Source of the DNA: Lachnospiraceae bacterium
GTDB taxonomy: Bacteria; Bacillota; Clostridia; Lachnospirales; Lachnospiraceae
Assembly (NCBI GenBank): GCA_017468395.1
Contig: JAFUIR010000013.1
Location: 1 to 64,000, forward strand
Length of the DNA: 64,000 nt
Direction: 5' to 3'
Numbering within the stretch: position 1 is the first letter of the stretch; each line of letters starts with the position of its first letter. The notes under the pieces are model-generated. The model was not told the origin of the DNA. It ran no database searches and saw only the letters and a list, made by a program, of their open reading frames with translations. Below are positions 1 through 64,000 of this stretch, piece after piece. A program made the translations under genes and the position numbers.

Positions 1-260
1 GTCATAATCGGAATCTGTCTGCCATCATCTGCACAAATCACTGCTTTTACAAAGATATTTTGTCCTATTATTCTGCTATCTTTCTCCATGACAAAATCCA
101 GCTCCGGAACAAAATCTTTATCCCTTCGCAAACAGTGAAGTACATAATGTTCCAAACATCCCGGGCGATACACATTCCAAAAAGATTCTCTTACCAGATG
201 TTCTACCTCTGCATGGTCTGCAGGTGTTTCCAAACGTATTAAATAGTCATTTTTATTCAT
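1..260 (-). CDS. GNAT family N-acetyltransferase, partial (C-terminus off the left edge)
   Basis: The reverse strand reads from an ATG at 258-260 with a strong AGGAGG about 6 bases upstream, and stays open to the window edge (86 codons). The translation begins MNKNDYLIRLETPADHAEVE and continues through an ESFWNVYRPGC segment. This is the usual N-terminus of YhbS-like GNAT acetyltransferases, where an alpha-helix follows the first strand. The acetyl-CoA-binding loop would lie in the missing part, so the substrate cannot be guessed. It was too short and truncated to judge by length. Confidence 0.7.
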   Translation of the reverse strand, partial: MNKNDYLIRLETPADHAEVEHLVRESFWNVYRPGCLEHYVLHCLRRDKDFVPELDFVMEKDSRIIGQNIFVKAVICADDGRQIPIM

Positions 261-297
261 TATTTTTTCCTCCTGATGATTGTTGACCGCAATACTG

Positions 298-332
298 GGA
301 GGTTACGATTTGATTGTTATTCATAACCTCCC
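298..332. terminator. Stem-loop between the oxidoreductase gene and the GNAT gene
   Basis: A perfect 9-bp inverted repeat (GGGAGGTTA / TAACCTCCC) with a 17-base loop. It lies downstream of the leftward oxidoreductase gene and upstream of the GNAT gene. No T-run follows on either strand, so it may be a weak terminator or a regulatory hairpin. The surrounding 261-472 holds no convincing gene. Confidence 0.35.
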
Positions 333-472
333 GGCTATGCCACAATCTCCAAGGTGTTGGTTTTTCTCAAACAGCAATCTCCTTAAAATATAATATTTAT
401 AATCAAGCCTTTTCGGCAGGATTAACAAAAGTGAAAATTCAAATTTCCGCCTTGTTGAATTGTATTCCAATT

Positions 473-1162
473 CTATTTCCAAGGTCTCTTTTTTTCTGTC
501 CATCCCCTTGCTTTCCAGTGCTCAACATCTCGGGGATTAAAACCATTTTTTTGCATTAAATGCATAATCCAAAACATTCCCTTGGTCGTTATCCCTGGTT
601 TAACATTTCCCGAATTATGTATAATCTTCTTCGCAATTCTTGATGTGACTTTATCAATTTTTTTCTTTTTCTTTTCGCTTACGCCACTCCAATTGGTTGC
701 TGCAACACCTACGCCATACTTATATCTTTTAGCTACTCCCCAGAAAAATAAGCTATCCATCATATCTTTGTTTGTCGATTTGATACCAGCACCTGCAGCT
801 GTGGATATGCATACTCCTTGTTTCTTAAACATAGATTCTTCCGGACTATGCACCATCCATCTGTATCCATAATGGTCTAAGAAAGCCTTCATCGCGCCAG
901 TCGCATGATATACATAAACCGGACTGGCTAAGATAATAACATTTGCTTCATCCATTGCGTCAGTAAGTGGTTTCAATTTTTCATAATGCGGACATTTTGT
1001 CTCGGATTCAGTGAAACACTTTGTACAGCCTACACAAAATTCTCCAAAATCTTTTGGCAGAAAAAATTCTTTTATATCGTCACTTATTTTTTCTGCCAAC
1101 ATATGAGCAATGTTATACGTTGAGCCTTTATGACTTTGACCATGTATAATTACTACCTTCAT
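473..1162 (-). CDS. Flavodoxin-like NAD(P)H-dependent oxidoreductase with a CxxCxxC motif
   Basis: This 229-residue protein starts MKVVIIHGQSHKGSTYNIAH, the FMN phosphate-binding loop of the NADPH-dependent FMN reductase/flavodoxin fold. At residues 43-49 it has CVGCTKC, and a further Cys lies near 57. This cysteine cluster is typical of the clostridial flavodoxin-family oxidoreductases and may bind iron-sulfur or zinc (family knowledge, not shown here). The segment VIILASPVYVYHATGAMKAF is the second flavin-binding region. GGAG lies 5 bases before the ATG. The electron acceptor is unknown. The gene sits alone in a region of accessory character. Confidence 0.8.
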   Translation of the reverse strand: MKVVIIHGQSHKGSTYNIAHMLAEKISDDIKEFFLPKDFGEFCVGCTKCFTESETKCPHYEKLKPLTDAMDEANVIILASPVYVYHATGAMKAFLDHYGYRWMVHSPEESMFKKQGVCISTAAGAGIKSTNKDMMDSLFFWGVAKRYKYGVGVAATNWSGVSEKKKKKIDKVTSRIAKKIIHNSGNVKPGITTKGMFWIMHLMQKNGFNPRDVEHWKARGWTEKKRPWK

Positions 1163-1214
1163 ATTATCTCCATTTACTTAGTAAAATTCAAATTCTGCTC
1201 TTTGCTCAATCTTT

Positions 1215-1457
1215 TCATTTAGCAAGCACCTCATAAGCCTCTTTATTCTGTGCAAGTAATCTTTTTGAAATTTCAAGCACATCTTCATCCTTAGCTACAG
1301 CACTGTCATCTGCTTTGCTAAAATCTATTACCAAGTATCTTGGTGCATTATTCTTAAGTATAACAACTGAGCCAAGCTCATCTACTAATCTTGCAACTTT
1401 TGAAAAGTTCTGATTCGCTTCTGTAATTGAAACCATTGTGTTTGTATCTACTGTCAT
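1215..1457 (-). CDS. Phd/YefM-family antitoxin, no toxin beside it
   Basis: The 80-residue product begins MTVDTNTMVSITEANQNFSK, followed by LGSVVILKNNAPRYLVIDF. This is the classic Phd/YefM DNA-binding fold, whose N-terminal half binds the operator and whose C-terminal tail wraps the toxin. GGAGGTG stands directly before the ATG. In such pairs the toxin (RelE or Doc type) normally follows at once. Here the next gene, 53 bases on, is a flavodoxin-like enzyme and no small toxin frame is visible. It is therefore an orphan antitoxin or the remnant of a broken toxin-antitoxin pair. Confidence 0.8.
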   Translation of the reverse strand: MTVDTNTMVSITEANQNFSKVARLVDELGSVVILKNNAPRYLVIDFSKADDSAVAKDEDVLEISKRLLAQNKEAYEVLAK

Positions 1458-1524
1458 ATGAACACCTCCATTATTTTATATAGATAGTATATCACTTTAT
1501 CTAGGATAAATTCAACCTATTTTA

Positions 1525-1866
1525 TCAAATTATTTCAACGTCACTTGCAATTCTTTTCATCGGACTTTTTATAATATAATCTTCTTCCTCCAACCATGAA
1601 AAGAAAGTGGAAAGGCTTCTACGAATATTATCAATAGTTACCTTTCCACAATTATTTATCGCTTGATACTCCACAAGATATTTTCGTAGCATTTCCGTTG
1701 TAATCTTTATCACCGGAATATTTATTGTATCCAGCATTTTTTCAATATTACACCTATAATAGCGTATTGTTTTGTCAGAACACCCTTCTAAATACTTTGC
1801 AGTTAAAAACATATCCAAAAATTCCACATTCGTGGTCTGTCGGCAATCGCCTTTTGGATTGAACAT
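1525..1866 (-). pseudogene. Tyrosine recombinase (phage integrase) remnant: N-terminal core-binding domain only
   Basis: The 113-residue frame contains FLDMFLTAKYLEGCSDKTIR and later RRSLSTFFSWLEEEDYIIKS, followed by PMKRI. This is the SAM-like core-binding domain of XerC/D-type integrases. Full proteins are about 300 residues and carry a catalytic R-H-R-Y domain. Here translation stops right after the PMKRI linker, and nothing resembling the catalytic domain follows in the 67 bases before the antitoxin gene. The upstream ribosome site (AAGGGGG) is badly spaced. I read it as a degraded mobile-element relic. Confidence 0.7.
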
Positions 1867-2006
1867 AAAAAAACAAGATAAGAACCCCCTTAAAAAGGAG
1901 CAATCATATCCTGCATGTTAGTTTTACTATTATTCTCTCTTAACTCTCTAAACTGTAAACTCTAAATCCAATGCTAACTAAAATAAAATCTGTTAATCCA
2001 TACTCT

Positions 2007-2055
2007 CTGTTGTGTTTTATCTGTGCTGTTGTGTTTTATCTGTGCTGTTGTGTTA
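2007..2055. repeat. 19-bp tandem repeat, two and a half copies
   Basis: The unit CTGTTGTGTTTTATCTGTG occurs at 2007-2025 and 2026-2044 without mismatch, followed by a partial third copy (CTGTTGTGTT) from 2045. There is no spacer between units, so it is a simple tandem repeat, not a CRISPR array. Confidence 0.85.
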
Positions 2056-2109
2056 TAATCTTTCTGTTTCGCCTAAACTAAACAATGCTCTTTTTCTGAC
2101 GGCAAATTT

Positions 2110-2141
2110 TTAAGGGATAAATCCGAAGACTTATCCCTTAA
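2110..2141. terminator. Perfect 11-bp stem-loop downstream of serA
   Basis: TTAAGGGATAA and TTATCCCTTAA are perfect reverse complements around a 10-base loop, about 65 bases past the serA stop. The T-tract on the serA strand is poor, so termination is plausible but not certain. Confidence 0.45.
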
Positions 2142-2204
2142 CTTAATGATTTTAATATTAACTAAATGACATTGTCCTTTGCGGGAAGTCTTTTTTATGT
2201 AAGT

Positions 2205-3368
2205 TTATTTTACTACTCTTACTCTGAATACGCCGTCAATGGCTGCAAGTTTCTCAACCATCTCTGCTGTTGCGGGAGATTCTACATCCATCATTGTGTA
2301 TGCATACTCACCCTTTGATTTGTTGGTCATATCTGTAATGTTGATGCCTTCATCACCGAAAATAGCGGTAAATTTGGTAATCATGTTTGCAATGTTCTTG
2401 TGGAAAATTGCTACACGGCCTGCCTGTTTACATACGCCCATGTCACATGCAGGATAGTTTACGCTGTTTGCGATGTTACCGTTTTCCAAATATTCCATCA
2501 TTTCTTTTACTGCCATTTTAGCACAGTTGTCTTCGGACTCTTCTGTGGAAGCGCCAAGATGGGGAATTACGATACAGCCTTCCTGACCTGCTGTGGTAGG
2601 ATTGGGGAAGTCAGAAACATATTTTCTGATTTTTCCGCTCTTAAGTCCTTCCAAAACATCTGCTTCGTTTGCAAGAAGGTCTCTTGCGAAGTTTAAGATA
2701 ACAACGCCGTCTTTCATCATAGCGATAGATTCTTTGTTAATCATACCCTTTGTGGAATCAAGCAAAGGAACATGGATTGTAATGTAATCACATGTACGGT
2801 AAATATCTTCCACATTCAATACGTGTTTTACATCACGGCTCAAATTCCATGCTGCATCAACAGAAACATAAGGGTCATATCCGTATACTTCCATGCCAAA
2901 ATGTCTTGCTGTGTTAGCAACTTTAACACCGATAGCGCCCAGACCGATAATACCAAGTTTCTTGCCAAACAATTCTGTTCCTGCAAAATTCTTCTTTTCT
3001 TTTTCTGCTGTTTTAGCAATGTTTGCATCGTCTGTGTTTGCTTTTACCCATTCAATACCGCCAACCACATCTCTGGCAGCCATAAGCATACCTGCGATTA
3101 CCAGTTCTTTTACGCCGTTTGCGTTTGCACCGGGTGTATTAAATACTACGATACCTGCTTCTGCACATTTGTCCAGAGGAATATTGTTTACACCTGCGCC
3201 TGCTCTTGCCACTGCAAGAAGTTTCTCGGGAAGTTCCATTTCATGCATGGAAGCACTTCTTACCAGCACGCCGTCTGCATCGGCAATATCAGCAGTTGCT
3301 TCATAGTTATCTGTAAAGTTTACAAGTCCGATTTGGGAAATCGGATTGAGGCAATGATATTTAAACAT
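2205..3368 (-). CDS. serA: D-3-phosphoglycerate dehydrogenase with C-terminal ACT domain
   Basis: Oxidises 3-phosphoglycerate to 3-phosphohydroxypyruvate with NAD, the first step of serine synthesis. The ATG at 3366-3368 is preferred because AGGAG lies 7 bases upstream and the product then begins MFKYHCLNPISQIGL. A longer in-frame start lacks a ribosome site and would run into serC. The Rossmann motif is seen in LGIIGLGAIGVKVANTA. Catalytic-region segments include ITIHVPLLDSTKGMI and PHLGASTEES. The last ~75 residues (AIFHKNIANMITKFTAIFGD onward) form an ACT domain, usually the serine feedback sensor. At 387 residues it is the short, single-ACT form. It follows serC by 16 bases, so the two are clearly co-transcribed. 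Confidence 0.96.
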   Translation of the reverse strand: MFKYHCLNPISQIGLVNFTDNYEATADIADADGVLVRSASMHEMELPEKLLAVARAGAGVNNIPLDKCAEAGIVVFNTPGANANGVKELVIAGMLMAARDVVGGIEWVKANTDDANIAKTAEKEKKNFAGTELFGKKLGIIGLGAIGVKVANTARHFGMEVYGYDPYVSVDAAWNLSRDVKHVLNVEDIYRTCDYITIHVPLLDSTKGMINKESIAMMKDGVVILNFARDLLANEADVLEGLKSGKIRKYVSDFPNPTTAGQEGCIVIPHLGASTEESEDNCAKMAVKEMMEYLENGNIANSVNYPACDMGVCKQAGRVAIFHKNIANMITKFTAIFGDEGINITDMTNKSKGEYAYTMMDVESPATAEMVEKLAAIDGVFRVRVVK

Positions 3369-3384
3369 GTCTTTTCTCCTAATC

Positions 3385-4467
3385 TTATGCGTTTTTCTCT
3401 TCAAATTCCTTCATGAAGGCTACCAGTTTCTCAACACCTTCGATAGGCATTGCGTTGTAAATACTTGCACGCATACCGCCAACACTTCTGTGACCTTTCA
3501 GGTTTACAAATCCTGCTGCAGCTGCCTCTTTTACGAATTTTGCATCCAGTTCATCGCTACCTGTTACAAAAGGAACATTCATAAGGGAACGGTCCTCAGG
3601 ACGAACGGTACCTTTGAACATTTTGCTCTGGTCAAGGAAATCATAGAGAATTTTTGCTTTCTTTTCGTTATACTCTTTCATTGCTGCAAGACCGCCCTGC
3701 TTTTTCAGCCATTTGAACACTTTGCCGCAGATGTAAATGCCATATGCAGGGGGTGTGTTGTACAGGGAATCGTTGTCTGCATGGATTTTGTATTTCAGCA
3801 TAGTAGGTGTTCCGGGCAGAACGTCTTCTGTAATCAGATCTTCACGGATGATTACAATAACCACACCTGCAGGTCCGATGTTTTTCTGAACACCACCATA
3901 GATAACGCCGTATTTTGTTACGTCCACAGGCTCTGACAAGAAGCAAGAGGAAACGTCTGAAACAAGAGTTTTACCCTTGGTGTTAGGAAGGGTTTTGAAC
4001 TTTGTTCCGTAAATAGTATTGTTTTCGCAAATATATACATAGTCGGCATCTTCGCTGATAGGAAGATCTGAACAGTCAGGAATATAGGAGAAAGTTGCAT
4101 CTTCGCTGGATGCAATTTTGTTTGCCTTACCATACATGCATGCTTCCTGATATGCTTTCTTTGCCCACTGACCGGTTACGATATAGTCTGCTACACCGTT
4201 TTTCATAAGGTTCATGGGAATCATTGCAAACTGCTGGCTTGCACCACCCTGCAAGAACAATACTTTGTAATTGTCAGGAATGTTCATAAGGTCACGCAAA
4301 TCTGCTTCTGCTTCCTGAATAATCTTTTCATACGCCTTGGAACGATGGCTCATTTCCATTACGGACATGCCTGTTCCTTCGTAATCCATCATTTCTGCTG
4401 CAGCTGCCTGCAACACTTCTTCCGGCAGTACAGCCGGGCCTGCTGAAAAATTGTAAACTCTTGCCAC
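3385..4467 (-). CDS. serC: Phosphoserine aminotransferase
   Basis: Transaminates 3-phosphohydroxypyruvate with glutamate to give phosphoserine, using PLP. I choose the GTG at 4465-4467 because GAGGAGG lies 8 bases upstream. The product then starts VARVYNFSAGPAVLPEE, the conserved SerC N-terminus, and has the normal length of 360 residues. The PLP-lysine region is seen in SCFLSEPVDVTKYGVIYGGV followed by QKNIGP. C-terminal KGHRSVGGMRASIYNAMP is also characteristic. It is the first gene of a serC-serA operon with its own promoter at 4521-4549. Confidence 0.96.
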   Translation of the reverse strand: MARVYNFSAGPAVLPEEVLQAAAAEMMDYEGTGMSVMEMSHRSKAYEKIIQEAEADLRDLMNIPDNYKVLFLQGGASQQFAMIPMNLMKNGVADYIVTGQWAKKAYQEACMYGKANKIASSEDATFSYIPDCSDLPISEDADYVYICENNTIYGTKFKTLPNTKGKTLVSDVSSCFLSEPVDVTKYGVIYGGVQKNIGPAGVVIVIIREDLITEDVLPGTPTMLKYKIHADNDSLYNTPPAYGIYICGKVFKWLKKQGGLAAMKEYNEKKAKILYDFLDQSKMFKGTVRPEDRSLMNVPFVTGSDELDAKFVKEAAAAGFVNLKGHRSVGGMRASIYNAMPIEGVEKLVAFMKEFEEKNA

Positions 4468-4520
4468 TTTTATTTCCTCCTCATTATGTAAAAAATACAC
4501 TTTGTTAAAATATTGACCAT

Positions 4521-4549
4521 ATTGTACTCTTCCAACGCACTTTAGTCAA
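4521..4549 (-). promoter_or_regulatory. Sigma-A promoter of serC-serA
   Basis: On the reverse strand, TTGACT (4544-4549) and TACAAT (4521-4526) are separated by exactly 17 bases. Transcription would start about 50 bases before the serC GTG. The L,D-transpeptidase gene ends at 4589, just upstream, so this promoter separates serCA from the ilv genes. Confidence 0.75.
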
Positions 4550-4588
4550 GCACATTGCTAAATTGTTTTTATATTTTGTACTAAAGTA

Positions 4589-5989
4589 CTAATAAAACAT
4601 CACCACAGGGGTACCTATCTCTGTTTCTTCATATATCAGTTTCACTGCATCATAAGGGGTGTTAATGCATCCGTGGGAACCGTTTGTCAGGTAAATGTCC
4701 CCGCCAAATTTATTTCTCCATGAAGCATCGTGAATACCGATACCGCCTTTTACAGGCATCCAGAACTTAACTTTCGACTCATAGTCTCTTCCCTTAAGGA
4801 TCCGGTTCTTTTGCTTATTATAAACATAGTTCACACCACTGGGAGTACCGTTCTTTTTCTTCATGTTACCTGTAACCACGTCGGTTTCCACCAGCAACTG
4901 CCCCTCTTTATAATAATACATTTTTTGCTCCGTCATATCAATCTCAATATAGGTATCACCGATATCATTTTTTCCTCTGACGTAAGCCAACTTTTCATAT
5001 TCAGGAACATGTACTTCACTGACATCGTTTAAAAAAGCATCCGTTAAATATAACACTTCTGCTTTCTGGTCGATTTGGTTACCGTAGGTTCCGCCGCTAA
5101 TCTCTACCGTTTCCCCTCTGGTAGCCTGAAACTTCCTCGTACTTCCATAAGTATCATATTCTGAAGCAAGTTCCTTTATGAACTCTTCAATTCCCTCTCT
5201 GCGCAAAACCAGTTTGCCGCTGTCACTAAAAAGAAAATCTCCTTTTTCATCCAAAGCAATCCAGTCTGCCACTTCTGAGGGGCCTACTTCCACCATGACA
5301 TCACCCATATCGTAGATAATGCCCGGATTTTGAAACTCTTCAATTATCGTGAAAAGTTCCATAGTTTCTTTCATTTCACCGGTCAGTTCCAAATCCTCAT
5401 AACAACCCAATTCTGCAAGATTTAATGCAAAATCGCCCTTCCAGAGGGCTTCTGTTGCCTCTTTCAGTACACTTTCCCCATTCAAAATACCCTTGGTTCC
5501 ATCGTACAATTTATAACCTTCCTCAGATTTGTAAATTACAACATCTTGTAGTTTGAAATTTTCCGATTTCACAATGTAGGTGTCTTGAATGGCCTCTGCT
5601 AAGAGTTTTTCGCTGAAAATATACTCCGGTTCAATGTTTTCTTCTTGAAAGTTTTGTTGCAATCTCTCAAGCCACAAATTGGAGTTTTGTCCCTCTAAAA
5701 TCCGTCTCAGTTGACCGGAATAGTCAACTCTCAATCCAATATCATCCGATTTTATAACCGTTGTCTCACCATAAATATCAACAAGTTCTAAATCTTCAAC
5801 TTTTGTTTGATTTGCCAATAGTTCGTTGACCTGTGCCACGGTTTTGCCGGTACAATAGTTTCCGTTAATCCATGTTCCGTAAGTAAATCTGTGACTGTAA
5901 TAGTAACTTAATCCTAAACATCCCAACCCCAGCAACAAAAAGACAACCAAAACCATCAGCAAAAAGACTTTACTCTTCTTTGCTCTCAT
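4589..5989 (-). CDS. Membrane-anchored L,D-transpeptidase (YkuD) with peptidoglycan-binding repeats
   Basis: The 466-residue protein has one N-terminal membrane anchor (residues ~8-30, SKVFLLMVLVVFLLLGLGCL). A long extracytoplasmic region of PG_binding_4 type follows, and then a C-terminal YkuD domain. The catalytic motif is visible as IGIHDASW and GSHGCINTP, with the conserved His and Cys present. Such enzymes make 3-3 cross-links or attach proteins to peptidoglycan (family knowledge). It starts only 12 bases after ilvB, so it probably reads from the leuB-ilvDB transcript, an odd partner for amino-acid genes. No terminator is obvious between them. Confidence 0.9.
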   Translation of the reverse strand: MRAKKSKVFLLMVLVVFLLLGLGCLGLSYYYSHRFTYGTWINGNYCTGKTVAQVNELLANQTKVEDLELVDIYGETTVIKSDDIGLRVDYSGQLRRILEGQNSNLWLERLQQNFQEENIEPEYIFSEKLLAEAIQDTYIVKSENFKLQDVVIYKSEEGYKLYDGTKGILNGESVLKEATEALWKGDFALNLAELGCYEDLELTGEMKETMELFTIIEEFQNPGIIYDMGDVMVEVGPSEVADWIALDEKGDFLFSDSGKLVLRREGIEEFIKELASEYDTYGSTRKFQATRGETVEISGGTYGNQIDQKAEVLYLTDAFLNDVSEVHVPEYEKLAYVRGKNDIGDTYIEIDMTEQKMYYYKEGQLLVETDVVTGNMKKKNGTPSGVNYVYNKQKNRILKGRDYESKVKFWMPVKGGIGIHDASWRNKFGGDIYLTNGSHGCINTPYDAVKLIYEETEIGTPVVMFY

Positions 5990-6001
5990 AAGGAATTTCC
6001 T

Positions 6002-7687
6002 CTATTTGTTTTCCTTCTTTGCCAAATCGTCACCATCAAAAGCATCGCTGATAGGTGCTCCTGCAGGAACCATGGGGAATACTTTATCATCTTCCTGAAT
6101 AATACATTCAATCAAAGCAGGACCGCCCAGGCTAATGGCTTTTTCAATAGCAGGTGCCACTTCCTCTTTTTTGCTAACACGGATAGCCGTACAACCAAGA
6201 CCTTCCGCAACCTTACAGAAATCAACCTTATCATTTAAAACAGTCTGTGAATATCTGTGGTCATAGAACAAAGTCTGCCACTGACGCACCATTCCAAGCA
6301 CATGGTTATTTAAAACCACTTGGATAATAGGAATATTATATCTGCTTGCAGTAGCCAGTTCATTCATATTCATTCTGAAACATCCGTCACCGGCAATGTT
6401 AATACAAACCTTATCCGGTCTGCCCATCTTGGCACCGATACATGCCCCGAGACCGTACCCCATGGTACCAAGTCCGCCTGATGACAGGAATGTACGGGGT
6501 TTTGTATATCTGTAATACTGAGCTGCCCACATCTGATGCTGACCTACGTCAGTACTGATAACTGCCTCGCCTTTGGTTATTCTGTCAATCTCTTCAATTA
6601 CAAAAGGACCTGTCAGTTGTCCGCCGTCATATTTCAGGGGATATTTTTCTTTTAATTCTCTAATATGAGCCATCCATTCTGTGTGTTCCAGTTTGTCCAG
6701 ACGGCTGTTAATCTGTGAAAGTACCTTTTTCAAATCGCCAACCACGGAAGTATCCGCTTTGATATTTTTACCGATTTCCGCAGCATCAATATCAATATGT
6801 AACACCTTAGCATTTTTCGCAAAAGTTGCAGGGTTGCCGATAACACGGTCTGAAAAACGTGCACCCAGGGCAATCAGCAAATCACATTCACTGACACCGA
6901 AGTTGGAAGTTTTGGTACCGTGCATACCTATCATGCCGGTGTATCTGTCGCTTCTTCCGTCAAAAGCGCCTTTTCCCATCAAAGTGTCACATACAGGCGC
7001 ATCCACTTTTTGGGCAAAAGCAGCCACTTCTTCGCAGGCTCCGGAAATCACTGCGCCGCCGCCCAAATAAATGAAAGGCTTTTGGGATGCTTTAATCATC
7101 TGAACCGCTTTTTCAATATCCTCGTCCGTACATTTTGAAACTTGTTCCACTTTGTCGGGAACAACAGGTTCATATTCACATTTGTTTGCGGTAACATCCT
7201 TTGTGATATCCACCAAAACAGGACCCGGTCTTCCGCTCTGTGCTATCTTAAAGGCTTTGCGGATGGTTTCCGCCAAAATAGTTACGTCTTTTACAATGTA
7301 ATTATGCTTTGTAATGGGCATGGTCACGCCTGCAATATCAATTTCCTGAAAGGAATCTTTGCCAAGCAAAGGCAAATTTACGTTTGCTGTAATGGCAACC
7401 ATGGGCACAGAGTCCATGTAAGCCGTAGCAATACCGGTAACCAGATTGGTGGCTCCGGGGCCGCTTGTAGCCATGCATACGCCTACTTTTCCGGTGGCTC
7501 TGGCGTAACCGTCTGCGGCATGTGCCGCACCCTGCTCATGAGATGTCAAAATATGATTAATCTCATGACTGTGCTTATATAATGCATCATAAACATTCAA
7601 AATAGTACCGCCGGGATAACCGAAAACGGTGTCTACTCCCTGTTCTTTGAGACATTCAATTACGATTTCTGCTCCTGTCAACTGCAT
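6002..7687 (-). CDS. ilvB: Acetolactate synthase, large (catalytic) subunit
   Basis: This ThDP enzyme condenses two pyruvates, or pyruvate and 2-oxobutyrate, at the branch point of valine, leucine and isoleucine synthesis. The N-terminal VFGYPGGTILNVYDALY holds the start of the PYR domain, and TSHEQGAAHAADGYARATG carries the catalytic Glu. The ThDP/Mg motif is seen as INIAGDGCFRMNMNELATAS with NNHVLGMVRQWQ. The length of 561 residues is normal. The regulatory small subunit IlvN is not encoded beside it or anywhere in this window. It follows ilvD by 22 bases and precedes the transpeptidase by 12. Confidence 0.95.
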   Translation of the reverse strand: MQLTGAEIVIECLKEQGVDTVFGYPGGTILNVYDALYKHSHEINHILTSHEQGAAHAADGYARATGKVGVCMATSGPGATNLVTGIATAYMDSVPMVAITANVNLPLLGKDSFQEIDIAGVTMPITKHNYIVKDVTILAETIRKAFKIAQSGRPGPVLVDITKDVTANKCEYEPVVPDKVEQVSKCTDEDIEKAVQMIKASQKPFIYLGGGAVISGACEEVAAFAQKVDAPVCDTLMGKGAFDGRSDRYTGMIGMHGTKTSNFGVSECDLLIALGARFSDRVIGNPATFAKNAKVLHIDIDAAEIGKNIKADTSVVGDLKKVLSQINSRLDKLEHTEWMAHIRELKEKYPLKYDGGQLTGPFVIEEIDRITKGEAVISTDVGQHQMWAAQYYRYTKPRTFLSSGGLGTMGYGLGACIGAKMGRPDKVCINIAGDGCFRMNMNELATASRYNIPIIQVVLNNHVLGMVRQWQTLFYDHRYSQTVLNDKVDFCKVAEGLGCTAIRVSKKEEVAPAIEKAISLGGPALIECIIQEDDKVFPMVPAGAPISDAFDGDDLAKKENK

Positions 7688-7709
7688 AAATCTGTTTCCT
7701 CCGTAGGGT

Positions 7710-9377
7710 TTATTTCTTTACTTCCAAAATAGCACCGCGGTTTCCGCTGGTAACCAGTTCACGGTAACGGGCCAGATATCCTGTGGTGACTTTCGGCTCT
7801 CTGGGCTGCCATTTTGCACGTCTTGCTTCCATTTCTTCATCGGAAACCTTTACATTCAGGCTGTTTTCCGGAATGTTAATACTGATAATGTCGCCCTCTT
7901 CCACAAGTGCAATAGGACCGCCCACTGCCGCTTCAGGGGAAACATGACCGATGGATGCACCTCTGGATGCACCGGAGAAACGTCCGTCTGTAATCAGGGC
8001 TACGCTGGAACCAAGTCCCATGCCCGCAATTGCAGAAGTAGGATTTAACATTTCTCTCATACCGGGACCGCCTTTAGGTCCTTCATATCTGATAACTACT
8101 ACGTCTCCGGCAACGATTTTACCGCCTTTAATGGCTTCAATAGCATCTTCTTCGCAGTCAAACACTCTGGCAGGGCCTTCATGCACCATCATCTCGGGAA
8201 CTACTGCGGAACGCTTTACAACGCCGGAGTCCGGTGCCAGGTTGCCTTTCAGCACCGCGATACCGCCTGTTGCAGAATAAGGATTTTCCACAGGTCTGAT
8301 AACGCTGGTGTCCAAATTCACTGCGTTTGCAATATTTTCGCCCACAGTTTTTCCTGTAACGGTGATTAAGTCTGTGTGCAACAAGTCTAACTTTGTCAGT
8401 TCTTTCATTACCGCATAAACGCCGCCTGCCTCATTCAAATCTTCCATATAAGTAGGACCTGCAGGTGCCAAGTGACACAGGTTCGGTGTCTTTGCGGAAA
8501 GTTCATTTGCAATATCAAGGTTTAAATCTACCCCTGCTTCATGGGCAATTGCAGGCAGATGAAGCATAGAGTTTGTAGAACAACCCAGTGCCATATCAAT
8601 GGTAAGTGCATTCATAAATGCTTTTTCTGTCATAATGTCTCTGGGTTTAATATCCTTTTTCACAAGTTCCATAATCTGCATACCTGCATGTTTTGCCAGA
8701 CGGATACGCTCGGAATACACCGCAGGAATAGTGCCGTTTCCGCGAAGACCCATACCAAGTGCTTCTGTCAGGCAATTCATGGAGTTTGCGGTATACATAC
8801 CGGAACAGGAACCGCAGGTAGGACATACTTTTTCCTCGTACTCTGCAAGCATATCCATGGTCATGGTACCTGCAGCCACACTTCCCACTGCTTCAAACAT
8901 GGAAGAAAGGCTCTTCTTTTCGCCCTTAATTCTGCCTGCCAGCATAGGACCGCCGGAAACAAAAATGGTAGGAATATTCAATCTTGCCGCAGCCATAAGT
9001 AAGCCGGGCACGTTTTTGTCACAGTTGGGCACGCATACAAGGCCGTCAAAGCCGTGAGCCATTGCCATACATTCGGTGCTGTCCGCAATCAAATCTCTGG
9101 TTACCAGAGAGTATTTCATACCGATATGTCCCATGGCAATACCGTCACAAACCGCAATGGCAGGAAATACAACGGGTGTACCGCCGGCCATGGCAACTCC
9201 CATTTTTACCGCATCTACAATTTTATCCAAATTCATATGTCCAGGAACGATTTCGTTATAAGAACTAACGATACCAATCATCGGACGTCTTCTTTCTTCC
9301 TCAGTATATCCCAGTGCATTGAGCAAACTTCTGTGAGGAGCCTGCTGTGTACCTGTTTTTACAGAATCACTTCTCAT
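7710..9377 (-). CDS. ilvD: Dihydroxy-acid dehydratase
   Basis: Dehydrates 2,3-dihydroxy-isovalerate and the methylvalerate analogue to the keto acids that precede valine and isoleucine. It uses an iron-sulfur cluster and Mg. Cluster ligands are visible in [13 protein letters not shown] and in [20 protein letters not shown]-terminal [20 protein letters not shown] is the conserved signature. The length of 555 residues is standard. GAAGG lies 8 bases before the ATG. It sits between leuB and ilvB in one orientation; the 92-base gap after leuB is long enough to hold an extra promoter, but I saw only weak matches. Confidence 0.96.
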
Positions 9378-9469
9378 GTTAATACCTTCTTTCTTATGTT
9401 TTAGAACGTCAAAAATGCTTTCTTACTGTACAGTATGATACCATACTTTTTATTGATTTGCACTAACTT

Positions 9470-10555
9470 CTATTGAATTCTTTGTGCAATCAAATCACCC
9501 ATTTTTGTACAGCCTACCTTTTCACAGCCCTCGGAATAAATATCTCCTGTTCTAAAGCCCTCTTTCAGCACCTGTTGCACAGCATTTTCAATAGCGACTG
9601 CCGCTTTGTCCAGGTCAAAACTGTATCTGAGCATCATGGCTGCGCTCAAAATAGTGGCAATAGGGTTGGCTACATCCATGCCTGCAATATCCGGTGCGGA
9701 GCCGTGACTAGGCTCGTAAAGTCCGAATTTGCTGTCATTTAAAGACGCAGAGGCCAGCATACCGATGGAACCGGTCACCATACTTGCTTCATCGGACAAA
9801 ATATCCCCAAACATATTCTCCGTCAAAATAACGTCAAACTGGGCAGGATCTTTTACAAGCTGCATCGCACAGTTATCCACAAGCATATGCTCCAAAGTCA
9901 CGTCGGGATAATCCTTTGCCACTTCTTCTACTACCGCTCTCCAAAGTCTGGAAGAATCCAGTACGTTTGCTTTGTCTACGCTGGTAACTTTCTGTTTTCT
10001 CTTTCTTGCAATCTCAAAGCCTTTGATGGCGATTCTGCGAATTTCGTTCTCGTCATATGTAAGCGTATCTGTGGCTTTACGGATACCGTTTTCTTCTACG
10101 GTCTGACGGGCACCGAAATACAAACCGCCGGTCAGTTCTCGCATAATCATAATATCAAAACCTTTTGCGCTGATTTCCTCTTTCAAAGGACAAGCCCCGG
10201 CCAGTTCTTTATATAAAAGTGCAGGACGAAGGTTTGCAAACAAATTCAGTGCCTTTCTGATTTTCAAAAGACCTGCTTCGGGACGAAGGTTGGGAGGAAG
10301 TTTGTACCAAGGGGATTTGGTGGTATCTCCGCCGATAGAACCCATAAGTACTGCCTCTGCCGCCTTGGCGGTTTCAATGGCCTCATCCGTAAGGGGTACG
10401 CCGTGCACATCAATAGATGCGCCGCCCATTAAAATATCTGTATAAACAGGCTGAAATCCATAAACTTCACCTGCTTTATCTAACACTTTTTTTGCCTGTG
10501 CTACTATTTCAGGACCAATTCCGTCTCCGGGAATACATGTAATTTTCAGTTCCAT
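9470..10555 (-). CDS. leuB: 3-Isopropylmalate dehydrogenase
   Basis: Oxidatively decarboxylates 3-isopropylmalate with NAD to 2-oxoisocaproate in leucine synthesis. The ATG at 10553-10555 has GGAGG 7 bases upstream and gives [20 protein letters not shown], the canonical start. Upstream in-frame codons include the promoter and are not translated. Substrate-binding [11 protein letters not shown] and the cofactor segment [19 protein letters not shown] are present. At 361 residues the length is normal. It leads the leuB-ilvD-ilvB-transpeptidase gene run. leuA and leuCD are not nearby. Confidence 0.96.
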
Positions 10556-10598
10556 AATTTGCCTCCAATCCGATATAGATAATCCACTTATTTCTAAA

Positions 10599-10627
10599 AT
10601 TGTATCATAGGGCTTTCTATGCTTCAA
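10599..10627 (-). promoter_or_regulatory. Sigma-A promoter of the leuB-ilvDB run
   Basis: TTGAAG (10622-10627) and TACAAT (10599-10604) with a 17-base spacer on the reverse strand. The predicted leader before leuB is only about 35 bases. That leaves no room for a T-box or peptide attenuator, so any control would be at the promoter. Confidence 0.75.
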
Positions 10628-10681
10628 ATACATATTATTTATAGTTATCATAACTTTGAGTTATAAGTCGCCCATGGGTAA

Positions 10682-10711
10682 TAAAAAAGACATTCCAAAT
10701 GCGGAATGTCT
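10682..10711 (-). terminator. Rho-independent terminator of yajC
   Basis: AGACATTCC and GGAATGTCT form a perfect 9-bp stem around a 6-base loop. On the reverse strand a TTTTTT run follows, directly after the yajC stop. Confidence 0.85.
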
Positions 10712-10725
10712 CTTTCACACTTGTC

Positions 10726-11055
10726 TTATTCTGCTTTTTCCACGCGGGAAATTGCAGATTTTTCCATAGGAATACGGCAGTTTTTGTTGCTACCGAACTC
10801 TACGATTACTGTGTCGTCATTAATATCAATTACTACACCGATAAATCCTGCTGTTGTCAGAACGCAGTCACCAACTTCCAATGATGCAAGCATAGCTGCC
10901 AGCCTCTTCTGTTCTTTCTTTTGGGGACGCATCATGAAAAACCACATTGCACCGATGATCACTGCATAAATAACAACTGTAAGAAGCAGTCCCGGCATAC
11001 CTCCCTCGGGATTTGCGGCGGTATTCGCCCCTGTTTCCAATAAAATACTATTCAT
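10726..11055 (-). CDS. yajC: Preprotein translocase accessory subunit YajC
   Basis: This is a 109-residue single-pass membrane protein. A short acidic/neutral N-terminus is followed by a hydrophobic segment (residues ~21-41, MPGLLLTVVIYAVIIGAMWF) and the hallmark FMMRPQKKEQKR. The C-terminal SH3-like part contains VGDCVLTTAGFIGVV. YajC associates with SecDF/SecYEG (established). CAGGAGG precedes the ATG. It ends in a clear terminator and lies downstream of tgt with a 123-base gap, the common tgt-yajC order. Confidence 0.93.
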   Translation of the reverse strand: MNSILLETGANTAANPEGGMPGLLLTVVIYAVIIGAMWFFMMRPQKKEQKRLAAMLASLEVGDCVLTTAGFIGVVIDINDDTVIVEFGSNKNCRIPMEKSAISRVEKAE

Positions 11056-11178
11056 TATTTCATTTCCTCCTGATATTTCCTTATGTTTATGTCAAATCAC
11101 ATTTTTAAAATGTTCACAAACACTCTACGCTTAATGATACACAACTTAACGCCCACAGGCAAGCACTTTATGAAAAAT

Positions 11179-12315
11179 TTATGATTCTTCGCCACCTGTC
11201 ATGCCGTCCAGTTTGCGTTTTTTGTACGCAGCAAACTGCCCTGCATCCAAAGCATCCCTGATTTCTTCCATCATAGTATTATAGAAATACAAATTGTGAA
11301 GTACGCACAGTCTCATGCCAAGCATTTCCTTGGCCTTCAAAAGATGTCTGATATAGGCTCTGGAATAGCGCTTACATGCGGGGCAACCACAGCCTTCCTC
11401 AATGGGTCTGTCATCCAACTCATATTTGGCGTTAAACAAATTGATTTTTCCATGATTGGTATACAAATGGCCGTGTCTTCCGTTTCTGGTAGGATACACG
11501 CAGTCAAAGAAATCCACACCACGGTCTACCGCTTCCAAAATATTGGCAGGTGTGCCTACGCCCATCAAATAAGTGGGCTTATGAAGAGGCAGATAAGGCA
11601 CCGTCTCGTCCAGAATATAGTACATTTCTTCGTGGCTTTCACCTACTGCCAGTCCGCCTACGGCATAGCCGTCCAAATCCATCTCGGCAATGCGCTTGGC
11701 ATGTTCAATACGGATATCCGCAAAAACAGCGCCCTGATTGATGCCAAAGAGCATCTGATTTTTATTAATGGTATCTTCCAGGGAATTTAATCTCTGCATC
11801 TCTTTTTTGCAGCGTTCCAACCACCTTGTAGTTCTCTCCACGGAATTTTGCACATAAATCCTGTCCGCCTTACTGGAAGGACATTCATCAAAAGCCATGG
11901 CAATGGTGGATGCCAGATTGGACTGGATTTGCATACTTTCTTCCGGTCCCATAAAAATCTTTCTGCCGTCAATGTGGGAGTTAAAATACACGCCCTCTTC
12001 CTTTATCTTTCTAAGTCCCGCCAGGGAAAACACCTGGAATCCGCCGGAGTCCGTCAAAATCGGCTTTTCCCAAGACATAAATTTGTGCAGTCCCCCAAGT
12101 TGTTTGATGATTTTATCGCCGGGGCGTACATGCAGATGATAGGTATTGGATAACTCCACCTGCGTTTTAATCTGCTCCAAATCCTGCGTAGAAACCGCCC
12201 CTTTTATAGCGGCCACAGTACCTACATTCATAAAGACAGGGGTTTGTATCACACCATGGACGGTGTGAAACTCTCCCCTTTTTGCTCTGCCTTCCTGTTT
12301 CAATAATTTATACAT
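11179..12315 (-). CDS. tgt: Queuine/preQ1 tRNA-guanine transglycosylase
   Basis: Exchanges G34 of GUN-anticodon tRNAs for preQ1, a step in queuosine synthesis. Catalytic and substrate residues are visible in ILTDSGGFQVFSL and in DCVYPTRNGRHG. The zinc site is seen in CGCPACKRYSRAYIRHL (C-x-C-x2-C ... H). The 378-residue length is normal. Its ATG overlaps the stop of the upstream VanY gene by one base (TAATG), so the two are translationally coupled. The next pathway enzyme, queA, is in this window at 37425 but in a separate transcript. Confidence 0.96.
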   Translation of the reverse strand: MYKLLKQEGRAKRGEFHTVHGVIQTPVFMNVGTVAAIKGAVSTQDLEQIKTQVELSNTYHLHVRPGDKIIKQLGGLHKFMSWEKPILTDSGGFQVFSLAGLRKIKEEGVYFNSHIDGRKIFMGPEESMQIQSNLASTIAMAFDECPSSKADRIYVQNSVERTTRWLERCKKEMQRLNSLEDTINKNQMLFGINQGAVFADIRIEHAKRIAEMDLDGYAVGGLAVGESHEEMYYILDETVPYLPLHKPTYLMGVGTPANILEAVDRGVDFFDCVYPTRNGRHGHLYTNHGKINLFNAKYELDDRPIEEGCGCPACKRYSRAYIRHLLKAKEMLGMRLCVLHNLYFYNTMMEEIRDALDAGQFAAYKKRKLDGMTGGEES

Positions 12316-13418
12316 TAATCCAAATAATCCTCCCAGAACTCTTCCAAAGTAATTTCTTTTTCTGTGATAAACTGCGCCGCCTCCTTACCAACATAACGGA
12401 AATGCCATGGCTCAAATTCAATACCGGTAATATATTCTTTTCCTTCCGGATAACGTAGAATAAAACCAAACCGGGCACTGTTTTCTTTCAGCCATATTCC
12501 GGTCTCCGTTTTGGCAAATCCGGAATTCAGTTTCTGGTAAGTACTGCTGTAAAAGTCGATAGCAAGCCCCAGCTGGTGCTCACTGGCATTGGGCGCAGTT
12601 ACTATCTGTGACGCCGCACGGTAAGCATCCATATAGGACAGTCCTCTTCCCATATACTTGTCAATCTTCTTGTTAAAAAGATAAGTCTGACGGTTATAAT
12701 CCCTGTAAGGAGAACAGATAATCAAGGATACGTTGTCGTCCTTTGCAGCCTGCATCATATCCAGCAAATCTTCCATAATCCGGTCATCGCACTGCAAGTT
12801 CCCCTTGATGGTTCCAAGGGGGAATTCATAACCATCGGGAATGGGATGCTGTTTGTTTACAAGCAATAATCTCCAATCTTCTTTATCAAACTGTGGAATT
12901 TCGGTACTGTCTGCCGCTACATCGTTTTGGATGTTTTCCTCTGCTTTGGTTTCTTTCACAGTTTCCGCCGGAATATCCTTTAACAAATCATCCTCTGACT
13001 CTAAATATTCCCTTTTTTCTTCCAAAATATCATCCAGTGTATATAAATCCAGTTCGCCTTCGTCTAAAAGCGCAACATCATCAAAAGTCTCCAAAATTTC
13101 CGCATCTTCAATAATTTCCGTCATGTCAATCTCTTCTTCCGACACATCTTCCATCACAAGTTGCAGACCCTGCTCGTCCAGAGGCACATCCTGAGCGCTT
13201 GCCTGTCCGCGATAACCGAAACTGCTGCTTATAATGAAAAACAAAAGAGCCACGCCGACACAGGAAACCTTCTTGCCGTTATGTACAAAAGAAAGACACG
13301 CATAATAGATGCTCAAACAAATTGTCATATAGACAAGAATGGGCATCTTTAACCACTTATGCTTTTTTCCCATTTTGGTTCCCCAAAATACTAATTTCTC
13401 ACGGAAAGTTTTCTTCAT
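12315..13418 (-). CDS. Membrane-anchored D-alanyl-D-alanine carboxypeptidase (VanY/peptidase M15)
   Basis: The start at 13418 (MKKTFREKLVFWGTKMGKK) follows AAGGAA and is preferred to a longer frame without a ribosome site. Two hydrophobic stretches lie near the N-terminus (LKMPILVYMTICLSIYYACL and VGVALLFFIISSSFG). A strongly acidic linker rich in Glu/Asp follows (residues ~85-180). The C-terminal VanY domain has CSPYRDYNRQTYLF, NASEHQLGLAIDF and EPWHFRYVG, which supply the M15 zinc ligands. It trims the terminal D-Ala of peptidoglycan stems (family knowledge). It is coupled to tgt by a one-base stop/start overlap. Confidence 0.88.
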   Translation of the reverse strand: MKKTFREKLVFWGTKMGKKHKWLKMPILVYMTICLSIYYACLSFVHNGKKVSCVGVALLFFIISSSFGYRGQASAQDVPLDEQGLQLVMEDVSEEEIDMTEIIEDAEILETFDDVALLDEGELDLYTLDDILEEKREYLESEDDLLKDIPAETVKETKAEENIQNDVAADSTEIPQFDKEDWRLLLVNKQHPIPDGYEFPLGTIKGNLQCDDRIMEDLLDMMQAAKDDNVSLIICSPYRDYNRQTYLFNKKIDKYMGRGLSYMDAYRAASQIVTAPNASEHQLGLAIDFYSSTYQKLNSGFAKTETGIWLKENSARFGFILRYPEGKEYITGIEFEPWHFRYVGKEAAQFITEKEITLEEFWEDYLD

Positions 13419-13528
13419 TTGTAGTTTCCTTTTGTATGATTTCTTCAAAAGTACATAAATAATCACTGTTATTCTATCACACTTTTTTGGCATGTGCATT
13501 ACTTTTTTCAGGAAAACGCAGAAAAAAG

Positions 13529-13557
13529 TTGCCCCAAAACAGGTATTTCGTTATAAT
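13529..13557 (+). promoter_or_regulatory. Sigma-A promoter of aroC
   Basis: TTGCCC (13529-13534) and TATAAT (13552-13557) are 17 bases apart. The AGGAGG ribosome site and ATG follow within 45 bases. Confidence 0.7.
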
Positions 13558-13600
13558 CAAATAAGATTTTAGCATGATAAAGTGTTAGGAGGACATCCAT

Positions 13601-14698
13601 ATGGCTGGTTCCAGTTTGGGTACAATTTTCAAAATTACTACATGGGGGGAATCCCACGGCAAAGCGCTGGGCGTTGTAATAGACGGCTGCCCTGCGGGAC
13701 TTGAGTTATCCGAAAGTGACATTCAGGCCTTCCTCGACAGACGTAAACCCGGCAAAAGTAAAATCGCCACTCCCCGTAAAGAAGCGGACGAAGTGGAAAT
13801 CCTTTCCGGCGTTTTTGAAGGACTTACCACAGGCACTCCCATTTCCCTGATTGTAAGAAATACTTCCCAGATTTCCAAGGATTACAGCGAAATTGCCTCC
13901 TATTACCGTCCCGGTCATGCGGATTATACTTTTGATGCCAAATATGGTTTTCGGGACTACAGAGGCGGCGGACGCTCCTCCGGCAGAGAAACTATCGGCC
14001 GTGTGGCAGCAGGTGCCATTGCTTCCAAAATTCTGGCGGCTATGGGGATTGATATTTGTTGTTATACCTATTCTCTCGGACCTGTCAGCATTGATGAAAC
14101 CAAATTTGACCGCAGTGCCATTTTGGAAACCGCTACCGCCATGCCGGACAAAGATGCAGACGCAAAGGCCTTTGCTTATTTAGAAAATGCCATGAAACAA
14201 CTTGATTCTGTAGGAGGCGTTATGGAATGCCGCGTAACCGGTGTGCCTGCCGGAATCGGTGATACTGTTTTTGAAAAACTGGATGCTAATTTAGCCAAAG
14301 CAGTAATGTCCATCGGCGCCGTAAAAGCTGTTGAAATCGGGGACGGCTGTAAAGTATCCACCGCAAAAGGCAGTGAAAACAACGACTCTTTTACTTGCCA
14401 TAACGGCAAACTCACCAAAAAGACTAACCACGCCGGCGGTATTTTGGGTGGCATGTCTGACGGCAGCGAATTATTTATCCGCGCCCATGTAAAGCCCACT
14501 CCTTCCATCTTTCAGGAGCAGGAAACCGTAAATAAAGAGGGCGAACCCATTACAGTTCAAATCAAAGGTCGCCACGACCCCGTTATTGTTCCCAGAGCGG
14601 TTGTGGTTATGGAATCCATGGTGGCAATCACACTGCTGGATGCCATGTTGGTAAATATGTCTTCCAGAATGGACAAACTGATAGATTTTTATAAATAA
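13601..14698 (+). CDS. aroC: Chorismate synthase
   Basis: Converts EPSP to chorismate with reduced FMN, the last step of the shikimate pathway. The product begins MAGSSLGTIFKITTWGESHG, the first chorismate synthase signature. YGFRDYRGGGRSSGRET and the C-terminal GRHDPVIVPRAVVVMES are further signatures. The 365-residue length is usual. A strong AGGAGG stands 8 bases upstream and a single-gene transcript is likely. It converges with the lactonase-like gene on a long palindromic element. Confidence 0.97.
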   Translation: MAGSSLGTIFKITTWGESHGKALGVVIDGCPAGLELSESDIQAFLDRRKPGKSKIATPRKEADEVEILSGVFEGLTTGTPISLIVRNTSQISKDYSEIASYYRPGHADYTFDAKYGFRDYRGGGRSSGRETIGRVAAGAIASKILAAMGIDICCYTYSLGPVSIDETKFDRSAILETATAMPDKDADAKAFAYLENAMKQLDSVGGVMECRVTGVPAGIGDTVFEKLDANLAKAVMSIGAVKAVEIGDGCKVSTAKGSENNDSFTCHNGKLTKKTNHAGGILGGMSDGSELFIRAHVKPTPSIFQEQETVNKEGEPITVQIKGRHDPVIVPRAVVVMESMVAITLLDAMLVNMSSRMDKLIDFYK

Positions 14699-14711
14699 TT
14701 TTATAGCAAAT

Positions 14712-14907
14712 AAAAAGTCGAGTTTCTGTTTGTTTTTAAGGTACGCTTTCGCTCCGCAAAAAACGTAGCGGTACATAAGGCGCCGTTTGGAACATTTCTT
14801 AGCGATGCACTTGCAAGCAAGGCACCGCCGCGAAATATTCCAACCGCCGTCTAAGTACCGACGTTTTTTCAGGACCTATAAAAACAAACAGATAACTCGG
14901 CTTTTTT
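14712..14907. repeat. Large imperfect palindrome (~195 bp) between convergent genes; bidirectional terminator or structured RNA
   Basis: The outer arms 14712-14741 and 14873-14907 are reverse complements over about 30 bp, with one G-T pair and small bulges; the core CTGTTTGTTTTTA is perfectly matched. Inside, AAAAAACG...CGGTAC (14758-14774) pairs with GTACCGACGTTTTTT (14855-14870). Further in, TTTGGAACATTTC pairs imperfectly with GAAATATTCCAACC. The result is one long nested hairpin whose GC-rich centre differs from its AT-rich flanks. T-runs follow the outer stem on both strands, so it can end transcription from aroC and from the lactonase gene. It is much larger than an ordinary terminator. 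Confidence 0.8.
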
Positions 14908-14932
14908 AATTTTCAATATTATTTATAACCCT

Positions 14933-15991
14933 CTACTCTTCCACTTTCTGGAAAGTGATGCAGTTCGGTCTGTCCACGCGGATTTCCGGTCCGCACATAA
15001 CCAGCGTTTTGTTTTCCACATCCACATTAAAGAACGTCATAGTGTTGGATGCGTGGTTTAAGGATACCAGATGTTTGTCATCCGGGAACAGGGATGCATC
15101 CTTGGGATAATCTCCGCTTACAGGCAGTGCAAACAATTTGGTAAGGAAACCTGTCTCCTGATCCACATCGTACACAACTACCGTGTTTTCACCGGATGTA
15201 GATGCCACCAGATAACGGTAATCTACGGAAAATGTCAGGGCACTTGCGGACGAGCCCACATCCTTTGTCTTTCCGGTAGTGGTTTCCACAGTCTGGATTC
15301 TTTCAAAGAAAGGAATACCGTTTCTTTCTTCATAATCATAAACCGTAACATTGCATGCCAATTCATGAACAATGTATATAAATCTTCCGTTTTTGGAAAT
15401 TTTGATATGTCTGGGCGCAGATTCAATGTCACCGCGAAGAACATCGGCCAATTTCAATGTTCCGTTTTTACTGTCAAAACGGTATACATTTACATGATCC
15501 ATTCCCTGGTCTGCCACCAGCAAATATTTATTATCATGTGTCATTCTGGCACAAGTAATGTGAGGGCGGAAATTTCTCTCTGCCACACTTCCCAGCCCCT
15601 TGTGGTAAATTTCATCGGAAATACTGCCGACAGAGCCATCTTCATTTAAATGAAGCACTGTTAATTTGCCATCGTGATAACCTGCCACAAAAAGATATTT
15701 ATCCTCATAATCTGTGGACAAATAACATCCTCTCATGCCGTTGATGGGTGCAAAATTCACCAGTTCCAATCCGCCGTCTTTCAAAATCTTATAAGATTCC
15801 ACGCCAAAGTCCGTGATGGAATACAAATATTTCTTACTTTTGGAAATAGTCACATAAGAAGAGTTTGTGATTTCCACTTCATCTTTCTCCACAAATTTAC
15901 CCTTCTTCAAATCCACATCATAAATTTTAATACCATGCTTGTCTCCCATTGTATATGTAGAAACATATGCAACGTACTTATCCTTTGCCAT
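14933..15991 (-). CDS. Lactonase-family seven-bladed beta-propeller protein (YbhE/Pgl-like)
   Basis: The 352-residue protein shows repeated blade motifs such as KKYLYSITDFGVESYKI, DKYLFVAGYHDGKLTVLHL and NKYLLVADQGMDHVNVYRF. RNFRPHITCARMTHD holds the conserved lactonase-family His region. E. coli YbhE hydrolyses 6-phosphogluconolactone, but most clostridial members have no proven substrate. GGAGG precedes the ATG. It has its own promoter at 16028-16056 and no operon partner. Confidence 0.8.
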   Translation of the reverse strand: MAKDKYVAYVSTYTMGDKHGIKIYDVDLKKGKFVEKDEVEITNSSYVTISKSKKYLYSITDFGVESYKILKDGGLELVNFAPINGMRGCYLSTDYEDKYLFVAGYHDGKLTVLHLNEDGSVGSISDEIYHKGLGSVAERNFRPHITCARMTHDNKYLLVADQGMDHVNVYRFDSKNGTLKLADVLRGDIESAPRHIKISKNGRFIYIVHELACNVTVYDYEERNGIPFFERIQTVETTTGKTKDVGSSASALTFSVDYRYLVASTSGENTVVVYDVDQETGFLTKLFALPVSGDYPKDASLFPDDKHLVSLNHASNTMTFFNVDVENKTLVMCGPEIRVDRPNCITFQKVEE

Positions 15992-16027
15992 AGGTAGCCG
16001 CCTCCATAGAATTACTTTCTGTTATTA

Positions 16028-16056
16028 ATTATACTATATTTTTTAAAGTTTGTTAA
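16028..16056 (-). promoter_or_regulatory. Sigma-A promoter of the lactonase-family gene
   Basis: TTAACA (16051-16056) and TATAAT (16028-16033), spacer 17, reverse strand. It is back to back with the potA promoter. Confidence 0.7.
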
Positions 16057-16072
16057 TAGGTAAAAATATGCG

Positions 16073-16101
16073 TTGCTTTTTTAGTCGAATAAGTATAAAA
16101 T
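16073..16101 (+). promoter_or_regulatory. Probable sigma-A promoter of potABCD
   Basis: TTGCTT (16073-16078) and TAAAAT (16096-16101), spacer 17. The potA ATG follows about 40 bases downstream. Confidence 0.55.
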
Positions 16102-16139
16102 GTTGCGTGAATAGTGAATTTTTTGGAGGATTTAGGGGC

Positions 16140-17216
16140 ATGAAAAATGTTTTGGTGAATCTGGAACACATTTCCAAATCTTATGACGGACAGATGGTAC
16201 TTGACGACCTCAATCTGTATATCCGTGAAAATGAGTTTTTGACCCTACTGGGTCCCAGTGGCTGTGGTAAAACTACTACACTACGTATTTTAGGCGGTTT
16301 TGAAACTCCCGATAAAGGCCGGGTTGTTTTTGAAGGCGCGGATATTACCAATCTTCCACCAAATAAGAGACAGCTTAACACTGTCTTTCAGAAGTATGCC
16401 CTTTTTACCCATATGAACATTGCCGAAAACATTGCTTTCGGCCTGAAAATTAAAAATAAAAGCAAAGCATACATTGACGACAAAATTAAATACGCTCTGA
16501 AACTGGTAAACTTGGACGGTTTTGAAAAAAGAATGCCTAACTCTTTAAGCGGTGGTCAGCAACAGCGTATTGCCATTGCCAGAGCTATCGTAAACGAGCC
16601 CAAACTTCTGCTGTTGGACGAGCCTTTGGGCGCACTGGATTTGAAACTCCGTCAGGACATGCAATATGAACTGATCCGTTTAAAAAATGAACTTGGCATT
16701 ACCTTTATTTATGTTACCCACGATCAGGAAGAAGCCCTTACCATGTCTGACACCATCGTTGTCATGAACCAGGGTTATATTCAGCAAATCGGTACTCCCG
16801 AGCGCATTTACAATGAACCGGAAAACGCTTTTGTTGCTGACTTTATCGGGGAAAGTAACATTATCGGTGCCACTATGATTGAAGACCGCCTGGTTGAAAT
16901 TTTAGGCGCCCGTTTTGCCTGCGTAGACGAAGGTTTCGGACGCAACAAGCCCGTGGACGTTGTTATCCGCCCCGAGGATGTGGAACTTACCAAAAATCCC
17001 GCAGACGGTACTATCCAGGGTGTTGTCAGCCACGTTATCTTTAAGGGTGTCCACTATGAAATGGAAGTTCAGGCAAACGGTTTTGAATGGCTTGTACACT
17101 CCACCGGAATGTTCCCTGTAGGTACTAATGTCGGCATCAAAGTCGATCCTTTTAACATTCAGATTATGAACAAACCTGAATCAGAGGACGAGGAGGCCGT
17201 AGGAGTCAATGAATAA
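16140..17216 (+). CDS. potA: Spermidine/putrescine ABC transporter ATP-binding protein
   Basis: Energises polyamine import. The ATG at 16140 is chosen because GGAGGA lies 10 bases upstream and the product begins [20 protein letters not shown]; a longer frame overlaps the promoter. The Walker A motif is [14 protein letters not shown], the signature LSGGQQQR and Walker [13 protein letters not shown], with the switch His in VTHDQEEAL. The C-terminal third is the TOBE-type regulatory domain. Length is 358 residues. It overlaps potB by 8 bases. Confidence 0.94.
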
Positions 17217-18027
17217 TAAAAGGAAACTACTTTCTATCCCCTATTTGTTGTGGGCTATCGTATTTATTATCATCCCGCTGTTTATGGTGGTATATTACGG
17301 TATCACAGACAAAACCGGTGCTTTTACCTTTGCAAACATTGCGGCAATCGCCACTGCCGAACACGGCAAAGCCCTTTGGCTTTCTGTTTTGCTTTCTTTC
17401 ATGAGCACCGTTGTTTGTCTTCTTTTGGCGTACCCTTTAGCCATGATTTTGTCCAAAATGAATATCGCTTCCAATTCTTTTTTGGTTTTGATATTCATTC
17501 TTCCCATGTGGATGAATTTTCTTCTGCGTACTTTGGCATGGCTTTCCTTACTGGAAAAAACAGGCGTTATCAACAACATTTTAAAATTTTTCGGACTGCC
17601 TACCATGAATATTATCAACACTCCCGGCGCTATTATTTTGGGTATGGTTTACAACTTCCTGCCCTTTATGATTATGCCTATTTATAATGCACTGGTAAAA
17701 ATTGATCCTAACGTAATAAACGCTGCAAGGGATTTGGGTGCAGGTCCTTTCAAAACCTTTACCAAAGTTATTTTCCCCTTGAGCATCCCCGGTGTAATCA
17801 GCGGTATCACCATGGTATTCGTTCCCGCTCTTACTACCTTCGTTATTTCTACCATCCTCGGCGGAAATAAAATCCTGCTCATCGGTAACGTTATCGAACT
17901 GGAATTTACCACCACCGGAAACTGGCACTTAGGAAGCGGTCTCTCCATGGTACTTATGGTTTTCATTGTCATCAGTATGATTTTGACTGCTATCTTTGAC
18001 AAAGACGGGGAGGGTTCAATGTTATGA
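17209..18027 (+). CDS. potB: Spermidine/putrescine ABC transporter permease
   Basis: The 272-residue membrane protein has about six hydrophobic segments, the first being [20 protein letters not shown]. The cytoplasmic EAA loop is [18 protein letters not shown] with the downstream FPLSIPG, which docks onto PotA. Gene order and the 8-base overlap with potA and 4-base overlap with potC support one translationally coupled operon. Confidence 0.93.
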
Positions 18028-18812
18028 TAAAAACAACTGCCCAGCGCATTTATGTCGCACTTATTTTTATCTTTTTATATGCTCCTATCGCCACTTTAAT
18101 CGTGCTTTCCTTTAACGCCAGCAAAACCCGTTCCAAATGGGGCGGATTTACCTTTAAGTGGTATGCTTCTCTTTTTGAGGATGAAAAAATCTTGCAGGCT
18201 CTCGGAAATACCCTGCTGATTGCATTCCTCTCCGCTTCTATAGCTACGGTAATCGGCACCATTGCCTGCATTGCCATGCAAAACATGAAAAGAAAAAGCC
18301 GCACCATCATCATGGGCATTACCAACATTCCCATGTTAAATGCGGAAATTGTAACCGGTATTTCCCTGATGCTGCTTTTCATTATTTTGGGATTCAAGTT
18401 CGGATTTATGACCATTCTGCTGGCTCATATTACTTTTAACATTCCTTATGTCATATTGAGCGTTATGCCCAGAATGAAACAATTAAATCCCAGTACTTAC
18501 GAAGCCGCCCTGGATTTGGGTGCTTCCCATACACAGGCCTTTTTTAAAGTGGTTTTCCCGGATATTTTACCCGGTATTGTGTCCGGATTTATCATGGCAT
18601 TTACAATGTCTTTAGATGATTTTGTAATTACCCACTTTACAAAAGGCGCAGGAATTGATACATTATCAACGAAGATATACACAGAAGTGCGTAAAGGCAT
18701 CAAGCCGGAAATGTATGCTTTATCCACTATCATCTTCGTGACAGTACTGATTCTTTTACTTTTGGTGAATTACGCACCAAAAAAGAAACAGGATACTGCG
18801 GCTGTCAAATAA
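18024..18812 (+). CDS. potC: Spermidine/putrescine ABC transporter permease
   Basis: The second permease, 262 residues with about six membrane segments. Its EAA loop reads EAALDLGASHTQAFFKV and continues FPDILPG. The segment MAFTMSLDDFVITHFTKG is the conserved PotC C-terminal region. It starts within the potB stop (ATGATAA). Confidence 0.93.
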   Translation: MIKTTAQRIYVALIFIFLYAPIATLIVLSFNASKTRSKWGGFTFKWYASLFEDEKILQALGNTLLIAFLSASIATVIGTIACIAMQNMKRKSRTIIMGITNIPMLNAEIVTGISLMLLFIILGFKFGFMTILLAHITFNIPYVILSVMPRMKQLNPSTYEAALDLGASHTQAFFKVVFPDILPGIVSGFIMAFTMSLDDFVITHFTKGAGIDTLSTKIYTEVRKGIKPEMYALSTIIFVTVLILLLLVNYAPKKKQDTAAVK

Positions 18813-18831
18813 CAATATATTTTATGAAAGA

Positions 18832-19917
18832 ATGAGGAAAAAATTAAAAGGAATGAAAAAATCTATTGCTATTTTGTTGTGTACTGTTCTACTTGGTACA
18901 ATTTTAACCGGCTGCGGCTCCGAGAACGATACTCCCAACGGTGAAGTTTATGTTTACAACTGGGGCGAGTATATTGACGAGGAAACTATTGATCTTTTTG
19001 AGAAAGAAACCGGCATTAAAGTCATCTATGATGAATTTGAAACAAACGAAGCGATGTATCCCAAGGTAGAGGCTGGCGCTTCCCAGTACGATGTGGTATG
19101 TCCTTCCGACTACATGATTGCAAAAATGATCGACAACGATATGTTGGCAGAACTGAATTGGGACAACCTTCCCAACGCAAAAGCCAACATCGGTTCACAG
19201 TACTATGAGTCATCTGAACAATTCGACCCGGGCAACAAATACTCCGTTCCCTACTGCTGGGGAACCGTAGGTATTCTTTACAATACCCAAATGGTGGACG
19301 GACCTATTACCGGCTGGGCCGATTTGTGGAATGAAAAATACGAAGATAATATTCTGATGCAAAGTTCTGTCAGAGATTTGTTTATGGTTGGTCTGAAATT
19401 AAACGGCTACTCCTTAAACTCTACTGACCCTGCAGAACTGGAAGTTGCAAAGAATTCTTTGATTGAACAAAAACCCCTTGTTCAGGCCTATGTTATCGAC
19501 CAGGTCCGCGACAAGATGATTGGTAATGAAGCTGCTATTGGTGTAATTTATTCCGGCGAGGCAATTTACACCCAGCGTCAAAATTCCAATTTGGAATATG
19601 TAATTCCAAAGGAAGGTTCTAACGTTTGGATTGATTCCTGGGTAATTCTCAAGGACTCTCCCAACAAAGAAAATGCTGAGAAATTTATTGACTTCATGTG
19701 CCGTCCCGAAATCGCATTGATGAACTTTGAATATATTACATATTCAACTCCCAATGACGCTGCAAGAGCACTGATTGAAGATGAAGACATCCGTAACTCC
19801 GAGATTGCATTCCCCGACCTTTCCAAATACGATTTGGAAACCTTCTCCTTCTTAGGCGAAGAGGCGGATGAATTGTACAATAATCTTTACAAAGAAATTC
19901 AATCTTCCAGCAACTAA
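18832..19917 (+). CDS. potD: Spermidine/putrescine-binding lipoprotein
   Basis: The solute-binding component, anchored as a lipoprotein. The signal sequence ends in a lipobox, TILTGCG, with the acylated Cys at about residue 28. The mature part begins with VYVYNWGEYIDEETIDLFEK, the hallmark of PotD. WGTVGILYNTQMV and SVRDLFMVGLKLNGYS are further conserved parts. The true start may be the internal MKKSIAILL seven codons on; both fit a signal peptide. It closes the potABCD operon and is followed by a terminator. Confidence 0.93.
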   Translation: MRKKLKGMKKSIAILLCTVLLGTILTGCGSENDTPNGEVYVYNWGEYIDEETIDLFEKETGIKVIYDEFETNEAMYPKVEAGASQYDVVCPSDYMIAKMIDNDMLAELNWDNLPNAKANIGSQYYESSEQFDPGNKYSVPYCWGTVGILYNTQMVDGPITGWADLWNEKYEDNILMQSSVRDLFMVGLKLNGYSLNSTDPAELEVAKNSLIEQKPLVQAYVIDQVRDKMIGNEAAIGVIYSGEAIYTQRQNSNLEYVIPKEGSNVWIDSWVILKDSPNKENAEKFIDFMCRPEIALMNFEYITYSTPNDAARALIEDEDIRNSEIAFPDLSKYDLETFSFLGEEADELYNNLYKEIQSSSN

Positions 19918-19954
19918 AACAATCATTTGATTTCCGGCATCAAATAAAGCAAAC

Positions 19955-19996
19955 AAAAGGGAATCCAAAGCATATCTGCTTTGAGTTCCCTTTTTC
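19955..19996 (+). terminator. Terminator of potABCD
   Basis: AAAAGGGAATCCAAAGCA pairs with TGCTTTGAGTTCCCTTTTT (one small mismatch) and ends in a T5 run. It could also serve the leftward gene ending at 20010. Confidence 0.85.
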
Positions 19997-20009
19997 AGTA
20001 CTCTTTTTA

Positions 20010-20405
20010 CTAATTTCTGTTGTCACATCCGCAATCATCGTTTCTGTAATCACCGCTTCTAATCCATGAAGGCGGAATCACGTTCCTGTCACATCCGCAT
20101 TCATTATCATGTTCCCTGCGGTTATTATCTCTTCTGTCACAATCTCTTCTATCGTTGTCTCTTCTATCGTTGTCTCTTCTATCGTTGTCTCTTCTATCGC
20201 AGTCTCTTCTGTCATTATCACAGCCGCAACCGTTGTTTCCGGAGGATACGTTTCCGCAACCGCAATCGTTATTGCCGGAACTTACATTTCCACATCCGCA
20301 ATGATCATTGTGGTTGCAGGAGTTGTGTTCACATGAGTTGTTTGCACAACCACATCCGTTTCCGCCGCACAGTAAAAGGAAAAAAATCAACATACAGCAA
20401 TTCAT
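20010..20405 (-). CDS. Small Cys/Asn/Asp/Arg-rich repeat protein, function unknown
   Basis: The 131-residue product opens with a short hydrophobic run (MNCCMLIFFLLLCGGNGCGC), perhaps a signal or lipidation region. Two near-identical units follow, each of the form CGCGNVSSGNN. A run of DRRDN/DRRDC pentapeptides comes next (residues ~64-95). The C-terminus carries more CGC motifs. There are about 20 cysteines, mostly CGC or CC pairs, which suggests metal binding or disulfide cross-linking, as in coat or surface proteins (inference). No family was recognised. The pentapeptides correspond to an exact 15-bp DNA repeat. A weak GAGAG lies before the ATG. Confidence 0.65.
   Translation of the reverse strand: MNCCMLIFFLLLCGGNGCGCANNSCEHNSCNHNDHCGCGNVSSGNNDCGCGNVSSGNNGCGCDNDRRDCDRRDNDRRDNDRRDNDRRDCDRRDNNRREHDNECGCDRNVIPPSWIRSGDYRNDDCGCDNRN
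20131..20220. repeat. 15-bp in-frame tandem repeat, six units
   Basis: The unit CTTCTATCGTTGTCT is exact at 20146-20160, 20161-20175 and 20176-20190. Diverged copies lie at 20131, 20191 and 20206. It encodes the DRRDN/C pentapeptides on the reverse strand and is likely to vary in copy number. Confidence 0.9.
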
Positions 20406-20465
20406 ATATTTTGCTCTCTTTATTCGTCTTTACTGTAGTATATTCAGCCGGCTTTTAAATGTGTT

Positions 20466-20996
20466 TTACTTAAGAAATTCTTTTTTAATATAACTAAATG
20501 TCTCTTTTTCACCCTTTTGGGCCAACATTTGAAGTAACAGTTCTAATTTTACCTTTGTACTCTCATGCATAAGCGGCACAGACTTCCCGCCCAGATAATA
20601 AGAAAGAGGCGATGAATCCGTATATTTATCTCCAAGATAAACCTTGCAGGCGGCAATGCGATCCATCATCATCTCTGCAATATATTTATCCGGCATAGGA
20701 ACGGGCTGCAAACCACCTTTAATATCACGGGTGGAATAGTCAATCCAATACTCGTAGTGGTGCTTATTTCTGCCTTTATGGTGCAGCCACGCAGAAGAAT
20801 ACCCTTTCTCTTCACGCTCTGCATTATTGGGGCTTCTGTCCCCCTGGAAATACTTGGCTCCCACAAGAAATTCCGAAGGACTGTATTTTGACAAATCGTG
20901 GGTAAGACCCTGTCTGTACAAGCCCACTTTAAAGCAGCCTTTCAGTACAAGCCATTTATGATAAGTAATTGTCTTAAAATGCTTCCAAATTTTCAT
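20466..20996 (-). CDS. DUF5662 family protein
   Basis: The 176-residue protein matches the DUF5662 pattern: an N-terminal helix (MKIWKHFKTITYHKWLVLKG), then GLTHDLSKYSPSEF with a conserved His-Asp pair, and WLHHKGRNKHHYEYWID. The His/Asp placement resembles HD-type metal-binding proteins (inference). Its ATG overlaps the stop of the GH13-like gene by one base (TAATG), so it is translationally coupled to that gene. The biochemical role is unknown. Confidence 0.75.
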   Translation of the reverse strand: MKIWKHFKTITYHKWLVLKGCFKVGLYRQGLTHDLSKYSPSEFLVGAKYFQGDRSPNNAEREEKGYSSAWLHHKGRNKHHYEYWIDYSTRDIKGGLQPVPMPDKYIAEMMMDRIAACKVYLGDKYTDSSPLSYYLGGKSVPLMHESTKVKLELLLQMLAQKGEKETFSYIKKEFLK

Positions 20997-22822
20997 TATG
21001 CTTTCTTTCCGTCCTTTTTACTGCTTTGGAACACATAAATGCTTCTGGGGGAGGCGGATACCTTTGACATCCCCACTGTAATACCCTTGTTTTTTTTCGT
21101 ATCTTCCGTACAGATGCACAAATTCCATTGTTCACCTTTGGGCAAATCAGGCAATATAAAATCCTGAACTTCCCAGTGCATATTGATGCATAAATAGAAT
21201 GAATCCCCTTCCCTCTTTTGCTCTGTTTTGCCATACATTCCGCAAAGCATCACGCCGATGTGTCTGCTATCTGCACCCATGTCCGGTTTCCATGGCTCCA
21301 TACCATGATAGGATAAATCCGGGCAGCCACAGGAAATATAATCCCGCATTTGAAACTGTTTTTCCATTCGCAAAATAGGATGGGCTTTTCTAAGGACCAC
21401 CAGATTTTTCACAAAAGTAAATATTTCTTCATTTTTCTCTAAATCTTTCCAGTTCAGCCATGTCGTTTCATTATCCTGACCGTAAGGATTATTGTTCCCT
21501 CCTTGGGAGTTGCAAAACTCATCCCCCATAAAAACAAGAGGTGTGCCCTGCGAGAAAAACAAAAGAGTCAAAAAGTTCTTTATTTGTTTTCTGCGCAAAG
21601 AATTTACACTTCTTTTTTTACTGGGACCTTCTTCTCCGCAGTTCCAACTGAAATTGTAATCACTTCCGTCTCTGTTATTTTCCCCGTTTTCCTCGTTATG
21701 TTTTCTGTCGTAACTCACCAAATCTTTCAGTGTATATCCACTGTAATTGGTCACATAATTGATAATTCCGGCATTTGCGGGATTTTGGCGCATATGTCTT
21801 AAAACAGCCTCCAACATGCCCTCGTCGCCCTTTACAAAGCGGCGCAGGTCATACAAATAATCATCCCTATAAATCCCTAAGGTTCTGGAACTATTTTCTT
21901 GGGTATTTTCATACTCTGCCCCAAAATCCTCATGCCACAATTTAGTTTTTTGCAGTACCGGGTCACCGCAAATCAAGTCCATAAGTTTACAGGGACTTTT
22001 GATATGAAAGCCGTCTACATGATATTCCAGTACCCAAAACCGCAGAATATCCAAAATTTCCCAAGGCTTTACCTCCCAAGGGAAATAAAATTGTAACACC
22101 GCCTCCATTCCCTTTTTGTGAAGAGCCTTTATGAGATCCTTAAGTTCCCTCACACTGTCCTCTAAAGCCGCATAACTGCTCTTTGGCGCATAATAATACC
22201 CTCTGGTATAGCCCCAATAATTTGCGGGTTCATTTTCCGCCCTATCCTGTCGCTTTCTTACCTCATCAAATTCATAAACCGGCTGAAACTCCAAGGTGGT
22301 TATTCCAAGTTCCTGCAAATAGGGGATTTTTTCTTCTACGCCCCTAAAAGTCCCTTTATGCTTTACCTTGGAAGAACCATGCTTTGTAAAGCCACGCACA
22401 TGCATGCAGTAAACAAAAGACTGTTCATAGGGAATTCTCGGACAAACATCCCCCTCCCAATCGTAACTGTAAGGGGCAAATACCGCCTTTTTTGCTGCCA
22501 CGCCATCAATGTCACCATACACTTCATTTCCTTTGAATTTGCGGGCATATAGGTCGCACAGAAGCCTGTCGCCTTCATAAAAATCATATAAAAACTCTGT
22601 AAGGTTAAGCCCACTTACACACATAGTATGGACATTGCCCACGCGGTACTTTTCCGGAAAAGGAATCCGCATCATTTCTGCACCGTCTTTCACATCATAC
22701 AGCACTACACCGCAGTTATCTGACGGGGTGACACAGGCAAACTGCACTTCTTTTCCCAAAGCGCTGACTCCCAAAGGACTTATTTTACCCATTTTAGTTT
22801 TGACTTTCATAGATACATCCAT
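20996..22822 (-). CDS. GH13 glycogen-debranching (GlgX/isoamylase)-like protein with its catalytic residues lost
   Basis: The 608-residue protein has an N-terminal CBM48-like part, a TIM-barrel region and a C-terminal beta domain. Similarity to isoamylase/GlgX is clear in VYCMHVRGFTKH, LKDLVSYDRKHNEENGENN and TPLVFMGDEFCNSQGG. But the GH13 active-site regions are degraded. Region I, normally DVVYNH, reads LQFYFPW (~244-249). Region II, normally DGFRFD, reads DGFHIK (270-275), replacing the nucleophile Asp by Lys. Region IV, normally NHD or CHD, reads TNYSG (~358-362). It is probably a non-catalytic glycan-binding or regulatory homologue. The start at 22822 has GGAG close by; 22810 is an alternative. 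Confidence 0.82.
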   Translation of the reverse strand: MDVSMKVKTKMGKISPLGVSALGKEVQFACVTPSDNCGVVLYDVKDGAEMMRIPFPEKYRVGNVHTMCVSGLNLTEFLYDFYEGDRLLCDLYARKFKGNEVYGDIDGVAAKKAVFAPYSYDWEGDVCPRIPYEQSFVYCMHVRGFTKHGSSKVKHKGTFRGVEEKIPYLQELGITTLEFQPVYEFDEVRKRQDRAENEPANYWGYTRGYYYAPKSSYAALEDSVRELKDLIKALHKKGMEAVLQFYFPWEVKPWEILDILRFWVLEYHVDGFHIKSPCKLMDLICGDPVLQKTKLWHEDFGAEYENTQENSSRTLGIYRDDYLYDLRRFVKGDEGMLEAVLRHMRQNPANAGIINYVTNYSGYTLKDLVSYDRKHNEENGENNRDGSDYNFSWNCGEEGPSKKRSVNSLRRKQIKNFLTLLFFSQGTPLVFMGDEFCNSQGGNNNPYGQDNETTWLNWKDLEKNEEIFTFVKNLVVLRKAHPILRMEKQFQMRDYISCGCPDLSYHGMEPWKPDMGADSRHIGVMLCGMYGKTEQKREGDSFYLCINMHWEVQDFILPDLPKGEQWNLCICTEDTKKNKGITVGMSKVSASPRSIYVFQSSKKDGKKA

Positions 22823-22852
22823 CCCTCTCCAAATCTTTCTTTTATTATAGCA

Positions 22853-22881
22853 TTGCAACTTCAAACAGAAAAGGATATAAT
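22853..22881 (+). promoter_or_regulatory. Sigma-A promoter of the DUF1292 gene
   Basis: TTGCAA (22853-22858) and TATAAT (22876-22881), spacer 17. An oppositely directed TATAAT (reverse strand, 22844-22849) lies beside it and may serve the GH13-like gene, so the promoters overlap back to back. Confidence 0.65.
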
Positions 22882-22909
22882 GTAGAAAAAAGCAAGGGAG
22901 ATGTTTACC

Positions 22910-23230
22910 ATGGCAGATAAAAATTATGCAGAAGAAGAAATGACTGTAGAACTGGAACTGGAAGACGGCGAAAAAGTCACTTGTGCGATTATTACTATTT
23001 TGACAGTAAACCAGAAAGATTATATCGCTTTGATGCCTCTTGACGAAAACGGACAAAATGACGACGGCGAAGTTTGGTTTTACGGTTACCGCGAAGATGA
23101 AAAAGACCCCAATGTAGAACCTGAACTGATTTATATCGATGATGATGAAGAATACGATGCTGTTGCTGATGCTTTCGACGAATTCTTGGATAATGTGGAA
23201 TTTGACGAACTTGTAGACGACGCTGAGTAA
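22910..23230 (+). CDS. DUF1292 family protein (YrzB-like)
   Basis: This is a 106-residue, very acidic protein. MTVELELEDGEKVTCAIITI and KDYIALMPLDENGQ match the DUF1292 pattern of small Firmicute proteins of unknown function. The ATG at 22910 is chosen over one nine bases earlier because AGGGAG then sits 9 bases upstream. The C-terminus ([20 protein letters not shown]) is a string of Asp/Glu. The last 100 bases overlap, antisense, the 3' end of the helicase gene. Confidence 0.85.
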   Translation: MADKNYAEEEMTVELELEDGEKVTCAIITILTVNQKDYIALMPLDENGQNDDGEVWFYGYREDEKDPNVEPELIYIDDDEEYDAVADAFDEFLDNVEFDELVDDAE

Positions 23231-24978
23231 CTTTCATTTTCCCGTTTTAATATAGGATTCAAAAATCTGGAAGGAAGTCTTGGATATTCTAATGTGCCGG
23301 TCAGGTACAAAATATCCAAGGCTTTTTTTGCCCTTGTCATGCCCACATAGAGTATCCGCCGTTCCTCTTCTATCTCTTCCTTACTGCGGCACTGTTTTCC
23401 CGGAATATTTCCCTCATTTACATCCGGCAGACACACATAGGAAAATTCCAGTCCCTTTGCGGCGTGCAAAGTCATAAGATTTACCGCCGCTTCATCCTGC
23501 TCCAAGCCTTCATTTTTCTTTTTTTCCTGCTGCATCCTTACATATTCCTCTACTTCCTCAAGCCAGATACTAAGGGACTTATAATTCTTTGCATGTTCCT
23601 TTAACACTATAATCAATTCCTGCCACTCATTTAATTTTTCATCCTGCGCAGTCTGCTCTTTCAGTTTTATTGCCTGACTCCGAAGATACTTTTCATAGCC
23701 TACTTTCTTACACAAAAAATGAATTGCCGTAAAAGGTGTCTGCGCAGCAAGAATCTTGCGCAGATTCTCATTTCCGCCCATTTTGCGCCAACTTTCCGGC
23801 GCCCGTTCCCGTTTCCCTATGGAAAAGGCTATGCATCCCAATAAATCTTTTACCACGAAATGTTCAAAAATGCTTATCCCTTTTTCCCGTCTCAGGCAAG
23901 GAATCCCTGCTTTTTGCAAAAACAAATAAATAGGCTCCAAGTCCCTGTTGGATCTCGCAATAACGGCCATATCTGATAAACTGCCTGTTTTGGCCAGTTC
24001 TGTAATCCGCTTCTTTATATATTCATACTCCTGTCCTTTTTCCCGAAATCCCAGACAATGTACTTCCCCGCCTTCTTCTTTGGCATAAAGTTTTTTCAAG
24101 AAACGGTTTTTGTTTTCTGCAATAACAGCCACAGATGTCTCCACAATCTGCGCCTTACTCCTATAATTTTGCTCCAAATAGTATGTTTTGGTTTCAGGAT
24201 ATTGAAGGGGAAAATTTTTCATAATCTCCGGTACACTTCCCCGAAATCCGTAAATGGACTGGTCATCATCTCCCACCACCATGATTTCATTGCATGGGGC
24301 TGCAAGCAATCGCACCACTCGCTCCTGGGGCTCATTAATGTCCTGATACTCGTCAATCAGAATGTATTTGTATTTCTCCCGCAGGGACTGTAAAAGAGCC
24401 TGATTTTTTTGCAGCAAATCATGGCAAAGCACTGCCATATCGTCAAAATCCAACTTTTTATCCTGAAACATTTTTTCTGCAAATCGTTTCTTTATTTCGT
24501 TTACCGTTTCCGCAGACATTCCCTCCGGGCAATTTTGCACCTCCCAATTTTGACCGTGATTTTCCTTTAACAGTTCTTCAAAATGGGCAGACTCGTCCCA
24601 TAAAAGGTTCATCTCAGCAAATATTTCTTTCAAATAATGTATCTTTTCCTTTTGGGTAATCAATGAATCGTTGTGATACAGACTGTAAGTTTTTAATAGA
24701 TAAAAAAAGAAGGAATGAAAAGTACCAAACCATACTTCGGGATATTGCCCACCGGTACTTTCCATAAAACGCCGCTCCATAGAAAGAGCCGCCGCTTTTG
24801 TAAAAGTGATGACAAGAATCGCATCCGGCGATACTTTTTGATGTTCGATTAAGTACCGTATCCGGTTTACGATGAGAAAGGTTTTTCCGCTTCCGGGCCC
24901 GGCCAAAACCATGGCCGGACCACCCGGATGCATCACAGCCCTCTTTTGGGCTTCATTTAACACAGACAAATCAAGCAT
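23131..24978 (-). CDS. UvrD/PcrA-type superfamily 1 DNA helicase
   Basis: An ATP-dependent 3'-5' helicase (family knowledge). Walker A is [15 protein letters not shown], motif [15 protein letters not shown], motif [17 protein letters not shown], motif [12 protein letters not shown], motif [13 protein letters not shown] and motif [13 protein letters not shown]. At 615 residues it is shorter than PcrA (~720). The tail of about 33 residues is almost pure Ser/Ala/Thr ([20 protein letters not shown]) and is encoded antisense to the DUF1292 gene. The ATG at 24978 gives [18 protein letters not shown] and overlaps the gltX stop by 8 bases. A longer TTG start is less likely. Confidence 0.88.
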
Positions 24979-26428
24979 TCTGCAGTTTCTCAATTCCTTT
25001 GCGGATACGTGACAGAGATTCCTCTTTGCCAAGAATCTCCATAATCTCAGTTGCTCCGGCAGGTGTCATCTGCTTGCCGGAAACCGCTGTTCTTATAGGC
25101 CACATTACATATCCGTTTTTGCACTCTTTCTTTGCTACATACTCAGAAAGAGTCTGGTAAAGCGCATCATTGCTGTAATCCTCCTGGGCTTCCAAAATGG
25201 GAAGTAACTCTTTCAAAACTTCCAAGGAAGATGCAGCATCTGTCTTCATCTTTTTGTGAGTATACATTTCGATGTCATACTCAGGAAGTGTTTCAAAGAA
25301 ATCAACTTGCGCCGCAATATCAGGAAATACTTCGATACGGGTTTTTACCATAGCCGCAATTTTCCTTAAATCAAAGTCCTTACTAAGGGCTTCTTTCAAA
25401 TAAGGCTCTGCCATCTCGTAAAACTTATCAAAGTCCATGGCTTTTAAGTATTCGCCGTTCATCCATTTCAGTTTCACAATATCGAATACCGCCGGGGACT
25501 TGCTGATTCTCTTGTAATCAAAGTTTTTAATGAGCTCGTCCAAAGTAAAGATTTCACAGTTGTCCTCAGGACTCCAGCCAAGGAGCGCAATGTAGTTTAC
25601 AATGGCTTCTGTCACAAAGCCCTGCTCCAACAAATCTTCAAAGGAAGAATGTCCGCTGCGCTTGGACAGTTTCTTATGGTTTTCATCTGTAATCAGAGGC
25701 AGATGCACATAAACAGGCACTTCCCATCCAAAGGCATCGTAAAGTCTCTTATACTTCGGTGAAGAAGAAAGATACTCATTACCTCTCACTACATGGGTAA
25801 TATTCATGGTATGGTCATCTACCACGTTTGCAAAGTTGTAAGTAGGATATCCGTCTGATTTAATCAAAATCATATCATCCAGTTCGCTGTTGCTTACGGT
25901 AATGTCACCGTAAAGTTCATCATGGAATGTAGTTGTACCTTCCTGGGGGTTGTTCTGACGGATAACAAAGGGCTTTCCTGCCGCCAAATTTGCCTCAATT
26001 TCCTCTTTCGACAGGGACAGGCAGTGTTTATCATAAATCATGATTTCCTTGCCTTCTACAATCTCTGTCTTTAAGGAAGCCAGTCTCTCTTTGTCGCAGA
26101 AACAATAATACGCTTCGCCTTTTTCAACCAATTCCTTTGCATATTTCATATAAATACCGGTCTTCATACGTTCACTCTGGACATAGGGTCCAAAACCGCC
26201 GTCCTTGTCCGGACCTTCATCATGAATCAGACCTGTTTTTTCCATAGTGCGGTAAATAATTTCTGTTGCGCCCTCTACAAAACGCTCCTGGTCTGTATCC
26301 TCAATACGGAGCATGAAGTCTCCGTCCTCATGTTTTGCAATCAGGAACTCGTATAATGCGGAACGCAGATTTCCTACATGCATTTTTCCGGTGGGGCTGG
26401 GTGCATATCTGGTTCTAATCTTTGTCAT
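24971..26428 (-). CDS. gltX: Glutamyl-tRNA synthetase
   Basis: Charges tRNA-Glu (and possibly tRNA-Gln if amidotransferase is used). The start at 26428 has GGAGG 6 bases upstream and gives [20 protein letters not shown], which contains the HIGH-type motif. The KMSKS equivalent is [12 protein letters not shown]. The 485-residue length is standard. The C-terminus carries the anticodon-binding helical domain. It overlaps the helicase start, suggesting co-expression. Confidence 0.96.
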
Positions 26429-26511
26429 TTTGTCCTCCGTTCCGGGTTTCATACCCAAATCACATCTCTATCCATTTTATAAGGTTTCAAAGAAAACTGC
26501 AACGATATTTT

Positions 26512-28014
26512 TTACTCTTCTTGCTTTTCCGGCAGTTTTTGGGGTGCGCTTGCCTTAAACTGAGCCAGTTCTTTGGCTGCCTGATTCAGTGCAATATTGG
26601 TTCCCGCACCGGCAATACAGCCTCCGGGACAAGCCATACCCTCAATCAGACATCCGTTTTTCTTTCCGGCTTTGGCAAGCAAAAGCATCTTCTTACATTC
26701 TGCCAGACTTTCTGCATGCTCAATATGCACTTCCACTCCGGGATAGTACTTTTTCACACATTCCTCAATAGCCTTTGCCACGCCTCCTGCCACACCGTAT
26801 CCGCGTCCCGCTGCGGTAGCATCCTGCATTTCGTCCATGGCCTTGATTTCTTCTAACAAAATGCCTTTTGCTTCAAACATACCTGTCAGTTCTTCAAAGG
26901 TAATAACAAAGTCCACATCAGACCTGATGGTTCTTCTGGAGGCCTCCAGTTTCTTTGACGCACAAGGACCGATAAATACCACACTGGCATCGGGATGCTC
27001 TTTTTTGATAATCCGGGCGGTTGCCACCATAGGCGTCAGTTCATTACTGATTTTATCAATGGTTTCCGGGAACAAATTTTTGGCCATAACCGACCATGAC
27101 GGACAACAGGATGTAAGGGCAAAAGCCTGATTGCCGCTTGCCACTTCTTTTACATAGTGCTCCGCTTCCGCCATACAGCCAAGGTCTGCACCAAGGGCAG
27201 TCTCATATACATCTGCAAAACCCAGTTCCTTTAAAGCCGTCTTAAACATATCCGGCGTTACTTTAGGTCCAAACTGTCCCACAAACGCAGGGGCAACCTG
27301 GGCAATAATCTTTCTGCCGGACTGCATGGCACGAATCAACTGGAAAATCTGGGATTTATCTGCAATGGCACCAAAAGGACAACTTACCATACACTGACCG
27401 CAGGACACACAAATATCATTATCAATAATTGCTCTTCCACGGCTGTCATTCTTAATGGCATTTACGCCGCAAGCCTTCTCACAGGGTCTTTCTCTGTGGA
27501 TAATGGCGTTGTAGGGGCAAACAGCCATACATTTTCCGCACTTGATACATTTTTCTTTATCAATTTTGGATTTGCCGTTTTCCATGGTAATGGCGCCCAC
27601 AGGGCATACGGACATACAGGGATGAGCCATACAGCCCATGCACAAATTACTGACCTCATACAGATTTTCCGGACATGCATTGCAGGCAGAAGGAATAACC
27701 TGCATCAAGGGCGGCTCATAATATTTTTCATCAATATTACTTTCTTCCACACCCTCCGTCAGATGTCCGGGCTTACTTCTGTCCTCTGCACGGAGGGACA
27801 TACCCATAGCCAGACGGATGCGCTCCCTGATAACCGCGCGGTCACGATACACACTTTCCCAATAAATAGATTCATCATAATCTACAATTTTATAGGGCAG
27901 TGCCTCCATATCATCTTTTAAATTCTTTGAATTATATGCCAGATTGGCAACTTCTTTAAACACCTGTCTTCTTCTCTTTCTGACGGGTGTATCAATTCCT
28001 CTCATGTCACTCAT
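26512..28014 (-). CDS. [FeFe]-hydrogenase-like iron-sulfur protein, group B type
   Basis: The 500-residue protein has an N-terminal ~100-residue extension and cysteine-rich ferredoxin-type clusters (CNACP at 111; CMGCMAHPCMSVCP at 125-138; CIKCGKCMAVCP at 156-167; CVSCGQCMVSCP at 202-213). A hydrogenase H-domain follows. The three H-cluster motifs are TSCCPSW (301-307), FIGPCASKKLEA (347-358) and EGMACPGGCIAGAG (458-471), keeping the four ligand cysteines. The second motif has GPC where classic group A enzymes have MPC, which fits group B (inference). It starts at 28014 after GGGAGG. No maturation genes (hydEFG) are nearby. Confidence 0.88.
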   Translation of the reverse strand: MSDMRGIDTPVRKRRRQVFKEVANLAYNSKNLKDDMEALPYKIVDYDESIYWESVYRDRAVIRERIRLAMGMSLRAEDRSKPGHLTEGVEESNIDEKYYEPPLMQVIPSACNACPENLYEVSNLCMGCMAHPCMSVCPVGAITMENGKSKIDKEKCIKCGKCMAVCPYNAIIHRERPCEKACGVNAIKNDSRGRAIIDNDICVSCGQCMVSCPFGAIADKSQIFQLIRAMQSGRKIIAQVAPAFVGQFGPKVTPDMFKTALKELGFADVYETALGADLGCMAEAEHYVKEVASGNQAFALTSCCPSWSVMAKNLFPETIDKISNELTPMVATARIIKKEHPDASVVFIGPCASKKLEASRRTIRSDVDFVITFEELTGMFEAKGILLEEIKAMDEMQDATAAGRGYGVAGGVAKAIEECVKKYYPGVEVHIEHAESLAECKKMLLLAKAGKKNGCLIEGMACPGGCIAGAGTNIALNQAAKELAQFKASAPQKLPEKQEE

Positions 28015-28032
28015 TTTGCTTCCTCCCGCAAA

Positions 28033-28051
28033 TTTTGTCACTTTGACAAAA
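28033..28051. promoter_or_regulatory. Perfect 8-bp inverted repeat in the hydrogenase leader
   Basis: TTTTGTCA, three bases, TGACAAAA: a perfect dyad lying just before the ribosome site of the hydrogenase-like gene and downstream of its likely promoter. It is placed as a repressor site would be. The regulator is unknown. Confidence 0.5.
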
Positions 28052-28102
28052 AAATCACAACTATATCTAGTAAACCATAAACTATATCGGAAAGCAAGTG
28101 CT

Positions 28103-28120
28103 TTGTTAAAGAAATATCAA
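28103..28120. promoter_or_regulatory. Candidate Rex (NADH/NAD redox) operator
   Basis: TTGTTAA, four bases, ATATCAA. The left half is a perfect match to the clostridial Rex half-site TTGTTAA and the right half matches at 5 of 7 positions. It lies next to the putative -35 (TTGCTT, 28092-28097) of the hydrogenase-like gene. Hydrogenase genes are common Rex targets (established), so this is plausible but unproven. Confidence 0.4.
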
Positions 28121-28135
28121 TTTTTATTCTGTAGC

Positions 28136-28162
28136 ACCAAAATCTTTTTATAACATACTATA
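28136..28162 (+). promoter_or_regulatory. Sporulation-type (sigma-K/E-like) promoter of cotJABC
   Basis: CATACTATA (28154-28162) fits the sigma-K -10 pattern CATANNNTA, and CACC (28135-28138) supplies the short -35 AC element 16 bases upstream. The first five bases also match the sigma-E -10. The gene content (cotJ) supports mother-cell expression. Confidence 0.4.
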
Positions 28163-28198
28163 CTATTAAAAAAACAAAGTTTTTATGAAAGGATATTC

Positions 28199-28369
28199 AT
28201 GCAAGATTATAGCTTTGACGAATATTTTGAACGTTTTCCCATAGCCATGGCCTATGTTCCCTGGCAGCATCTTTGCACCCTCTACGAAAACTTGGATGAA
28301 GCCCTGAAATGCGGTACTATCTTCCCCGAACTTTATAAACCTTTTACCGGAAGGAGATGTGTTTCATGA
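28199..28369 (+). CDS. cotJA: Spore coat-associated protein CotJA
   Basis: This small 56-residue gene begins MQDYSFDEYFERFPIAMAYV followed by PWQHLCTLYENLDEAL. This is the CotJA signature (FPIAMAYVPWQ, with a conserved acidic helix). AAAGGA lies 6 bases before the ATG. Its stop overlaps the cotJB ATG (ATGA), so the pair is translationally coupled. CotJ proteins form an inner coat complex in Bacillus (established). Confidence 0.9.
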   Translation: MQDYSFDEYFERFPIAMAYVPWQHLCTLYENLDEALKCGTIFPELYKPFTGRRCVS

Positions 28370-28632
28370 GACAGATGGCGGTAACCGAGCATGCACGTAT
28401 GTTAAAAGATATAAACACCATTAGTTTTACATTGGTGGAATTAACCTTATATCTGGATACACATCCCCATGACAAACAGGCAATGGAATATTTTAACCAC
28501 TATGCCCGCATTGAAAAGCAGATGAAACAGGAATTTTCTTCCAAATATTATCCGCTGAATGCGTCACTTTCTACGGATCAAAAAGAATGGACCTGGGCAA
28601 CCGCACCCATGCCCTGGGAAGGAGGATGTTAA
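28366..28632 (+). CDS. cotJB: Spore coat protein CotJB
   Basis: This 88-residue protein starts MRQMAVTEHARMLKDINTIS at the ATG overlapping the cotJA stop, with GGAAGGAG upstream. LVELTLYLDTHPHDKQAMEY and the C-terminal WTWATAPMPWEGGC are typical of CotJB. It lies 3 bases before cotJC. Confidence 0.92.
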   Translation: MRQMAVTEHARMLKDINTISFTLVELTLYLDTHPHDKQAMEYFNHYARIEKQMKQEFSSKYYPLNASLSTDQKEWTWATAPMPWEGGC

Positions 28633-28635
28633 TTT

Positions 28636-29250
28636 ATGTGGAATTATGAAAAAAGACTGCAATTTCCTGTAAACATTAAAGAACCCAATGCCAAACTGGC
28701 ACAGGTAATTATTTCCCAGTACGGCGGCCCTGACGGCGAAATGGGTGCAAGCATGCGTTATCTCTCCCAGCGCTATGCCACACCTTACCGTGAAGTAGCC
28801 GGACTGCTTACGGACATCGGTACCGAAGAACTGGCGCACCTTGAAATGGTTGCTGCTATCGTTCACCAGTTGACCCGTAACCTTTCCATGGAAGAAATCC
28901 AAGCCGGCGGTTTGGCACCTTACTATACCGACCACACTGTAGGTATCTGGCCTCAGGCAGCCGGCGGTGTTCCCTTCAATGCCAATCAGTTCCAGTCAAA
29001 AGGTGACATTATTACAGACCTTTTTGAAGATATGGCTGCAGAACAAAAAGCCCGTACTACCTATGATAATCTGCTGCGCCTTATCAAAGACCCTGATGTG
29101 TGCGAACCCATCAAATTCCTGCGTCAAAGAGAAATCGTGCACTTCCAGCGTTTCGGAGAAGCGCTTCGTATCACTCAGGAACGTTTAAACAGCAAAAATT
29201 TCTATGCAATTAACCCCGGTTTTGATATGACTGACAACTGCAACAAATAA
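28636..29250 (+). CDS. cotJC: Spore coat manganese catalase-type protein CotJC
   Basis: A 204-residue di-manganese catalase-like coat protein. MWNYEKRLQFPVNIKEPNAK is the usual N-terminus. Metal-ligand helices are seen in DIGTEELAHLEMVAA (E-x2-H) and LRQREIVHFQRFGEAL (E-x2-H). It probably removes peroxide or contributes to coat structure. It is the last gene of cotJABC and a terminator follows. Confidence 0.94.
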   Translation: MWNYEKRLQFPVNIKEPNAKLAQVIISQYGGPDGEMGASMRYLSQRYATPYREVAGLLTDIGTEELAHLEMVAAIVHQLTRNLSMEEIQAGGLAPYYTDHTVGIWPQAAGGVPFNANQFQSKGDIITDLFEDMAAEQKARTTYDNLLRLIKDPDVCEPIKFLRQREIVHFQRFGEALRITQERLNSKNFYAINPGFDMTDNCNK

Positions 29251-29274
29251 TTTATTGCTTTCAAAATAAAAGAA

Positions 29275-29309
29275 GGCGGAGACTTCCCTTAAATGTCTCC
29301 GCCATTTTC
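29275..29309 (+). terminator. Terminator of cotJABC
   Basis: GGCGGAGAC and GTCTCCGCC form a perfect 9-bp stem with an 11-base loop, followed by ATTTTCC. It lies 24 bases after the cotJC stop. Confidence 0.85.
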
Positions 29310-29370
29310 CTGTTCATAGATACACTCTTTTTTTCATAAACTGTGATAACAGTTTCTTTCACGAGGCATT

Positions 29371-29973
29371 ATGCAGGAATTCATTATTTCCCTGATGGAC
29401 CGTTTTGGCTACCTTGGCATTTTATTTCTTATCACTTTGGAAAATCTCTTCCCACCCATCCCATCAGAAGTCATTCTCACTTTGGGCGGCTTCATGACTA
29501 CCTACAGTTCCATGACCGTGTTTGGAGTTGTGATTTTCTCTACCCTTGGCTCGGTTCTGGGCGCTATTATTCTTTACTATGTCGGAAAAATCTTAAATCA
29601 GGAGAGGCTCATAGCCTTATCTTTAGGACCTGTGGGACGCATTCTGCATTTCAGCACCGCCGATATCTGCCGCTCTATTTCCCGCTTTCGTGAAAAAGGA
29701 AACATTTCAGTATTTTACTGCCGCTGTATTCCTATTTTGCGCAGCCTGATTTCCATCCCTGCCGGTATCTGCGAAATGGAGCCCACGCCTTTTCTGCTCT
29801 ACACCACCGCAGGCAGTCTCATTTGGAACACCATCCTTGTAACTCTTGGCAGCATTTTGGGTAATAACTGGGCACAAATCAGTGAACTTTTTGCCCAATA
29901 TTCCACACTTACCCGTATTGCCCTGATTGCATTTTTCGCACTTTTTCTCTTAAAACGTTTCCGAAAAAAATAA
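29371..29973 (+). CDS. DedA-family membrane protein
   Basis: The 200-residue integral membrane protein carries the DedA signature FLITLENLFPPIPSEVILTL, GSVLGAIILYYVGKIL and a conserved Arg/Gly-Pro stretch, CRCIPILRSLISIPAG. DedA proteins are linked to membrane potential, antimicrobial resistance and lipid-carrier flipping (established for some members). It lies between cotJC and ppa with no shared operon structure evident. Confidence 0.9.
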   Translation: MQEFIISLMDRFGYLGILFLITLENLFPPIPSEVILTLGGFMTTYSSMTVFGVVIFSTLGSVLGAIILYYVGKILNQERLIALSLGPVGRILHFSTADICRSISRFREKGNISVFYCRCIPILRSLISIPAGICEMEPTPFLLYTTAGSLIWNTILVTLGSILGNNWAQISELFAQYSTLTRIALIAFFALFLLKRFRKK

Positions 29974-29981
29974 AAACCATA

Positions 29982-30009
29982 TTTACTTTTGTTCTATAAA
30001 TGCTATAAT
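29982..30009 (+). promoter_or_regulatory. Probable promoter of ppa
   Basis: TTTACT (29982-29987) and TATAAT (30004-30009), spacer 16, just ahead of the ACAGGAGG ribosome site of ppa. Confidence 0.55.
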
Positions 30010-30031
30010 GAACGAAAACAGGAGGCATTTT

Positions 30032-30583
30032 ATGAATGAGATAAACGGAAATATTTGGCACAATATTAATGTAAAACGGGTAACCCCCACAGATTTTATC
30101 TGCGTTATTGAAATTCCCAAGGGAAGCAAAAATAAATATGAGTTGGACAAGGAGACCGGTTATATTATGCTTGACCGTATTCTCTACACTTCCACCCACT
30201 ATCCCGCCAATTACGGTTTTATTCCCCGTACCTACGGCGATGACGGCGACCCTCTGGATGTTCTGCTTCTTTGTTCTGAGCCTGTCGCGCCCCTTACGTT
30301 GGTACGGGCTTATCCTATCGGTGTCATTTCCATGCTGGACGGCGGCAAAAGGGACGAAAAAATCATTGCGGTACCTTTTAACGATCCTACATACAACAGT
30401 TATCATGATATTTCCGAACTGCCCACTCATGTCATTGATGAAATGGAGCATTTCTTTACTGTTTATAAAGCCTTGGAAAACAAGACTACCGATGTCAACG
30501 AAAAGGGAAACCGGGAAGAAGCCATCCGCGTTATCGAAAGTTGCTTAGACAATTACATAGACAAATTTATAAGGAGTTGGTAG
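30032..30583 (+). CDS. ppa: Soluble inorganic pyrophosphatase, family I
   Basis: Hydrolyses pyrophosphate to phosphate with Mg. The start at 30032 follows ACAGGAGG and gives MNEINGNIWHNINVKRVTPT. The family I motifs are EIPKGSKNKYE, ANYGFIPRTYGDDGDPLDVL (with the D-x4-D-x4-D type metal ligands) and KRDEKIIAVP. At 183 residues it matches the short bacterial type. The last codons are part of the terminator stem. Confidence 0.94.
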   Translation: MNEINGNIWHNINVKRVTPTDFICVIEIPKGSKNKYELDKETGYIMLDRILYTSTHYPANYGFIPRTYGDDGDPLDVLLLCSEPVAPLTLVRAYPIGVISMLDGGKRDEKIIAVPFNDPTYNSYHDISELPTHVIDEMEHFFTVYKALENKTTDVNEKGNREEAIRVIESCLDNYIDKFIRSW

Positions 30584-30602
30584 AAATACCAACTCCTTTT
30601 TT
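30571..30602 (+). terminator. Terminator overlapping the ppa stop codon
   Basis: AAGGAGTTGGTA and TACCAACTCCTT form a perfect 12-bp stem with a GAAA loop and a following T6. The 5' arm encodes the last residues of Ppa. Confidence 0.9.
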
Positions 30603-30614
30603 ACCTCACATATT

Positions 30615-31487
30615 CTATCGGGACTCTCCCCAAAAGAAAAGTGCCATAGTTCCGGGACCGGAATGGGATCCGATGGTAGGTCCCACACGGTTGATAATGA
30701 AACTTTCAATACCAAATCTTGCTTTTACTTCGTCCCGCACAAACTCTGCTTCTTCCAGTGCATCTCCATGACTGATAAAAATAATTTGATTCTCATCCCT
30801 GAAAGAACCGACTTTCTCTTCCATGTAGTCCACTAACTTCAGCAATGATTTTTTTCTGCCTCTGGTCTTACTAAGTGCCACCAGATGCCCTTCTTCATCC
30901 ACATGCAAAATAGGCTTAATTCCCGCAATGGTTCCGATTAACGCCGTTGCTTTGCTGACACGGCCGCCCCTGTACAAATGATTCAAATCATCCACGGTAA
31001 AAACATGCACAAGATTCTGGACATGGTCAGAAAGCCACTTTGCCACCTCATCCATGGTCTTACCTTCCTCTTTCATACATACGGCTTTGTATACAAACAA
31101 ACCTTCCCCTAAAGAAGCGCACAAAGTATCAATTACAACAATTTTTGCTTCAGGATTTTCTTCCATCAATTCCTGCGCCGCAATACGTGCACTATTACAG
31201 GTGCCGCTAAGCCCCGAAGAAAAGGCCAAATACAAAATTTCATTGTTTTCCTTTAAGCATTCCTCAAAATACGCTTTAAATTCTTCCGGATTAATCTGGG
31301 ATGTGGTAGGCATCTGGCCTGCACGCATCATGGCGTAAAACTCTTTCCAGTCCAATTCCTTACCTGTTCCGCCATAAGTTTCCCCGTTAATGGTATAACA
31401 CAGATTCACGCATCCCACATTATGCTGCTCTAAATATTCTAAAGGCAAATCTGCCGTACTGTCTGTTACAATTTTAAATTGACTCAT
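30615..31487 (-). CDS. DegV-family fatty-acid-binding protein
   Basis: The 290-residue product starts MSQFKIVTDSTADLPLEYLE at 31487, with GGAGG upstream; the TDSTADLP motif defines the family. LAFSSGLSGTCNSARIAAQE and GGRVSKATALIG line the fatty-acid head-group site. DegV/FakB proteins present fatty acids to the kinase FakA; many genomes hold several paralogues of unclear specificity. It converges with ppa on the terminator at 30571-30602. Confidence 0.92.
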   Translation of the reverse strand: MSQFKIVTDSTADLPLEYLEQHNVGCVNLCYTINGETYGGTGKELDWKEFYAMMRAGQMPTTSQINPEEFKAYFEECLKENNEILYLAFSSGLSGTCNSARIAAQELMEENPEAKIVVIDTLCASLGEGLFVYKAVCMKEEGKTMDEVAKWLSDHVQNLVHVFTVDDLNHLYRGGRVSKATALIGTIAGIKPILHVDEEGHLVALSKTRGRKKSLLKLVDYMEEKVGSFRDENQIIFISHGDALEEAEFVRDEVKARFGIESFIINRVGPTIGSHSGPGTMALFFWGESR

Positions 31488-31519
31488 ACCATACCTCCAC
31501 AATTTTGCTCATCAACATA

Positions 31520-31548
31520 ATTATAAATCTATACTATTGGAAATTCAA
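31520..31548 (-). promoter_or_regulatory. Sigma-A promoter of the degV-family gene
   Basis: TTGAAT (31543-31548) and TATAAT (31520-31525), spacer 17, reverse strand; transcription starts about 30 bases before the ATG. Confidence 0.75.
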
Positions 31549-31577
31549 ATACATTCGCAAAATTGGGAGATAAATTA

Positions 31578-33023
31578 TTACTTTTTGGCCCCCTCCATAC
31601 GGGTTCTGAACAAGCGGTGAAACAGTTGCTTTCCGTTAAAAGGAACCAAAGGATATAAATAACTCTCTCCCGCCATAGTCTTATTAAATAAAAGGGAAAG
31701 AACCAATATTCCCACACCTGCCAAATATCCCGGCAATCCCAAAACAGATGTCAGAATCAGTGTAATGATTCGCATAAACTTCAGGGCATAACCCATCTCA
31801 TAATTAGACTGGGTGTAGTTTGCAATGGCCACAAAGGCCATGTAGAGCATAACTTCCGAATTAAACCAACCGCTGTTTACGGAAAATTCACCTAGAACCA
31901 AAGCTGCCATAACACTTAAAGGCGTGCTCAGCATACTTGGGGTATTTACCGCCGCAAGACGCAGTCCGTCTATGGCCAGTTCCAAAATCAAAAACTGCCA
32001 GATTAGCGGAATGTTCTCCTGCTCTTTTAGCACTATAAACTCAAAACCTTCCGGAATCCACTCCCGGTTCATCATAAACAGCAAAAAAGTCGGTGTCAAA
32101 AAGTAAGTGACCAGCATAATTAAAAAGCGGGACAATCTGATATAGGTTCCTGTAATGGGCGGAAAATAATAATCATCCGCTTCCTCCACTGCATCAAAAG
32201 CTGATGTAGGAATAATCAAAGCTGATGGCGAGTTGTCCACCAATACAATAATATTTCCCTCCAAAACATGGGCTGACGCCGTATCAGGACGCTCCGTATA
32301 CTTGAATTTTGGAAAAGGATTATACCACTTGCGCTGATACAGACATTCCGCCAGACTTTCCTGATTCATATTCAAGGCATCCACCCTGATATTTTTAATC
32401 CGCTCTTTTACCATACAAAGGAGTTTGTGATTCACTCTGCCTTCCATATAGCAGACCACGATATCTGTCCTTGAACTGTTTCCGGCGCTCATCATCTCCA
32501 TGCGAAGGTCAGTACTTCGAATTCTGCGTCTTATAAGGGCAGTATTAAAAACAACGGTCTCCACGAATCCATCTTTGGACCCACGCTGGGTCTTTTCCTT
32601 TTCAGGCTCTGACACGCTTCTGGCAGGATAAGTCCTTGAATCAATCAAAATTGCCCTGTCATAACCGTCTATAATCAAAACAAACACGCCGGACATATAG
32701 GCATACAAAATATCGTTCCAACTATCCTTTAAATCCACTTCCACATAAGGAACTCCCTTTTTTGCCATTTCATGCACATTTTCCGGCAGTTCTTCGGGAG
32801 TCATATCCATAAAGTACTGCAACATCTTCTGCATCAATTCATCTTTACAAAAGCCGTCAATAAAATAAATACAGGCTTCTCTTCCGCCCACATGTATCAC
32901 TCTGTAGACCACATCAAAGTTTTTATCCGCCGCCAGACGATTGTTTAAATAGGCCATGGTTTCCTTCAAATTGGAAGTCATTTTTCCGTTATTACTACCG
33001 GTTTGTCCATAATAAATGTCCAT
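31578..33023 (-). CDS. GerA-family spore germination protein (GerXA/SpoVAF-like)
   Basis: The 481-residue protein starts at 33023 (MDIYYGQTGSNNGKMTSNLK). Its soluble N-terminal ~280 residues contain IDSRTYPARSVSEPEKEKTQ and RGSKDGFVETVVFNTALIRR, both typical of the family. The C-terminal half is hydrophobic with about four to five membrane segments (SRFLIMLVTYFLTPTFLLFM and onward). ILVDNSPSALIIPTSAFDAV is another family motif. GerA-type A subunits form germinant receptors with B and C subunits, but none is adjacent. A stand-alone gene resembles spoVAF, whose usual spoVA neighbours are also absent. The ribosome site lies in a hairpin. Confidence 0.85.
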   Translation of the reverse strand: MDIYYGQTGSNNGKMTSNLKETMAYLNNRLAADKNFDVVYRVIHVGGREACIYFIDGFCKDELMQKMLQYFMDMTPEELPENVHEMAKKGVPYVEVDLKDSWNDILYAYMSGVFVLIIDGYDRAILIDSRTYPARSVSEPEKEKTQRGSKDGFVETVVFNTALIRRRIRSTDLRMEMMSAGNSSRTDIVVCYMEGRVNHKLLCMVKERIKNIRVDALNMNQESLAECLYQRKWYNPFPKFKYTERPDTASAHVLEGNIIVLVDNSPSALIIPTSAFDAVEEADDYYFPPITGTYIRLSRFLIMLVTYFLTPTFLLFMMNREWIPEGFEFIVLKEQENIPLIWQFLILELAIDGLRLAAVNTPSMLSTPLSVMAALVLGEFSVNSGWFNSEVMLYMAFVAIANYTQSNYEMGYALKFMRIITLILTSVLGLPGYLAGVGILVLSLLFNKTMAGESYLYPLVPFNGKQLFHRLFRTRMEGAKK

Positions 33024-33028
33024 ATACA

Positions 33029-33092
33029 CAAAAACTCCTTCTCGGATTTTACAAATATTTCTACTTGTAGTTTTCCGTAAAAGGAGTTTTTT
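33029..33092 (-). terminator. Terminator-like hairpin between dut and the GerA-family gene that contains the gerA ribosome site
   Basis: On the reverse strand AAAACTCCTT (33081-33090) pairs with AAGGAGTTTT (33031-33040), extended by TCCG/CGGA, and a T5 run follows. It would end nrdDG-dut transcription. The AAGGAG in the 3' arm is also the ribosome site of the germination gene, so read-through RNA would have that site masked. Confidence 0.65.
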
Positions 33093-33096
33093 ATAC

Positions 33097-33612
33097 TTAT
33101 TTATTTGTGGTGCTGCCAAAACCGCCGTTGCGGATTCCGTCTGCCGCATCATCAACGGTAATGCCGTATTGCAGGAAAATACCCTGCATGAAACCACTGC
33201 CTGCGGAAACTTCCAGCACTTTTCCCTCATTGGAATCGTTGGTAATTTTCGCAAAAATATGTCCTTCATTATCGGAGTAATAATAATCGCTGTCAATAAT
33301 ACCTACCGTGTTATTGAGTTGCAGGCGGAACTTAAATCCCAGTCCGCTTCTGGGGAACAACTGAAGCACCCAGTCTTCTTCCATTTTGACCCGGATTCCC
33401 GTAGGAATCTTTATGGTTGTTCCGGGCGGCAGGGAAAAGGCAAAAGGGGCATAAAAATCATAGCCTGCGCTTCCCTTTGTGGCTCTTTTCGGAAGTTCCA
33501 GGGACTCGTAAATATCTTTGATATCCGCCTCTGTATACTGCGGAAAATCGTCTTTCATTGCCTGCATAAAATTTTCAGGACTTACTTTAAAAAATTGTGC
33601 TACCTTCTGCAT
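33097..33612 (-). CDS. dut: dUTP diphosphatase-like protein
   Basis: The dUTPase fold is seen in KGSAGYDFYAPF (motif 1), LQLFPRSGLGFKFRL (motif 2) and NNTVGIIDSDYYY (motif 3, catalytic Asp). The C-terminal GGFGSTTNK stands for motif 5. About 45 extra N-terminal residues (MQKVAQFFKVSPENFMQAMK) precede the domain. It removes dUTP and supplies dUMP for dTMP synthesis (family knowledge). It lies 21 bases after nrdG, giving a nrdD-nrdG-dut nucleotide operon. Confidence 0.88.
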   Translation of the reverse strand: MQKVAQFFKVSPENFMQAMKDDFPQYTEADIKDIYESLELPKRATKGSAGYDFYAPFAFSLPPGTTIKIPTGIRVKMEEDWVLQLFPRSGLGFKFRLQLNNTVGIIDSDYYYSDNEGHIFAKITNDSNEGKVLEVSAGSGFMQGIFLQYGITVDDAADGIRNGGFGSTTNK

Positions 33613-33633
33613 TTTATTATTCTCCAAACTTAT

Positions 33634-34152
33634 CTATTTCCCATAATCATGTACATGCAACACAGGTATGGACGGGTCTGTATTGGTAGATGCCAGTGTC
33701 TTTTTCACATCTATCACTCTCTGGTTTTTACTGCCTTTCCACAAAAGTTTTGTGTCAAGTTCATCAATATGAAATTCACCATCCACTACCACATCAACAT
33801 ATTGCATCAAGGGATAATGTAAAATCTTTTCCCAACTGTCACCGGTATAAAGCCAAATGGTTTTATCCGGGTATTTTTCTTTTATTTCAGCCATTAAATT
33901 TCTGACATCTAAACGATTGGCAGGATGAAGCGGGTCTCCACCCGAAAAAGTAATTCCGGAAATATATTTTTGGTCAAGTTGTTCAAATATTTCCTGTTTT
34001 GCCTCTTCATCAAAAAGCAGTCCGCCGTCAGGATCCCATGTAACAGGATTCTGACATCCTTTGCAGCAATGAGCACATCCGGCCACCCAAAGCACTACTC
34101 GCAGGCCATCACCATTTAACATATCATCCTTTGTGATATTATGATATCTCAT
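33634..34152 (-). CDS. nrdG: Anaerobic ribonucleotide reductase activating protein
   Basis: A radical SAM enzyme that installs the glycyl radical on NrdD. The cluster motif is VAGCAHCCKGCQNP (C-x3-C-x2-C). GITFSGGDPLHPANRLDVRN carries the SAM-binding GGDP. At 172 residues its length is normal. It starts 2 bases after the nrdD stop. Confidence 0.95.
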   Translation of the reverse strand: MRYHNITKDDMLNGDGLRVVLWVAGCAHCCKGCQNPVTWDPDGGLLFDEEAKQEIFEQLDQKYISGITFSGGDPLHPANRLDVRNLMAEIKEKYPDKTIWLYTGDSWEKILHYPLMQYVDVVVDGEFHIDELDTKLLWKGSKNQRVIDVKKTLASTNTDPSIPVLHVHDYGK

Positions 34153-34154
34153 TA

Positions 34155-36341
34155 CTACATGCTCTTCCTTTCTGCAATTTCTGCCATTTTCGCTTCGTTA
34201 AGTCTTGTATCGCCGTGCACACGGGAATAAGACAGATAACCGTTCATTCTGTCAATTTTGGTCAAATTACGGCTTCCGCATTTGGGACATTCGTCCATTT
34301 CCAGTTCCTGATGTCCGCAATCGTCACAATATGCCAAAGACAAATTGACACCTTCATAAAAGCCCATATCCATGGCTCTGTGAATCAAAGTTTTTACCGC
34401 TTCCAAATTGTAATCTACGGGATATTTTACATACTGGATTTTGCCGCCGTTGGACAAATCCCAGAAACGGTCTTCCAGATTCTGCTTCTGGATAGGTGTA
34501 ATATCCTCAGATACATGGCAGTGGAAAGAATTGGAAACATACTCTCTGTCAGAAACGCCTTCTACAATACCATATTTATTTCTAAACTGTTTTACCTGAA
34601 GTCCGCACAAATTCTCCGCAGGTGTGCCGTAAATGGCATAAAGATTTCCGTCTTCTTCTTTAAATTCTGCCACCTTCTGGTTGATGTGTTCCATAACTTC
34701 CAGCGCAAACTGTCCGTCTTCTACCAGTGATTTTCCGTTATAAAGTTCCTGCAACTCATTTAAGGCAGTAATACCAAAACTTGCTGTTGCAGACTTAAGT
34801 AACGGTTTGATTTTGTCGGTAAGTTTCAAGTTACCGCCAAGGAAACCGCCTTCACAATACGCCAGAGGGTTGGTAGATGCACGCATTTCGCCCAAATATG
34901 CATAAGTACGGATGTGAAGCTGTCTGATCAAATTCAAATAGTAATCCAAAACTTCATAGAAGTCTCTGCTTTCCTGTCTGGATTTTGCCAAAATCATAGG
35001 CAGATGCAGGGAAACTGCACCAATGTTAAAACGGCCAACAAATACAGGCACATCTTTTTCGTCTGCAGGATGCATACCGCCCCTCTCATACCAAGGAGAC
35101 AAAAATGCCCTACAGCCCATAGGGGAAATGATTTTGCCGTACTGCTTGTACATACTTGCCACATAACCTTTTCCTGTCAGGGACAGCCAATCGGGATACA
35201 TGGTCTTTGCAGAACATTTTACGCCTGCTTCAAAAACGTCCTCCAGAGGTTTTCCGGGGCCGTGAAGATTTTCATCATATAAAAATACAATCTTAGGGAA
35301 CAAAACGGGCTTCTTACACTCTTTTTTACCCTGTCCTCTTCTTCTCACATTGAGCATGGAAATAGTAGCCAGTTTCGCAAATTTACCGGTACCAGTTCCT
35401 GCTGTCACAGTGATGAAAGGATAGTCACCACGGCTGCTTGCAACCGTATTAAATTTATATTCCCAGCCTTGGAATCCCTGCTCGAATTCTCTTACTACAT
35501 CTGCATAAGCCTCCGCTTCCGCTGATTCCTTATCCACGCCCATGCGCAAATACTTTTCAATGTATCTGTTGTAAGATTTTTCCGCATAAGGCTCCAAAAT
35601 AAGATCTACGCTGGGCACAGTAAATCCACCGTACTGCTGGCTTGCAGCGCTAAGAACAATATCTCCGATAACGTCAAAGGCAACGTCCAGACTCTTGGGT
35701 TCATTATACCAGATGTTACCCATCTCAAAACCGCCTGTCAGCACATTCTGCACGTCAAAAAGACAGCAGTTCATGGTATCACGGCGGGCAGACATATCAT
35801 GGACATAAATATAGCCGTCACGGCATGCCTGGATTTCCTCAGTAGTCATAAAGAACTTCTGATACAACTCTTTGTTAAGCTGATTGAAAATCAGACTTCT
35901 CTTGGTGGAAACCAATGCAGAGTCGGTGTTTGCATTTTCTTTATCACCAATGTACATAATGGACTGGCTCTTTTTGTAAACGTCATCCAACATGCGCACG
36001 AAATCCTGCTTATAGTTACGGTAATCCCTGTAACTTTTAGCTACAATAGGTTTTACCTGCTCCAAAGCACTCTCTACAATATTATGCATAACAGGAATAG
36101 GAATCTCATCCTGCTCCAGTTCATCTACTTTATCTACAACGTACTGGCAGATATGGCGTTTTTCTTCCTCTGTAAACTTAGTCAGTGCTCTGTATGCACT
36201 CTTTCCAACTGCACTTACAACTTTTTGCACATTAAATTTTTCTTTACTGCCATCTTTCTTGATGACTTTTACCTCCCGCTTTGTGCGGTATTGTGCACCA
36301 TAGTCTATTGCTTCCGCCAAATTTTCCACCTGATTACTCAT
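34155..36341 (-). CDS. nrdD: Anaerobic (class III) ribonucleoside-triphosphate reductase
   Basis: Reduces NTPs to dNTPs without oxygen. The start at 36341 follows GGGAGG and gives MSNQVENLAEAIDYGAQYRT. An N-terminal ATP-cone (VIKKDGSKEKFNVQKVVSAV) is the allosteric domain. The C-terminus has the four-Cys zinc site (CDDCGHQELEMDECPKCGS) and the glycyl-radical loop RMNGYLSYSRVHGD. The length of 728 residues is normal. Its promoter overlaps paired NrdR-like boxes. Confidence 0.96.
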   Translation of the reverse strand: MSNQVENLAEAIDYGAQYRTKREVKVIKKDGSKEKFNVQKVVSAVGKSAYRALTKFTEEEKRHICQYVVDKVDELEQDEIPIPVMHNIVESALEQVKPIVAKSYRDYRNYKQDFVRMLDDVYKKSQSIMYIGDKENANTDSALVSTKRSLIFNQLNKELYQKFFMTTEEIQACRDGYIYVHDMSARRDTMNCCLFDVQNVLTGGFEMGNIWYNEPKSLDVAFDVIGDIVLSAASQQYGGFTVPSVDLILEPYAEKSYNRYIEKYLRMGVDKESAEAEAYADVVREFEQGFQGWEYKFNTVASSRGDYPFITVTAGTGTGKFAKLATISMLNVRRRGQGKKECKKPVLFPKIVFLYDENLHGPGKPLEDVFEAGVKCSAKTMYPDWLSLTGKGYVASMYKQYGKIISPMGCRAFLSPWYERGGMHPADEKDVPVFVGRFNIGAVSLHLPMILAKSRQESRDFYEVLDYYLNLIRQLHIRTYAYLGEMRASTNPLAYCEGGFLGGNLKLTDKIKPLLKSATASFGITALNELQELYNGKSLVEDGQFALEVMEHINQKVAEFKEEDGNLYAIYGTPAENLCGLQVKQFRNKYGIVEGVSDREYVSNSFHCHVSEDITPIQKQNLEDRFWDLSNGGKIQYVKYPVDYNLEAVKTLIHRAMDMGFYEGVNLSLAYCDDCGHQELEMDECPKCGSRNLTKIDRMNGYLSYSRVHGDTRLNEAKMAEIAERKSM

Positions 36342-36375
36342 TATTTTTCCTCCCAAATTTATTACTTGTATATAA

Positions 36376-36391
36376 ACACCAAATATTGTGT
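36376..36391. promoter_or_regulatory. NrdR box, promoter-distal
   Basis: Reverse strand ACACAATATTTGGTGT matches the 16-bp NrdR consensus (ACACWATATATWGTGT) at about 14 positions. It lies in the nrdD leader, exactly 32 bp from the second box, i.e. three helical turns, the usual arrangement. Confidence 0.75.
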
Positions 36392-36407
36392 CGTTTTGCT
36401 TCGTTTC

Positions 36408-36423
36408 GACCAATATATAGTGG
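36408..36423. promoter_or_regulatory. NrdR box, promoter-proximal
   Basis: Reverse strand CCACTATATATTGGTC has the core ACTATATATWG of the NrdR consensus and starts 32 bp from the other box. It begins a few bases after the predicted transcription start, so binding would block the promoter. Confidence 0.7.
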
Positions 36424-36432
36424 ACAATTACC

Positions 36433-36461
36433 AGTATAAGTAATATGAGACAAAAAGTCAA
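36433..36461 (-). promoter_or_regulatory. Sigma-A promoter of nrdD-nrdG-dut
   Basis: TTGACT (36456-36461) and TATACT (36433-36438), spacer 17, reverse strand, directly upstream of the NrdR boxes. Confidence 0.75.
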
Positions 36462-36524
36462 CGAAGATACTGCGGTAATATTTCACAAAAAATTCTATGG
36501 TTTTTCTCAAGAATTGTCAGTTGA

Positions 36525-37034
36525 CTAAGAAAGAACTGTTCTTTTTGCAGTCCGGACTTTAATAAAAATATACACAAATAAAAGGCAAAAAGCCCCGCCG
36601 AAAGCACCTCCGCAGGTATCTAACAATACATCTGCCCCGCTTCCCCATCTGCCCGGAACAAAAAGCTGATGAATTTCATCTGCAGCGGCAGAAACCGCTA
36701 CCCAAAGAATTGTAAAAAGAAATACTTTTTTATTTTTTTGTATATGACACCTTAAAATACTACACTGCAAAAAGCCCATCAGTGCATATTCTGCAAAATG
36801 AGCCATTTTCCGTACAGGATGTTCAAAATACTGTGCCATTTGAAGTTTTATCTGTTCACTCCAGCCTTTTCCCGCCAGGTTGTTCCAAAAATCCACACCC
36901 ATTTGGGATACTTTCATGCTGATTTTGCCGGAAGTTTCTCCATCCTGGGCGGAAAAACAGAAAATAATATAATACAGCGCAAGAAGGAATGCTCCCGCCA
37001 GCGCTGTATAAGTCATTTTTACTTTTTTACTCAT
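36525..37034 (-). CDS. VanZ-family membrane protein
   Basis: The 169-residue protein has about four membrane segments. The VanZ hallmark is HPVRKMAHFAEYALMGFL and DEIHQLFVPGRWGSGADVLL. VanZ homologues are widespread and mostly of unknown role; one confers teicoplanin resistance. It starts 1 base after the pilZ stop, so they share a transcript. Confidence 0.88.
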   Translation of the reverse strand: MSKKVKMTYTALAGAFLLALYYIIFCFSAQDGETSGKISMKVSQMGVDFWNNLAGKGWSEQIKLQMAQYFEHPVRKMAHFAEYALMGFLQCSILRCHIQKNKKVFLFTILWVAVSAAADEIHQLFVPGRWGSGADVLLDTCGGAFGGAFCLLFVYIFIKVRTAKRTVLS

Positions 37035-37035
37035 A

Positions 37036-37371
37036 TTAGTTTTGTTCTTCTATTGTCTGGTATACTGCAATACGTGCGGAGTCCATTTCCGGCATACCCA
37101 CAAAAGACGCACCATAAGAATACGTGTCACCCACTTTTTCGATACGCACAATTTCCATAAACGCATGAAGAACTTCCTTTGTCCAAATGGTCAGAAAACC
37201 TTCATATACCGCACCGATATTCAGCGCCTCATTACAGTTAAAACCTACGCCGGATTTAGAAACATCCGTGATCTCAATAGAAACCGCTTCTCCTTCTTCC
37301 TGCTTGTCCAGACGCTTCAAAATCAGTGTGGACTGTAATTCCGTTCTTTTGGTTCTTCTTCTCTCTTCCAT
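37036..37371 (-). CDS. PilZ-domain protein, probable c-di-GMP receptor
   Basis: A 111-residue stand-alone PilZ domain. The c-di-GMP-binding motifs are visible: RRRTKR near the N-terminus (RxxxR) and ITDVSKSGVGF (D/NxSxxG). GGAAAGGAT precedes the ATG. A large GGDEF-EAL protein lies 7 kb away, consistent with c-di-GMP signalling in this organism. Confidence 0.85.
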   Translation of the reverse strand: MEERRRTKRTELQSTLILKRLDKQEEGEAVSIEITDVSKSGVGFNCNEALNIGAVYEGFLTIWTKEVLHAFMEIVRIEKVGDTYSYGASFVGMPEMDSARIAVYQTIEEQN

Positions 37372-37424
37372 AACCCTTATCCTTTCCCAATGTAAAATAT
37401 AATAATTAGTATCCCAATACCCTT

Positions 37425-38456
37425 TTAAGAAATAAACATTGCATCGCCAAAGGAAAAGAATCTGTATTTTTCCCTGATGGCTTCTTCATAGGCACTAAGC
37501 ACCTTTTCCCTGCCTGCCAAAGCCGATACCAGCATAACCAGTGTAGACTCCGGCAAATGGAAATTGGTAATCAGTGCATCCAAAACTTTAAACTGATAAC
37601 CGGGATAAATAAAAATCTCCGTATTATCGCAACATTCATGCAGCCTGCCGTTTTCATCTGCGGCACTTTCCACGGTTCTGCAACTGGTAGTTCCCACGCA
37701 AATTACCCGGTGTCCCGCTTCTTTGGCACGGTTAATTTTCTCCGCCGCCTGTGCACTTACCTGATAGTATTCCGAATGCATGTGATGTTCCAAAATATTA
37801 TCTACCTTAACCGGTCGGAAAGTTCCGAGCCCCACATGAAGGGTCACATAGGCAATTTCCACGCCCTTTTCTTCAATCTGTTTAAGAAGCTGCGGTGTAA
37901 AGTGTAGCCCTGCCGTAGGCGCTGCCGCGCTACCTTCATATTTTGCATAAACCGTCTGATAACGGTTCTTATCCTGCAATTTATGGGTAATATAAGGAGG
38001 CAGGGGCATTTCTCCCAACCTGTCCAGTACTTCCTCCCAAATCCCTTCGTACTCAAAACGGATAAGGCGGTTTCCTTCCTCCATGGTATCCAAAACTTCT
38101 GCCCTTAAAAGCCCCTCCCCAAAAGTGAGTTTTGCGCCGGGCCTGCATTTTTTGCCGGGCTTAACCAAAGTCTCCCACACATCATTTTCATGGCGTTTTA
38201 AAAGCAAAACCTCCACATTAGCACCGGTGTCTGCCTTCTGTCCAAGGAGTCTGGCGGGAATAACCTTTGTGTTATTCAAAACCAGACAATCTCCCGGATT
38301 CAGATAATCAATAATTTCTTTAAAAATATGGTGTTCTACCTTTCCGCTTTGCTTATTCAATGTAAGCAGCCGGGAAGAAGAACGGTCTTCCAGCGGATCC
38401 TGGGCAATCAGTTCCTGCGGAAGATCAAAATAAAAATCCGATGTCTTTAACTCCAT
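37425..38456 (-). CDS. queA: tRNA preQ1(34) S-adenosylmethionine ribosyltransferase-isomerase
   Basis: Transfers and isomerises ribose from SAM onto preQ1 in tRNA to give epoxyqueuosine. The N-terminus [20 protein letters not shown], then [17 protein letters not shown] and [12 protein letters not shown], are QueA signatures. The C-terminus has [18 protein letters not shown]. The length of 343 residues is normal. Its ATG overlaps the aminopeptidase stop by one base (TAATG). Confidence 0.96.
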
Positions 38457-39877
38457 TACAGGCTAGCCCCTTCAACAAATGCTTTGTAACCTCTGTAAGT
38501 CTCATAAATATCCGCTTTATTGGTTGCTTCCCAAGGTGCATGCATGTTCAGCACAGCCACGCCGCTATCGATTACATTCATGCCGTAAAGAGCCAGAATA
38601 TATGCGATAGTTCCGCCACCGCCTACATCTACTTTACCAAGTTCTGCGGTCTGGAAATTGATGCCTTTTTCTGCAAAAATGCCACGGATATGAGCCATAT
38701 ATTCTGCATTTGCATCGTTAGAGCCGGACTTACCTCTTGCTCCGGTAAATTTGTTAAATACCATACCTCCGCCGAGAATTGCCGCATTTTTCTTTTCAAA
38801 GCAGGAAGCGTAAGAAGGATCAAAGCCTGCGCTTACATCGGAAGAAAGCATACAGGAGTTTGCAAGACATCTTCTCACGTTCAATTCGCTGTATTCACCC
38901 ATAAGGTTCATCAGTTCTGCCACAGAGTTTTCAAAGAATTTGGACTGCATACCTGTTGCACCTACGGAACCGATTTCCTCTTTGTCCACTAAGATGCAGC
39001 ACATGGTGCGGTCAGTTTTCTTTGTATCAAGCATAGCCTTCAAAGATGTGAAAGCACACACTCTGTCATCCTGACCGTAAGCTAAAATCATACTTCTGTC
39101 AAAGCCTGCTTCCCTTGCTTTTCCTGCAGGAACTACTTCCAGTTCTGCGGACAGGAAATCTTCTTCCTCTATATCATAGGTTTCCTTCAAAATGTTCAAA
39201 ACCCCTGTTTTTACCGCTTCTTTTGCTTTTTCTTTCTTGCCTTCGCCTTCTGCTTCGTCAGCCTTTATCAAAAGGGGCTTATTTCCTACAATCAGGTCAA
39301 GGGCTTCTCCTTCGATAACCTTCGCTGCCTTTTTCTCAAGCTGCTCTGCGGACAGATGGATGAGCAAATCGGAGATGAAAAATACGGGATCATCTTCCGC
39401 TTCACCTACGTTAATTTCAACGGTTGTACCGTCTTTTTTCACAACCACGCCGTGAAGAGCCAGAGGAAGAGCCACCCACTGATATTTCTTCACACCACCG
39501 TAATAATGAGTATCAAGGTAAGCAAATCCTGTGTCTTCGTACAAAGGATTCTGTTTTACGTCCAATCTGGGAGAATCGATATGGGCTCCCAAAATATTCA
39601 TTCCTTCCACCATTTTCTTGGAACCAATCTGGTACATAGCAATGGATTTATTCATCCATACAGCGTATACCTTATCGCCTTTTTTCAGTTTTTTGCCCTC
39701 GGCGATGGCTTTGTTTAATTCCACATATCCGGCTTTTTCAATGGTATTTACGATAGTGTCGATGCACTCTCTTTCCGTTTTGCCGTTATCCAAAAACTCC
39801 ATATATTCTTTGGAAAGTTTTTCCAATTCTTTTAACTGTTTTTCATCATAGGTTTCCCATGTGTTTTTCTTTTCCAT
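38456..39877 (-). CDS. M18-family zinc aminopeptidase
   Basis: A cytoplasmic aminopeptidase of 473 residues. Metal-site motifs are [20 protein letters not shown] (His) and [20 protein letters not shown] (Glu pair). [10 protein letters not shown] and the C-terminal [18 protein letters not shown] (His) complete the family pattern. It probably trims acidic or general N-termini from peptides. It is co-transcribed and translationally coupled with queA. Confidence 0.9.
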
Positions 39878-39920
39878 TCCCTTTTCTCTCTTTCTGTTTC
39901 ATTTTCTTCATCACAATAAC

Positions 39921-39964
39921 AAAATAAGGTATGATACCCAATATGAATATCATACCTTATTTTT
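39921..39964 (-). terminator. Terminator of pheST
   Basis: AAAATAAGGTATGATA pairs perfectly with TATCATACCTTATTTT around an 11-base loop. It lies just after the pheT stop and before the aminopeptidase gene; a T-rich tail on the reverse strand supports termination. Confidence 0.85.
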
Positions 39965-39982
39965 AGGTGTTTTTCAACCTAT

Positions 39983-42403
39983 TTAACTTCTCAGTTCTGC
40001 TCCGAACTTCTTGTTCATCTCTTTCAGTATCTTCTTTACAAAACCGTCTACGGACTCTGCACCAAAGGCTTCATCCTTGGGTGTAAACAGTACGGTAAAG
40101 GCCATGCTCTTCTTGTCTTCGCCAATCTGGGCACCTTCGTAAATGTCGAAAAGTTTGATGCTTGTAATATATTTGCAGGCAGCCTTCATGGTCTCTTCGA
40201 TTTCGCCGCAGGTAACGCTCTTATCCACTACAATAGCCAGGTCACGCTGCTCCTCTGCGAACTTAGGAAGGGGCTTAAATACCGCTTTTTTGCCATACCA
40301 CTGTGACAATACTTCCAAATCAATCTCCATAATATACATAGGGGTACGAAGGTCGCAATCCTCTGCGATGTCATATGCCAATTTACCGAAGTAACCGATT
40401 TCCTGACCGTTACATGCAATACTTGCAGTCTGGAAAGGATGCAGGAATGTATTTTGCATATTTGCATAAGCAAATTCAAGATGAAGTACCTGCGCCACTT
40501 TCTCCGCAATTCCCTTCATGGTAAAGAAGGATTCCTTTGTGCCAAATACTGCTACGCAGAGAGTCTGGCGCTCCTGGGGATACTCTGTCAAAGGAAGGGC
40601 TTTGGGAATAAACTTCTTGGCAATTTCAAATAATCTTCCTTCCAGATTTCCCTTCTTCTGGTTACGCACTACCGCATTAATCATGGACGCAGCCAGTGTA
40701 GTTCTCATGAGAGACAATTCTTCACTGATAGGATTCATCAGGCGGATTGCATGACGCTCCGGTGCATCCGCAGGAAGTTTCAGTAAATCCAAATCGGAAG
40801 GTGAGAAGAAGGAATAATGGATACACTCATGCGCACCTACACCGCAAAGTGCCTTTTTCAGGCGCATCTCTGTCTTTTGCTGTACATTTTCGCCGCCCAT
40901 GGTAACCTGCGCAGAAGGCATAAATGTGGGCACAATATGTTCATAACCGTACATGCGGATGACTTCTTCCGCTACATCCTGATAGGTTTCCATATCCTCA
41001 CGGTATGCAGGAATCTGTAAGGTTAAAGCATCTCCGTTTACCTTTGGCTCAAAGCAAAGATTTGTCATAATACGTACAATATCTTCGTTAGGAACTGTAA
41101 TACCAAGTACTGCATTTACTTTTGCAATGCTGACTGTAAGTTCCTTAGGTTCTACGCTGTTTCCGGTATTAACATCCACATGCAGACGGGATACTTTACC
41201 GCAGCCAAGTTCCTCGATTAAGTGAAGGGCTCTCTTCATAGCCATCACTGTTGCATATTCGTCCACACCTTTTGCGTAGCGGGCACTGGAATCAGAACTC
41301 TTACCTACGCTTCTGGAAGTTCTTCTGATGTTATCACGGGCAAATTTTGCGGATTCAAACAAAACTGTGGTTGTAGTCTCTCGGATTTCAGAATTCAGTC
41401 CACCCATAACACCTGCCAAAGCAACCGGTTTTACACCATCGCAAATCAGCATGTTTTCTGTGGTTAAGGTCAGTTCTGTCTCGTCCAAAGTAATGATTTT
41501 TTCGCCCTCTTTTGCACGGCGTACATTGATTGCATTTCCTTCAAGAGTTGTGTAATCAAAAGCGTGCATGGGCTGACCAAGTTCTTTTAAAATGTAGTTT
41601 GTAATATCTACCACGTTGGAAATGGCGCCGATGCCAACCAAGGCAAGTCTGCGTTTCATCCATGCGGGAGACTCTGCGATTTTTACATCGTGTACATAGT
41701 GTGCACTGTATCTTGGGCAAAGTTCGGGACAATCAACGGTCACTTTAAAGCCATCCAGTGTCACATCATCTTCTGTGTAACTTAAATCAGGTGCTTTAAA
41801 CTCTTTTTCAAGCACCGCTGCCACTTCCCTTGCAATACCAACAATACTCTGGCAGTCAGGGCGGTTTGCAGTAATGGCAATATCAAAAATCCAGTCATCC
41901 AGACCAAGAATCGGTTTTACGTCTGCGCCGATGGGAGCGTCCTTAGGAAGTACCAAAAGTCCGTTATAACCTGCGTCGGGATACATATCTTCGCTTACGC
42001 CAAGTTCCACACCGGAGCAAAGCATACCAAAGGACTCATAACCTCTCAGTTTTCCTTTTCCGATGGTCATAACGCCCTCTACGGTCTTATGGTCTTTTGC
42101 TGTGGCATAAACTGTTGCGCCAACCAGCGCTGTGGGGAATTTTCCTCCTGCAACCACGTTGTCTGCACCGCAGCAAATCTGGAACTGTCCATGCTCGCCG
42201 CAGTCCACTTTGCATACATGTAAGTGGGTATCTGGAATAGGCTCACACTCAAGCACCAGACCAACTACTACTTTGCTGATGTCTTTTCCTACTTCGTACA
42301 ACTCTTCTACTTCAAAGCCGCAGGAAAACAATTTTTCTTCTAACTCCTTGGGAGTAATATCAATATCTACATAATCTTTTAACCAACTTAATGGTGTCAA
42401 CAT
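39983..42403 (-). CDS. pheT: Phenylalanyl-tRNA synthetase beta subunit
   Basis: The 806-residue subunit starts MLTPLSWLKDYVDIDITPKE. The EMAP-like tRNA-binding domain is at ~40-150, the B3/B4 editing domain at ~210-380 (NVVDITNYILKELGQPMHAF), B5 in the middle, and a C-terminal ferredoxin-like anticodon-binding domain (LPKFAEEQRDLAIVVDKSVT). It pairs with PheS in an alpha2-beta2 enzyme. It follows pheS by 37 bases. Confidence 0.97.
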   Translation of the reverse strand: MLTPLSWLKDYVDIDITPKELEEKLFSCGFEVEELYEVGKDISKVVVGLVLECEPIPDTHLHVCKVDCGEHGQFQICCGADNVVAGGKFPTALVGATVYATAKDHKTVEGVMTIGKGKLRGYESFGMLCSGVELGVSEDMYPDAGYNGLLVLPKDAPIGADVKPILGLDDWIFDIAITANRPDCQSIVGIAREVAAVLEKEFKAPDLSYTEDDVTLDGFKVTVDCPELCPRYSAHYVHDVKIAESPAWMKRRLALVGIGAISNVVDITNYILKELGQPMHAFDYTTLEGNAINVRRAKEGEKIITLDETELTLTTENMLICDGVKPVALAGVMGGLNSEIRETTTTVLFESAKFARDNIRRTSRSVGKSSDSSARYAKGVDEYATVMAMKRALHLIEELGCGKVSRLHVDVNTGNSVEPKELTVSIAKVNAVLGITVPNEDIVRIMTNLCFEPKVNGDALTLQIPAYREDMETYQDVAEEVIRMYGYEHIVPTFMPSAQVTMGGENVQQKTEMRLKKALCGVGAHECIHYSFFSPSDLDLLKLPADAPERHAIRLMNPISEELSLMRTTLAASMINAVVRNQKKGNLEGRLFEIAKKFIPKALPLTEYPQERQTLCVAVFGTKESFFTMKGIAEKVAQVLHLEFAYANMQNTFLHPFQTASIACNGQEIGYFGKLAYDIAEDCDLRTPMYIMEIDLEVLSQWYGKKAVFKPLPKFAEEQRDLAIVVDKSVTCGEIEETMKAACKYITSIKLFDIYEGAQIGEDKKSMAFTVLFTPKDEAFGAESVDGFVKKILKEMNKKFGAELRS

Positions 42404-42440
42404 ATCTATTTACCAACCTTTCTACCATTGTTTCAGCCTT

Positions 42441-43469
42441 TTATTTATCAGTCAACTGATTTAATACTTTAATATCAGATTCAAAGAGCATCTTAATGTT
42501 GTTGATACCGTATTTCAACATTGCAATACGCTCAATTCCGATACCGAAGGCCAAACCGCTGTACTTTTCGGAATCTACATTACAATTTTCAAGTACTTTA
42601 TTGTTTACAATGCCGGCACCCAAAATCTCAATCCAGCCTGTTCCTTTACAAAGTTTACAGCCCTTTCCGCCGCACTCAAAGCAACTGCAGTCCACTTCTA
42701 CGGAAGGCTCTGTGAAAGGGAAGTAAGAAGGACGAAGACGTGTTTTGGTGCCTTCACCGAATATCTTACTTACAAAAACATCCAGCATTCCCTGTAAATC
42801 ACACAAAGTAATGCCCTTATCCACAACCAGCCCTTCCATCTGTGAGAACATGGGGGAATGTGTGGCATCATCATCGGAACGGAATACTTTACCGGGAGAT
42901 AAAATCTTAATGGGCGGCTGGGTATTTTCCATAACATGAATTTGACCGGCAGATGTCTGTGTTCTCAGCAAAAACTCAGGAGATAAATAAAATGTATCCT
43001 GCATATCTCTTGCGGGATGGTCCTGGGGAGTATTCAGTGCTGTGAAGTTATAGTAATCTGTTTCGATTTCTGTTCCTTCAAAAATTTCAAAGCCCATTCC
43101 GGCAAAAATATCAATAATCTCGTTACGAACCAGTGTAATGGGATGCAAATTTCCCTCTGTCATGGTTTCTGCGGGCAGGGAAATATCAATTTTTTCTGCC
43201 TCATAACGTGCCTGCAGTTCTTTGGCTTTCATCTTTTCATCAAGACTTCCAAGAAACTCCAACGCCCATTCCTTTAATTCATTTACGCCTTTACCGTAAT
43301 CGGCTCTCTCCTCGGGAGGAATGTTTTTCATTTCCCGCATCAGCAAACCGATTTTACCGGTTTTTCCGTCCAAGAATTTTTTCTTGAACTCATACACTTC
43401 TTTGGAGGAGTTTAATTCCTCTGCTCCCACAAGAATTTCCTGCTTAATTTGTTCTAAATTTGCGTTCAT
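42441..43469 (-). CDS. pheS: Phenylalanyl-tRNA synthetase alpha subunit
   Basis: The catalytic subunit, 342 residues. Class II motif 2 is seen in [20 protein letters not shown] and motif 3 in [19 protein letters not shown]. The N-terminal coiled coil and [20 protein letters not shown] are typical. Expression is controlled by a T-box leader. Confidence 0.97.
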
Positions 43470-43489
43470 CTCGTTCTCCTTTATTTAAG

Positions 43490-43527
43490 TAAATTAAAAG
43501 TCCCTTGCATATTCCTATGCAAGGGAC
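43490..43527 (-). terminator. Regulated terminator of the pheST T-box
   Basis: GTCCCTTGCATA and TATGCAAGGGAC pair perfectly around a short loop, followed on the reverse strand by TTTTAATTT. The 5' arm competes with the T-box antiterminator. Confidence 0.9.
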
Positions 43528-43798
43528 GAAAATATTCCGCGGTACCACCCTAATTCTTTTCTAACACCGGTCAAAATGACCTTCAGAAAAACTCTCAAAA
43601 TGCGTAACGTGCACTGACGTCCCCGACTACTTTTCGCAAAATCGAAATTTGCGTTTTCATCCGGGCGGTTCCGGTGAGAAATTCAATCATCATCTGAACT
43701 TAAGGGAACTTACAGCCGGTGGCTCCCTCTCTCTGGAAGAAAATGATAATCTGTTTGCAAAATGCAAGCACCTTCATAACCTTTAACATATTTCACTT
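43490..43798 (-). ncRNA. T-box leader (tRNA-Phe sensing) of pheST
   Basis: Reverse-strand RNA from the promoter at 43805-43833 to pheS. The invariant T-box core AGGGTGGTACCGCGGAA lies at 43535-43551, just before the terminator hairpin at 43500-43527. Upstream ~230 bases form Stem I and the other leader elements. A candidate UUC (Phe) specifier lies at 43678-43680 (reverse strand), inferred from position and gene content. Uncharged tRNA-Phe would stabilise the antiterminator and switch on pheST. Confidence 0.92.
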
Positions 43799-43804
43799 TT
43801 ATTT

Positions 43805-43833
43805 ATTTTAGTGTCAAGTACTTAAAATGTCAA
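43805..43833 (-). promoter_or_regulatory. Sigma-A promoter of the pheST leader
   Basis: TTGACA (43828-43833) and TAAAAT (43805-43810), spacer 17. The -35 overlaps the stop codon of the upstream KTSC gene. Confidence 0.75.
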
Positions 43834-44117
43834 GATTTTTTGGAAAACTGTGTTGTTTCTTTGGCTATTTGTAAGTTACATCTCCCCATAATATAGGTTT
43901 GAAGAAAAATCCGCGCCGATGGAACTTTTCTAAAATTGTGCCAGTCCTCTTCCGAGACACCCCAAAATCTATACACGCTTTTGTCAGATGTAAATTCTAT
44001 CTCTAAAACTTCGCACTGTGGGTCATATCCCGCTCTGGCAATCCCTTCCTGCGGCATACTCACATATACCATCCTATCTTCTTTTGCAAAATCCCAAAAA
44101 ATATTACCCTTTTTCAT
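43830..44117 (-). CDS. KTSC-domain small protein
   Basis: This 95-residue protein contains ARAGYDPQCEVLEIEFTSDK followed by SVYRFWGVSEEDWHNF and a helix ending FLQTYIMGR. That layout matches the KTSC domain, a small RNAP/lysyl-tRNA-synthetase-associated fold of uncertain function. The start is supported by a GGTGGA before the ATG. Its 3' end lies in the pheST promoter. Confidence 0.6.
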   Translation of the reverse strand: MKKGNIFWDFAKEDRMVYVSMPQEGIARAGYDPQCEVLEIEFTSDKSVYRFWGVSEEDWHNFRKVPSARIFLQTYIMGRCNLQIAKETTQFSKKS

Positions 44118-44207
44118 TTTGATTCCACCTTTTTATTGTATTTTCGCAAATCCCCCTCTTTCTCTACACAACCGCGTTCCGCCCCATTCCCTCCTTTCCG
44201 CATATAC

Positions 44208-44240
44208 AAAAACAGTGAGTCCTAAAACTCACTGTTTTTT
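44208..44240 (-). terminator. Terminator overlapping the end of the GGDEF-EAL gene
   Basis: AAAAACAGTGAGT and ACTCACTGTTTTT form a perfect stem with a 7-base loop. The 5' arm, on the reverse strand, encodes the last residues of the protein. Confidence 0.85.
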
Positions 44241-47179
44241 GAATCTTCTTTTTCCTGTTTCAACATATTTTCATATGTTTCAATGTCTACCGGTTTGGAA
44301 TAATAATATCCCTGTACATAATAACTGCCGATTTCCCGCAAGAACTGCACCTGTTCTTTGGTCTCAACACCTTCTACAATTACCTGCAACTGCATGTTTT
44401 TGGCAAGATCAATCAGAGTATGTAAAATAAATCGTCCCTTTTCTACATCTTCTCCGCCGTCAAGGAATTTAAGATCCATTTTAATAATGTCAAGGGGTAC
44501 TTCTTTCAGCATATTTAAAGATGAATATCCGCTTCCGAAGTCATCCATGGCCACTTTAAATCCGTCACTGCGCAGTTCCTTAATTCTCTTATAAATAATA
44601 TCTGTATCTTCCGCACAAATCGTCTCTGTGATTTCCAGTTCGATATCATCGGGCTTTAACTGATATTTGCCGATAAGTTCCGCCAGTTTATCCCTCAGTT
44701 CCTTACCATAAAAATGGGCACGGGATACATTGATGGAAATGGGCAGATTTTCATATCCTAACTTTTTCAATTTGGCTATTACACGGCAGGTTTCTTCCCA
44801 GACATAATAATCCAAACGCACGATAAAACCGTTCTTCTCGAATATGCCGATAAACAGCCCCGGCGGAATCATGCCCTTCTGGGGGTGTTTCCAGCGTACC
44901 AAAGCCTCGCCGCCGATAATTTTATCCCTGCTGATATCATACTTCGGCTGTACAAATACACAGAACTGCCTTGTTTCCAACGCTTTTTCCATGTCGTTTT
45001 CAATTTCGGTTTCCCGGACAATACGTTTGCGCTCTTCATCCGAATAAAATCTGATGTATTCCGACCTTTGACGGGAATTGTCATGGGCCGCCAGATTTGC
45101 CCTGTCACACATAATATTAACAGGCAGTTCTTTCTGGTCTTCTATCATGAACACACCATAAATCGCTTTAATATCAATTTCGTCCAAAAATGTTTTAAAA
45201 CGCTTCGGAAGGCTGATGTCTTCAAAATCTTTTTTGGCAAGACACATATAAAAATGGTCACCGTTAAAACGTGCCAATATGTATTTGCGTCCATAGACCA
45301 ACTCCTGCAATTCATCTGCCATATAACAAAGCAATTTATCGCCGGTGCTCATGCCATACAAATCATTTACCACTTTGAAATTGGAAATATCCATCATCAG
45401 AATGCACATTTCCTCCGTGGATTCATCAATCATTTTGCGTGCTTCCTCATAAAAACAGGCACGGTTGTAAACACCGGTTAATTCATCCTGTTTATTTTTT
45501 TTACGCAAAAGTTCATATTCCTTGCGTTCAAATTTAAGCGAAGTTATCCGGCGTAACAATACTGTATAAACCGTAACACTTATAATCAGGCACAACGCAG
45601 AAAAGATTATCCATCTTTGATAACGATATAAGAAATCTGTTATTCCCTGGTCATAAGGATTAGAAATCAGTTCCATGGACACCAGATTGCTCTTTTCTTC
45701 TTCTGAAATATAACTAATGGTTTTGTTTATAATATCAATCAATAGTTGATTTTCTGCACTACCGAAAAGACACATACCATTTGTATACACTTTGCCCGGA
45801 TATTCCACAAGATTATCTGCATATCTGGGCTTCTGCAACAGATATGTAATCATATATGCATCCTGAATGGCAACATCTGCATCACCTTTTATTACTGCCT
45901 CCAGACAATCCGTAGTACTGTTATAATACTTTATGGTACAATTGGGTACATCCCGTTCCAAAAGAGGGGGTAAATATCCCATTTCCCCGGTAATAGCAAA
46001 AACCCAATCATCCCGCCCTGTTTTCAGCACCGTATCCTTATGTTTTACATAGGACAACTGCGTTTCCAGCAAAATGGTACTGGTTGCTATTTCTGTACCC
46101 AAATCACTTTCTTCCAAGGCACTTTCCGCACGTAACATCAGATAATCGCCCTCTACGATATGCTGGGTCTGTTCTTCCATAGTCATAGGCGTTGTTACGA
46201 TTTCTATTTCAAATTCCAAACCGCTTTTTTCAGACAAAAGATTCAGGTAATCTACAAAGACACCATCCATTTCACCGTCTTCTATGTAACTTAAAGGCTT
46301 GGATCCCTGCATCAGTTTTACACTTACGGGCTCTGTTTTTTCAATATATTCAGCCTCTTGTCTTGTAAACATGGGACTGTCGGAAATAGATGCCATACCA
46401 TAATATTTTTCTGTCAGTTCCGCCTCCACAGACGGCTCCATCACTTTCAATCTCTGAAGCGCATAATCCAGTTCTTCCATCAACTGAGTATTCATTTTTC
46501 CGGTAATACAATAAATAGCCTTTGTACCAAAACGGTCTACAATTTTCACATTTTCATGACTATACAAACTTCCTACAGCCGCAATATCCACACTGCCATC
46601 CTGCAAAGCGTCCAACGCCATCTGCTCTGAATCGAAATATACTTCTTCTATTTCGATTCCCTCTTCGGCTGCATGGGAAACCATCTCCTTGGAATGAAGA
46701 CTTCCCGTCATCATCCCAACTCTTTTCCCATTCATAACTTCATGGTCCATATAATAAATGTCGCTATCATTCTTGGCATAAACAATCGTATATTCATATC
46801 CAAAAGGAACACTGGTATACAAATAATCTTTTTCCCGTTCCGGCGTGCGTTGCACCATGCAGAGCAAATCAATCTCGCCGCTCTTAGTCATAGACATACA
46901 ATTTTCCCATGTGTCATATACAAATTCATATTCCCAGCCTGTATATTCCCCAATCTTTTCCAGATACTCCACTCCGTATCCATAAAAATGTCTATCACTC
47001 TCCTGCACAAAATCAGCCTGCTCCATAAAACCGACTTTTATCTTCTTTTCTTTGGCATTTACCTGCATCCCGGTTAATATACCGGCTTTTGATAATACAC
47101 CGGCAAGTAATGCAAACAGCGCCACATAAATCCATAGTTTTTGATATTTAAATGCTTTCTTTTCTCTTTTGTGTTTCAT
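44222..47179 (-). CDS. Two-domain periplasmic-binding sensor with degenerate GGDEF and intact EAL (c-di-GMP phosphodiesterase)
   Basis: The 985-residue membrane protein has an N-terminal anchor (residues ~14-36). Two tandem SBP_bac_3-type solute-binding domains follow outside the cell (~46-270 and ~285-505), then a second membrane helix (QRWIIFSALCLIISVTVYTV). A GGDEF domain follows with a degenerate active site (RFNGDHFY in place of GGDEF), and last an EAL domain with GGEALVRWKHP, DDFGSGYSSLNML and EVPLDIIKMD. The EAL motifs are complete, so it probably degrades c-di-GMP, with the GGDEF acting as a GTP-binding regulator (inference). The ligands are probably amino acids or similar. Confidence 0.9.
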   Translation of the reverse strand: MKHKREKKAFKYQKLWIYVALFALLAGVLSKAGILTGMQVNAKEKKIKVGFMEQADFVQESDRHFYGYGVEYLEKIGEYTGWEYEFVYDTWENCMSMTKSGEIDLLCMVQRTPEREKDYLYTSVPFGYEYTIVYAKNDSDIYYMDHEVMNGKRVGMMTGSLHSKEMVSHAAEEGIEIEEVYFDSEQMALDALQDGSVDIAAVGSLYSHENVKIVDRFGTKAIYCITGKMNTQLMEELDYALQRLKVMEPSVEAELTEKYYGMASISDSPMFTRQEAEYIEKTEPVSVKLMQGSKPLSYIEDGEMDGVFVDYLNLLSEKSGLEFEIEIVTTPMTMEEQTQHIVEGDYLMLRAESALEESDLGTEIATSTILLETQLSYVKHKDTVLKTGRDDWVFAITGEMGYLPPLLERDVPNCTIKYYNSTTDCLEAVIKGDADVAIQDAYMITYLLQKPRYADNLVEYPGKVYTNGMCLFGSAENQLLIDIINKTISYISEEEKSNLVSMELISNPYDQGITDFLYRYQRWIIFSALCLIISVTVYTVLLRRITSLKFERKEYELLRKKNKQDELTGVYNRACFYEEARKMIDESTEEMCILMMDISNFKVVNDLYGMSTGDKLLCYMADELQELVYGRKYILARFNGDHFYMCLAKKDFEDISLPKRFKTFLDEIDIKAIYGVFMIEDQKELPVNIMCDRANLAAHDNSRQRSEYIRFYSDEERKRIVRETEIENDMEKALETRQFCVFVQPKYDISRDKIIGGEALVRWKHPQKGMIPPGLFIGIFEKNGFIVRLDYYVWEETCRVIAKLKKLGYENLPISINVSRAHFYGKELRDKLAELIGKYQLKPDDIELEITETICAEDTDIIYKRIKELRSDGFKVAMDDFGSGYSSLNMLKEVPLDIIKMDLKFLDGGEDVEKGRFILHTLIDLAKNMQLQVIVEGVETKEQVQFLREIGSYYVQGYYYSKPVDIETYENMLKQEKEDSKNSEF

Positions 47180-47247
47180 CAGACTACTCCCATCCTCACT
47201 ATAATTCTTATATAGTCTTAGTCATACTTTTCTACATTAACACGTTA

Positions 47248-47275
47248 ATTATATCATTAATTAAGTCAATTTCAA
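47248..47275 (-). promoter_or_regulatory. Probable promoter of the GGDEF-EAL gene
   Basis: TTGAAA (47270-47275) and TATAAT (47248-47253), spacer 16, about 70 bases before the start codon. The rest of 47180-47448 is AT-rich and shows no gene. Confidence 0.6.
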
Positions 47276-47388
47276 ATAATTTTTTGAAATTAAAGCAAAA
47301 AAGAAAGCAAAATTAATATAAATTGCGTTTTGGTGTATAATTATCGGGAAATTTTATCTCTAAATGACTTATAATTGAAACCGAACAA

Positions 47389-47422
47389 GGGCCAAACGGC
47401 ATTTCCTGCCATTCAGCCCTCT
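47389..47422 (-). terminator. Stem-loop after the ADP-ribosylglycohydrolase gene
   Basis: AGGGCTGAATGGCA and TGCCGTTTGGCCCT (reverse strand) form an imperfect stem with a 5-base loop. The downstream T-tract is weak. Confidence 0.45.
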
Positions 47423-47448
47423 CTTAATTTTCCCTCTCTATGTTTCTG

Positions 47449-48423
47449 TCAGGAGTTTTTAGCAAATCTTTCCTCCATCACTTCACACAAAGAAATAATT
47501 TCAGTTTCCTTAATAATCTGCTTTCTCCACTCTATCGGTACATTGTCATATCCATAGTAAAGGACTGCCAAACCACCTGCAATTGCTCCAATCGTATCGG
47601 TATCGCCGCCGAGATTTACTGCCCTAAGTAAGCCTTCTTCCAACGTATCCGTTGTAATCAGACTCCAGATGGCTGCTTCCAAACTATCTACCACATAACC
47701 GCTGCTTTTAATCTCATCTTCACTGCACTTTGCAAACTCATCCAATTGAAACAGTCTCGTGTAGCACGCCAGTTCCACATAATTACCAATATCTTCATGG
47801 TAAAAATCCACAGCATCATCTACGCCGCTTTGTAAACGTTCCGGCAGACTTGCGCATCCTTCAATGATATTTTTAACCATAAAGTAATAGATTCCGCAAG
47901 CCATTTTAGACCGCCGATGATTATGGGTAAGCGCTGAAACCTGATGTACACATTCCATGGCTTGTTTCAAATCCCATTCTTTATTGCAAACCTTTTCATA
48001 GGCATAAAGACAGGCCGGCATGATTCTCATAAGAGCGCCGTTTCCGTTTGCCCATTCTCCTGTCTTTCCACAGGTTTTGTAATCTTTTTCTCCTATATAT
48101 TTACAGATTGCCTCCACGCAGGTATTTCCCTGATCGAAGGCCTTACCTGCCGGAGTATACTTGCCAAAGCACATCCACTCAACAAACTTCCCCATAATAT
48201 CTGAGTAATTCACTTCTCCCTTTTCTCTGATACTATCGAGAGTTGCTAATGCCATACTACTGTCATCAGACCATGTTCCCGGAGGCATATTATAGGTTCC
48301 GTAGCCTTGTATTGTTTTCACCGGCTTATTGTTTAATTCAGCTCTATCAACAAACTGTACAGGCATTCCGAGCACATCGCCTACCACAACACCCATCATG
48401 CCGTTTACCCATATATTTTTCAT
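47449..48423 (-). CDS. ADP-ribosylglycohydrolase (DraG/ARH family)
   Basis: The 324-residue protein has the ARH metal-binding signatures: MPPGTWSDDSSMALATLDSI (first Asp/Ser cluster), GNGALMRIMPA, and GGDTDTIGAIAGGLAVLYYG (second Asp pair). It removes ADP-ribose from protein or small-molecule targets, releasing modified substrates (family knowledge). A GGAGG lies before the ATG. It is the last gene of a leftward run starting with the sigma-like gene; gaps are 13, 33 and 44 bases, so co-transcription is likely. That makes ADP-ribose removal a possible part of the neighbouring system. Confidence 0.9.
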   Translation of the reverse strand: MKNIWVNGMMGVVVGDVLGMPVQFVDRAELNNKPVKTIQGYGTYNMPPGTWSDDSSMALATLDSIREKGEVNYSDIMGKFVEWMCFGKYTPAGKAFDQGNTCVEAICKYIGEKDYKTCGKTGEWANGNGALMRIMPACLYAYEKVCNKEWDLKQAMECVHQVSALTHNHRRSKMACGIYYFMVKNIIEGCASLPERLQSGVDDAVDFYHEDIGNYVELACYTRLFQLDEFAKCSEDEIKSSGYVVDSLEAAIWSLITTDTLEEGLLRAVNLGGDTDTIGAIAGGLAVLYYGYDNVPIEWRKQIIKETEIISLCEVMEERFAKNS

Positions 48424-48467
48424 TTTCTATCCTCCATTTAAACGTAGAACACTCAAATACTTCGTGA

Positions 48468-48977
48468 CTAATTTCGCGGGTGGCTGACATGTACCTCTTT
48501 TACTACTCCCGGTAAGAATTGTTCTTCTTCAGAAAGCCAAGTAATTCCATAGGTATTCCGGAAAAATTCTTTTTTCAGGAAAATGTATTCACTTCTTGAC
48601 ATACTAAGGAAATCTTCTCCATGTTCTTCTAAAATTTTATGAAATTCATCGCACTTATCATAATAATCCTGTGATGTAAAATATCCGCCCGTTCTGTATT
48701 CCGGGAGTAAAAGAGCCTCTCTGTCAACCTTAGGAACAGATTCATATTTCCCTATAAGGTTTGACTCATAAGTCAGTAATAGATTCCTTTTTCTTTCTAT
48801 TTCTTTTTTCAACACTTCCATTTCCTGTCTTAATTTAAGAGAACCGAGAACTATCTTGCTTCCTCCGAATCCCGGAATCATTTCAGGCTTACACAAAAGT
48901 TTCTTTTCTTCCAGTTCCTTTTCCAATTCTTCAATTTCCTGTCTTAATTCTTCCTTGATTTTTTCTCTATCAGCCAT
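48468..48977 (-). CDS. Coiled-coil protein, function unknown
   Basis: The 169-residue protein has an N-terminal charged coiled coil (KEELRQEIEELEKELEEKKL), a Pro/Gly break (PEMIPGFGGSKIVLG) and a second coiled coil to about residue 70. The C-terminal ~95 residues are globular-looking (EYRTGGYFTSQDYYDKCDEF). No family is recognised. It lies between the anti-sigma-like gene and the ADP-ribosylglycohydrolase gene with short gaps. Confidence 0.65.
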   Translation of the reverse strand: MADREKIKEELRQEIEELEKELEEKKLLCKPEMIPGFGGSKIVLGSLKLRQEMEVLKKEIERKRNLLLTYESNLIGKYESVPKVDREALLLPEYRTGGYFTSQDYYDKCDEFHKILEEHGEDFLSMSRSEYIFLKKEFFRNTYGITWLSEEEQFLPGVVKEVHVSHPRN

Positions 48978-49010
48978 AATAACCTCCGCATTATCATCCT
49001 TTGAAATTTT

Positions 49011-49649
49011 TTACGGTGTTTCTAACACGTCCCCTAATTCTATGTCTTCTTTCTCATCTACATATATTTCATAACATTCTTCCAACTGCGCGATTTCAAA
49101 GGTTGCTTGGGCAAGCCCCTTTTTTTCGTCCCACTTCGCCGTTGCCACCATAATCTTAGCATCCTTTTCCTTTACGGGTACAAGAATCACAGTCACATCT
49201 GCCTGTTTTTTACACCGCACCGTCACAGATGCTTTTCCTTCTTCATAGTGCACCGTCACCGGCTTTTGCTCTTCGCTGTCACTACTGCGCACGGCCGCCT
49301 GTACTTTTATAAAGTCAGCCTTTGCCACTGATATCTGTTTCAAAAGTCCCTGTTCCAAACGTCCGGCTATTTCTGCCATACGCCGGTCTTTAGCCATCAT
49401 TCCCAGACGCAAAGCTACGATTTTACGGCGTATCTGTGTTTCCTGCCTCACAAGATTCAGCGCCAAAGCCATGTCTGCCTCCTTCGTCATTGTAGACAAA
49501 AGAAGCATTTTATCCAGCCTTTCCCTGCACAATTCACAGGTATCCAAATGAGCCATAAGAGGCTCACAAAACATCATATACTCTTCCGAAAAATCCGTAT
49601 CTTCTGCGTATCGCTCTAACTCTTCGTAAGTCAAATGTCCTTTTTCCAT
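49011..49649 (-). CDS. Soluble ZAS-type anti-sigma-factor-like protein
   Basis: This 212-residue protein has an N-terminal Hx3Cx2C motif, AHLDTCELC (His34, Cys38, Cys41), the zinc anti-sigma (ZAS/zf-HC2) signature. No membrane segment follows, so it would be cytoplasmic. Residues ~60-115 are helical and charged. The C-terminal ~90 residues are beta-rich (VTVHYEEGKASVTVRCKK) and not recognised. It begins 13 bases after the sigma-like gene, the classic sigma/anti-sigma order. Binding to that protein is inferred from position and motif. Confidence 0.7.
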   Translation of the reverse strand: MEKGHLTYEELERYAEDTDFSEEYMMFCEPLMAHLDTCELCRERLDKMLLLSTMTKEADMALALNLVRQETQIRRKIVALRLGMMAKDRRMAEIAGRLEQGLLKQISVAKADFIKVQAAVRSSDSEEQKPVTVHYEEGKASVTVRCKKQADVTVILVPVKEKDAKIMVATAKWDEKKGLAQATFEIAQLEECYEIYVDEKEDIELGDVLETP

Positions 49650-49662
49650 CCGTCATATCCTT

Positions 49663-50490
49663 TCACTGGAAGCAATATTCTGCTTCTGCCTCTATTAACT
49701 GACGCTTAATTTTCTCCCGAAGGCGCAGGCTCCAGTTTTCAAAATCTTTGACCGTAAAGTGCTCCCCAAAAATAAGTTCACCGATATAAATATTGTCCTG
49801 CAACTCATCCATGGCGTCCAAAAAGTCATTACTCCACCTAAGCGGCACCTGCGGCATCCACTCCCGCATTTCCTTCAAAAAACGCTCTGCTCCCTGCCAT
49901 ACCCGGTCCTGTTTTAAGTTCTCATAAGCCCATTTGGGCGATGTCAGTTCCTTAGTATACGGATGATACTTCTGGAATAAAATCATGGTAAAACCGCAGC
50001 TTACTGTCCGATAAGGCTTCTGTTTCCAATCCATTAAAATTGTAATGTACTTTTTTACCAGTTCAATCATCTCCAGCCGTTCCTCATATTCAATCACCAG
50101 ACGCTCGGGAGAACGGTAAAGCAAGCTGCATTCGGATGATTCCGGTTCCTGCTCCAAATCTCCCTCCAAATCAAGCAACATACGGCTACGCTTTTTTTTC
50201 CAATTCCACACCTTATTTTTAACAATCTGTGCACAATAAGTTGCAAACATCGCCTGTTCCTTTTGAAAACTATGCAGTACATTTGTTGCCACATAGGCCA
50301 GCACTTCATTTGCAATATCTTCGATTTCCGTCTCATCCACGTAGCGGCTTTCATTCATGAATTTCCATGTCATATACTTCAGATAACGAAACAGTTTTTC
50401 ATAAAACACATCCATATTTCTATCCGGTTCCATGCAAAATGCATCATATTCCGCTTCAACATCTGCGCTAAGTGATGTATAATGTTCCAT
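49663..50490 (-). CDS. Sigma-70 region-2-like protein (ECF-like)
   Basis: In the 275-residue protein, residues ~35-110 resemble sigma region 2: FRYLKYMTWKFMNESRYVDE, then EDIANEVLAYVATNVLHSFQ and FATYCAQIVKNKVWNWKKKR, mirroring the D-x2-Q/N-E-x-F and R-N...K-R pattern of ECF factors. The C-terminal ~165 residues show no clear region 4 helix-turn-helix, which is unusual. It heads the run with the ZAS protein, coiled-coil protein and ADP-ribosylglycohydrolase, and is divergent from the CHAT protease. Transcription factor activity is inference. AGGAGGGAC precedes the ATG. Confidence 0.6.
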   Translation of the reverse strand: MEHYTSLSADVEAEYDAFCMEPDRNMDVFYEKLFRYLKYMTWKFMNESRYVDETEIEDIANEVLAYVATNVLHSFQKEQAMFATYCAQIVKNKVWNWKKKRSRMLLDLEGDLEQEPESSECSLLYRSPERLVIEYEERLEMIELVKKYITILMDWKQKPYRTVSCGFTMILFQKYHPYTKELTSPKWAYENLKQDRVWQGAERFLKEMREWMPQVPLRWSNDFLDAMDELQDNIYIGELIFGEHFTVKDFENWSLRLREKIKRQLIEAEAEYCFQ

Positions 50491-50530
50491 AGAAGTCCCT
50501 CCTAAAATCCACTACTTTTCCAATATGGTT

Positions 50531-50536
50531 ATTATA
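50531..50536 (-). promoter_or_regulatory. Extended -10 promoter element of the sigma-like gene run
   Basis: TGCTATAAT on the reverse strand is a full extended -10. No good -35 is seen at 17 bases, which an extended -10 tolerates. The start would lie within the short divergent gap between the sigma-like gene and the CHAT gene. Confidence 0.5.
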
Positions 50537-50588
50537 GCAAATTTTCATAGAGACTTCCACCAATAAATACAACGGAGATATGTTTTTC

Positions 50589-53000
50589 ATGTCAATTTCA
50601 AGCGAACTTCAACTGGCAAAAACAGCATACGAAACCGGGCAGTTGTCACAGGCTTATTCCCGCAACAGTTCCTTACTTGCTTCCCATGTAATGCAGGCTG
50701 ATTTTGGTGCCTGTACAAGGGACAGACTTTTGGAATACTTAGATGTGGTGACTCTCCAACAATCTTTATTGGTGCTTTTTAACCGGCCGGCGGATTATCT
50801 GGCACTGGAGCCTTATGTAACTGAATTGGTTTCATTGATTTTTGCACAAGATGCCGACTTTTACTATGCCATCCATGCCTTCGATGCCTGCGAAGCAATG
50901 ACCACTCACGCCTTTCTTACCGAAGCGTACGATTATAAAAACAAAGCAGTTTCCCTCCTAAAAAAACATTATGGCACATGCCCGTACCTGTCCTTTATGG
51001 AGGCAATTTGTAATGCCCAGATTGCGTTTTATATGGAGGACTATTACACAGCAATTGACGAAGCGACCACCGCCGATAGTCTATGGTATGTATCGGAAAA
51101 TGAGCAGGTTTCCATGCCCCATCCCGCTAATGCTGAAGCATCTTTTCACACCATCAAGCGGCTTGGAATCAATAATTTACTGCTCCTTTGCAATTCTTAT
51201 GGAAAAATCAATAACCCCAAGTCCGCCATCGGACTGCTTACGGAGTTATTAGCCCAAAACGTATTCGACTATTACCAGAAAATCTCTGCCGAAATTACCC
51301 TTGCAGAATTGTATGTAATCGCAGGAGAAACAGAACTTGCCCGTCCCCTTTATGAGACTTACAAAACCAGTAATTTTTCCAATTATCCGGGGCTGACCGC
51401 AGCCTTAAACAGTCTTTCCTATATTTTTGAAACGTCTCCCGATGCCTTTACACCGGAAGTTCCAAGCGTACCATGCTGTTACAGCCGGAATATGTTTACC
51501 GTTTCCCGCTATAATTATGGTCTTGGGCTCGTTTCCGCCGGCAAATATCAGGAAGCACTGACTCAATTTCAGGCTGTGGGTGAAACAGGCTATTCCATGC
51601 AACTTGCCCTGCTTGCTTCTTTCGACCGTTCATCCGACATCGAGAACTTACGCACCGACGTGAATGCTTACTTTTATCGGCAGACCGGTCAGATTATCAG
51701 GCACTATGAAGAATCCCTTGCCTACAACCACCTTGCCAGACTGCAATATCACTTTAACCTTACACTGGGCGCTTATTGTCATCCGAAGTTGTCTTCTGCC
51801 CTGGCATATGAGTTTCTGTTAAATACTAAATACATCGGTCTTGAGACCTCCTATCTTCAAAAAAAACAGCAGCCACATTCCCTTGTGCAGGCCCCCTTTG
51901 TTATGCAGCACCTGCCGGAAGACACCTTGCTTTTAGAATATACCCATGTACGCACTATAGACACCGTCTCCTACGGTGTATTTGTCGTGTCCCAAAAAGA
52001 GATTACTTATATTCCGCTGGGTGAAATTGGTGCCATCGATGATGCGTTACAGGAATGGCTCCGCCTCCTTTTGGAAATGCCTCATGCCACCGGAACGAAA
52101 GCCCGGCTTCTTTTAGCCGACTATCAGACAGTCAGTCAGCGCTTACGCAGACTGCTTTATCTGCCCCTTCGAGCGCATCTTGCAGCGTATCATACGCTTC
52201 TTATCGCACCGGCCGGGGAACTGGTAAACTTTCCCTTTTCCCAGCTGTCCCTCTCCGGGGACAAGACACTTGGCGATACCTATGCCATCCGTTACCTGAA
52301 TACCGGAAAGGAATTGCTTGGCACAGCCCCCTCGTCCTATCATTTTTGTGCTGATACTGCAAAAGCCCTGGTCGTTGGAAATCCCAGTGTTTCCTGTTTT
52401 GTAAATCTGCCTTTTGCAGAGTCAGAGGCGGATATGGTATCTTACTTCCTACACACCACCGCCTGCAAAAACGAGCATGCCACCATTTCTTATGTACAGA
52501 ATGCACTGAATGAATCCCCGGATATCATACATATCGCTGCCCATGGCATCTATCAGGCACCTGTTACAAAAAATGAGGCAGTAGACTGGGATATCCTCTA
52601 TTACGCCATGCAACACAGTGGTATCGTCCTGGCAGAGGATACCCTGCTTTCTTCTGCTACGCTTGCCACACTGGATTTAAGCCACACGAAACTAGCCGTT
52701 CTTTCCTGTTGTCACTTAGGCCAGTCTGCCTACCTTGGCACAGAAGGGGCTTACGGACTGCGCCGTGCCCTCCGTCTCGCAGGTTGTCATGCACTGATTA
52801 TCAGTCTGTGGCAAGTGGATGACGCTGCTTCCTATTTGTGGATGAAGGCATTCTATGAAGCCTTTACACTTAGCGGTACTTCCATTGAAGATGCGTTTTT
52901 CATCGCACAAGATACCGTAAAATCATACGAACAAAACGGATGCAAGCCTTATGCCAGCCCTTATTACTGGGCAGGCTTTATTCTGGTGTCTCCCCATTGA
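50589..53000 (+). CDS. TPR-like CHAT-domain caspase-family protease
   Basis: The 803-residue protein starts MSISSELQLAKTAYETGQ. GGAG lies 11 bases upstream; a start nine bases earlier is possible. Residues ~1-420 are alpha-helical TPR-like repeats (LNNLLLL, AELYVIAGETELARPLYETY, GLVSAGKYQEALTQFQAV). The C-terminal ~370 residues form a CHAT domain. The catalytic dyad is intact: His652 in IIHIAAHGIYQ and Cys708 in LAVLSCCHLGQSAYLGTEGA. SLWQVDDAASYLWMKAFYEA and SPYYWAGFILVS complete the signature. CHAT proteases cleave specific proteins once activated (family knowledge). It is divergent from the sigma/anti-sigma-like pair, so the anti-sigma is a candidate substrate (inference). Confidence 0.9.
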   Translation: MSISSELQLAKTAYETGQLSQAYSRNSSLLASHVMQADFGACTRDRLLEYLDVVTLQQSLLVLFNRPADYLALEPYVTELVSLIFAQDADFYYAIHAFDACEAMTTHAFLTEAYDYKNKAVSLLKKHYGTCPYLSFMEAICNAQIAFYMEDYYTAIDEATTADSLWYVSENEQVSMPHPANAEASFHTIKRLGINNLLLLCNSYGKINNPKSAIGLLTELLAQNVFDYYQKISAEITLAELYVIAGETELARPLYETYKTSNFSNYPGLTAALNSLSYIFETSPDAFTPEVPSVPCCYSRNMFTVSRYNYGLGLVSAGKYQEALTQFQAVGETGYSMQLALLASFDRSSDIENLRTDVNAYFYRQTGQIIRHYEESLAYNHLARLQYHFNLTLGAYCHPKLSSALAYEFLLNTKYIGLETSYLQKKQQPHSLVQAPFVMQHLPEDTLLLEYTHVRTIDTVSYGVFVVSQKEITYIPLGEIGAIDDALQEWLRLLLEMPHATGTKARLLLADYQTVSQRLRRLLYLPLRAHLAAYHTLLIAPAGELVNFPFSQLSLSGDKTLGDTYAIRYLNTGKELLGTAPSSYHFCADTAKALVVGNPSVSCFVNLPFAESEADMVSYFLHTTACKNEHATISYVQNALNESPDIIHIAAHGIYQAPVTKNEAVDWDILYYAMQHSGIVLAEDTLLSSATLATLDLSHTKLAVLSCCHLGQSAYLGTEGAYGLRRALRLAGCHALIISLWQVDDAASYLWMKAFYEAFTLSGTSIEDAFFIAQDTVKSYEQNGCKPYASPYYWAGFILVSPH

Positions 53001-53601
53001 TTTTTTCTAACCCTATTACTTCTCTAATCAGTTCCTCCGTTAAGTTTAGCTCGTTGAGTTCTCCGAGATGTATATGGTTCAGCTCATGGTAGATTGAAAA
53101 CAAATATTTCCCATCTTCGGTATTTATATGGAATGTAAGTTTAGGAAAATCTTCGACATATTTCTCTATCATTTCTTTCATAACACCCAAAGTTTCGCTA
53201 AATTTACATTTTCTGCAAAAATCGGGACCGTAGTAAAACTCTGATGGCTCCGTATACCCCTCAACAACTACATTCAGATTTATTAATTCCTCTAATGCCG
53301 GTGGCGTTCTATCTTTAATAGATGAGTCATTCAGAAAACATCGCTCAAAAACATCTAAAACCTGAGGTTCTAACTCTTCATACCCATCTTGGATTTTATA
53401 TTTTGGCTTAACTCCGTGTAGTTCAAACATGAGTTTTTTGTTTTCATCATAAGCTAATATGTGTGCTGTTCTCAATTTCCCTTTGTAATGCTCGCAAAAC
53501 AGTTCGATTTTAGAAAAGCATTCCTCAAACGGAACCTCAATCTTTAGGTTTATAATAATTTCCCTTATATCCGGGAAAAAGTACAGTGAAACATTGTTCA
53601 T
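52978..53601 (-). CDS. Unknown 207-residue protein with a CxxC pair
   Basis: No family is recognised. It begins MNNVSLYFFPDIREIIINLK and contains FYYGPDFCRKCKFSETLGVM (a CxxC) and two helical halves. It looks cytoplasmic, with no signal or membrane segment. Its 3' end overlaps the CHAT gene by 23 bases, tail to tail. AAGGAG precedes the ATG. It has its own upstream gap, so its link to the neighbouring operons is only by position. Confidence 0.6.
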   Translation of the reverse strand: MNNVSLYFFPDIREIIINLKIEVPFEECFSKIELFCEHYKGKLRTAHILAYDENKKLMFELHGVKPKYKIQDGYEELEPQVLDVFERCFLNDSSIKDRTPPALEELINLNVVVEGYTEPSEFYYGPDFCRKCKFSETLGVMKEMIEKYVEDFPKLTFHINTEDGKYLFSIYHELNHIHLGELNELNLTEELIREVIGLEKINGETPE

Positions 53602-53689
53602 AAAATCTCGTCTCCTTTCTGTTTTCCGGTTTCATATACTTTATTTCCCTAATGTCTGAAACCCTCATTTTTTTATGAAAAAAAACAAA

Positions 53690-53750
53690 TAAAAAGAAAC
53701 TGTACACTTACAGGGTAGCCTGATGCTCCCCGCAAGGTACGGTTCCTTTC
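53690..53750 (-). terminator. Probable terminator of the Hsp70-AAA operon
   Basis: Reverse strand GGAACCGTAC pairs imperfectly with GTACAGTTTC around a GC-rich loop that contains a further small stem, and is followed by TTTTTATTTG. It lies 30-90 bases after the last gene of the operon. Confidence 0.55.
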
Positions 53751-53781
53751 ATTCTCTTTTTGCTTCACTGCTTCCGGCTGC

Positions 53782-55617
53782 TCAAAAATCCCCTTTTAAC
53801 ATATCCTCCCCGGCCTTATGCAATTCGGCAATGCTTATCTTATTATAATTCTCATTAATATATTTTTCCCACTTCTCAGCCAGTTGCCTGCCCCCTCTTG
53901 ACTCCTTAAGTTTTTCTTTAATTCTACTCGTTCGACGAAGCCAACGTATTCTTTTAAGATACCATTCATCGGCCATAATATCGGATAATTTTATGGACTC
54001 CGGAAGTTTTTGGGATAGTCTTTCAAAGAATCGGAAATAGTAATCTATTCTTTCATAGGTGTCCCCTATTTCTGACTCATTTCTTCCCTCTGCTCTCCGC
54101 AGCAACAACTCCATATAAATGTTTTTAAAAATAAGTTCTATATACCGCTGTACCTCTTCCGGTGTACACCCCTCTGTACCTGTTTCTATCATCTGTAAAA
54201 ATTTCTCACATTTTTCCTGATAGATTCCTTCTACCGGAGAGCAGACAAGCAACGCGAGATGTTCTCTATTATTTAGCCCTCCCCACCTCGTCTTACAAAT
54301 AAAATCATAATTCCATAAAGACAATTCGTCATGCCTTCGAATTACTTTATAAAACATTTTATTCTCTTCGTAGTATCTTCGGTCTGTTTCCACCCACTCT
54401 TTCCAATTTTCAATCAAACGTTCAAACTCTGTGTTCAATGCAATGGAATCATATTGGGGCATCTGACCAATTGCATCTTCCAAATATTGATAAATGCGAC
54501 TATAAAGGTTTCTCAAACCTTCCACTTTCATCACGTTAGGCTGATTCAAAATCCATTCATCCGCCCACTTCTCCCACTTATCGATACGCGCATTAATAGT
54601 CTCTACATTGTCATCGCCCAGATATTTCCCGGGTCTCAAAGAATCGTAGGATAAAGTGTCATATTCCACTTTGTCCCTGATTTTTTTCCATTCCAAGGCC
54701 TCTGTTTTCCAATCCTCCAAATGCCGGTACAATTCCTGCTTTCCAAGTCTTAAAATCCACTGTCGGAAACTAAGTACACCTTCTTTTTCTTCATAAAGTG
54801 TCTTTATAAATGCGTCCCACTCCTTTAGAGACCAGTTTGCACATTCCCTTTTACACAAGTCACCAAACTCTTCCAAAGAAGTACATACTTTATCCTTGTA
54901 TAAAAATCCCTGATGCAGTCTGTCCGCAACTTTGTGATACGCCTTTACATAATCCTCTGTGGTCCCTTTATTTGGCTCTGCAGTATCCGAAAGCAATGCA
55001 AGAAATTCGTCTTCCGCCCCCGCGTATCCATAAAGAGAAAACAGTTTTTCTCTTAACATCAGACATGCATTACGTATATTCACCTCCCGTCTATCATAGG
55101 AACGCTCCCAATCGTCCTCAAGATTCTTACCCATAACCATTGTCAAATATTTTTGTTCCCGTGTGTCAAGTTCTCTTCTGAAAAAATCCTTTAATTTTTC
55201 ACTATTCCAAAGATTTAACACTGCCCACTCTCCGCCAATCGCGTAGTACCAGCCGGCATTTTCCCAATAATCAAAGAAACAAGGGATTTCTTTTAAAGCA
55301 GGTTCAAAATAATGAATTGCCTGTGCAAACAAGATATCTGCTGTCAAATCATTTTCCGGATCCCACATGGCATTATAAATTTCTTCAAAATGCCTTTTGT
55401 TTTCATCCTGTATGGCTGCATCCGCATCCACATAGGTATGCCAGAAATCATTCCAATCTCCGCACTTAAAGGTGGTTATGGCGTCATCCCAGTTATTAAT
55501 AAATTCCTGCACAAGACTTCTGCTGTCAGAACAAATTTCGCCTTTGAACCTTACCGGAGTGATGTAGCAATATGTGGGCTTCTCCACGCTTTTCTCCAAT
55601 ATATATTTATAACTCAT
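53782..55617 (-). CDS. Large protein of unknown function, last gene of the Hsp70-AAA operon
   Basis: The 611-residue protein starts MSYKYILEKSVEKPTYCYIT at 55617, overlapping the stop of the upstream gene by four bases (ATGA). It is rich in Trp, Tyr and charged residues and mostly helical (KWEKWADEWILNQPNVMKVE; YRHLEDWKTEALEWKKIRDK). Repeated W-x2-W/E-W patterns suggest helical repeats. No signal, membrane helix or known catalytic motif is seen. The tight coupling to the TPR protein suggests one complex. Nothing in the sequence identifies an activity. Confidence 0.6.
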   Translation of the reverse strand: MSYKYILEKSVEKPTYCYITPVRFKGEICSDSRSLVQEFINNWDDAITTFKCGDWNDFWHTYVDADAAIQDENKRHFEEIYNAMWDPENDLTADILFAQAIHYFEPALKEIPCFFDYWENAGWYYAIGGEWAVLNLWNSEKLKDFFRRELDTREQKYLTMVMGKNLEDDWERSYDRREVNIRNACLMLREKLFSLYGYAGAEDEFLALLSDTAEPNKGTTEDYVKAYHKVADRLHQGFLYKDKVCTSLEEFGDLCKRECANWSLKEWDAFIKTLYEEKEGVLSFRQWILRLGKQELYRHLEDWKTEALEWKKIRDKVEYDTLSYDSLRPGKYLGDDNVETINARIDKWEKWADEWILNQPNVMKVEGLRNLYSRIYQYLEDAIGQMPQYDSIALNTEFERLIENWKEWVETDRRYYEENKMFYKVIRRHDELSLWNYDFICKTRWGGLNNREHLALLVCSPVEGIYQEKCEKFLQMIETGTEGCTPEEVQRYIELIFKNIYMELLLRRAEGRNESEIGDTYERIDYYFRFFERLSQKLPESIKLSDIMADEWYLKRIRWLRRTSRIKEKLKESRGGRQLAEKWEKYINENYNKISIAELHKAGEDMLKGDF

Positions 55618-57518
55618 AGCCGTCTTCTCCACCTTTCTGCCGCATCCGTATCTTTTAACTGTCCCAGCTGTCCGTGCTCTAAAATATCGGCCATACGACT
55701 AATGGCTTCACGTTCCCCTGCTTCCGCCGCCGCTTTATAGCAACTAAATATTTCTTTTGTGGTCGGAAAATCATTCTGCATAACAGCCCTTAAAAACTCA
55801 TCCTGTTCTGCTACCTGCGCAAAGCGAAGTGCCGCATAGGTATTCCCTTTCCTTGCCAGTTCACGCAAGCGTTTAAAGCCGGCCGGCTTTCCCCTAACAT
55901 TACCGGAATTACACTCATTATAACTTTCCTCTGCCTCCTCCCATTGAACCTGATGCTTCGTAACCCATGCATTGCAGCGATTATATTCTTCCCTGCATTG
56001 CTCACGCACCTTGGGATCTGTTGCATAGGAACTGCCTTCACTGTAATAGCTTATCGCCTTCTCATACACATTTTTTTCTTTGTACAGATTACCCAGAAAC
56101 AAGTATACATCAGTGATACAACTTCCATCCTGGAACTCGTACTCTAATACATTTCTATAAAAAACGATTTGCTCTTCGCGGTTGAGTTCTCTCAAAAGTC
56201 GTCCTTTATATTTCAGCCATTTATCGCGCTTATACCTGTCCTCTGTCCATTTACCTATTTGTGCCGCCTTATTATAGTATGCATAGGCAATGGAGGGATT
56301 ACAAACCATATTTTTGCCAAACTCATAACGCCAGCCGTACCACTCAAAAAGTTCTTCACGCACTGCCGGTATAACATCCTCACGATAGAGCATGCCCTCC
56401 AAAAAAACCTCTAAATCTTTCTGTTCCTGCGGCCTTTGCTCCATGTAATTGCTAAGCAGAAGTTTCTCAAGTATTACGGTAGCCTCTTCATCCCTATTTG
56501 CTACGTTACATAATAATTTTTGTGCCTCATCGTATCTGCCCGCTCTAAGATAAAGCTGTCCCTCCAGGCATTGAGCACACCATGTATATGTTCCCTCGTT
56601 TTCTATCAGTTCCCGTAGCGGCACAGTTATGGATTCCTTTAACAGGTCATATCCCAGCTCTGTTCCAAGCCTGTAATAATAGAACACGACCTTCCTGTCA
56701 TTTCCATTTTGCATACTTATGGCAGAACGAAGTTTCAGATATTTTTCGAATAATTCAAATGGTTCTTTCTTCTCTTCAAATCTATGCATATGATTAGAGT
56801 TAAAATCCAGTTTGGCAAATGACCATGCTTTATCTAATATAGCCTCTGCACAATCGCCCTCTATCGCAATATTTCTGTATGTCTCATTCATTTCATAAGG
56901 AAGCAGAATTCCTTCAGCATTCTTCTCCGTCACTTTCCATGCCGCACTCACACTTCCGCTTCTTATAAGAGAATCATATATGCGTGCAATTCTGTCTTTG
57001 TTCTTATGGTCTGCTTCTTCAAGTTCTGCAAGTAAGCACAGATATTCTTTGTCACTTTCCGCCTTTTTCGCCACTTCGCGATAAATTTCCTGCTTCGTCT
57101 GCACATCTGTTGCATCCTTGTATTTTCTCAGTTGTTCCGCTTTATAGCTCTCATGGGATGTCTCTGACGATTTTCTTTCCTCCGTTGCTTCATCGGGTTT
57201 TTCCATATCTGCCAGTTCTGTACTCTCTGCATCATCCTCTTCATCCGCACCGGGCAGCATCAATCCGCTGTTCTCTATTTCCCTGTCACGGAGCATTTTC
57301 TCAATCTGTTCTACCAGCGCTCTTTGTTCGTTCAGCTTTTTATACTCATCGGAATTCGGCGAGTATGCACGCTCCCTTTTACGCACATCTCTCTTAAATC
57401 TGCGAAACAACTCGTCCAATTCCTCTTCCGACATGGTCATTAGATTTTCCGCTTCCTCATAACCGGATTCATTTAAAAACAATTTTAATTGTTCCAGTGC
57501 TTTTTCTAATTCTGTCAT
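55614..57518 (-). CDS. TPR/Sel1-like repeat protein of the Hsp70-AAA operon
   Basis: The 634-residue protein has an N-terminal charged helical region (MTELEKALEQLKLFLNESGY) and an acidic linker (LPGADEEDDAESTELADMEK, ~95-115). Helical repeats follow, including YLRAGRYDEAQKLLCNVANR, YLFLGNLYKEKNVYEKAISY and the Sel1-like end CYKAAAEAGEREAISRMADI followed by LEHGQLGQ. Such repeats mediate protein contacts. It begins 9 bases after the AAA gene, with its ribosome site partly overlapping that gene's stop codon, and overlaps the next gene by four bases. It is likely an adaptor for the AAA+/Hsp70 pair (inference). Confidence 0.7.
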   Translation of the reverse strand: MTELEKALEQLKLFLNESGYEEAENLMTMSEEELDELFRRFKRDVRKRERAYSPNSDEYKKLNEQRALVEQIEKMLRDREIENSGLMLPGADEEDDAESTELADMEKPDEATEERKSSETSHESYKAEQLRKYKDATDVQTKQEIYREVAKKAESDKEYLCLLAELEEADHKNKDRIARIYDSLIRSGSVSAAWKVTEKNAEGILLPYEMNETYRNIAIEGDCAEAILDKAWSFAKLDFNSNHMHRFEEKKEPFELFEKYLKLRSAISMQNGNDRKVVFYYYRLGTELGYDLLKESITVPLRELIENEGTYTWCAQCLEGQLYLRAGRYDEAQKLLCNVANRDEEATVILEKLLLSNYMEQRPQEQKDLEVFLEGMLYREDVIPAVREELFEWYGWRYEFGKNMVCNPSIAYAYYNKAAQIGKWTEDRYKRDKWLKYKGRLLRELNREEQIVFYRNVLEYEFQDGSCITDVYLFLGNLYKEKNVYEKAISYYSEGSSYATDPKVREQCREEYNRCNAWVTKHQVQWEEAEESYNECNSGNVRGKPAGFKRLRELARKGNTYAALRFAQVAEQDEFLRAVMQNDFPTTKEIFSCYKAAAEAGEREAISRMADILEHGQLGQLKDTDAAERWRRRL

Positions 57519-57527
57519 AGTTTTCTC

Positions 57528-60500
57528 CTAGTTTTCAAAATCTTCCCTTCTTATGGTGCTGATTTCTTCATCCGGTAACTGCTGCAGTTGTGTCTCGGAT
57601 AAAAGTATCTCGTCATTTGCTGCAAGTCTTGCGTTCATGCGTTTTACTACCGCTTCAAAACAGTTACGCACACCTCTGGCATTACCAAAATCCGGGTAAG
57701 CCTTTTCCTGCTCTCTTACGATATAATCTGCCACGCAGTCCTCTAAGTCCGTATCCAGCTTATAACCCTCAAGTTCTGCTTTTTTATAAAAAATACGAAC
57801 CATCTCATCTAAGCTGTAATCTTCCAGGGTAAGTTTCGTATTTAAACGGCTTCGCAGACCCTGGTTATGCTTTAAGAGTTTTTCCATTTCTTCCTCATAT
57901 CCTGCCATAATTACCATAAGGTCATCACGATTATTCTCAATCGGTGCAAGCAGCGTATTCAGCGCATCCTTACCAAATTCATCATGGTCACCGTTTACCA
58001 GATTATAAGCCTCATCAATAAACATAATACCGCCCTTGGCACGCTCTACTTCCTTCGTCACTTTTGCCCCGGTCTGTCCCATGTATCCTGCCACCAGTGA
58101 TTCTCTTCGGATTTCTACAAAAACGTCCTCGCTTTTAATCAGTCCGGCTTTTCCGTAAATCTTGCCAATTAAACGCGCAACCGTAGTCTTACCGGTTCCG
58201 GCATTGCCCATCAAAATCATATGCAAACTTCCCGGAGAGTACGCAACACCGGCTCTTCTGGCACGCTCCTGTGCAATTTTACTGGACTTAATTTCGTCCA
58301 TAATATGCTTTTTCACACCCTCCATACCGGTTAGGTTATTTAGTTCATCCAAATAGTCATCTAAGGTTTTTTCGTTCTCTGTCTCATGACCGATATATTC
58401 TTCCACATCTATTTTGCGGATGGTTCTTCTGTCCACGCTCTGCTCGATTTTCTGATTCAGCACACGCACCGCCAGTTTTTGAAGCATCCCCTCTAACATG
58501 TTCCGGATTTCTCCGGCATTTCCAAAGTTGCTACGGCTCATCTTGCTCTTAATCAGTCGCTTTACCGCTGCTTCTGCATCCGTATGTAAATAGTAACGGC
58601 GTTTTGCCAGCATGGAGTTAAAAATCTCCATCAACTCATCTTCGTTATAATCTTCAAAATGCAACTGGTGCGGGAACCGTCTCGCCATACCCTCATTCAC
58701 AGCAAGAAGCTGGCGCATGGGCTCCTCGTAGCCTGCCATAATCACCATCAGACGGTCGCGGTAATTCTCCGCTCTGGTAAGCAGCGTATTAAATGCTTCC
58801 TTACCAAAGTCATCATTATCTCCGGTCACCAGGTTATACGCTTCATCAATAAAGAGCACACCACCCATGGCCTTTTTCACGACCTCATCTACTTTTAAAG
58901 CCGTCTGACCGGAATATCCGGCCACCAGACCATCTCTGGTCACTTCCACAAAAATATCACCTCTCGGCAAAATACCGATTTGTCCGTAAATCTTGCCAAG
59001 CAAACGGGCTACAGTTGTCTTACCGGTTCCCGGAGGGCCAAGCAATAGCGTATTTAAGGAAACAGCCTCTTCGTCCTCATTCCCTTCTTTCCGGTTCTTT
59101 TCCCGGGCTTCAAACAGCGCAATTTTCTCGTTCACTTCATCCTTTACGGTAGCAAGGCCGATTAAGGAATCTAATTGTTCTCTTAATTCCTCTAAGGGCT
59201 CCTCCTGCTCATCCTGCATCACAAAATCCCGATCCTCATAGCAACGCGCACCGCCTTCTTTTGCAACACGATAAGCCAGATTCTTTTTTGCTTCGATGAT
59301 AACCTGCTGAATGGTATGACCGTTTGCAAAGTCGCCCAATACAGACTTCTTCCGAAGTTCCTGATAAAACTGCTCTTTTCCTTCATCCGAAATCTCATAT
59401 TCGTCTTTTTCTATCATCTGCAAACCAATCTGGTGCAACTGGCTGCCGGAATATACCGGAATTTTCAGATAAGTTACATAGTTTTTAATCTTGGAATTAT
59501 TGGAAATCAGGCTATCCATTGCTTCCATTTCACCCAAAAACAGGTAAAAATGCTCCTGCCCCAGACACGCATCCTCCAATAACTGCTCCAATAACAGCCA
59601 AATCTGATTTTTCTCTTCTCCGCCTTTTTCCGACTGTGCCGGTGCGCTCCAGAGATATTCCGCATTGTTAATGATTATGACAGGAGGGGCATCCTCCAAA
59701 ACCTCCTCCATACTCTCCATCAGGGAAACAGCGCTAATTTCCAGAGGTTCTCTTTTCTTTGAAAGTCCTGCCTCGTACAAAAGCTCTGTGATAATATACG
59801 CAAGTTTTGTCTTACCGCTGCCCACCTGTCCGGAAATCACAAAATTAAACGGTACCGCAATCCGGTCAATCTGATTCCCGTTCACCTGTAAGTGCTGATA
59901 GAGTGCACCGATTTCCTCTTTGATTTCGTCCACGCCTATCATGTCCTCAAACAACTTCTCTACCGCTTTCGGAACCTCTCGTTTCACTCTCTTTATTGTA
60001 GGCACAAAAACCTTTGCTTTTTTTCCTGCATCCCCGCCGGATTGAAGCATTTCTTCGGCTTTTCTCTTATTTGCTTCGTCCGAGCTTCTTGCCAGAATCT
60101 GTTTCAAATAATAGGTTCTGTTCAAATATTCTGCCGCCTCAAAATAAATCGCATCCTCATAGGAAATCATATTATCCAGCATTTTTTGCGCCAGTTCTTC
60201 TAATCTGCTGCGCTCTGCTCCGCTTTGCTTTTCATAAAAAAAGCGCGCAATCGCCTCTGCTTCTCTTGATTTGCCAATCGACACCGTAAGCAGTTTCTCC
60301 CATTGCTCTGCCGATGCCCCTGTCTTTAGATACAATTCGCCCAAACGCTCTACCTGACGACGCTGTGGTCGAAGTTCCACCAGACGTTCCCACCATACAA
60401 CAGCCTCACTTGCTCTGCAAAGTTTCCGATAACTTTCTGCCACCTTTATGACTACCTCTTCCTCTGCTATCTCGCTTGGCTTGACATCTGCATATAGTGC

Positions 60501-60545
60501 AGCAATCTTTTCGTAATTTCCTTCTTTGTAATATTCATGAATCAT
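57528..60545 (-). CDS. Triple AAA+ ATPase of the CbbX/SpoVK (CbxX/CfqX) type with TPR-like N-terminus
   Basis: The 1005-residue protein starts at 60545 (MIHEYYKEGNYEKIAALYAD), with AAAGGTG upstream. Residues ~1-170 are TPR-like. Three AAA+ modules follow. Module 1 (~200-430) keeps a Walker A, SGQVGSGKT, but its Walker B reads VIIINNAEYL, with Asn in place of the Asp/Glu pair, so it is likely inactive. Modules 2 (~455-720) and 3 (~735-1000) are near-duplicates: GPPGTGKTTVARLLGKIYGQ / GNAGTGKTTVARLIGKIYGK, and GGVLFIDEAYNLV / GGIMFIDEAYNLV. Both have sensor and Arg-finger regions. CbbX and EccA family members remodel proteins, threading or releasing partners. It lies between Hsp70 and the TPR protein. 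Confidence 0.92.
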   Translation of the reverse strand: MIHEYYKEGNYEKIAALYADVKPSEIAEEEVVIKVAESYRKLCRASEAVVWWERLVELRPQRRQVERLGELYLKTGASAEQWEKLLTVSIGKSREAEAIARFFYEKQSGAERSRLEELAQKMLDNMISYEDAIYFEAAEYLNRTYYLKQILARSSDEANKRKAEEMLQSGGDAGKKAKVFVPTIKRVKREVPKAVEKLFEDMIGVDEIKEEIGALYQHLQVNGNQIDRIAVPFNFVISGQVGSGKTKLAYIITELLYEAGLSKKREPLEISAVSLMESMEEVLEDAPPVIIINNAEYLWSAPAQSEKGGEEKNQIWLLLEQLLEDACLGQEHFYLFLGEMEAMDSLISNNSKIKNYVTYLKIPVYSGSQLHQIGLQMIEKDEYEISDEGKEQFYQELRKKSVLGDFANGHTIQQVIIEAKKNLAYRVAKEGGARCYEDRDFVMQDEQEEPLEELREQLDSLIGLATVKDEVNEKIALFEAREKNRKEGNEDEEAVSLNTLLLGPPGTGKTTVARLLGKIYGQIGILPRGDIFVEVTRDGLVAGYSGQTALKVDEVVKKAMGGVLFIDEAYNLVTGDNDDFGKEAFNTLLTRAENYRDRLMVIMAGYEEPMRQLLAVNEGMARRFPHQLHFEDYNEDELMEIFNSMLAKRRYYLHTDAEAAVKRLIKSKMSRSNFGNAGEIRNMLEGMLQKLAVRVLNQKIEQSVDRRTIRKIDVEEYIGHETENEKTLDDYLDELNNLTGMEGVKKHIMDEIKSSKIAQERARRAGVAYSPGSLHMILMGNAGTGKTTVARLIGKIYGKAGLIKSEDVFVEIRRESLVAGYMGQTGAKVTKEVERAKGGIMFIDEAYNLVNGDHDEFGKDALNTLLAPIENNRDDLMVIMAGYEEEMEKLLKHNQGLRSRLNTKLTLEDYSLDEMVRIFYKKAELEGYKLDTDLEDCVADYIVREQEKAYPDFGNARGVRNCFEAVVKRMNARLAANDEILLSETQLQQLPDEEISTIRREDFEN

Positions 60546-60586
60546 TATGTAACCACACCTTTCCAATGCTTGTAGACTTTACCCTG

Positions 60587-62149
60587 CTATTCCAGTATCT
60601 TCGACGCTACAAGCCCCGACATCTCCCTCTGCTGTTCTTCGCTAAGATTATTGATCCGAGGCACCTGATACTCCTTTAAAAAATCAATGGACGGAATCTT
60701 CATTCCCACTTCAATCAAATGGTCGCTGTTTACTCGAATCCGCACGCGGACCTTGGTCCCTTTGGGGAGGCTGTCCGGCAATTTAATATTCTGCTCCGTA
60801 AATTTATTTCCGGCTTCTGTTAATTCAATTTTAATGTAGGTCTGTCCTGCGTAGGCTGTAACAAATTCCTGCTCTACCTCTGCTACAATAGGGGTGTTTT
60901 CTTGGATTAGAATATAGTCCTCTTTTTCTCTGGTAACAGCATCCTTGGTAATCAGCAGACCAATGGAATGTGCACACACATCCTCCAGTTTCAGCGAAAT
61001 CTTTGCTTCTTCTGCTATCTGCGATGCTTCCCCTATTCCCAGTTCCTGATAGCGCATCCCTGCATAAAGCGCTGCACCGTATGACACTGCCTTATCCGGG
61101 TCAATGGCTTCGGACGGCTCTTTTCCAAAAAAATCTTTTATACTTTCTCTCACATACGGGATACGGCTGGAACCGCCTACCAGCACGATTTCATCCACAT
61201 CTGACGGCTGCAAATCCTTATAAAACAGCATATCGTCCATAACATCCCGTGTCCGGAAAACATAGGGCTCTATCAACTCTTCAAAACATGCTCTGGTAAT
61301 CTCAATATCATAGGATTTATGCTTCACACTGACAGTCATATTCACGGTCGAAATGTCCGGCTTTGACAACTGCTTTTTACACTCCTCAGCCTCCAGTAAA
61401 ATCTTCGCCCGCTCAACGCCATACTTATCTTTATTTAAGTCGATACCGTATTCCTCTTCAACCTTATCCACAACATATTTCTTTATTTTTTCATCAAAAA
61501 AGATACCGCCTGCCTCATGCTCTTCGCCCTCAGCTATAACAGTCAGTTTTCCCTCGGAAAGTTCCATGAGCGTAGCGTCAAAAGTACCGCCGCCCAAGTC
61601 ATAAATCATGACATTTCCTTTTTTCCGTTCCGTCTTATGACAATAGTACAAAGCGGCAGCCTTTGGCTCGTCAATCATAGAAATAAACGCAATATCTGAT
61701 ACACGTCCTGCAAGTTCTTTGTCCGTTTTTATTGCCTCAATTGCGCCTTCTAAGGCTTGCTTCGTGGCAGTTCGCTTTATTTCATCAAAATAAGTCGGCA
61801 CGGTAATGACAATACCCTCAATATCTTCATCCTGTCCGGCTAATACATCCTCTAACATACGTCTGATAATCAAAGCCGATAGTGCCTCCGGCGTATATTT
61901 CGTATTATCCTGCTCCAATGCGGCATCCCTAAAGCCCATTATCCTTTTGATGCAATTACAGATTTTTTCCGGAAAGTTGAGCGCCTTCTCCTTGGCATTT
62001 TTGCCAACGATTACCTTATCTTTGTCTACATACACAACCGAGGGTGTGGTGGGCTCCTCCTCACGATTTAAAATAATCTGCGGATTCCCCTTTTTATCCA
62101 GATAAGACACTGCTGAGTATGTGGTTCCTAAGTCAATTCCGATTAACAT
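60587..62149 (-). CDS. Hsp70 (DnaK-like) chaperone lacking the lid
   Basis: The 520-residue product starts MLIGIDLGTTYSAVSYLD at 62149, with AAAGG upstream. The actin-like ATPase domain is complete (residues ~1-375): phosphate motif MIYDLGGGTFDATLMEL, adenosine motif EIVLVGGSSRIPYVRESIKD. A shortened C-terminal region (~390-520) resembles the beta substrate-binding domain (DSLPKGTKVRVRIRVNSDHL), but the helical lid of DnaK (~610 residues) is missing. It is thus a specialised Hsp70. It lies between a coiled-coil protein and the AAA+ ATPase in one operon, which suggests a dedicated client or partner. Confidence 0.92.
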   Translation of the reverse strand: MLIGIDLGTTYSAVSYLDKKGNPQIILNREEEPTTPSVVYVDKDKVIVGKNAKEKALNFPEKICNCIKRIMGFRDAALEQDNTKYTPEALSALIIRRMLEDVLAGQDEDIEGIVITVPTYFDEIKRTATKQALEGAIEAIKTDKELAGRVSDIAFISMIDEPKAAALYYCHKTERKKGNVMIYDLGGGTFDATLMELSEGKLTVIAEGEEHEAGGIFFDEKIKKYVVDKVEEEYGIDLNKDKYGVERAKILLEAEECKKQLSKPDISTVNMTVSVKHKSYDIEITRACFEELIEPYVFRTRDVMDDMLFYKDLQPSDVDEIVLVGGSSRIPYVRESIKDFFGKEPSEAIDPDKAVSYGAALYAGMRYQELGIGEASQIAEEAKISLKLEDVCAHSIGLLITKDAVTREKEDYILIQENTPIVAEVEQEFVTAYAGQTYIKIELTEAGNKFTEQNIKLPDSLPKGTKVRVRIRVNSDHLIEVGMKIPSIDFLKEYQVPRINNLSEEQQREMSGLVASKILE

Positions 62150-62162
62150 TTCCAATACCTTT

Positions 62163-62975
62163 CTATTCCATCACATTTGTACTTCCATCTTTGTAAACAA
62201 CACAGATTGCATCCATATAAATCTCCACGATAAAAAGTTTCTCGTTTTCCGGAAGGGGTTTCCCTCGCATCTCACACTGTGCTTCATATTTCATACGTAC
62301 CTGAAATGCTCCATCTCCCCTTAACCACTGTCGTTCTTCCTGCTCACTCCTTGGCTGTACATGCCGGATTAGTTCCTCTGGTGAGTGATATGCACTCCCC
62401 GGGCAGCCAATAATTCCATATTTTAACAAAGCGTAGGTATTACAATCCGGCCAAACTGCTCCAATACGTACTTCCGGAGCCGGCAACTGCGCTATGAATT
62501 TCTCCGTCGCAACGCGCAGCTCCTCTTCCAACGCTGCATGCTGACGCCTTTTCTCCTCAAGGCGCTTTTGTTTTTCCTTGAAACGCCTTACGCTTGCGCC
62601 GGTATCCACCCTTGCACTTTTCCAGTTTACCTGTTCCCGGGGCTGTTCTATTTCCGTCTGTATCTCTGGCTCTTCCTGCACCGGCTCGTTTGTTATCTCA
62701 TCCAAAACATCAGAGGTAGGAAGTGTTACCGCCTCCTGCTCTAATTCTGCTTCTAAGCAGGCAATTTCATCGTCCAACTCCTTCAGTTGCTCACTCAGTC
62801 TGCCCGTCTCTGCCAACAGTCGGAGGTACTCTTTTCCTCGCGGTGCTTTCAGCAATTCGATATATGCATGTTTTTGCACGGATTTTAAGCGATCCTTATC
62901 TCTTTGTAACATCATCTTCCCAAAACCGCTTGTCTTTTTGGAAGTCGCTTCTGATTTTTTCTGATTTTGCTGCAT
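62163..62975 (-). CDS. Coiled-coil protein, first gene of the Hsp70-AAA operon
   Basis: The 270-residue protein has a basic N-terminus (MQQNQKKSEATSKKTSGFGK), two coiled-coil stretches (~55-80 and ~130-165) separated by an acidic linker (EITNEPVQEEPEIQTEIEQP), and a C-terminal globular region (~170-270; GCPGSAYHSPEELIRHV, then FIVEIYMDAICVVYK). No family is recognised. Its position just before Hsp70 is where a nucleotide-exchange or J-like co-chaperone might be, but neither a J-domain HPD nor a GrpE pattern is seen. It starts after GCGAGG and ends 13 bases before Hsp70. Confidence 0.65.
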   Translation of the reverse strand: MQQNQKKSEATSKKTSGFGKMMLQRDKDRLKSVQKHAYIELLKAPRGKEYLRLLAETGRLSEQLKELDDEIACLEAELEQEAVTLPTSDVLDEITNEPVQEEPEIQTEIEQPREQVNWKSARVDTGASVRRFKEKQKRLEEKRRQHAALEEELRVATEKFIAQLPAPEVRIGAVWPDCNTYALLKYGIIGCPGSAYHSPEELIRHVQPRSEQEERQWLRGDGAFQVRMKYEAQCEMRGKPLPENEKLFIVEIYMDAICVVYKDGSTNVME

Positions 62976-63036
62976 ATCTTTTACCTCGCCTTTACGTCAT
63001 TTTCATGAAACTACACAACCTCATTAATTACATAAA

Positions 63037-63065
63037 ATTATATCAAATCCACACCTTAATTTCAA
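63037..63065 (-). promoter_or_regulatory. Strong sigma-A promoter of the Hsp70-AAA operon
   Basis: TTGAAA (63060-63065) and TATAAT (63037-63042), spacer 17, reverse strand. A small dyad CGTG-TTT-CACG (63066-63076) abuts the -35 and may be an operator. Transcription begins about 55 bases before the first gene. Confidence 0.8.
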
Positions 63066-63128
63066 CGTGTTTCACGGTCTCTAACTAACCGTTTCTACAG
63101 TCTTTGCTTAGGTTCTCTGTATCAAATT

Positions 63129-64000
63129 CTACCGGAAACCAGGCAAACTTTCTCTGGCATCTGTCACTTGTAATACGGCATATTTCCCTTTTGTATTTTT
63201 CTTTACAAATCGGTAAACCGCCACATCATCGTATGTGAGTTTTTTATCCACATAACGCCAGTTTACTTCTGCATAGTCACTTTCCTTTAATTTCTGATTA
63301 GCTCTGCGGAATGCGTGATTTAGCAGGTAGTTCGTTCCTACATTTTTTTCATATGCATCCACCTTTCCCAGATTAATGCTTTTATCGCCAAGTTCTTGCA
63401 AATCTGTGGTAAAATACAGTCTTACCTCGCTTTTCTTCACATTTTTAATATGTCCGTGTGTATTTTTCCGCCCCATTATTTTGGTGAAATTCTTTATCTC
63501 CAGTTCCTCAAGTGTCACATAAACTTGCTCCGGATACATCTTTTTTATCATTTGATAGCGTTTTTTCTCTTCTCGCGTAGCCATGTACCATTCTACATAT
63601 TCTGCCTCCAATTCCATCTCATCCAATTCATGATATGTCAACAAACCTATGGCAACTTTGGACTCTATCAGTTCCCTATCAAATTCTCCCTCAGTCAATA
63701 TCATGTGTCCCGGACCTACCGCTACCAGCCATCGCATATCCTTCATGTCATGTACCGGCCTTAATTTTTTTCTCGTATATGGGTTATCAAATATGTCTAT
63801 TTCACAAAAACAATGTTTCTTTTTCCCCTCATTCCAACGGAAAGATGTCACCTCTTTCCACTGCTGCGGCTTTACCAGTTCCCCCGGCGGTAAAATCGGA
63901 TATGGATATTCATTGATATCTGCCAGAGTGGTAAGACACGGACAGTTTCTGCCTGCCAGCACCAGCGCCTCTCCTTTTTCCTTGCTCAGGTGCTGCAAAT
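63129..64000 (-). CDS. Unknown protein, probably continuing past the right edge
   Basis: The reverse frame stays open to the window end and only a poor TTG start appears at 63998, so the gene most likely begins outside. At least 289 residues are visible. It contains RWLVAVGPGHMILTEGEFDR, then EKKRYQMIKKMYPEQVYVTL, a lysine-rich segment near NFTKIMGRKNTHGH, and RWYVDKK-like beta elements near the C-terminus. No family was recognised. It lies upstream of the Hsp70 operon, 153 bases before it, in the same orientation. Confidence 0.6.
   Translation of the reverse strand, partial: LQHLSKEKGEALVLAGRNCPCLTTLADINEYPYPILPPGELVKPQQWKEVTSFRWNEGKKKHCFCEIDIFDNPYTRKKLRPVHDMKDMRWLVAVGPGHMILTEGEFDRELIESKVAIGLLTYHELDEMELEAEYVEWYMATREEKKRYQMIKKMYPEQVYVTLEELEIKNFTKIMGRKNTHGHIKNVKKSEVRLYFTTDLQELGDKSINLGKVDAYEKNVGTNYLLNHAFRRANQKLKESDYAEVNWRYVDKKLTYDDVAVYRFVKKNTKGKYAVLQVTDARESLPGFR

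What the first reader, a model, noticed from the sequence alone, without database searches (positions are those of the whole stretch)
47449..53000. CHAT protease divergent from a sigma-like / ZAS anti-sigma-like / ADP-ribosylglycohydrolase operon
A TPR-like CHAT protease with intact His and Cys faces a sigma-region-2-like gene followed by a Hx3Cx2C anti-sigma-like gene, a coiled-coil gene and a DraG-type hydrolase. In type III-E CRISPR systems a TPR-CHAT protease releases a sigma factor by cutting its inhibitor (established there). The same logic could operate here without CRISPR: CHAT cuts the ZAS protein and frees the sigma-like protein. The ADP-ribosylglycohydrolase could set or clear the trigger.
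Basis: partly seen in the sequence, partly recalled or inferred. Interest (0 to 1): 0.85.

Follow-up and report, generated by a model that had tools for sequence, protein, structure and literature searches.

The report
Caspase-like protease with sigma/anti-sigma pair
A bacterium carries a caspase-like protease beside a sigma-factor-like protein and its likely inhibitor, a gene set that recurs in distant bacteria and looks like a protease-triggered gene switch of the kind known from one CRISPR system, but without CRISPR.

The parts
50580..53000 (+). TPR-CHAT protease, 806 aa; His655 (codon from 52542) and Cys711 (codon from 52710)
49663..50490 (-). sigma-region-2-like protein, 275 aa, with an unassigned helical C-terminal part shared with L024, L010 and L015
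49011..49649 (-). ZAS anti-sigma-like protein, 212 aa: H34-C38-C41, linker with A119-V-R121-S, C-terminal beta-rich domain
   Evidence: alignment of 9; found by a profile of the other eight at E 4.1e-8; profile matches RsiW (0.012), DdvA (0.14) and ChrR (0.31); coordinates
49284..49295 (-). codons of the linker motif A119-V120-R121-S122 (R121 codon 49289-49287): candidate CHAT cleavage site
   Evidence: one [AG][TV]R[GSA] match in each of 8 CHAT-linked ZAS-like proteins, none in L010, which has no CHAT in the 18 kb held
50491..50579 (.). 89-base divergent intergenic region between the sigma-like and CHAT genes
   Evidence: promoter-like sites over 47200-53900 not above chance, 17 found against 15.4 expected
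48468..48977 (-). coiled-coil protein, 169 aa; same gene run; no counterpart found
   Evidence: no BLAST match in 17 comparison loci, a weak test for such a protein
47449..48423 (-). ADP-ribosylglycohydrolase (DraG/Tri1-like), 324 aa; same gene run; no counterpart found
   Evidence: PF03747 E 7e-70; no BLAST match in 17 comparison loci

Best explanation
A three-protein, cytosolic, protease-triggered switch. The ZAS domain of the 212-aa protein holds the sigma-like protein inactive. The TPR part of the CHAT protein senses a signal, which is unknown, and turns on the His655/Cys711 caspase-like site. CHAT then cuts the ZAS protein between the zinc finger and the beta domain, most likely after the conserved arginine (R121). 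This frees the sigma-like protein, perhaps after further degradation of the stump, to act on RNA polymerase. Shown by calls: the gene set, the recurrent linkage, the folds of CHAT and of the sigma region-2 part, the zinc-finger motif and the linker motif. Inferred: binding, cutting, the site of cutting, the trigger and the output.
Against: No binding or cleavage data. Region 4 of sigma is not detectable in the window protein and the C-terminal half of its model is low confidence, so it may not start transcription by itself. In G569 the gene in the sigma position (L031, 375 aa) shows no relation to the sigma family: leave-one-out E 52, 106 of 200 shuffles as high, and profile-profile probability 0.2%; its zinc-finger spacing is H-C-x2-C. 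G998 has CHAT without a sigma. Three of the five sigma-linked CHATs are one genus. In L024 and L010 kinship to the window's sigma-like protein rests on the C-terminal part, and no sigma profile hits their region 2. The linker motif was found after looking at the same sequences. The pair exists without CHAT in the stretch held (G021/L010), and the sigma-like gene without CHAT in G105 and G396. No cyanobacterial CHAT locus has a sigma. In type III-E itself it is unclear how the cut releases the sigma (PMC10028731, passage).
Confidence: 0.5

Rival explanations
1. The sigma and ZAS pair is the sensor and the CHAT protease is its output: stress frees the sigma-like protein, which switches on the divergent CHAT gene, and CHAT then cuts other cellular proteins, for example in a suicide or defence response.
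For: The two genes face away from each other over 89 bases in the window; ECF sigmas commonly control their own neighbourhood (general knowledge); the Saprospiraceae locus L051 has the same divergent layout.
Against: In G365 and the five sigma-linked loci found through CHAT, CHAT is on the same strand as the pair, next to it, so a shared transcript is likely; DdvA, titled an anti-sigma factor, contains a CHAT-like part.
Confidence: 0.24
2. CHAT is a non-proteolytic sensor or scaffold: it binds the ZAS protein and changes its grip on the sigma-like protein without cutting, as the TPR-CHAT-like part of DdvA might do.
For: DdvA, titled a transmembrane anti-sigma factor, carries a CHAT-like part.
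Against: His and Cys are present in all 9 Bacillota CHATs compared and invariant in 31; the conserved arginine linker fits cutting.
Confidence: 0.14
3. The sigma-like protein is no sigma factor any more but an adaptor with a sigma-2 fold, and what is released by cutting is something other than a transcription factor.
For: No region 4 found in the window protein or in L125 by Pfam; the window's C-terminal part is instead shared with L024, L010 and L015.
Against: In L126, L127, L128 and L129 the same position holds a protein that matches the full ECF profile, and Pfam finds both regions in L129.
Confidence: 0.09
4. Chance neighbours.
For: The sigma-like gene is rare: 7 of 397 genomes of the family, own included and two of them weak, and 1 of 344 of the order, the own one.
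Against: Recurrent linkage in several gene orders and phyla.
Confidence: 0.03

Closest known systems
Type III-E CRISPR CASP module (Csx29 TPR-CHAT, Csx30, CASP-sigma)
   Different: No RAMP gene in the held genome (0 of 1, 92.7% complete), no CRISPR-like array at 40-64 kb; inhibitor is a ZAS-like protein; window sigma lacks a detectable region 4; NF041236 score far under its cut-off
Myxococcus xanthus DdvS/DdvA (ECF sigma and anti-sigma; PDB 8rot, 8rw5, 8rlz)
   Same: Anti-sigma factor with a TPR-CHAT-like part, a weak ZAS profile match in its 90-aa fragment 8rlz (0.14), and a cognate ECF sigma
   Different: One transmembrane protein; here separate genes, and no hydrophobic stretch in the two ZAS-like proteins measured (L125, L128). 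Whether DdvA's CHAT part is catalytic was not examined
ECF54-type sigma factors with CHAT-domain neighbours (review PMC8999054, passages)
   Same: ECF sigma with CHAT and 'carboxypeptidase' domain proteins in its context; the ZAS-like proteins L126, L128 and L129 carry a CarboxypepD_reg domain
   Different: The review speaks of control without an anti-sigma; here a zinc-finger protein is present. Group membership could not be tested
CalpL/CalpT/CalpS (type III CRISPR protease releasing a sigma)
   Same: Protease cuts an inhibitor to release a sigma-like factor (recalled; the CalpL paper PMC11417357 seen in search listings only)
   Different: Protease of another family, triggered by cyclic oligoadenylate (recalled)
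RsiW/SigW and ChrR/SigE zinc-finger anti-sigma pairs
   Same: ZAS profile matches (0.012 and 0.31); sigma-2 fold of the partner
   Different: Released by site-1/site-2 proteolysis or by oxidants (recalled), not by a CHAT protease

Membership tests
CHAT protease family (PF12770) | CHAT domain above curated cut-off with His and Cys | tested here: met
   156.8 bits against 24; H655 and C711
Type III-E CASP system | RAMP-type effector (Cas7-11/gRAMP) in the genome | tested here: not met
   PF03787 0 of 1 genome, 92.7% complete
Type III-E CASP system | CRISPR array next to the genes | tested here: not met
   three two-copy repeat families at window 40000-64000, none array-like
Type III-E CASP system | sigma of the NF041236 family | tested here: not met
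   21.5 bits against a cut-off of 100; second best family after TIGR02937
Type III-E CASP system | TPR-CHAT of Csx29 fold | tested here: met
ECF sigma factors | region 2 fold | tested here: met
   the fold model was made with ECF rows in its alignment
ECF sigma factors | region 4 | tested here: not met
   profile and profile-profile matches stop at region 2; a strongly diverged region 4 in the low-confidence C-terminal half is not excluded
ZAS-type anti-sigma factors | N-terminal zinc-binding anti-sigma domain with Hx3Cx2C | tested here: met
   H34, C38, C41; found by a profile of 8 relatives; that family's profile matches RsiW, DdvA and ChrR only weakly, 0.012 to 0.31, and the window protein alone has no zf-HC2 hit
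ZAS-type anti-sigma factors | binds and inhibits its sigma | not testable with these tools
   needs a binding assay
ECF54 group | sequence in the ECF54 subtree | not tested
   no ECF54 profile at hand; the classification paper is not held

The most novel reading that the evidence does not exclude
CHAT caspase, anti-sigma and sigma form an old, CRISPR-independent signalling switch found in several phyla, cytosolic in Bacillota and membrane-linked in Bacteroidota and Acidobacteriota. Type III-E CRISPR borrowed it as a ready-made output. CHAT cuts the ZAS protein after a conserved linker arginine. In one Bacillota branch the sigma has lost region 4 and gained a new C-terminal domain.
Probability: 0.36. 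Interest if true: 0.85.

Novelty: new variant of a known kind. Interest (0 to 1): 0.64.

Why it matters
If true, some caspase-like proteases in bacteria would be transcription switches rather than killers, and the CRISPR Csx29/Csx30/CASP-sigma module would be one branch of a wider family. It would give a defined substrate class and a candidate cut site for CHAT proteases, few of which have a known substrate (general knowledge).

Tried and rejected
Trigger role of the ADP-ribosylglycohydrolase: no BLAST counterpart at 1e-3 in 17 comparison loci. The window's ZAS protein also had no BLAST hit in that call, so the test is fair for the well-conserved enzyme but weak for the coiled-coil gene; gene calls in the GC-rich loci were poor. 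A second sigma-2-only match in the own genome (G000:C25) proved unrelated.

Region 4 in the window protein: an early profile-profile match over the whole length was circular, because Bacillota rows were in both alignments. With a clean ECF alignment the match covers region 2 only, E 1.5e-4, probability 51%.

G569 (L031): I first took its 375-aa gene for a sigma by eye and by position, and put it into a seed profile, so its score was circular. Left out of the profile it scores E 52, 106 of 200 shuffles as high, and profile-profile gives 0.2%. It is therefore not counted as a sigma.

Spread on viral contigs: three scans gave no confirmed relative. On plasmids: no match for the window's sigma-like protein, none for the ZAS-like protein of L129, 38 records for the window's CHAT, of which I opened four; one, Aureibacter tunicatorum pAT7, has sigma-hypothetical-CHAT in a row. 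The CHAT of L125 matched 313 plasmid records, none opened from that list.

Other CHAT hits. The CHAT-based searches outside the own genome gave 17 genomes: 5, 2 and 10; searches added none. Seven are full-length with context and are the n of '5 of 7'. Dropped before the count: G420 and G815 (fragments); G088, G102, G171, G212 and G274 (weak, different CHATs; no sigma at 1e-3 in the stretches held, best 0.0037 in L013); G725, G808 and G1067 (weak, only 2.5-3.6 kb held, no sigma hit). G365 is left out because the sigma found it.

Other phyla: 442 stretches matched, 372 were relatives, the best 80 were kept and gave 79 loci. A sigma lies within 3 genes of a CHAT in 12 of 79; per gene of 120 aa or more, 13 of 296 inside against 5 of 351 outside, Fisher p 0.02. 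L077 and L079 are near-copies. A quick tree of 87 CHAT domains (L079 left out) needs 10 changes of the linkage label, at least 7 on well-supported branches, against a shuffled mean of 17.5, 0 of 500 as low; L031 was labelled linked in it, and the window's row has a long branch and no supported place.

Structure search: families not in the lists are not excluded. Foldseek 'pdb' alone was not run.

Literature: ten searches. Between them they brought the CRISPR CHAT papers and the review PMC8999054; CHAT with zf-HC2 gave 0 papers. In these listings I saw no description of the CHAT, zinc-finger anti-sigma and sigma set outside CRISPR, but the lists were capped, subscription journals are not held, and the DdvA structure paper and the ECF classification paper were not seen.

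Full report

The ZAS-like protein. H34, C38 and C41 form Hx3Cx2C. In an alignment of nine the only invariant residues are the start Met, the two Cys, R121 and D174. Each of the nine is found by a profile of the others (for L126, L127 and L128 without their genus), E 5.9e-9 to 0.0067, 0 of 200 shuffles as high; the window's at 4.1e-8 over residues 3-202. The family profile's N-terminal PDB matches are RsiW (0.012), DdvA (0.14) and ChrR (0.31); zf-HC2 matches 2 of 9 members. The C-terminal part is a prealbumin-like beta domain: CarboxypepD_reg in 4 of 9 members, best 7.3e-12. R121 sits between the two. The pattern [AG][TV]R[GSA] occurs once in each of the 8 CHAT-linked proteins and not in L010, which has no CHAT in the 18 kb held; 6 of 6 clade representatives have it, and shuffles give a mean of 0.52, 0 of 20000 reaching 6. 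In L126, L128 and L129 its start lies 23 or 24 residues before the Pfam beta domain. I wrote the pattern after seeing these sequences, so this is a lead, not a test.

Linkage in Bacillota. CHAT-based searches in the family (299 genomes), the order (246) and the phylum (398) gave 17 genomes other than the own one. Seven hold a full-length TPR-CHAT with context. Five of these (G780, G870 and G1073, one genus; G806; G863) have a sigma upstream on the same strand, with midpoints 2.8-4.3 kb from the CHAT match, and a Hx3-4Cx2C gene between. G569 has a ZAS-like gene with H-C-x2-C spacing, a hydrolase and a 375-aa gene in the sigma position that I could not relate to sigma. G998 has none. G365, found through the sigma profile, has CHAT-sigma-ZAS. 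Loci dropped before the count are listed in Tried and rejected.

Other phyla. Of 79 loci from named genomes, a sigma lies within 3 genes of CHAT in 12, all Bacteroidota or Acidobacteriota by title; per gene 13 of 296 inside against 5 of 351 outside, p 0.02. In 7 of the 12 CHAT lies two genes downstream of a sigma on the same strand, and the gene between, anti-sigma-like by eye in most, has a hydrophobic stretch. L051 has the window's divergent layout. No cyanobacterial locus has a sigma at 1e-3. A cultured example is plasmid pAT7 of Aureibacter tunicatorum: sigma, hypothetical, CHAT. On a quick tree the linkage label is clustered but needs at least 7 changes, so it was gained or lost repeatedly.

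Mechanism and prior art. In type III-E, Csx30 inhibits CASP-sigma, and the authors propose that cutting by Csx29 relieves this; they say it is unclear how the cut releases the sigma and point to further degradation (PMC10028731, passages). The window has no RAMP gene in its genome and no array nearby. A review notes CHAT neighbours of ECF54 sigmas and suggests control by proteolysis without an anti-sigma (PMC8999054, passages). DdvA, titled a transmembrane anti-sigma factor, contains a TPR-CHAT-like part, and DdvS is active when DdvA is inactivated (PMC4374960, passages). The most likely reading is therefore a CRISPR-free protease switch: CHAT cuts the ZAS linker and frees the sigma-like protein. 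Binding, cutting, trigger and output are inferred. That CHAT and the pair belong to one module I hold at about 0.8; that CHAT cuts the ZAS protein at about 0.5; that the cut is at R121 at about 0.3.

What does not belong. The ADP-ribosylglycohydrolase has no BLAST counterpart in the other loci; for the coiled-coil gene that test is weak. The neighbouring genes (DnaK-like, three-fold AAA, TPR, VirD4-like) are partly shared with L024 (DnaK-like) and L010 (VirD4-like, 41% identity over 461 aa); whether they belong to the switch is open.

Noticed in passing
window 52978-63998, running on to G000:C9:65977 (L034): A minus-strand gene run beside CHAT: two unassigned proteins, a TPR protein, a triple-AAA (CbbX-like, my reading) protein, a DnaK-like protein, and a VirD4/TraG-like ATPase (PF02534 4.4e-36). 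A VirD4-like gene lies beside the sigma-ZAS pair in L010 and DnaK-like genes lie beside the triad in L024.
   Followed up: partly
L010 (G021:C2:12000-30000), 8131-9725: A sigma-like and ZAS-like pair without CHAT in the stretch held, near a weak Card1-like nuclease match, a VirD4-like ATPase, a weak STAND-like NTPase match and a TIR-Sel1 protein.
   Followed up: partly
L031 4523-5650: A 375-aa protein in the sigma position of the G569 CHAT locus that matches no sigma profile; it may be a very diverged sigma or something else.
   Followed up: partly
L015 9689-12071 and L023 8975-11366: The sigma-like gene without CHAT, next to a secreted protein that looks like a transglutaminase (read by eye).
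   Followed up: no
NZ_AP025312.1 1197-5399 (L135, L136): Aureibacter tunicatorum plasmid pAT7 carries sigma-70, hypothetical and CHAT genes in a row, a cultured organism for bench work.
   Followed up: partly
L024 10765-14180: Downstream of the G365 triad lie a large protein with List_Bact repeats and a weak JAB-like gene.
   Followed up: no
window 44222-47179 -: Large protein that reads like two substrate-binding domains plus GGDEF and EAL domains (by eye, not searched).
   Followed up: no
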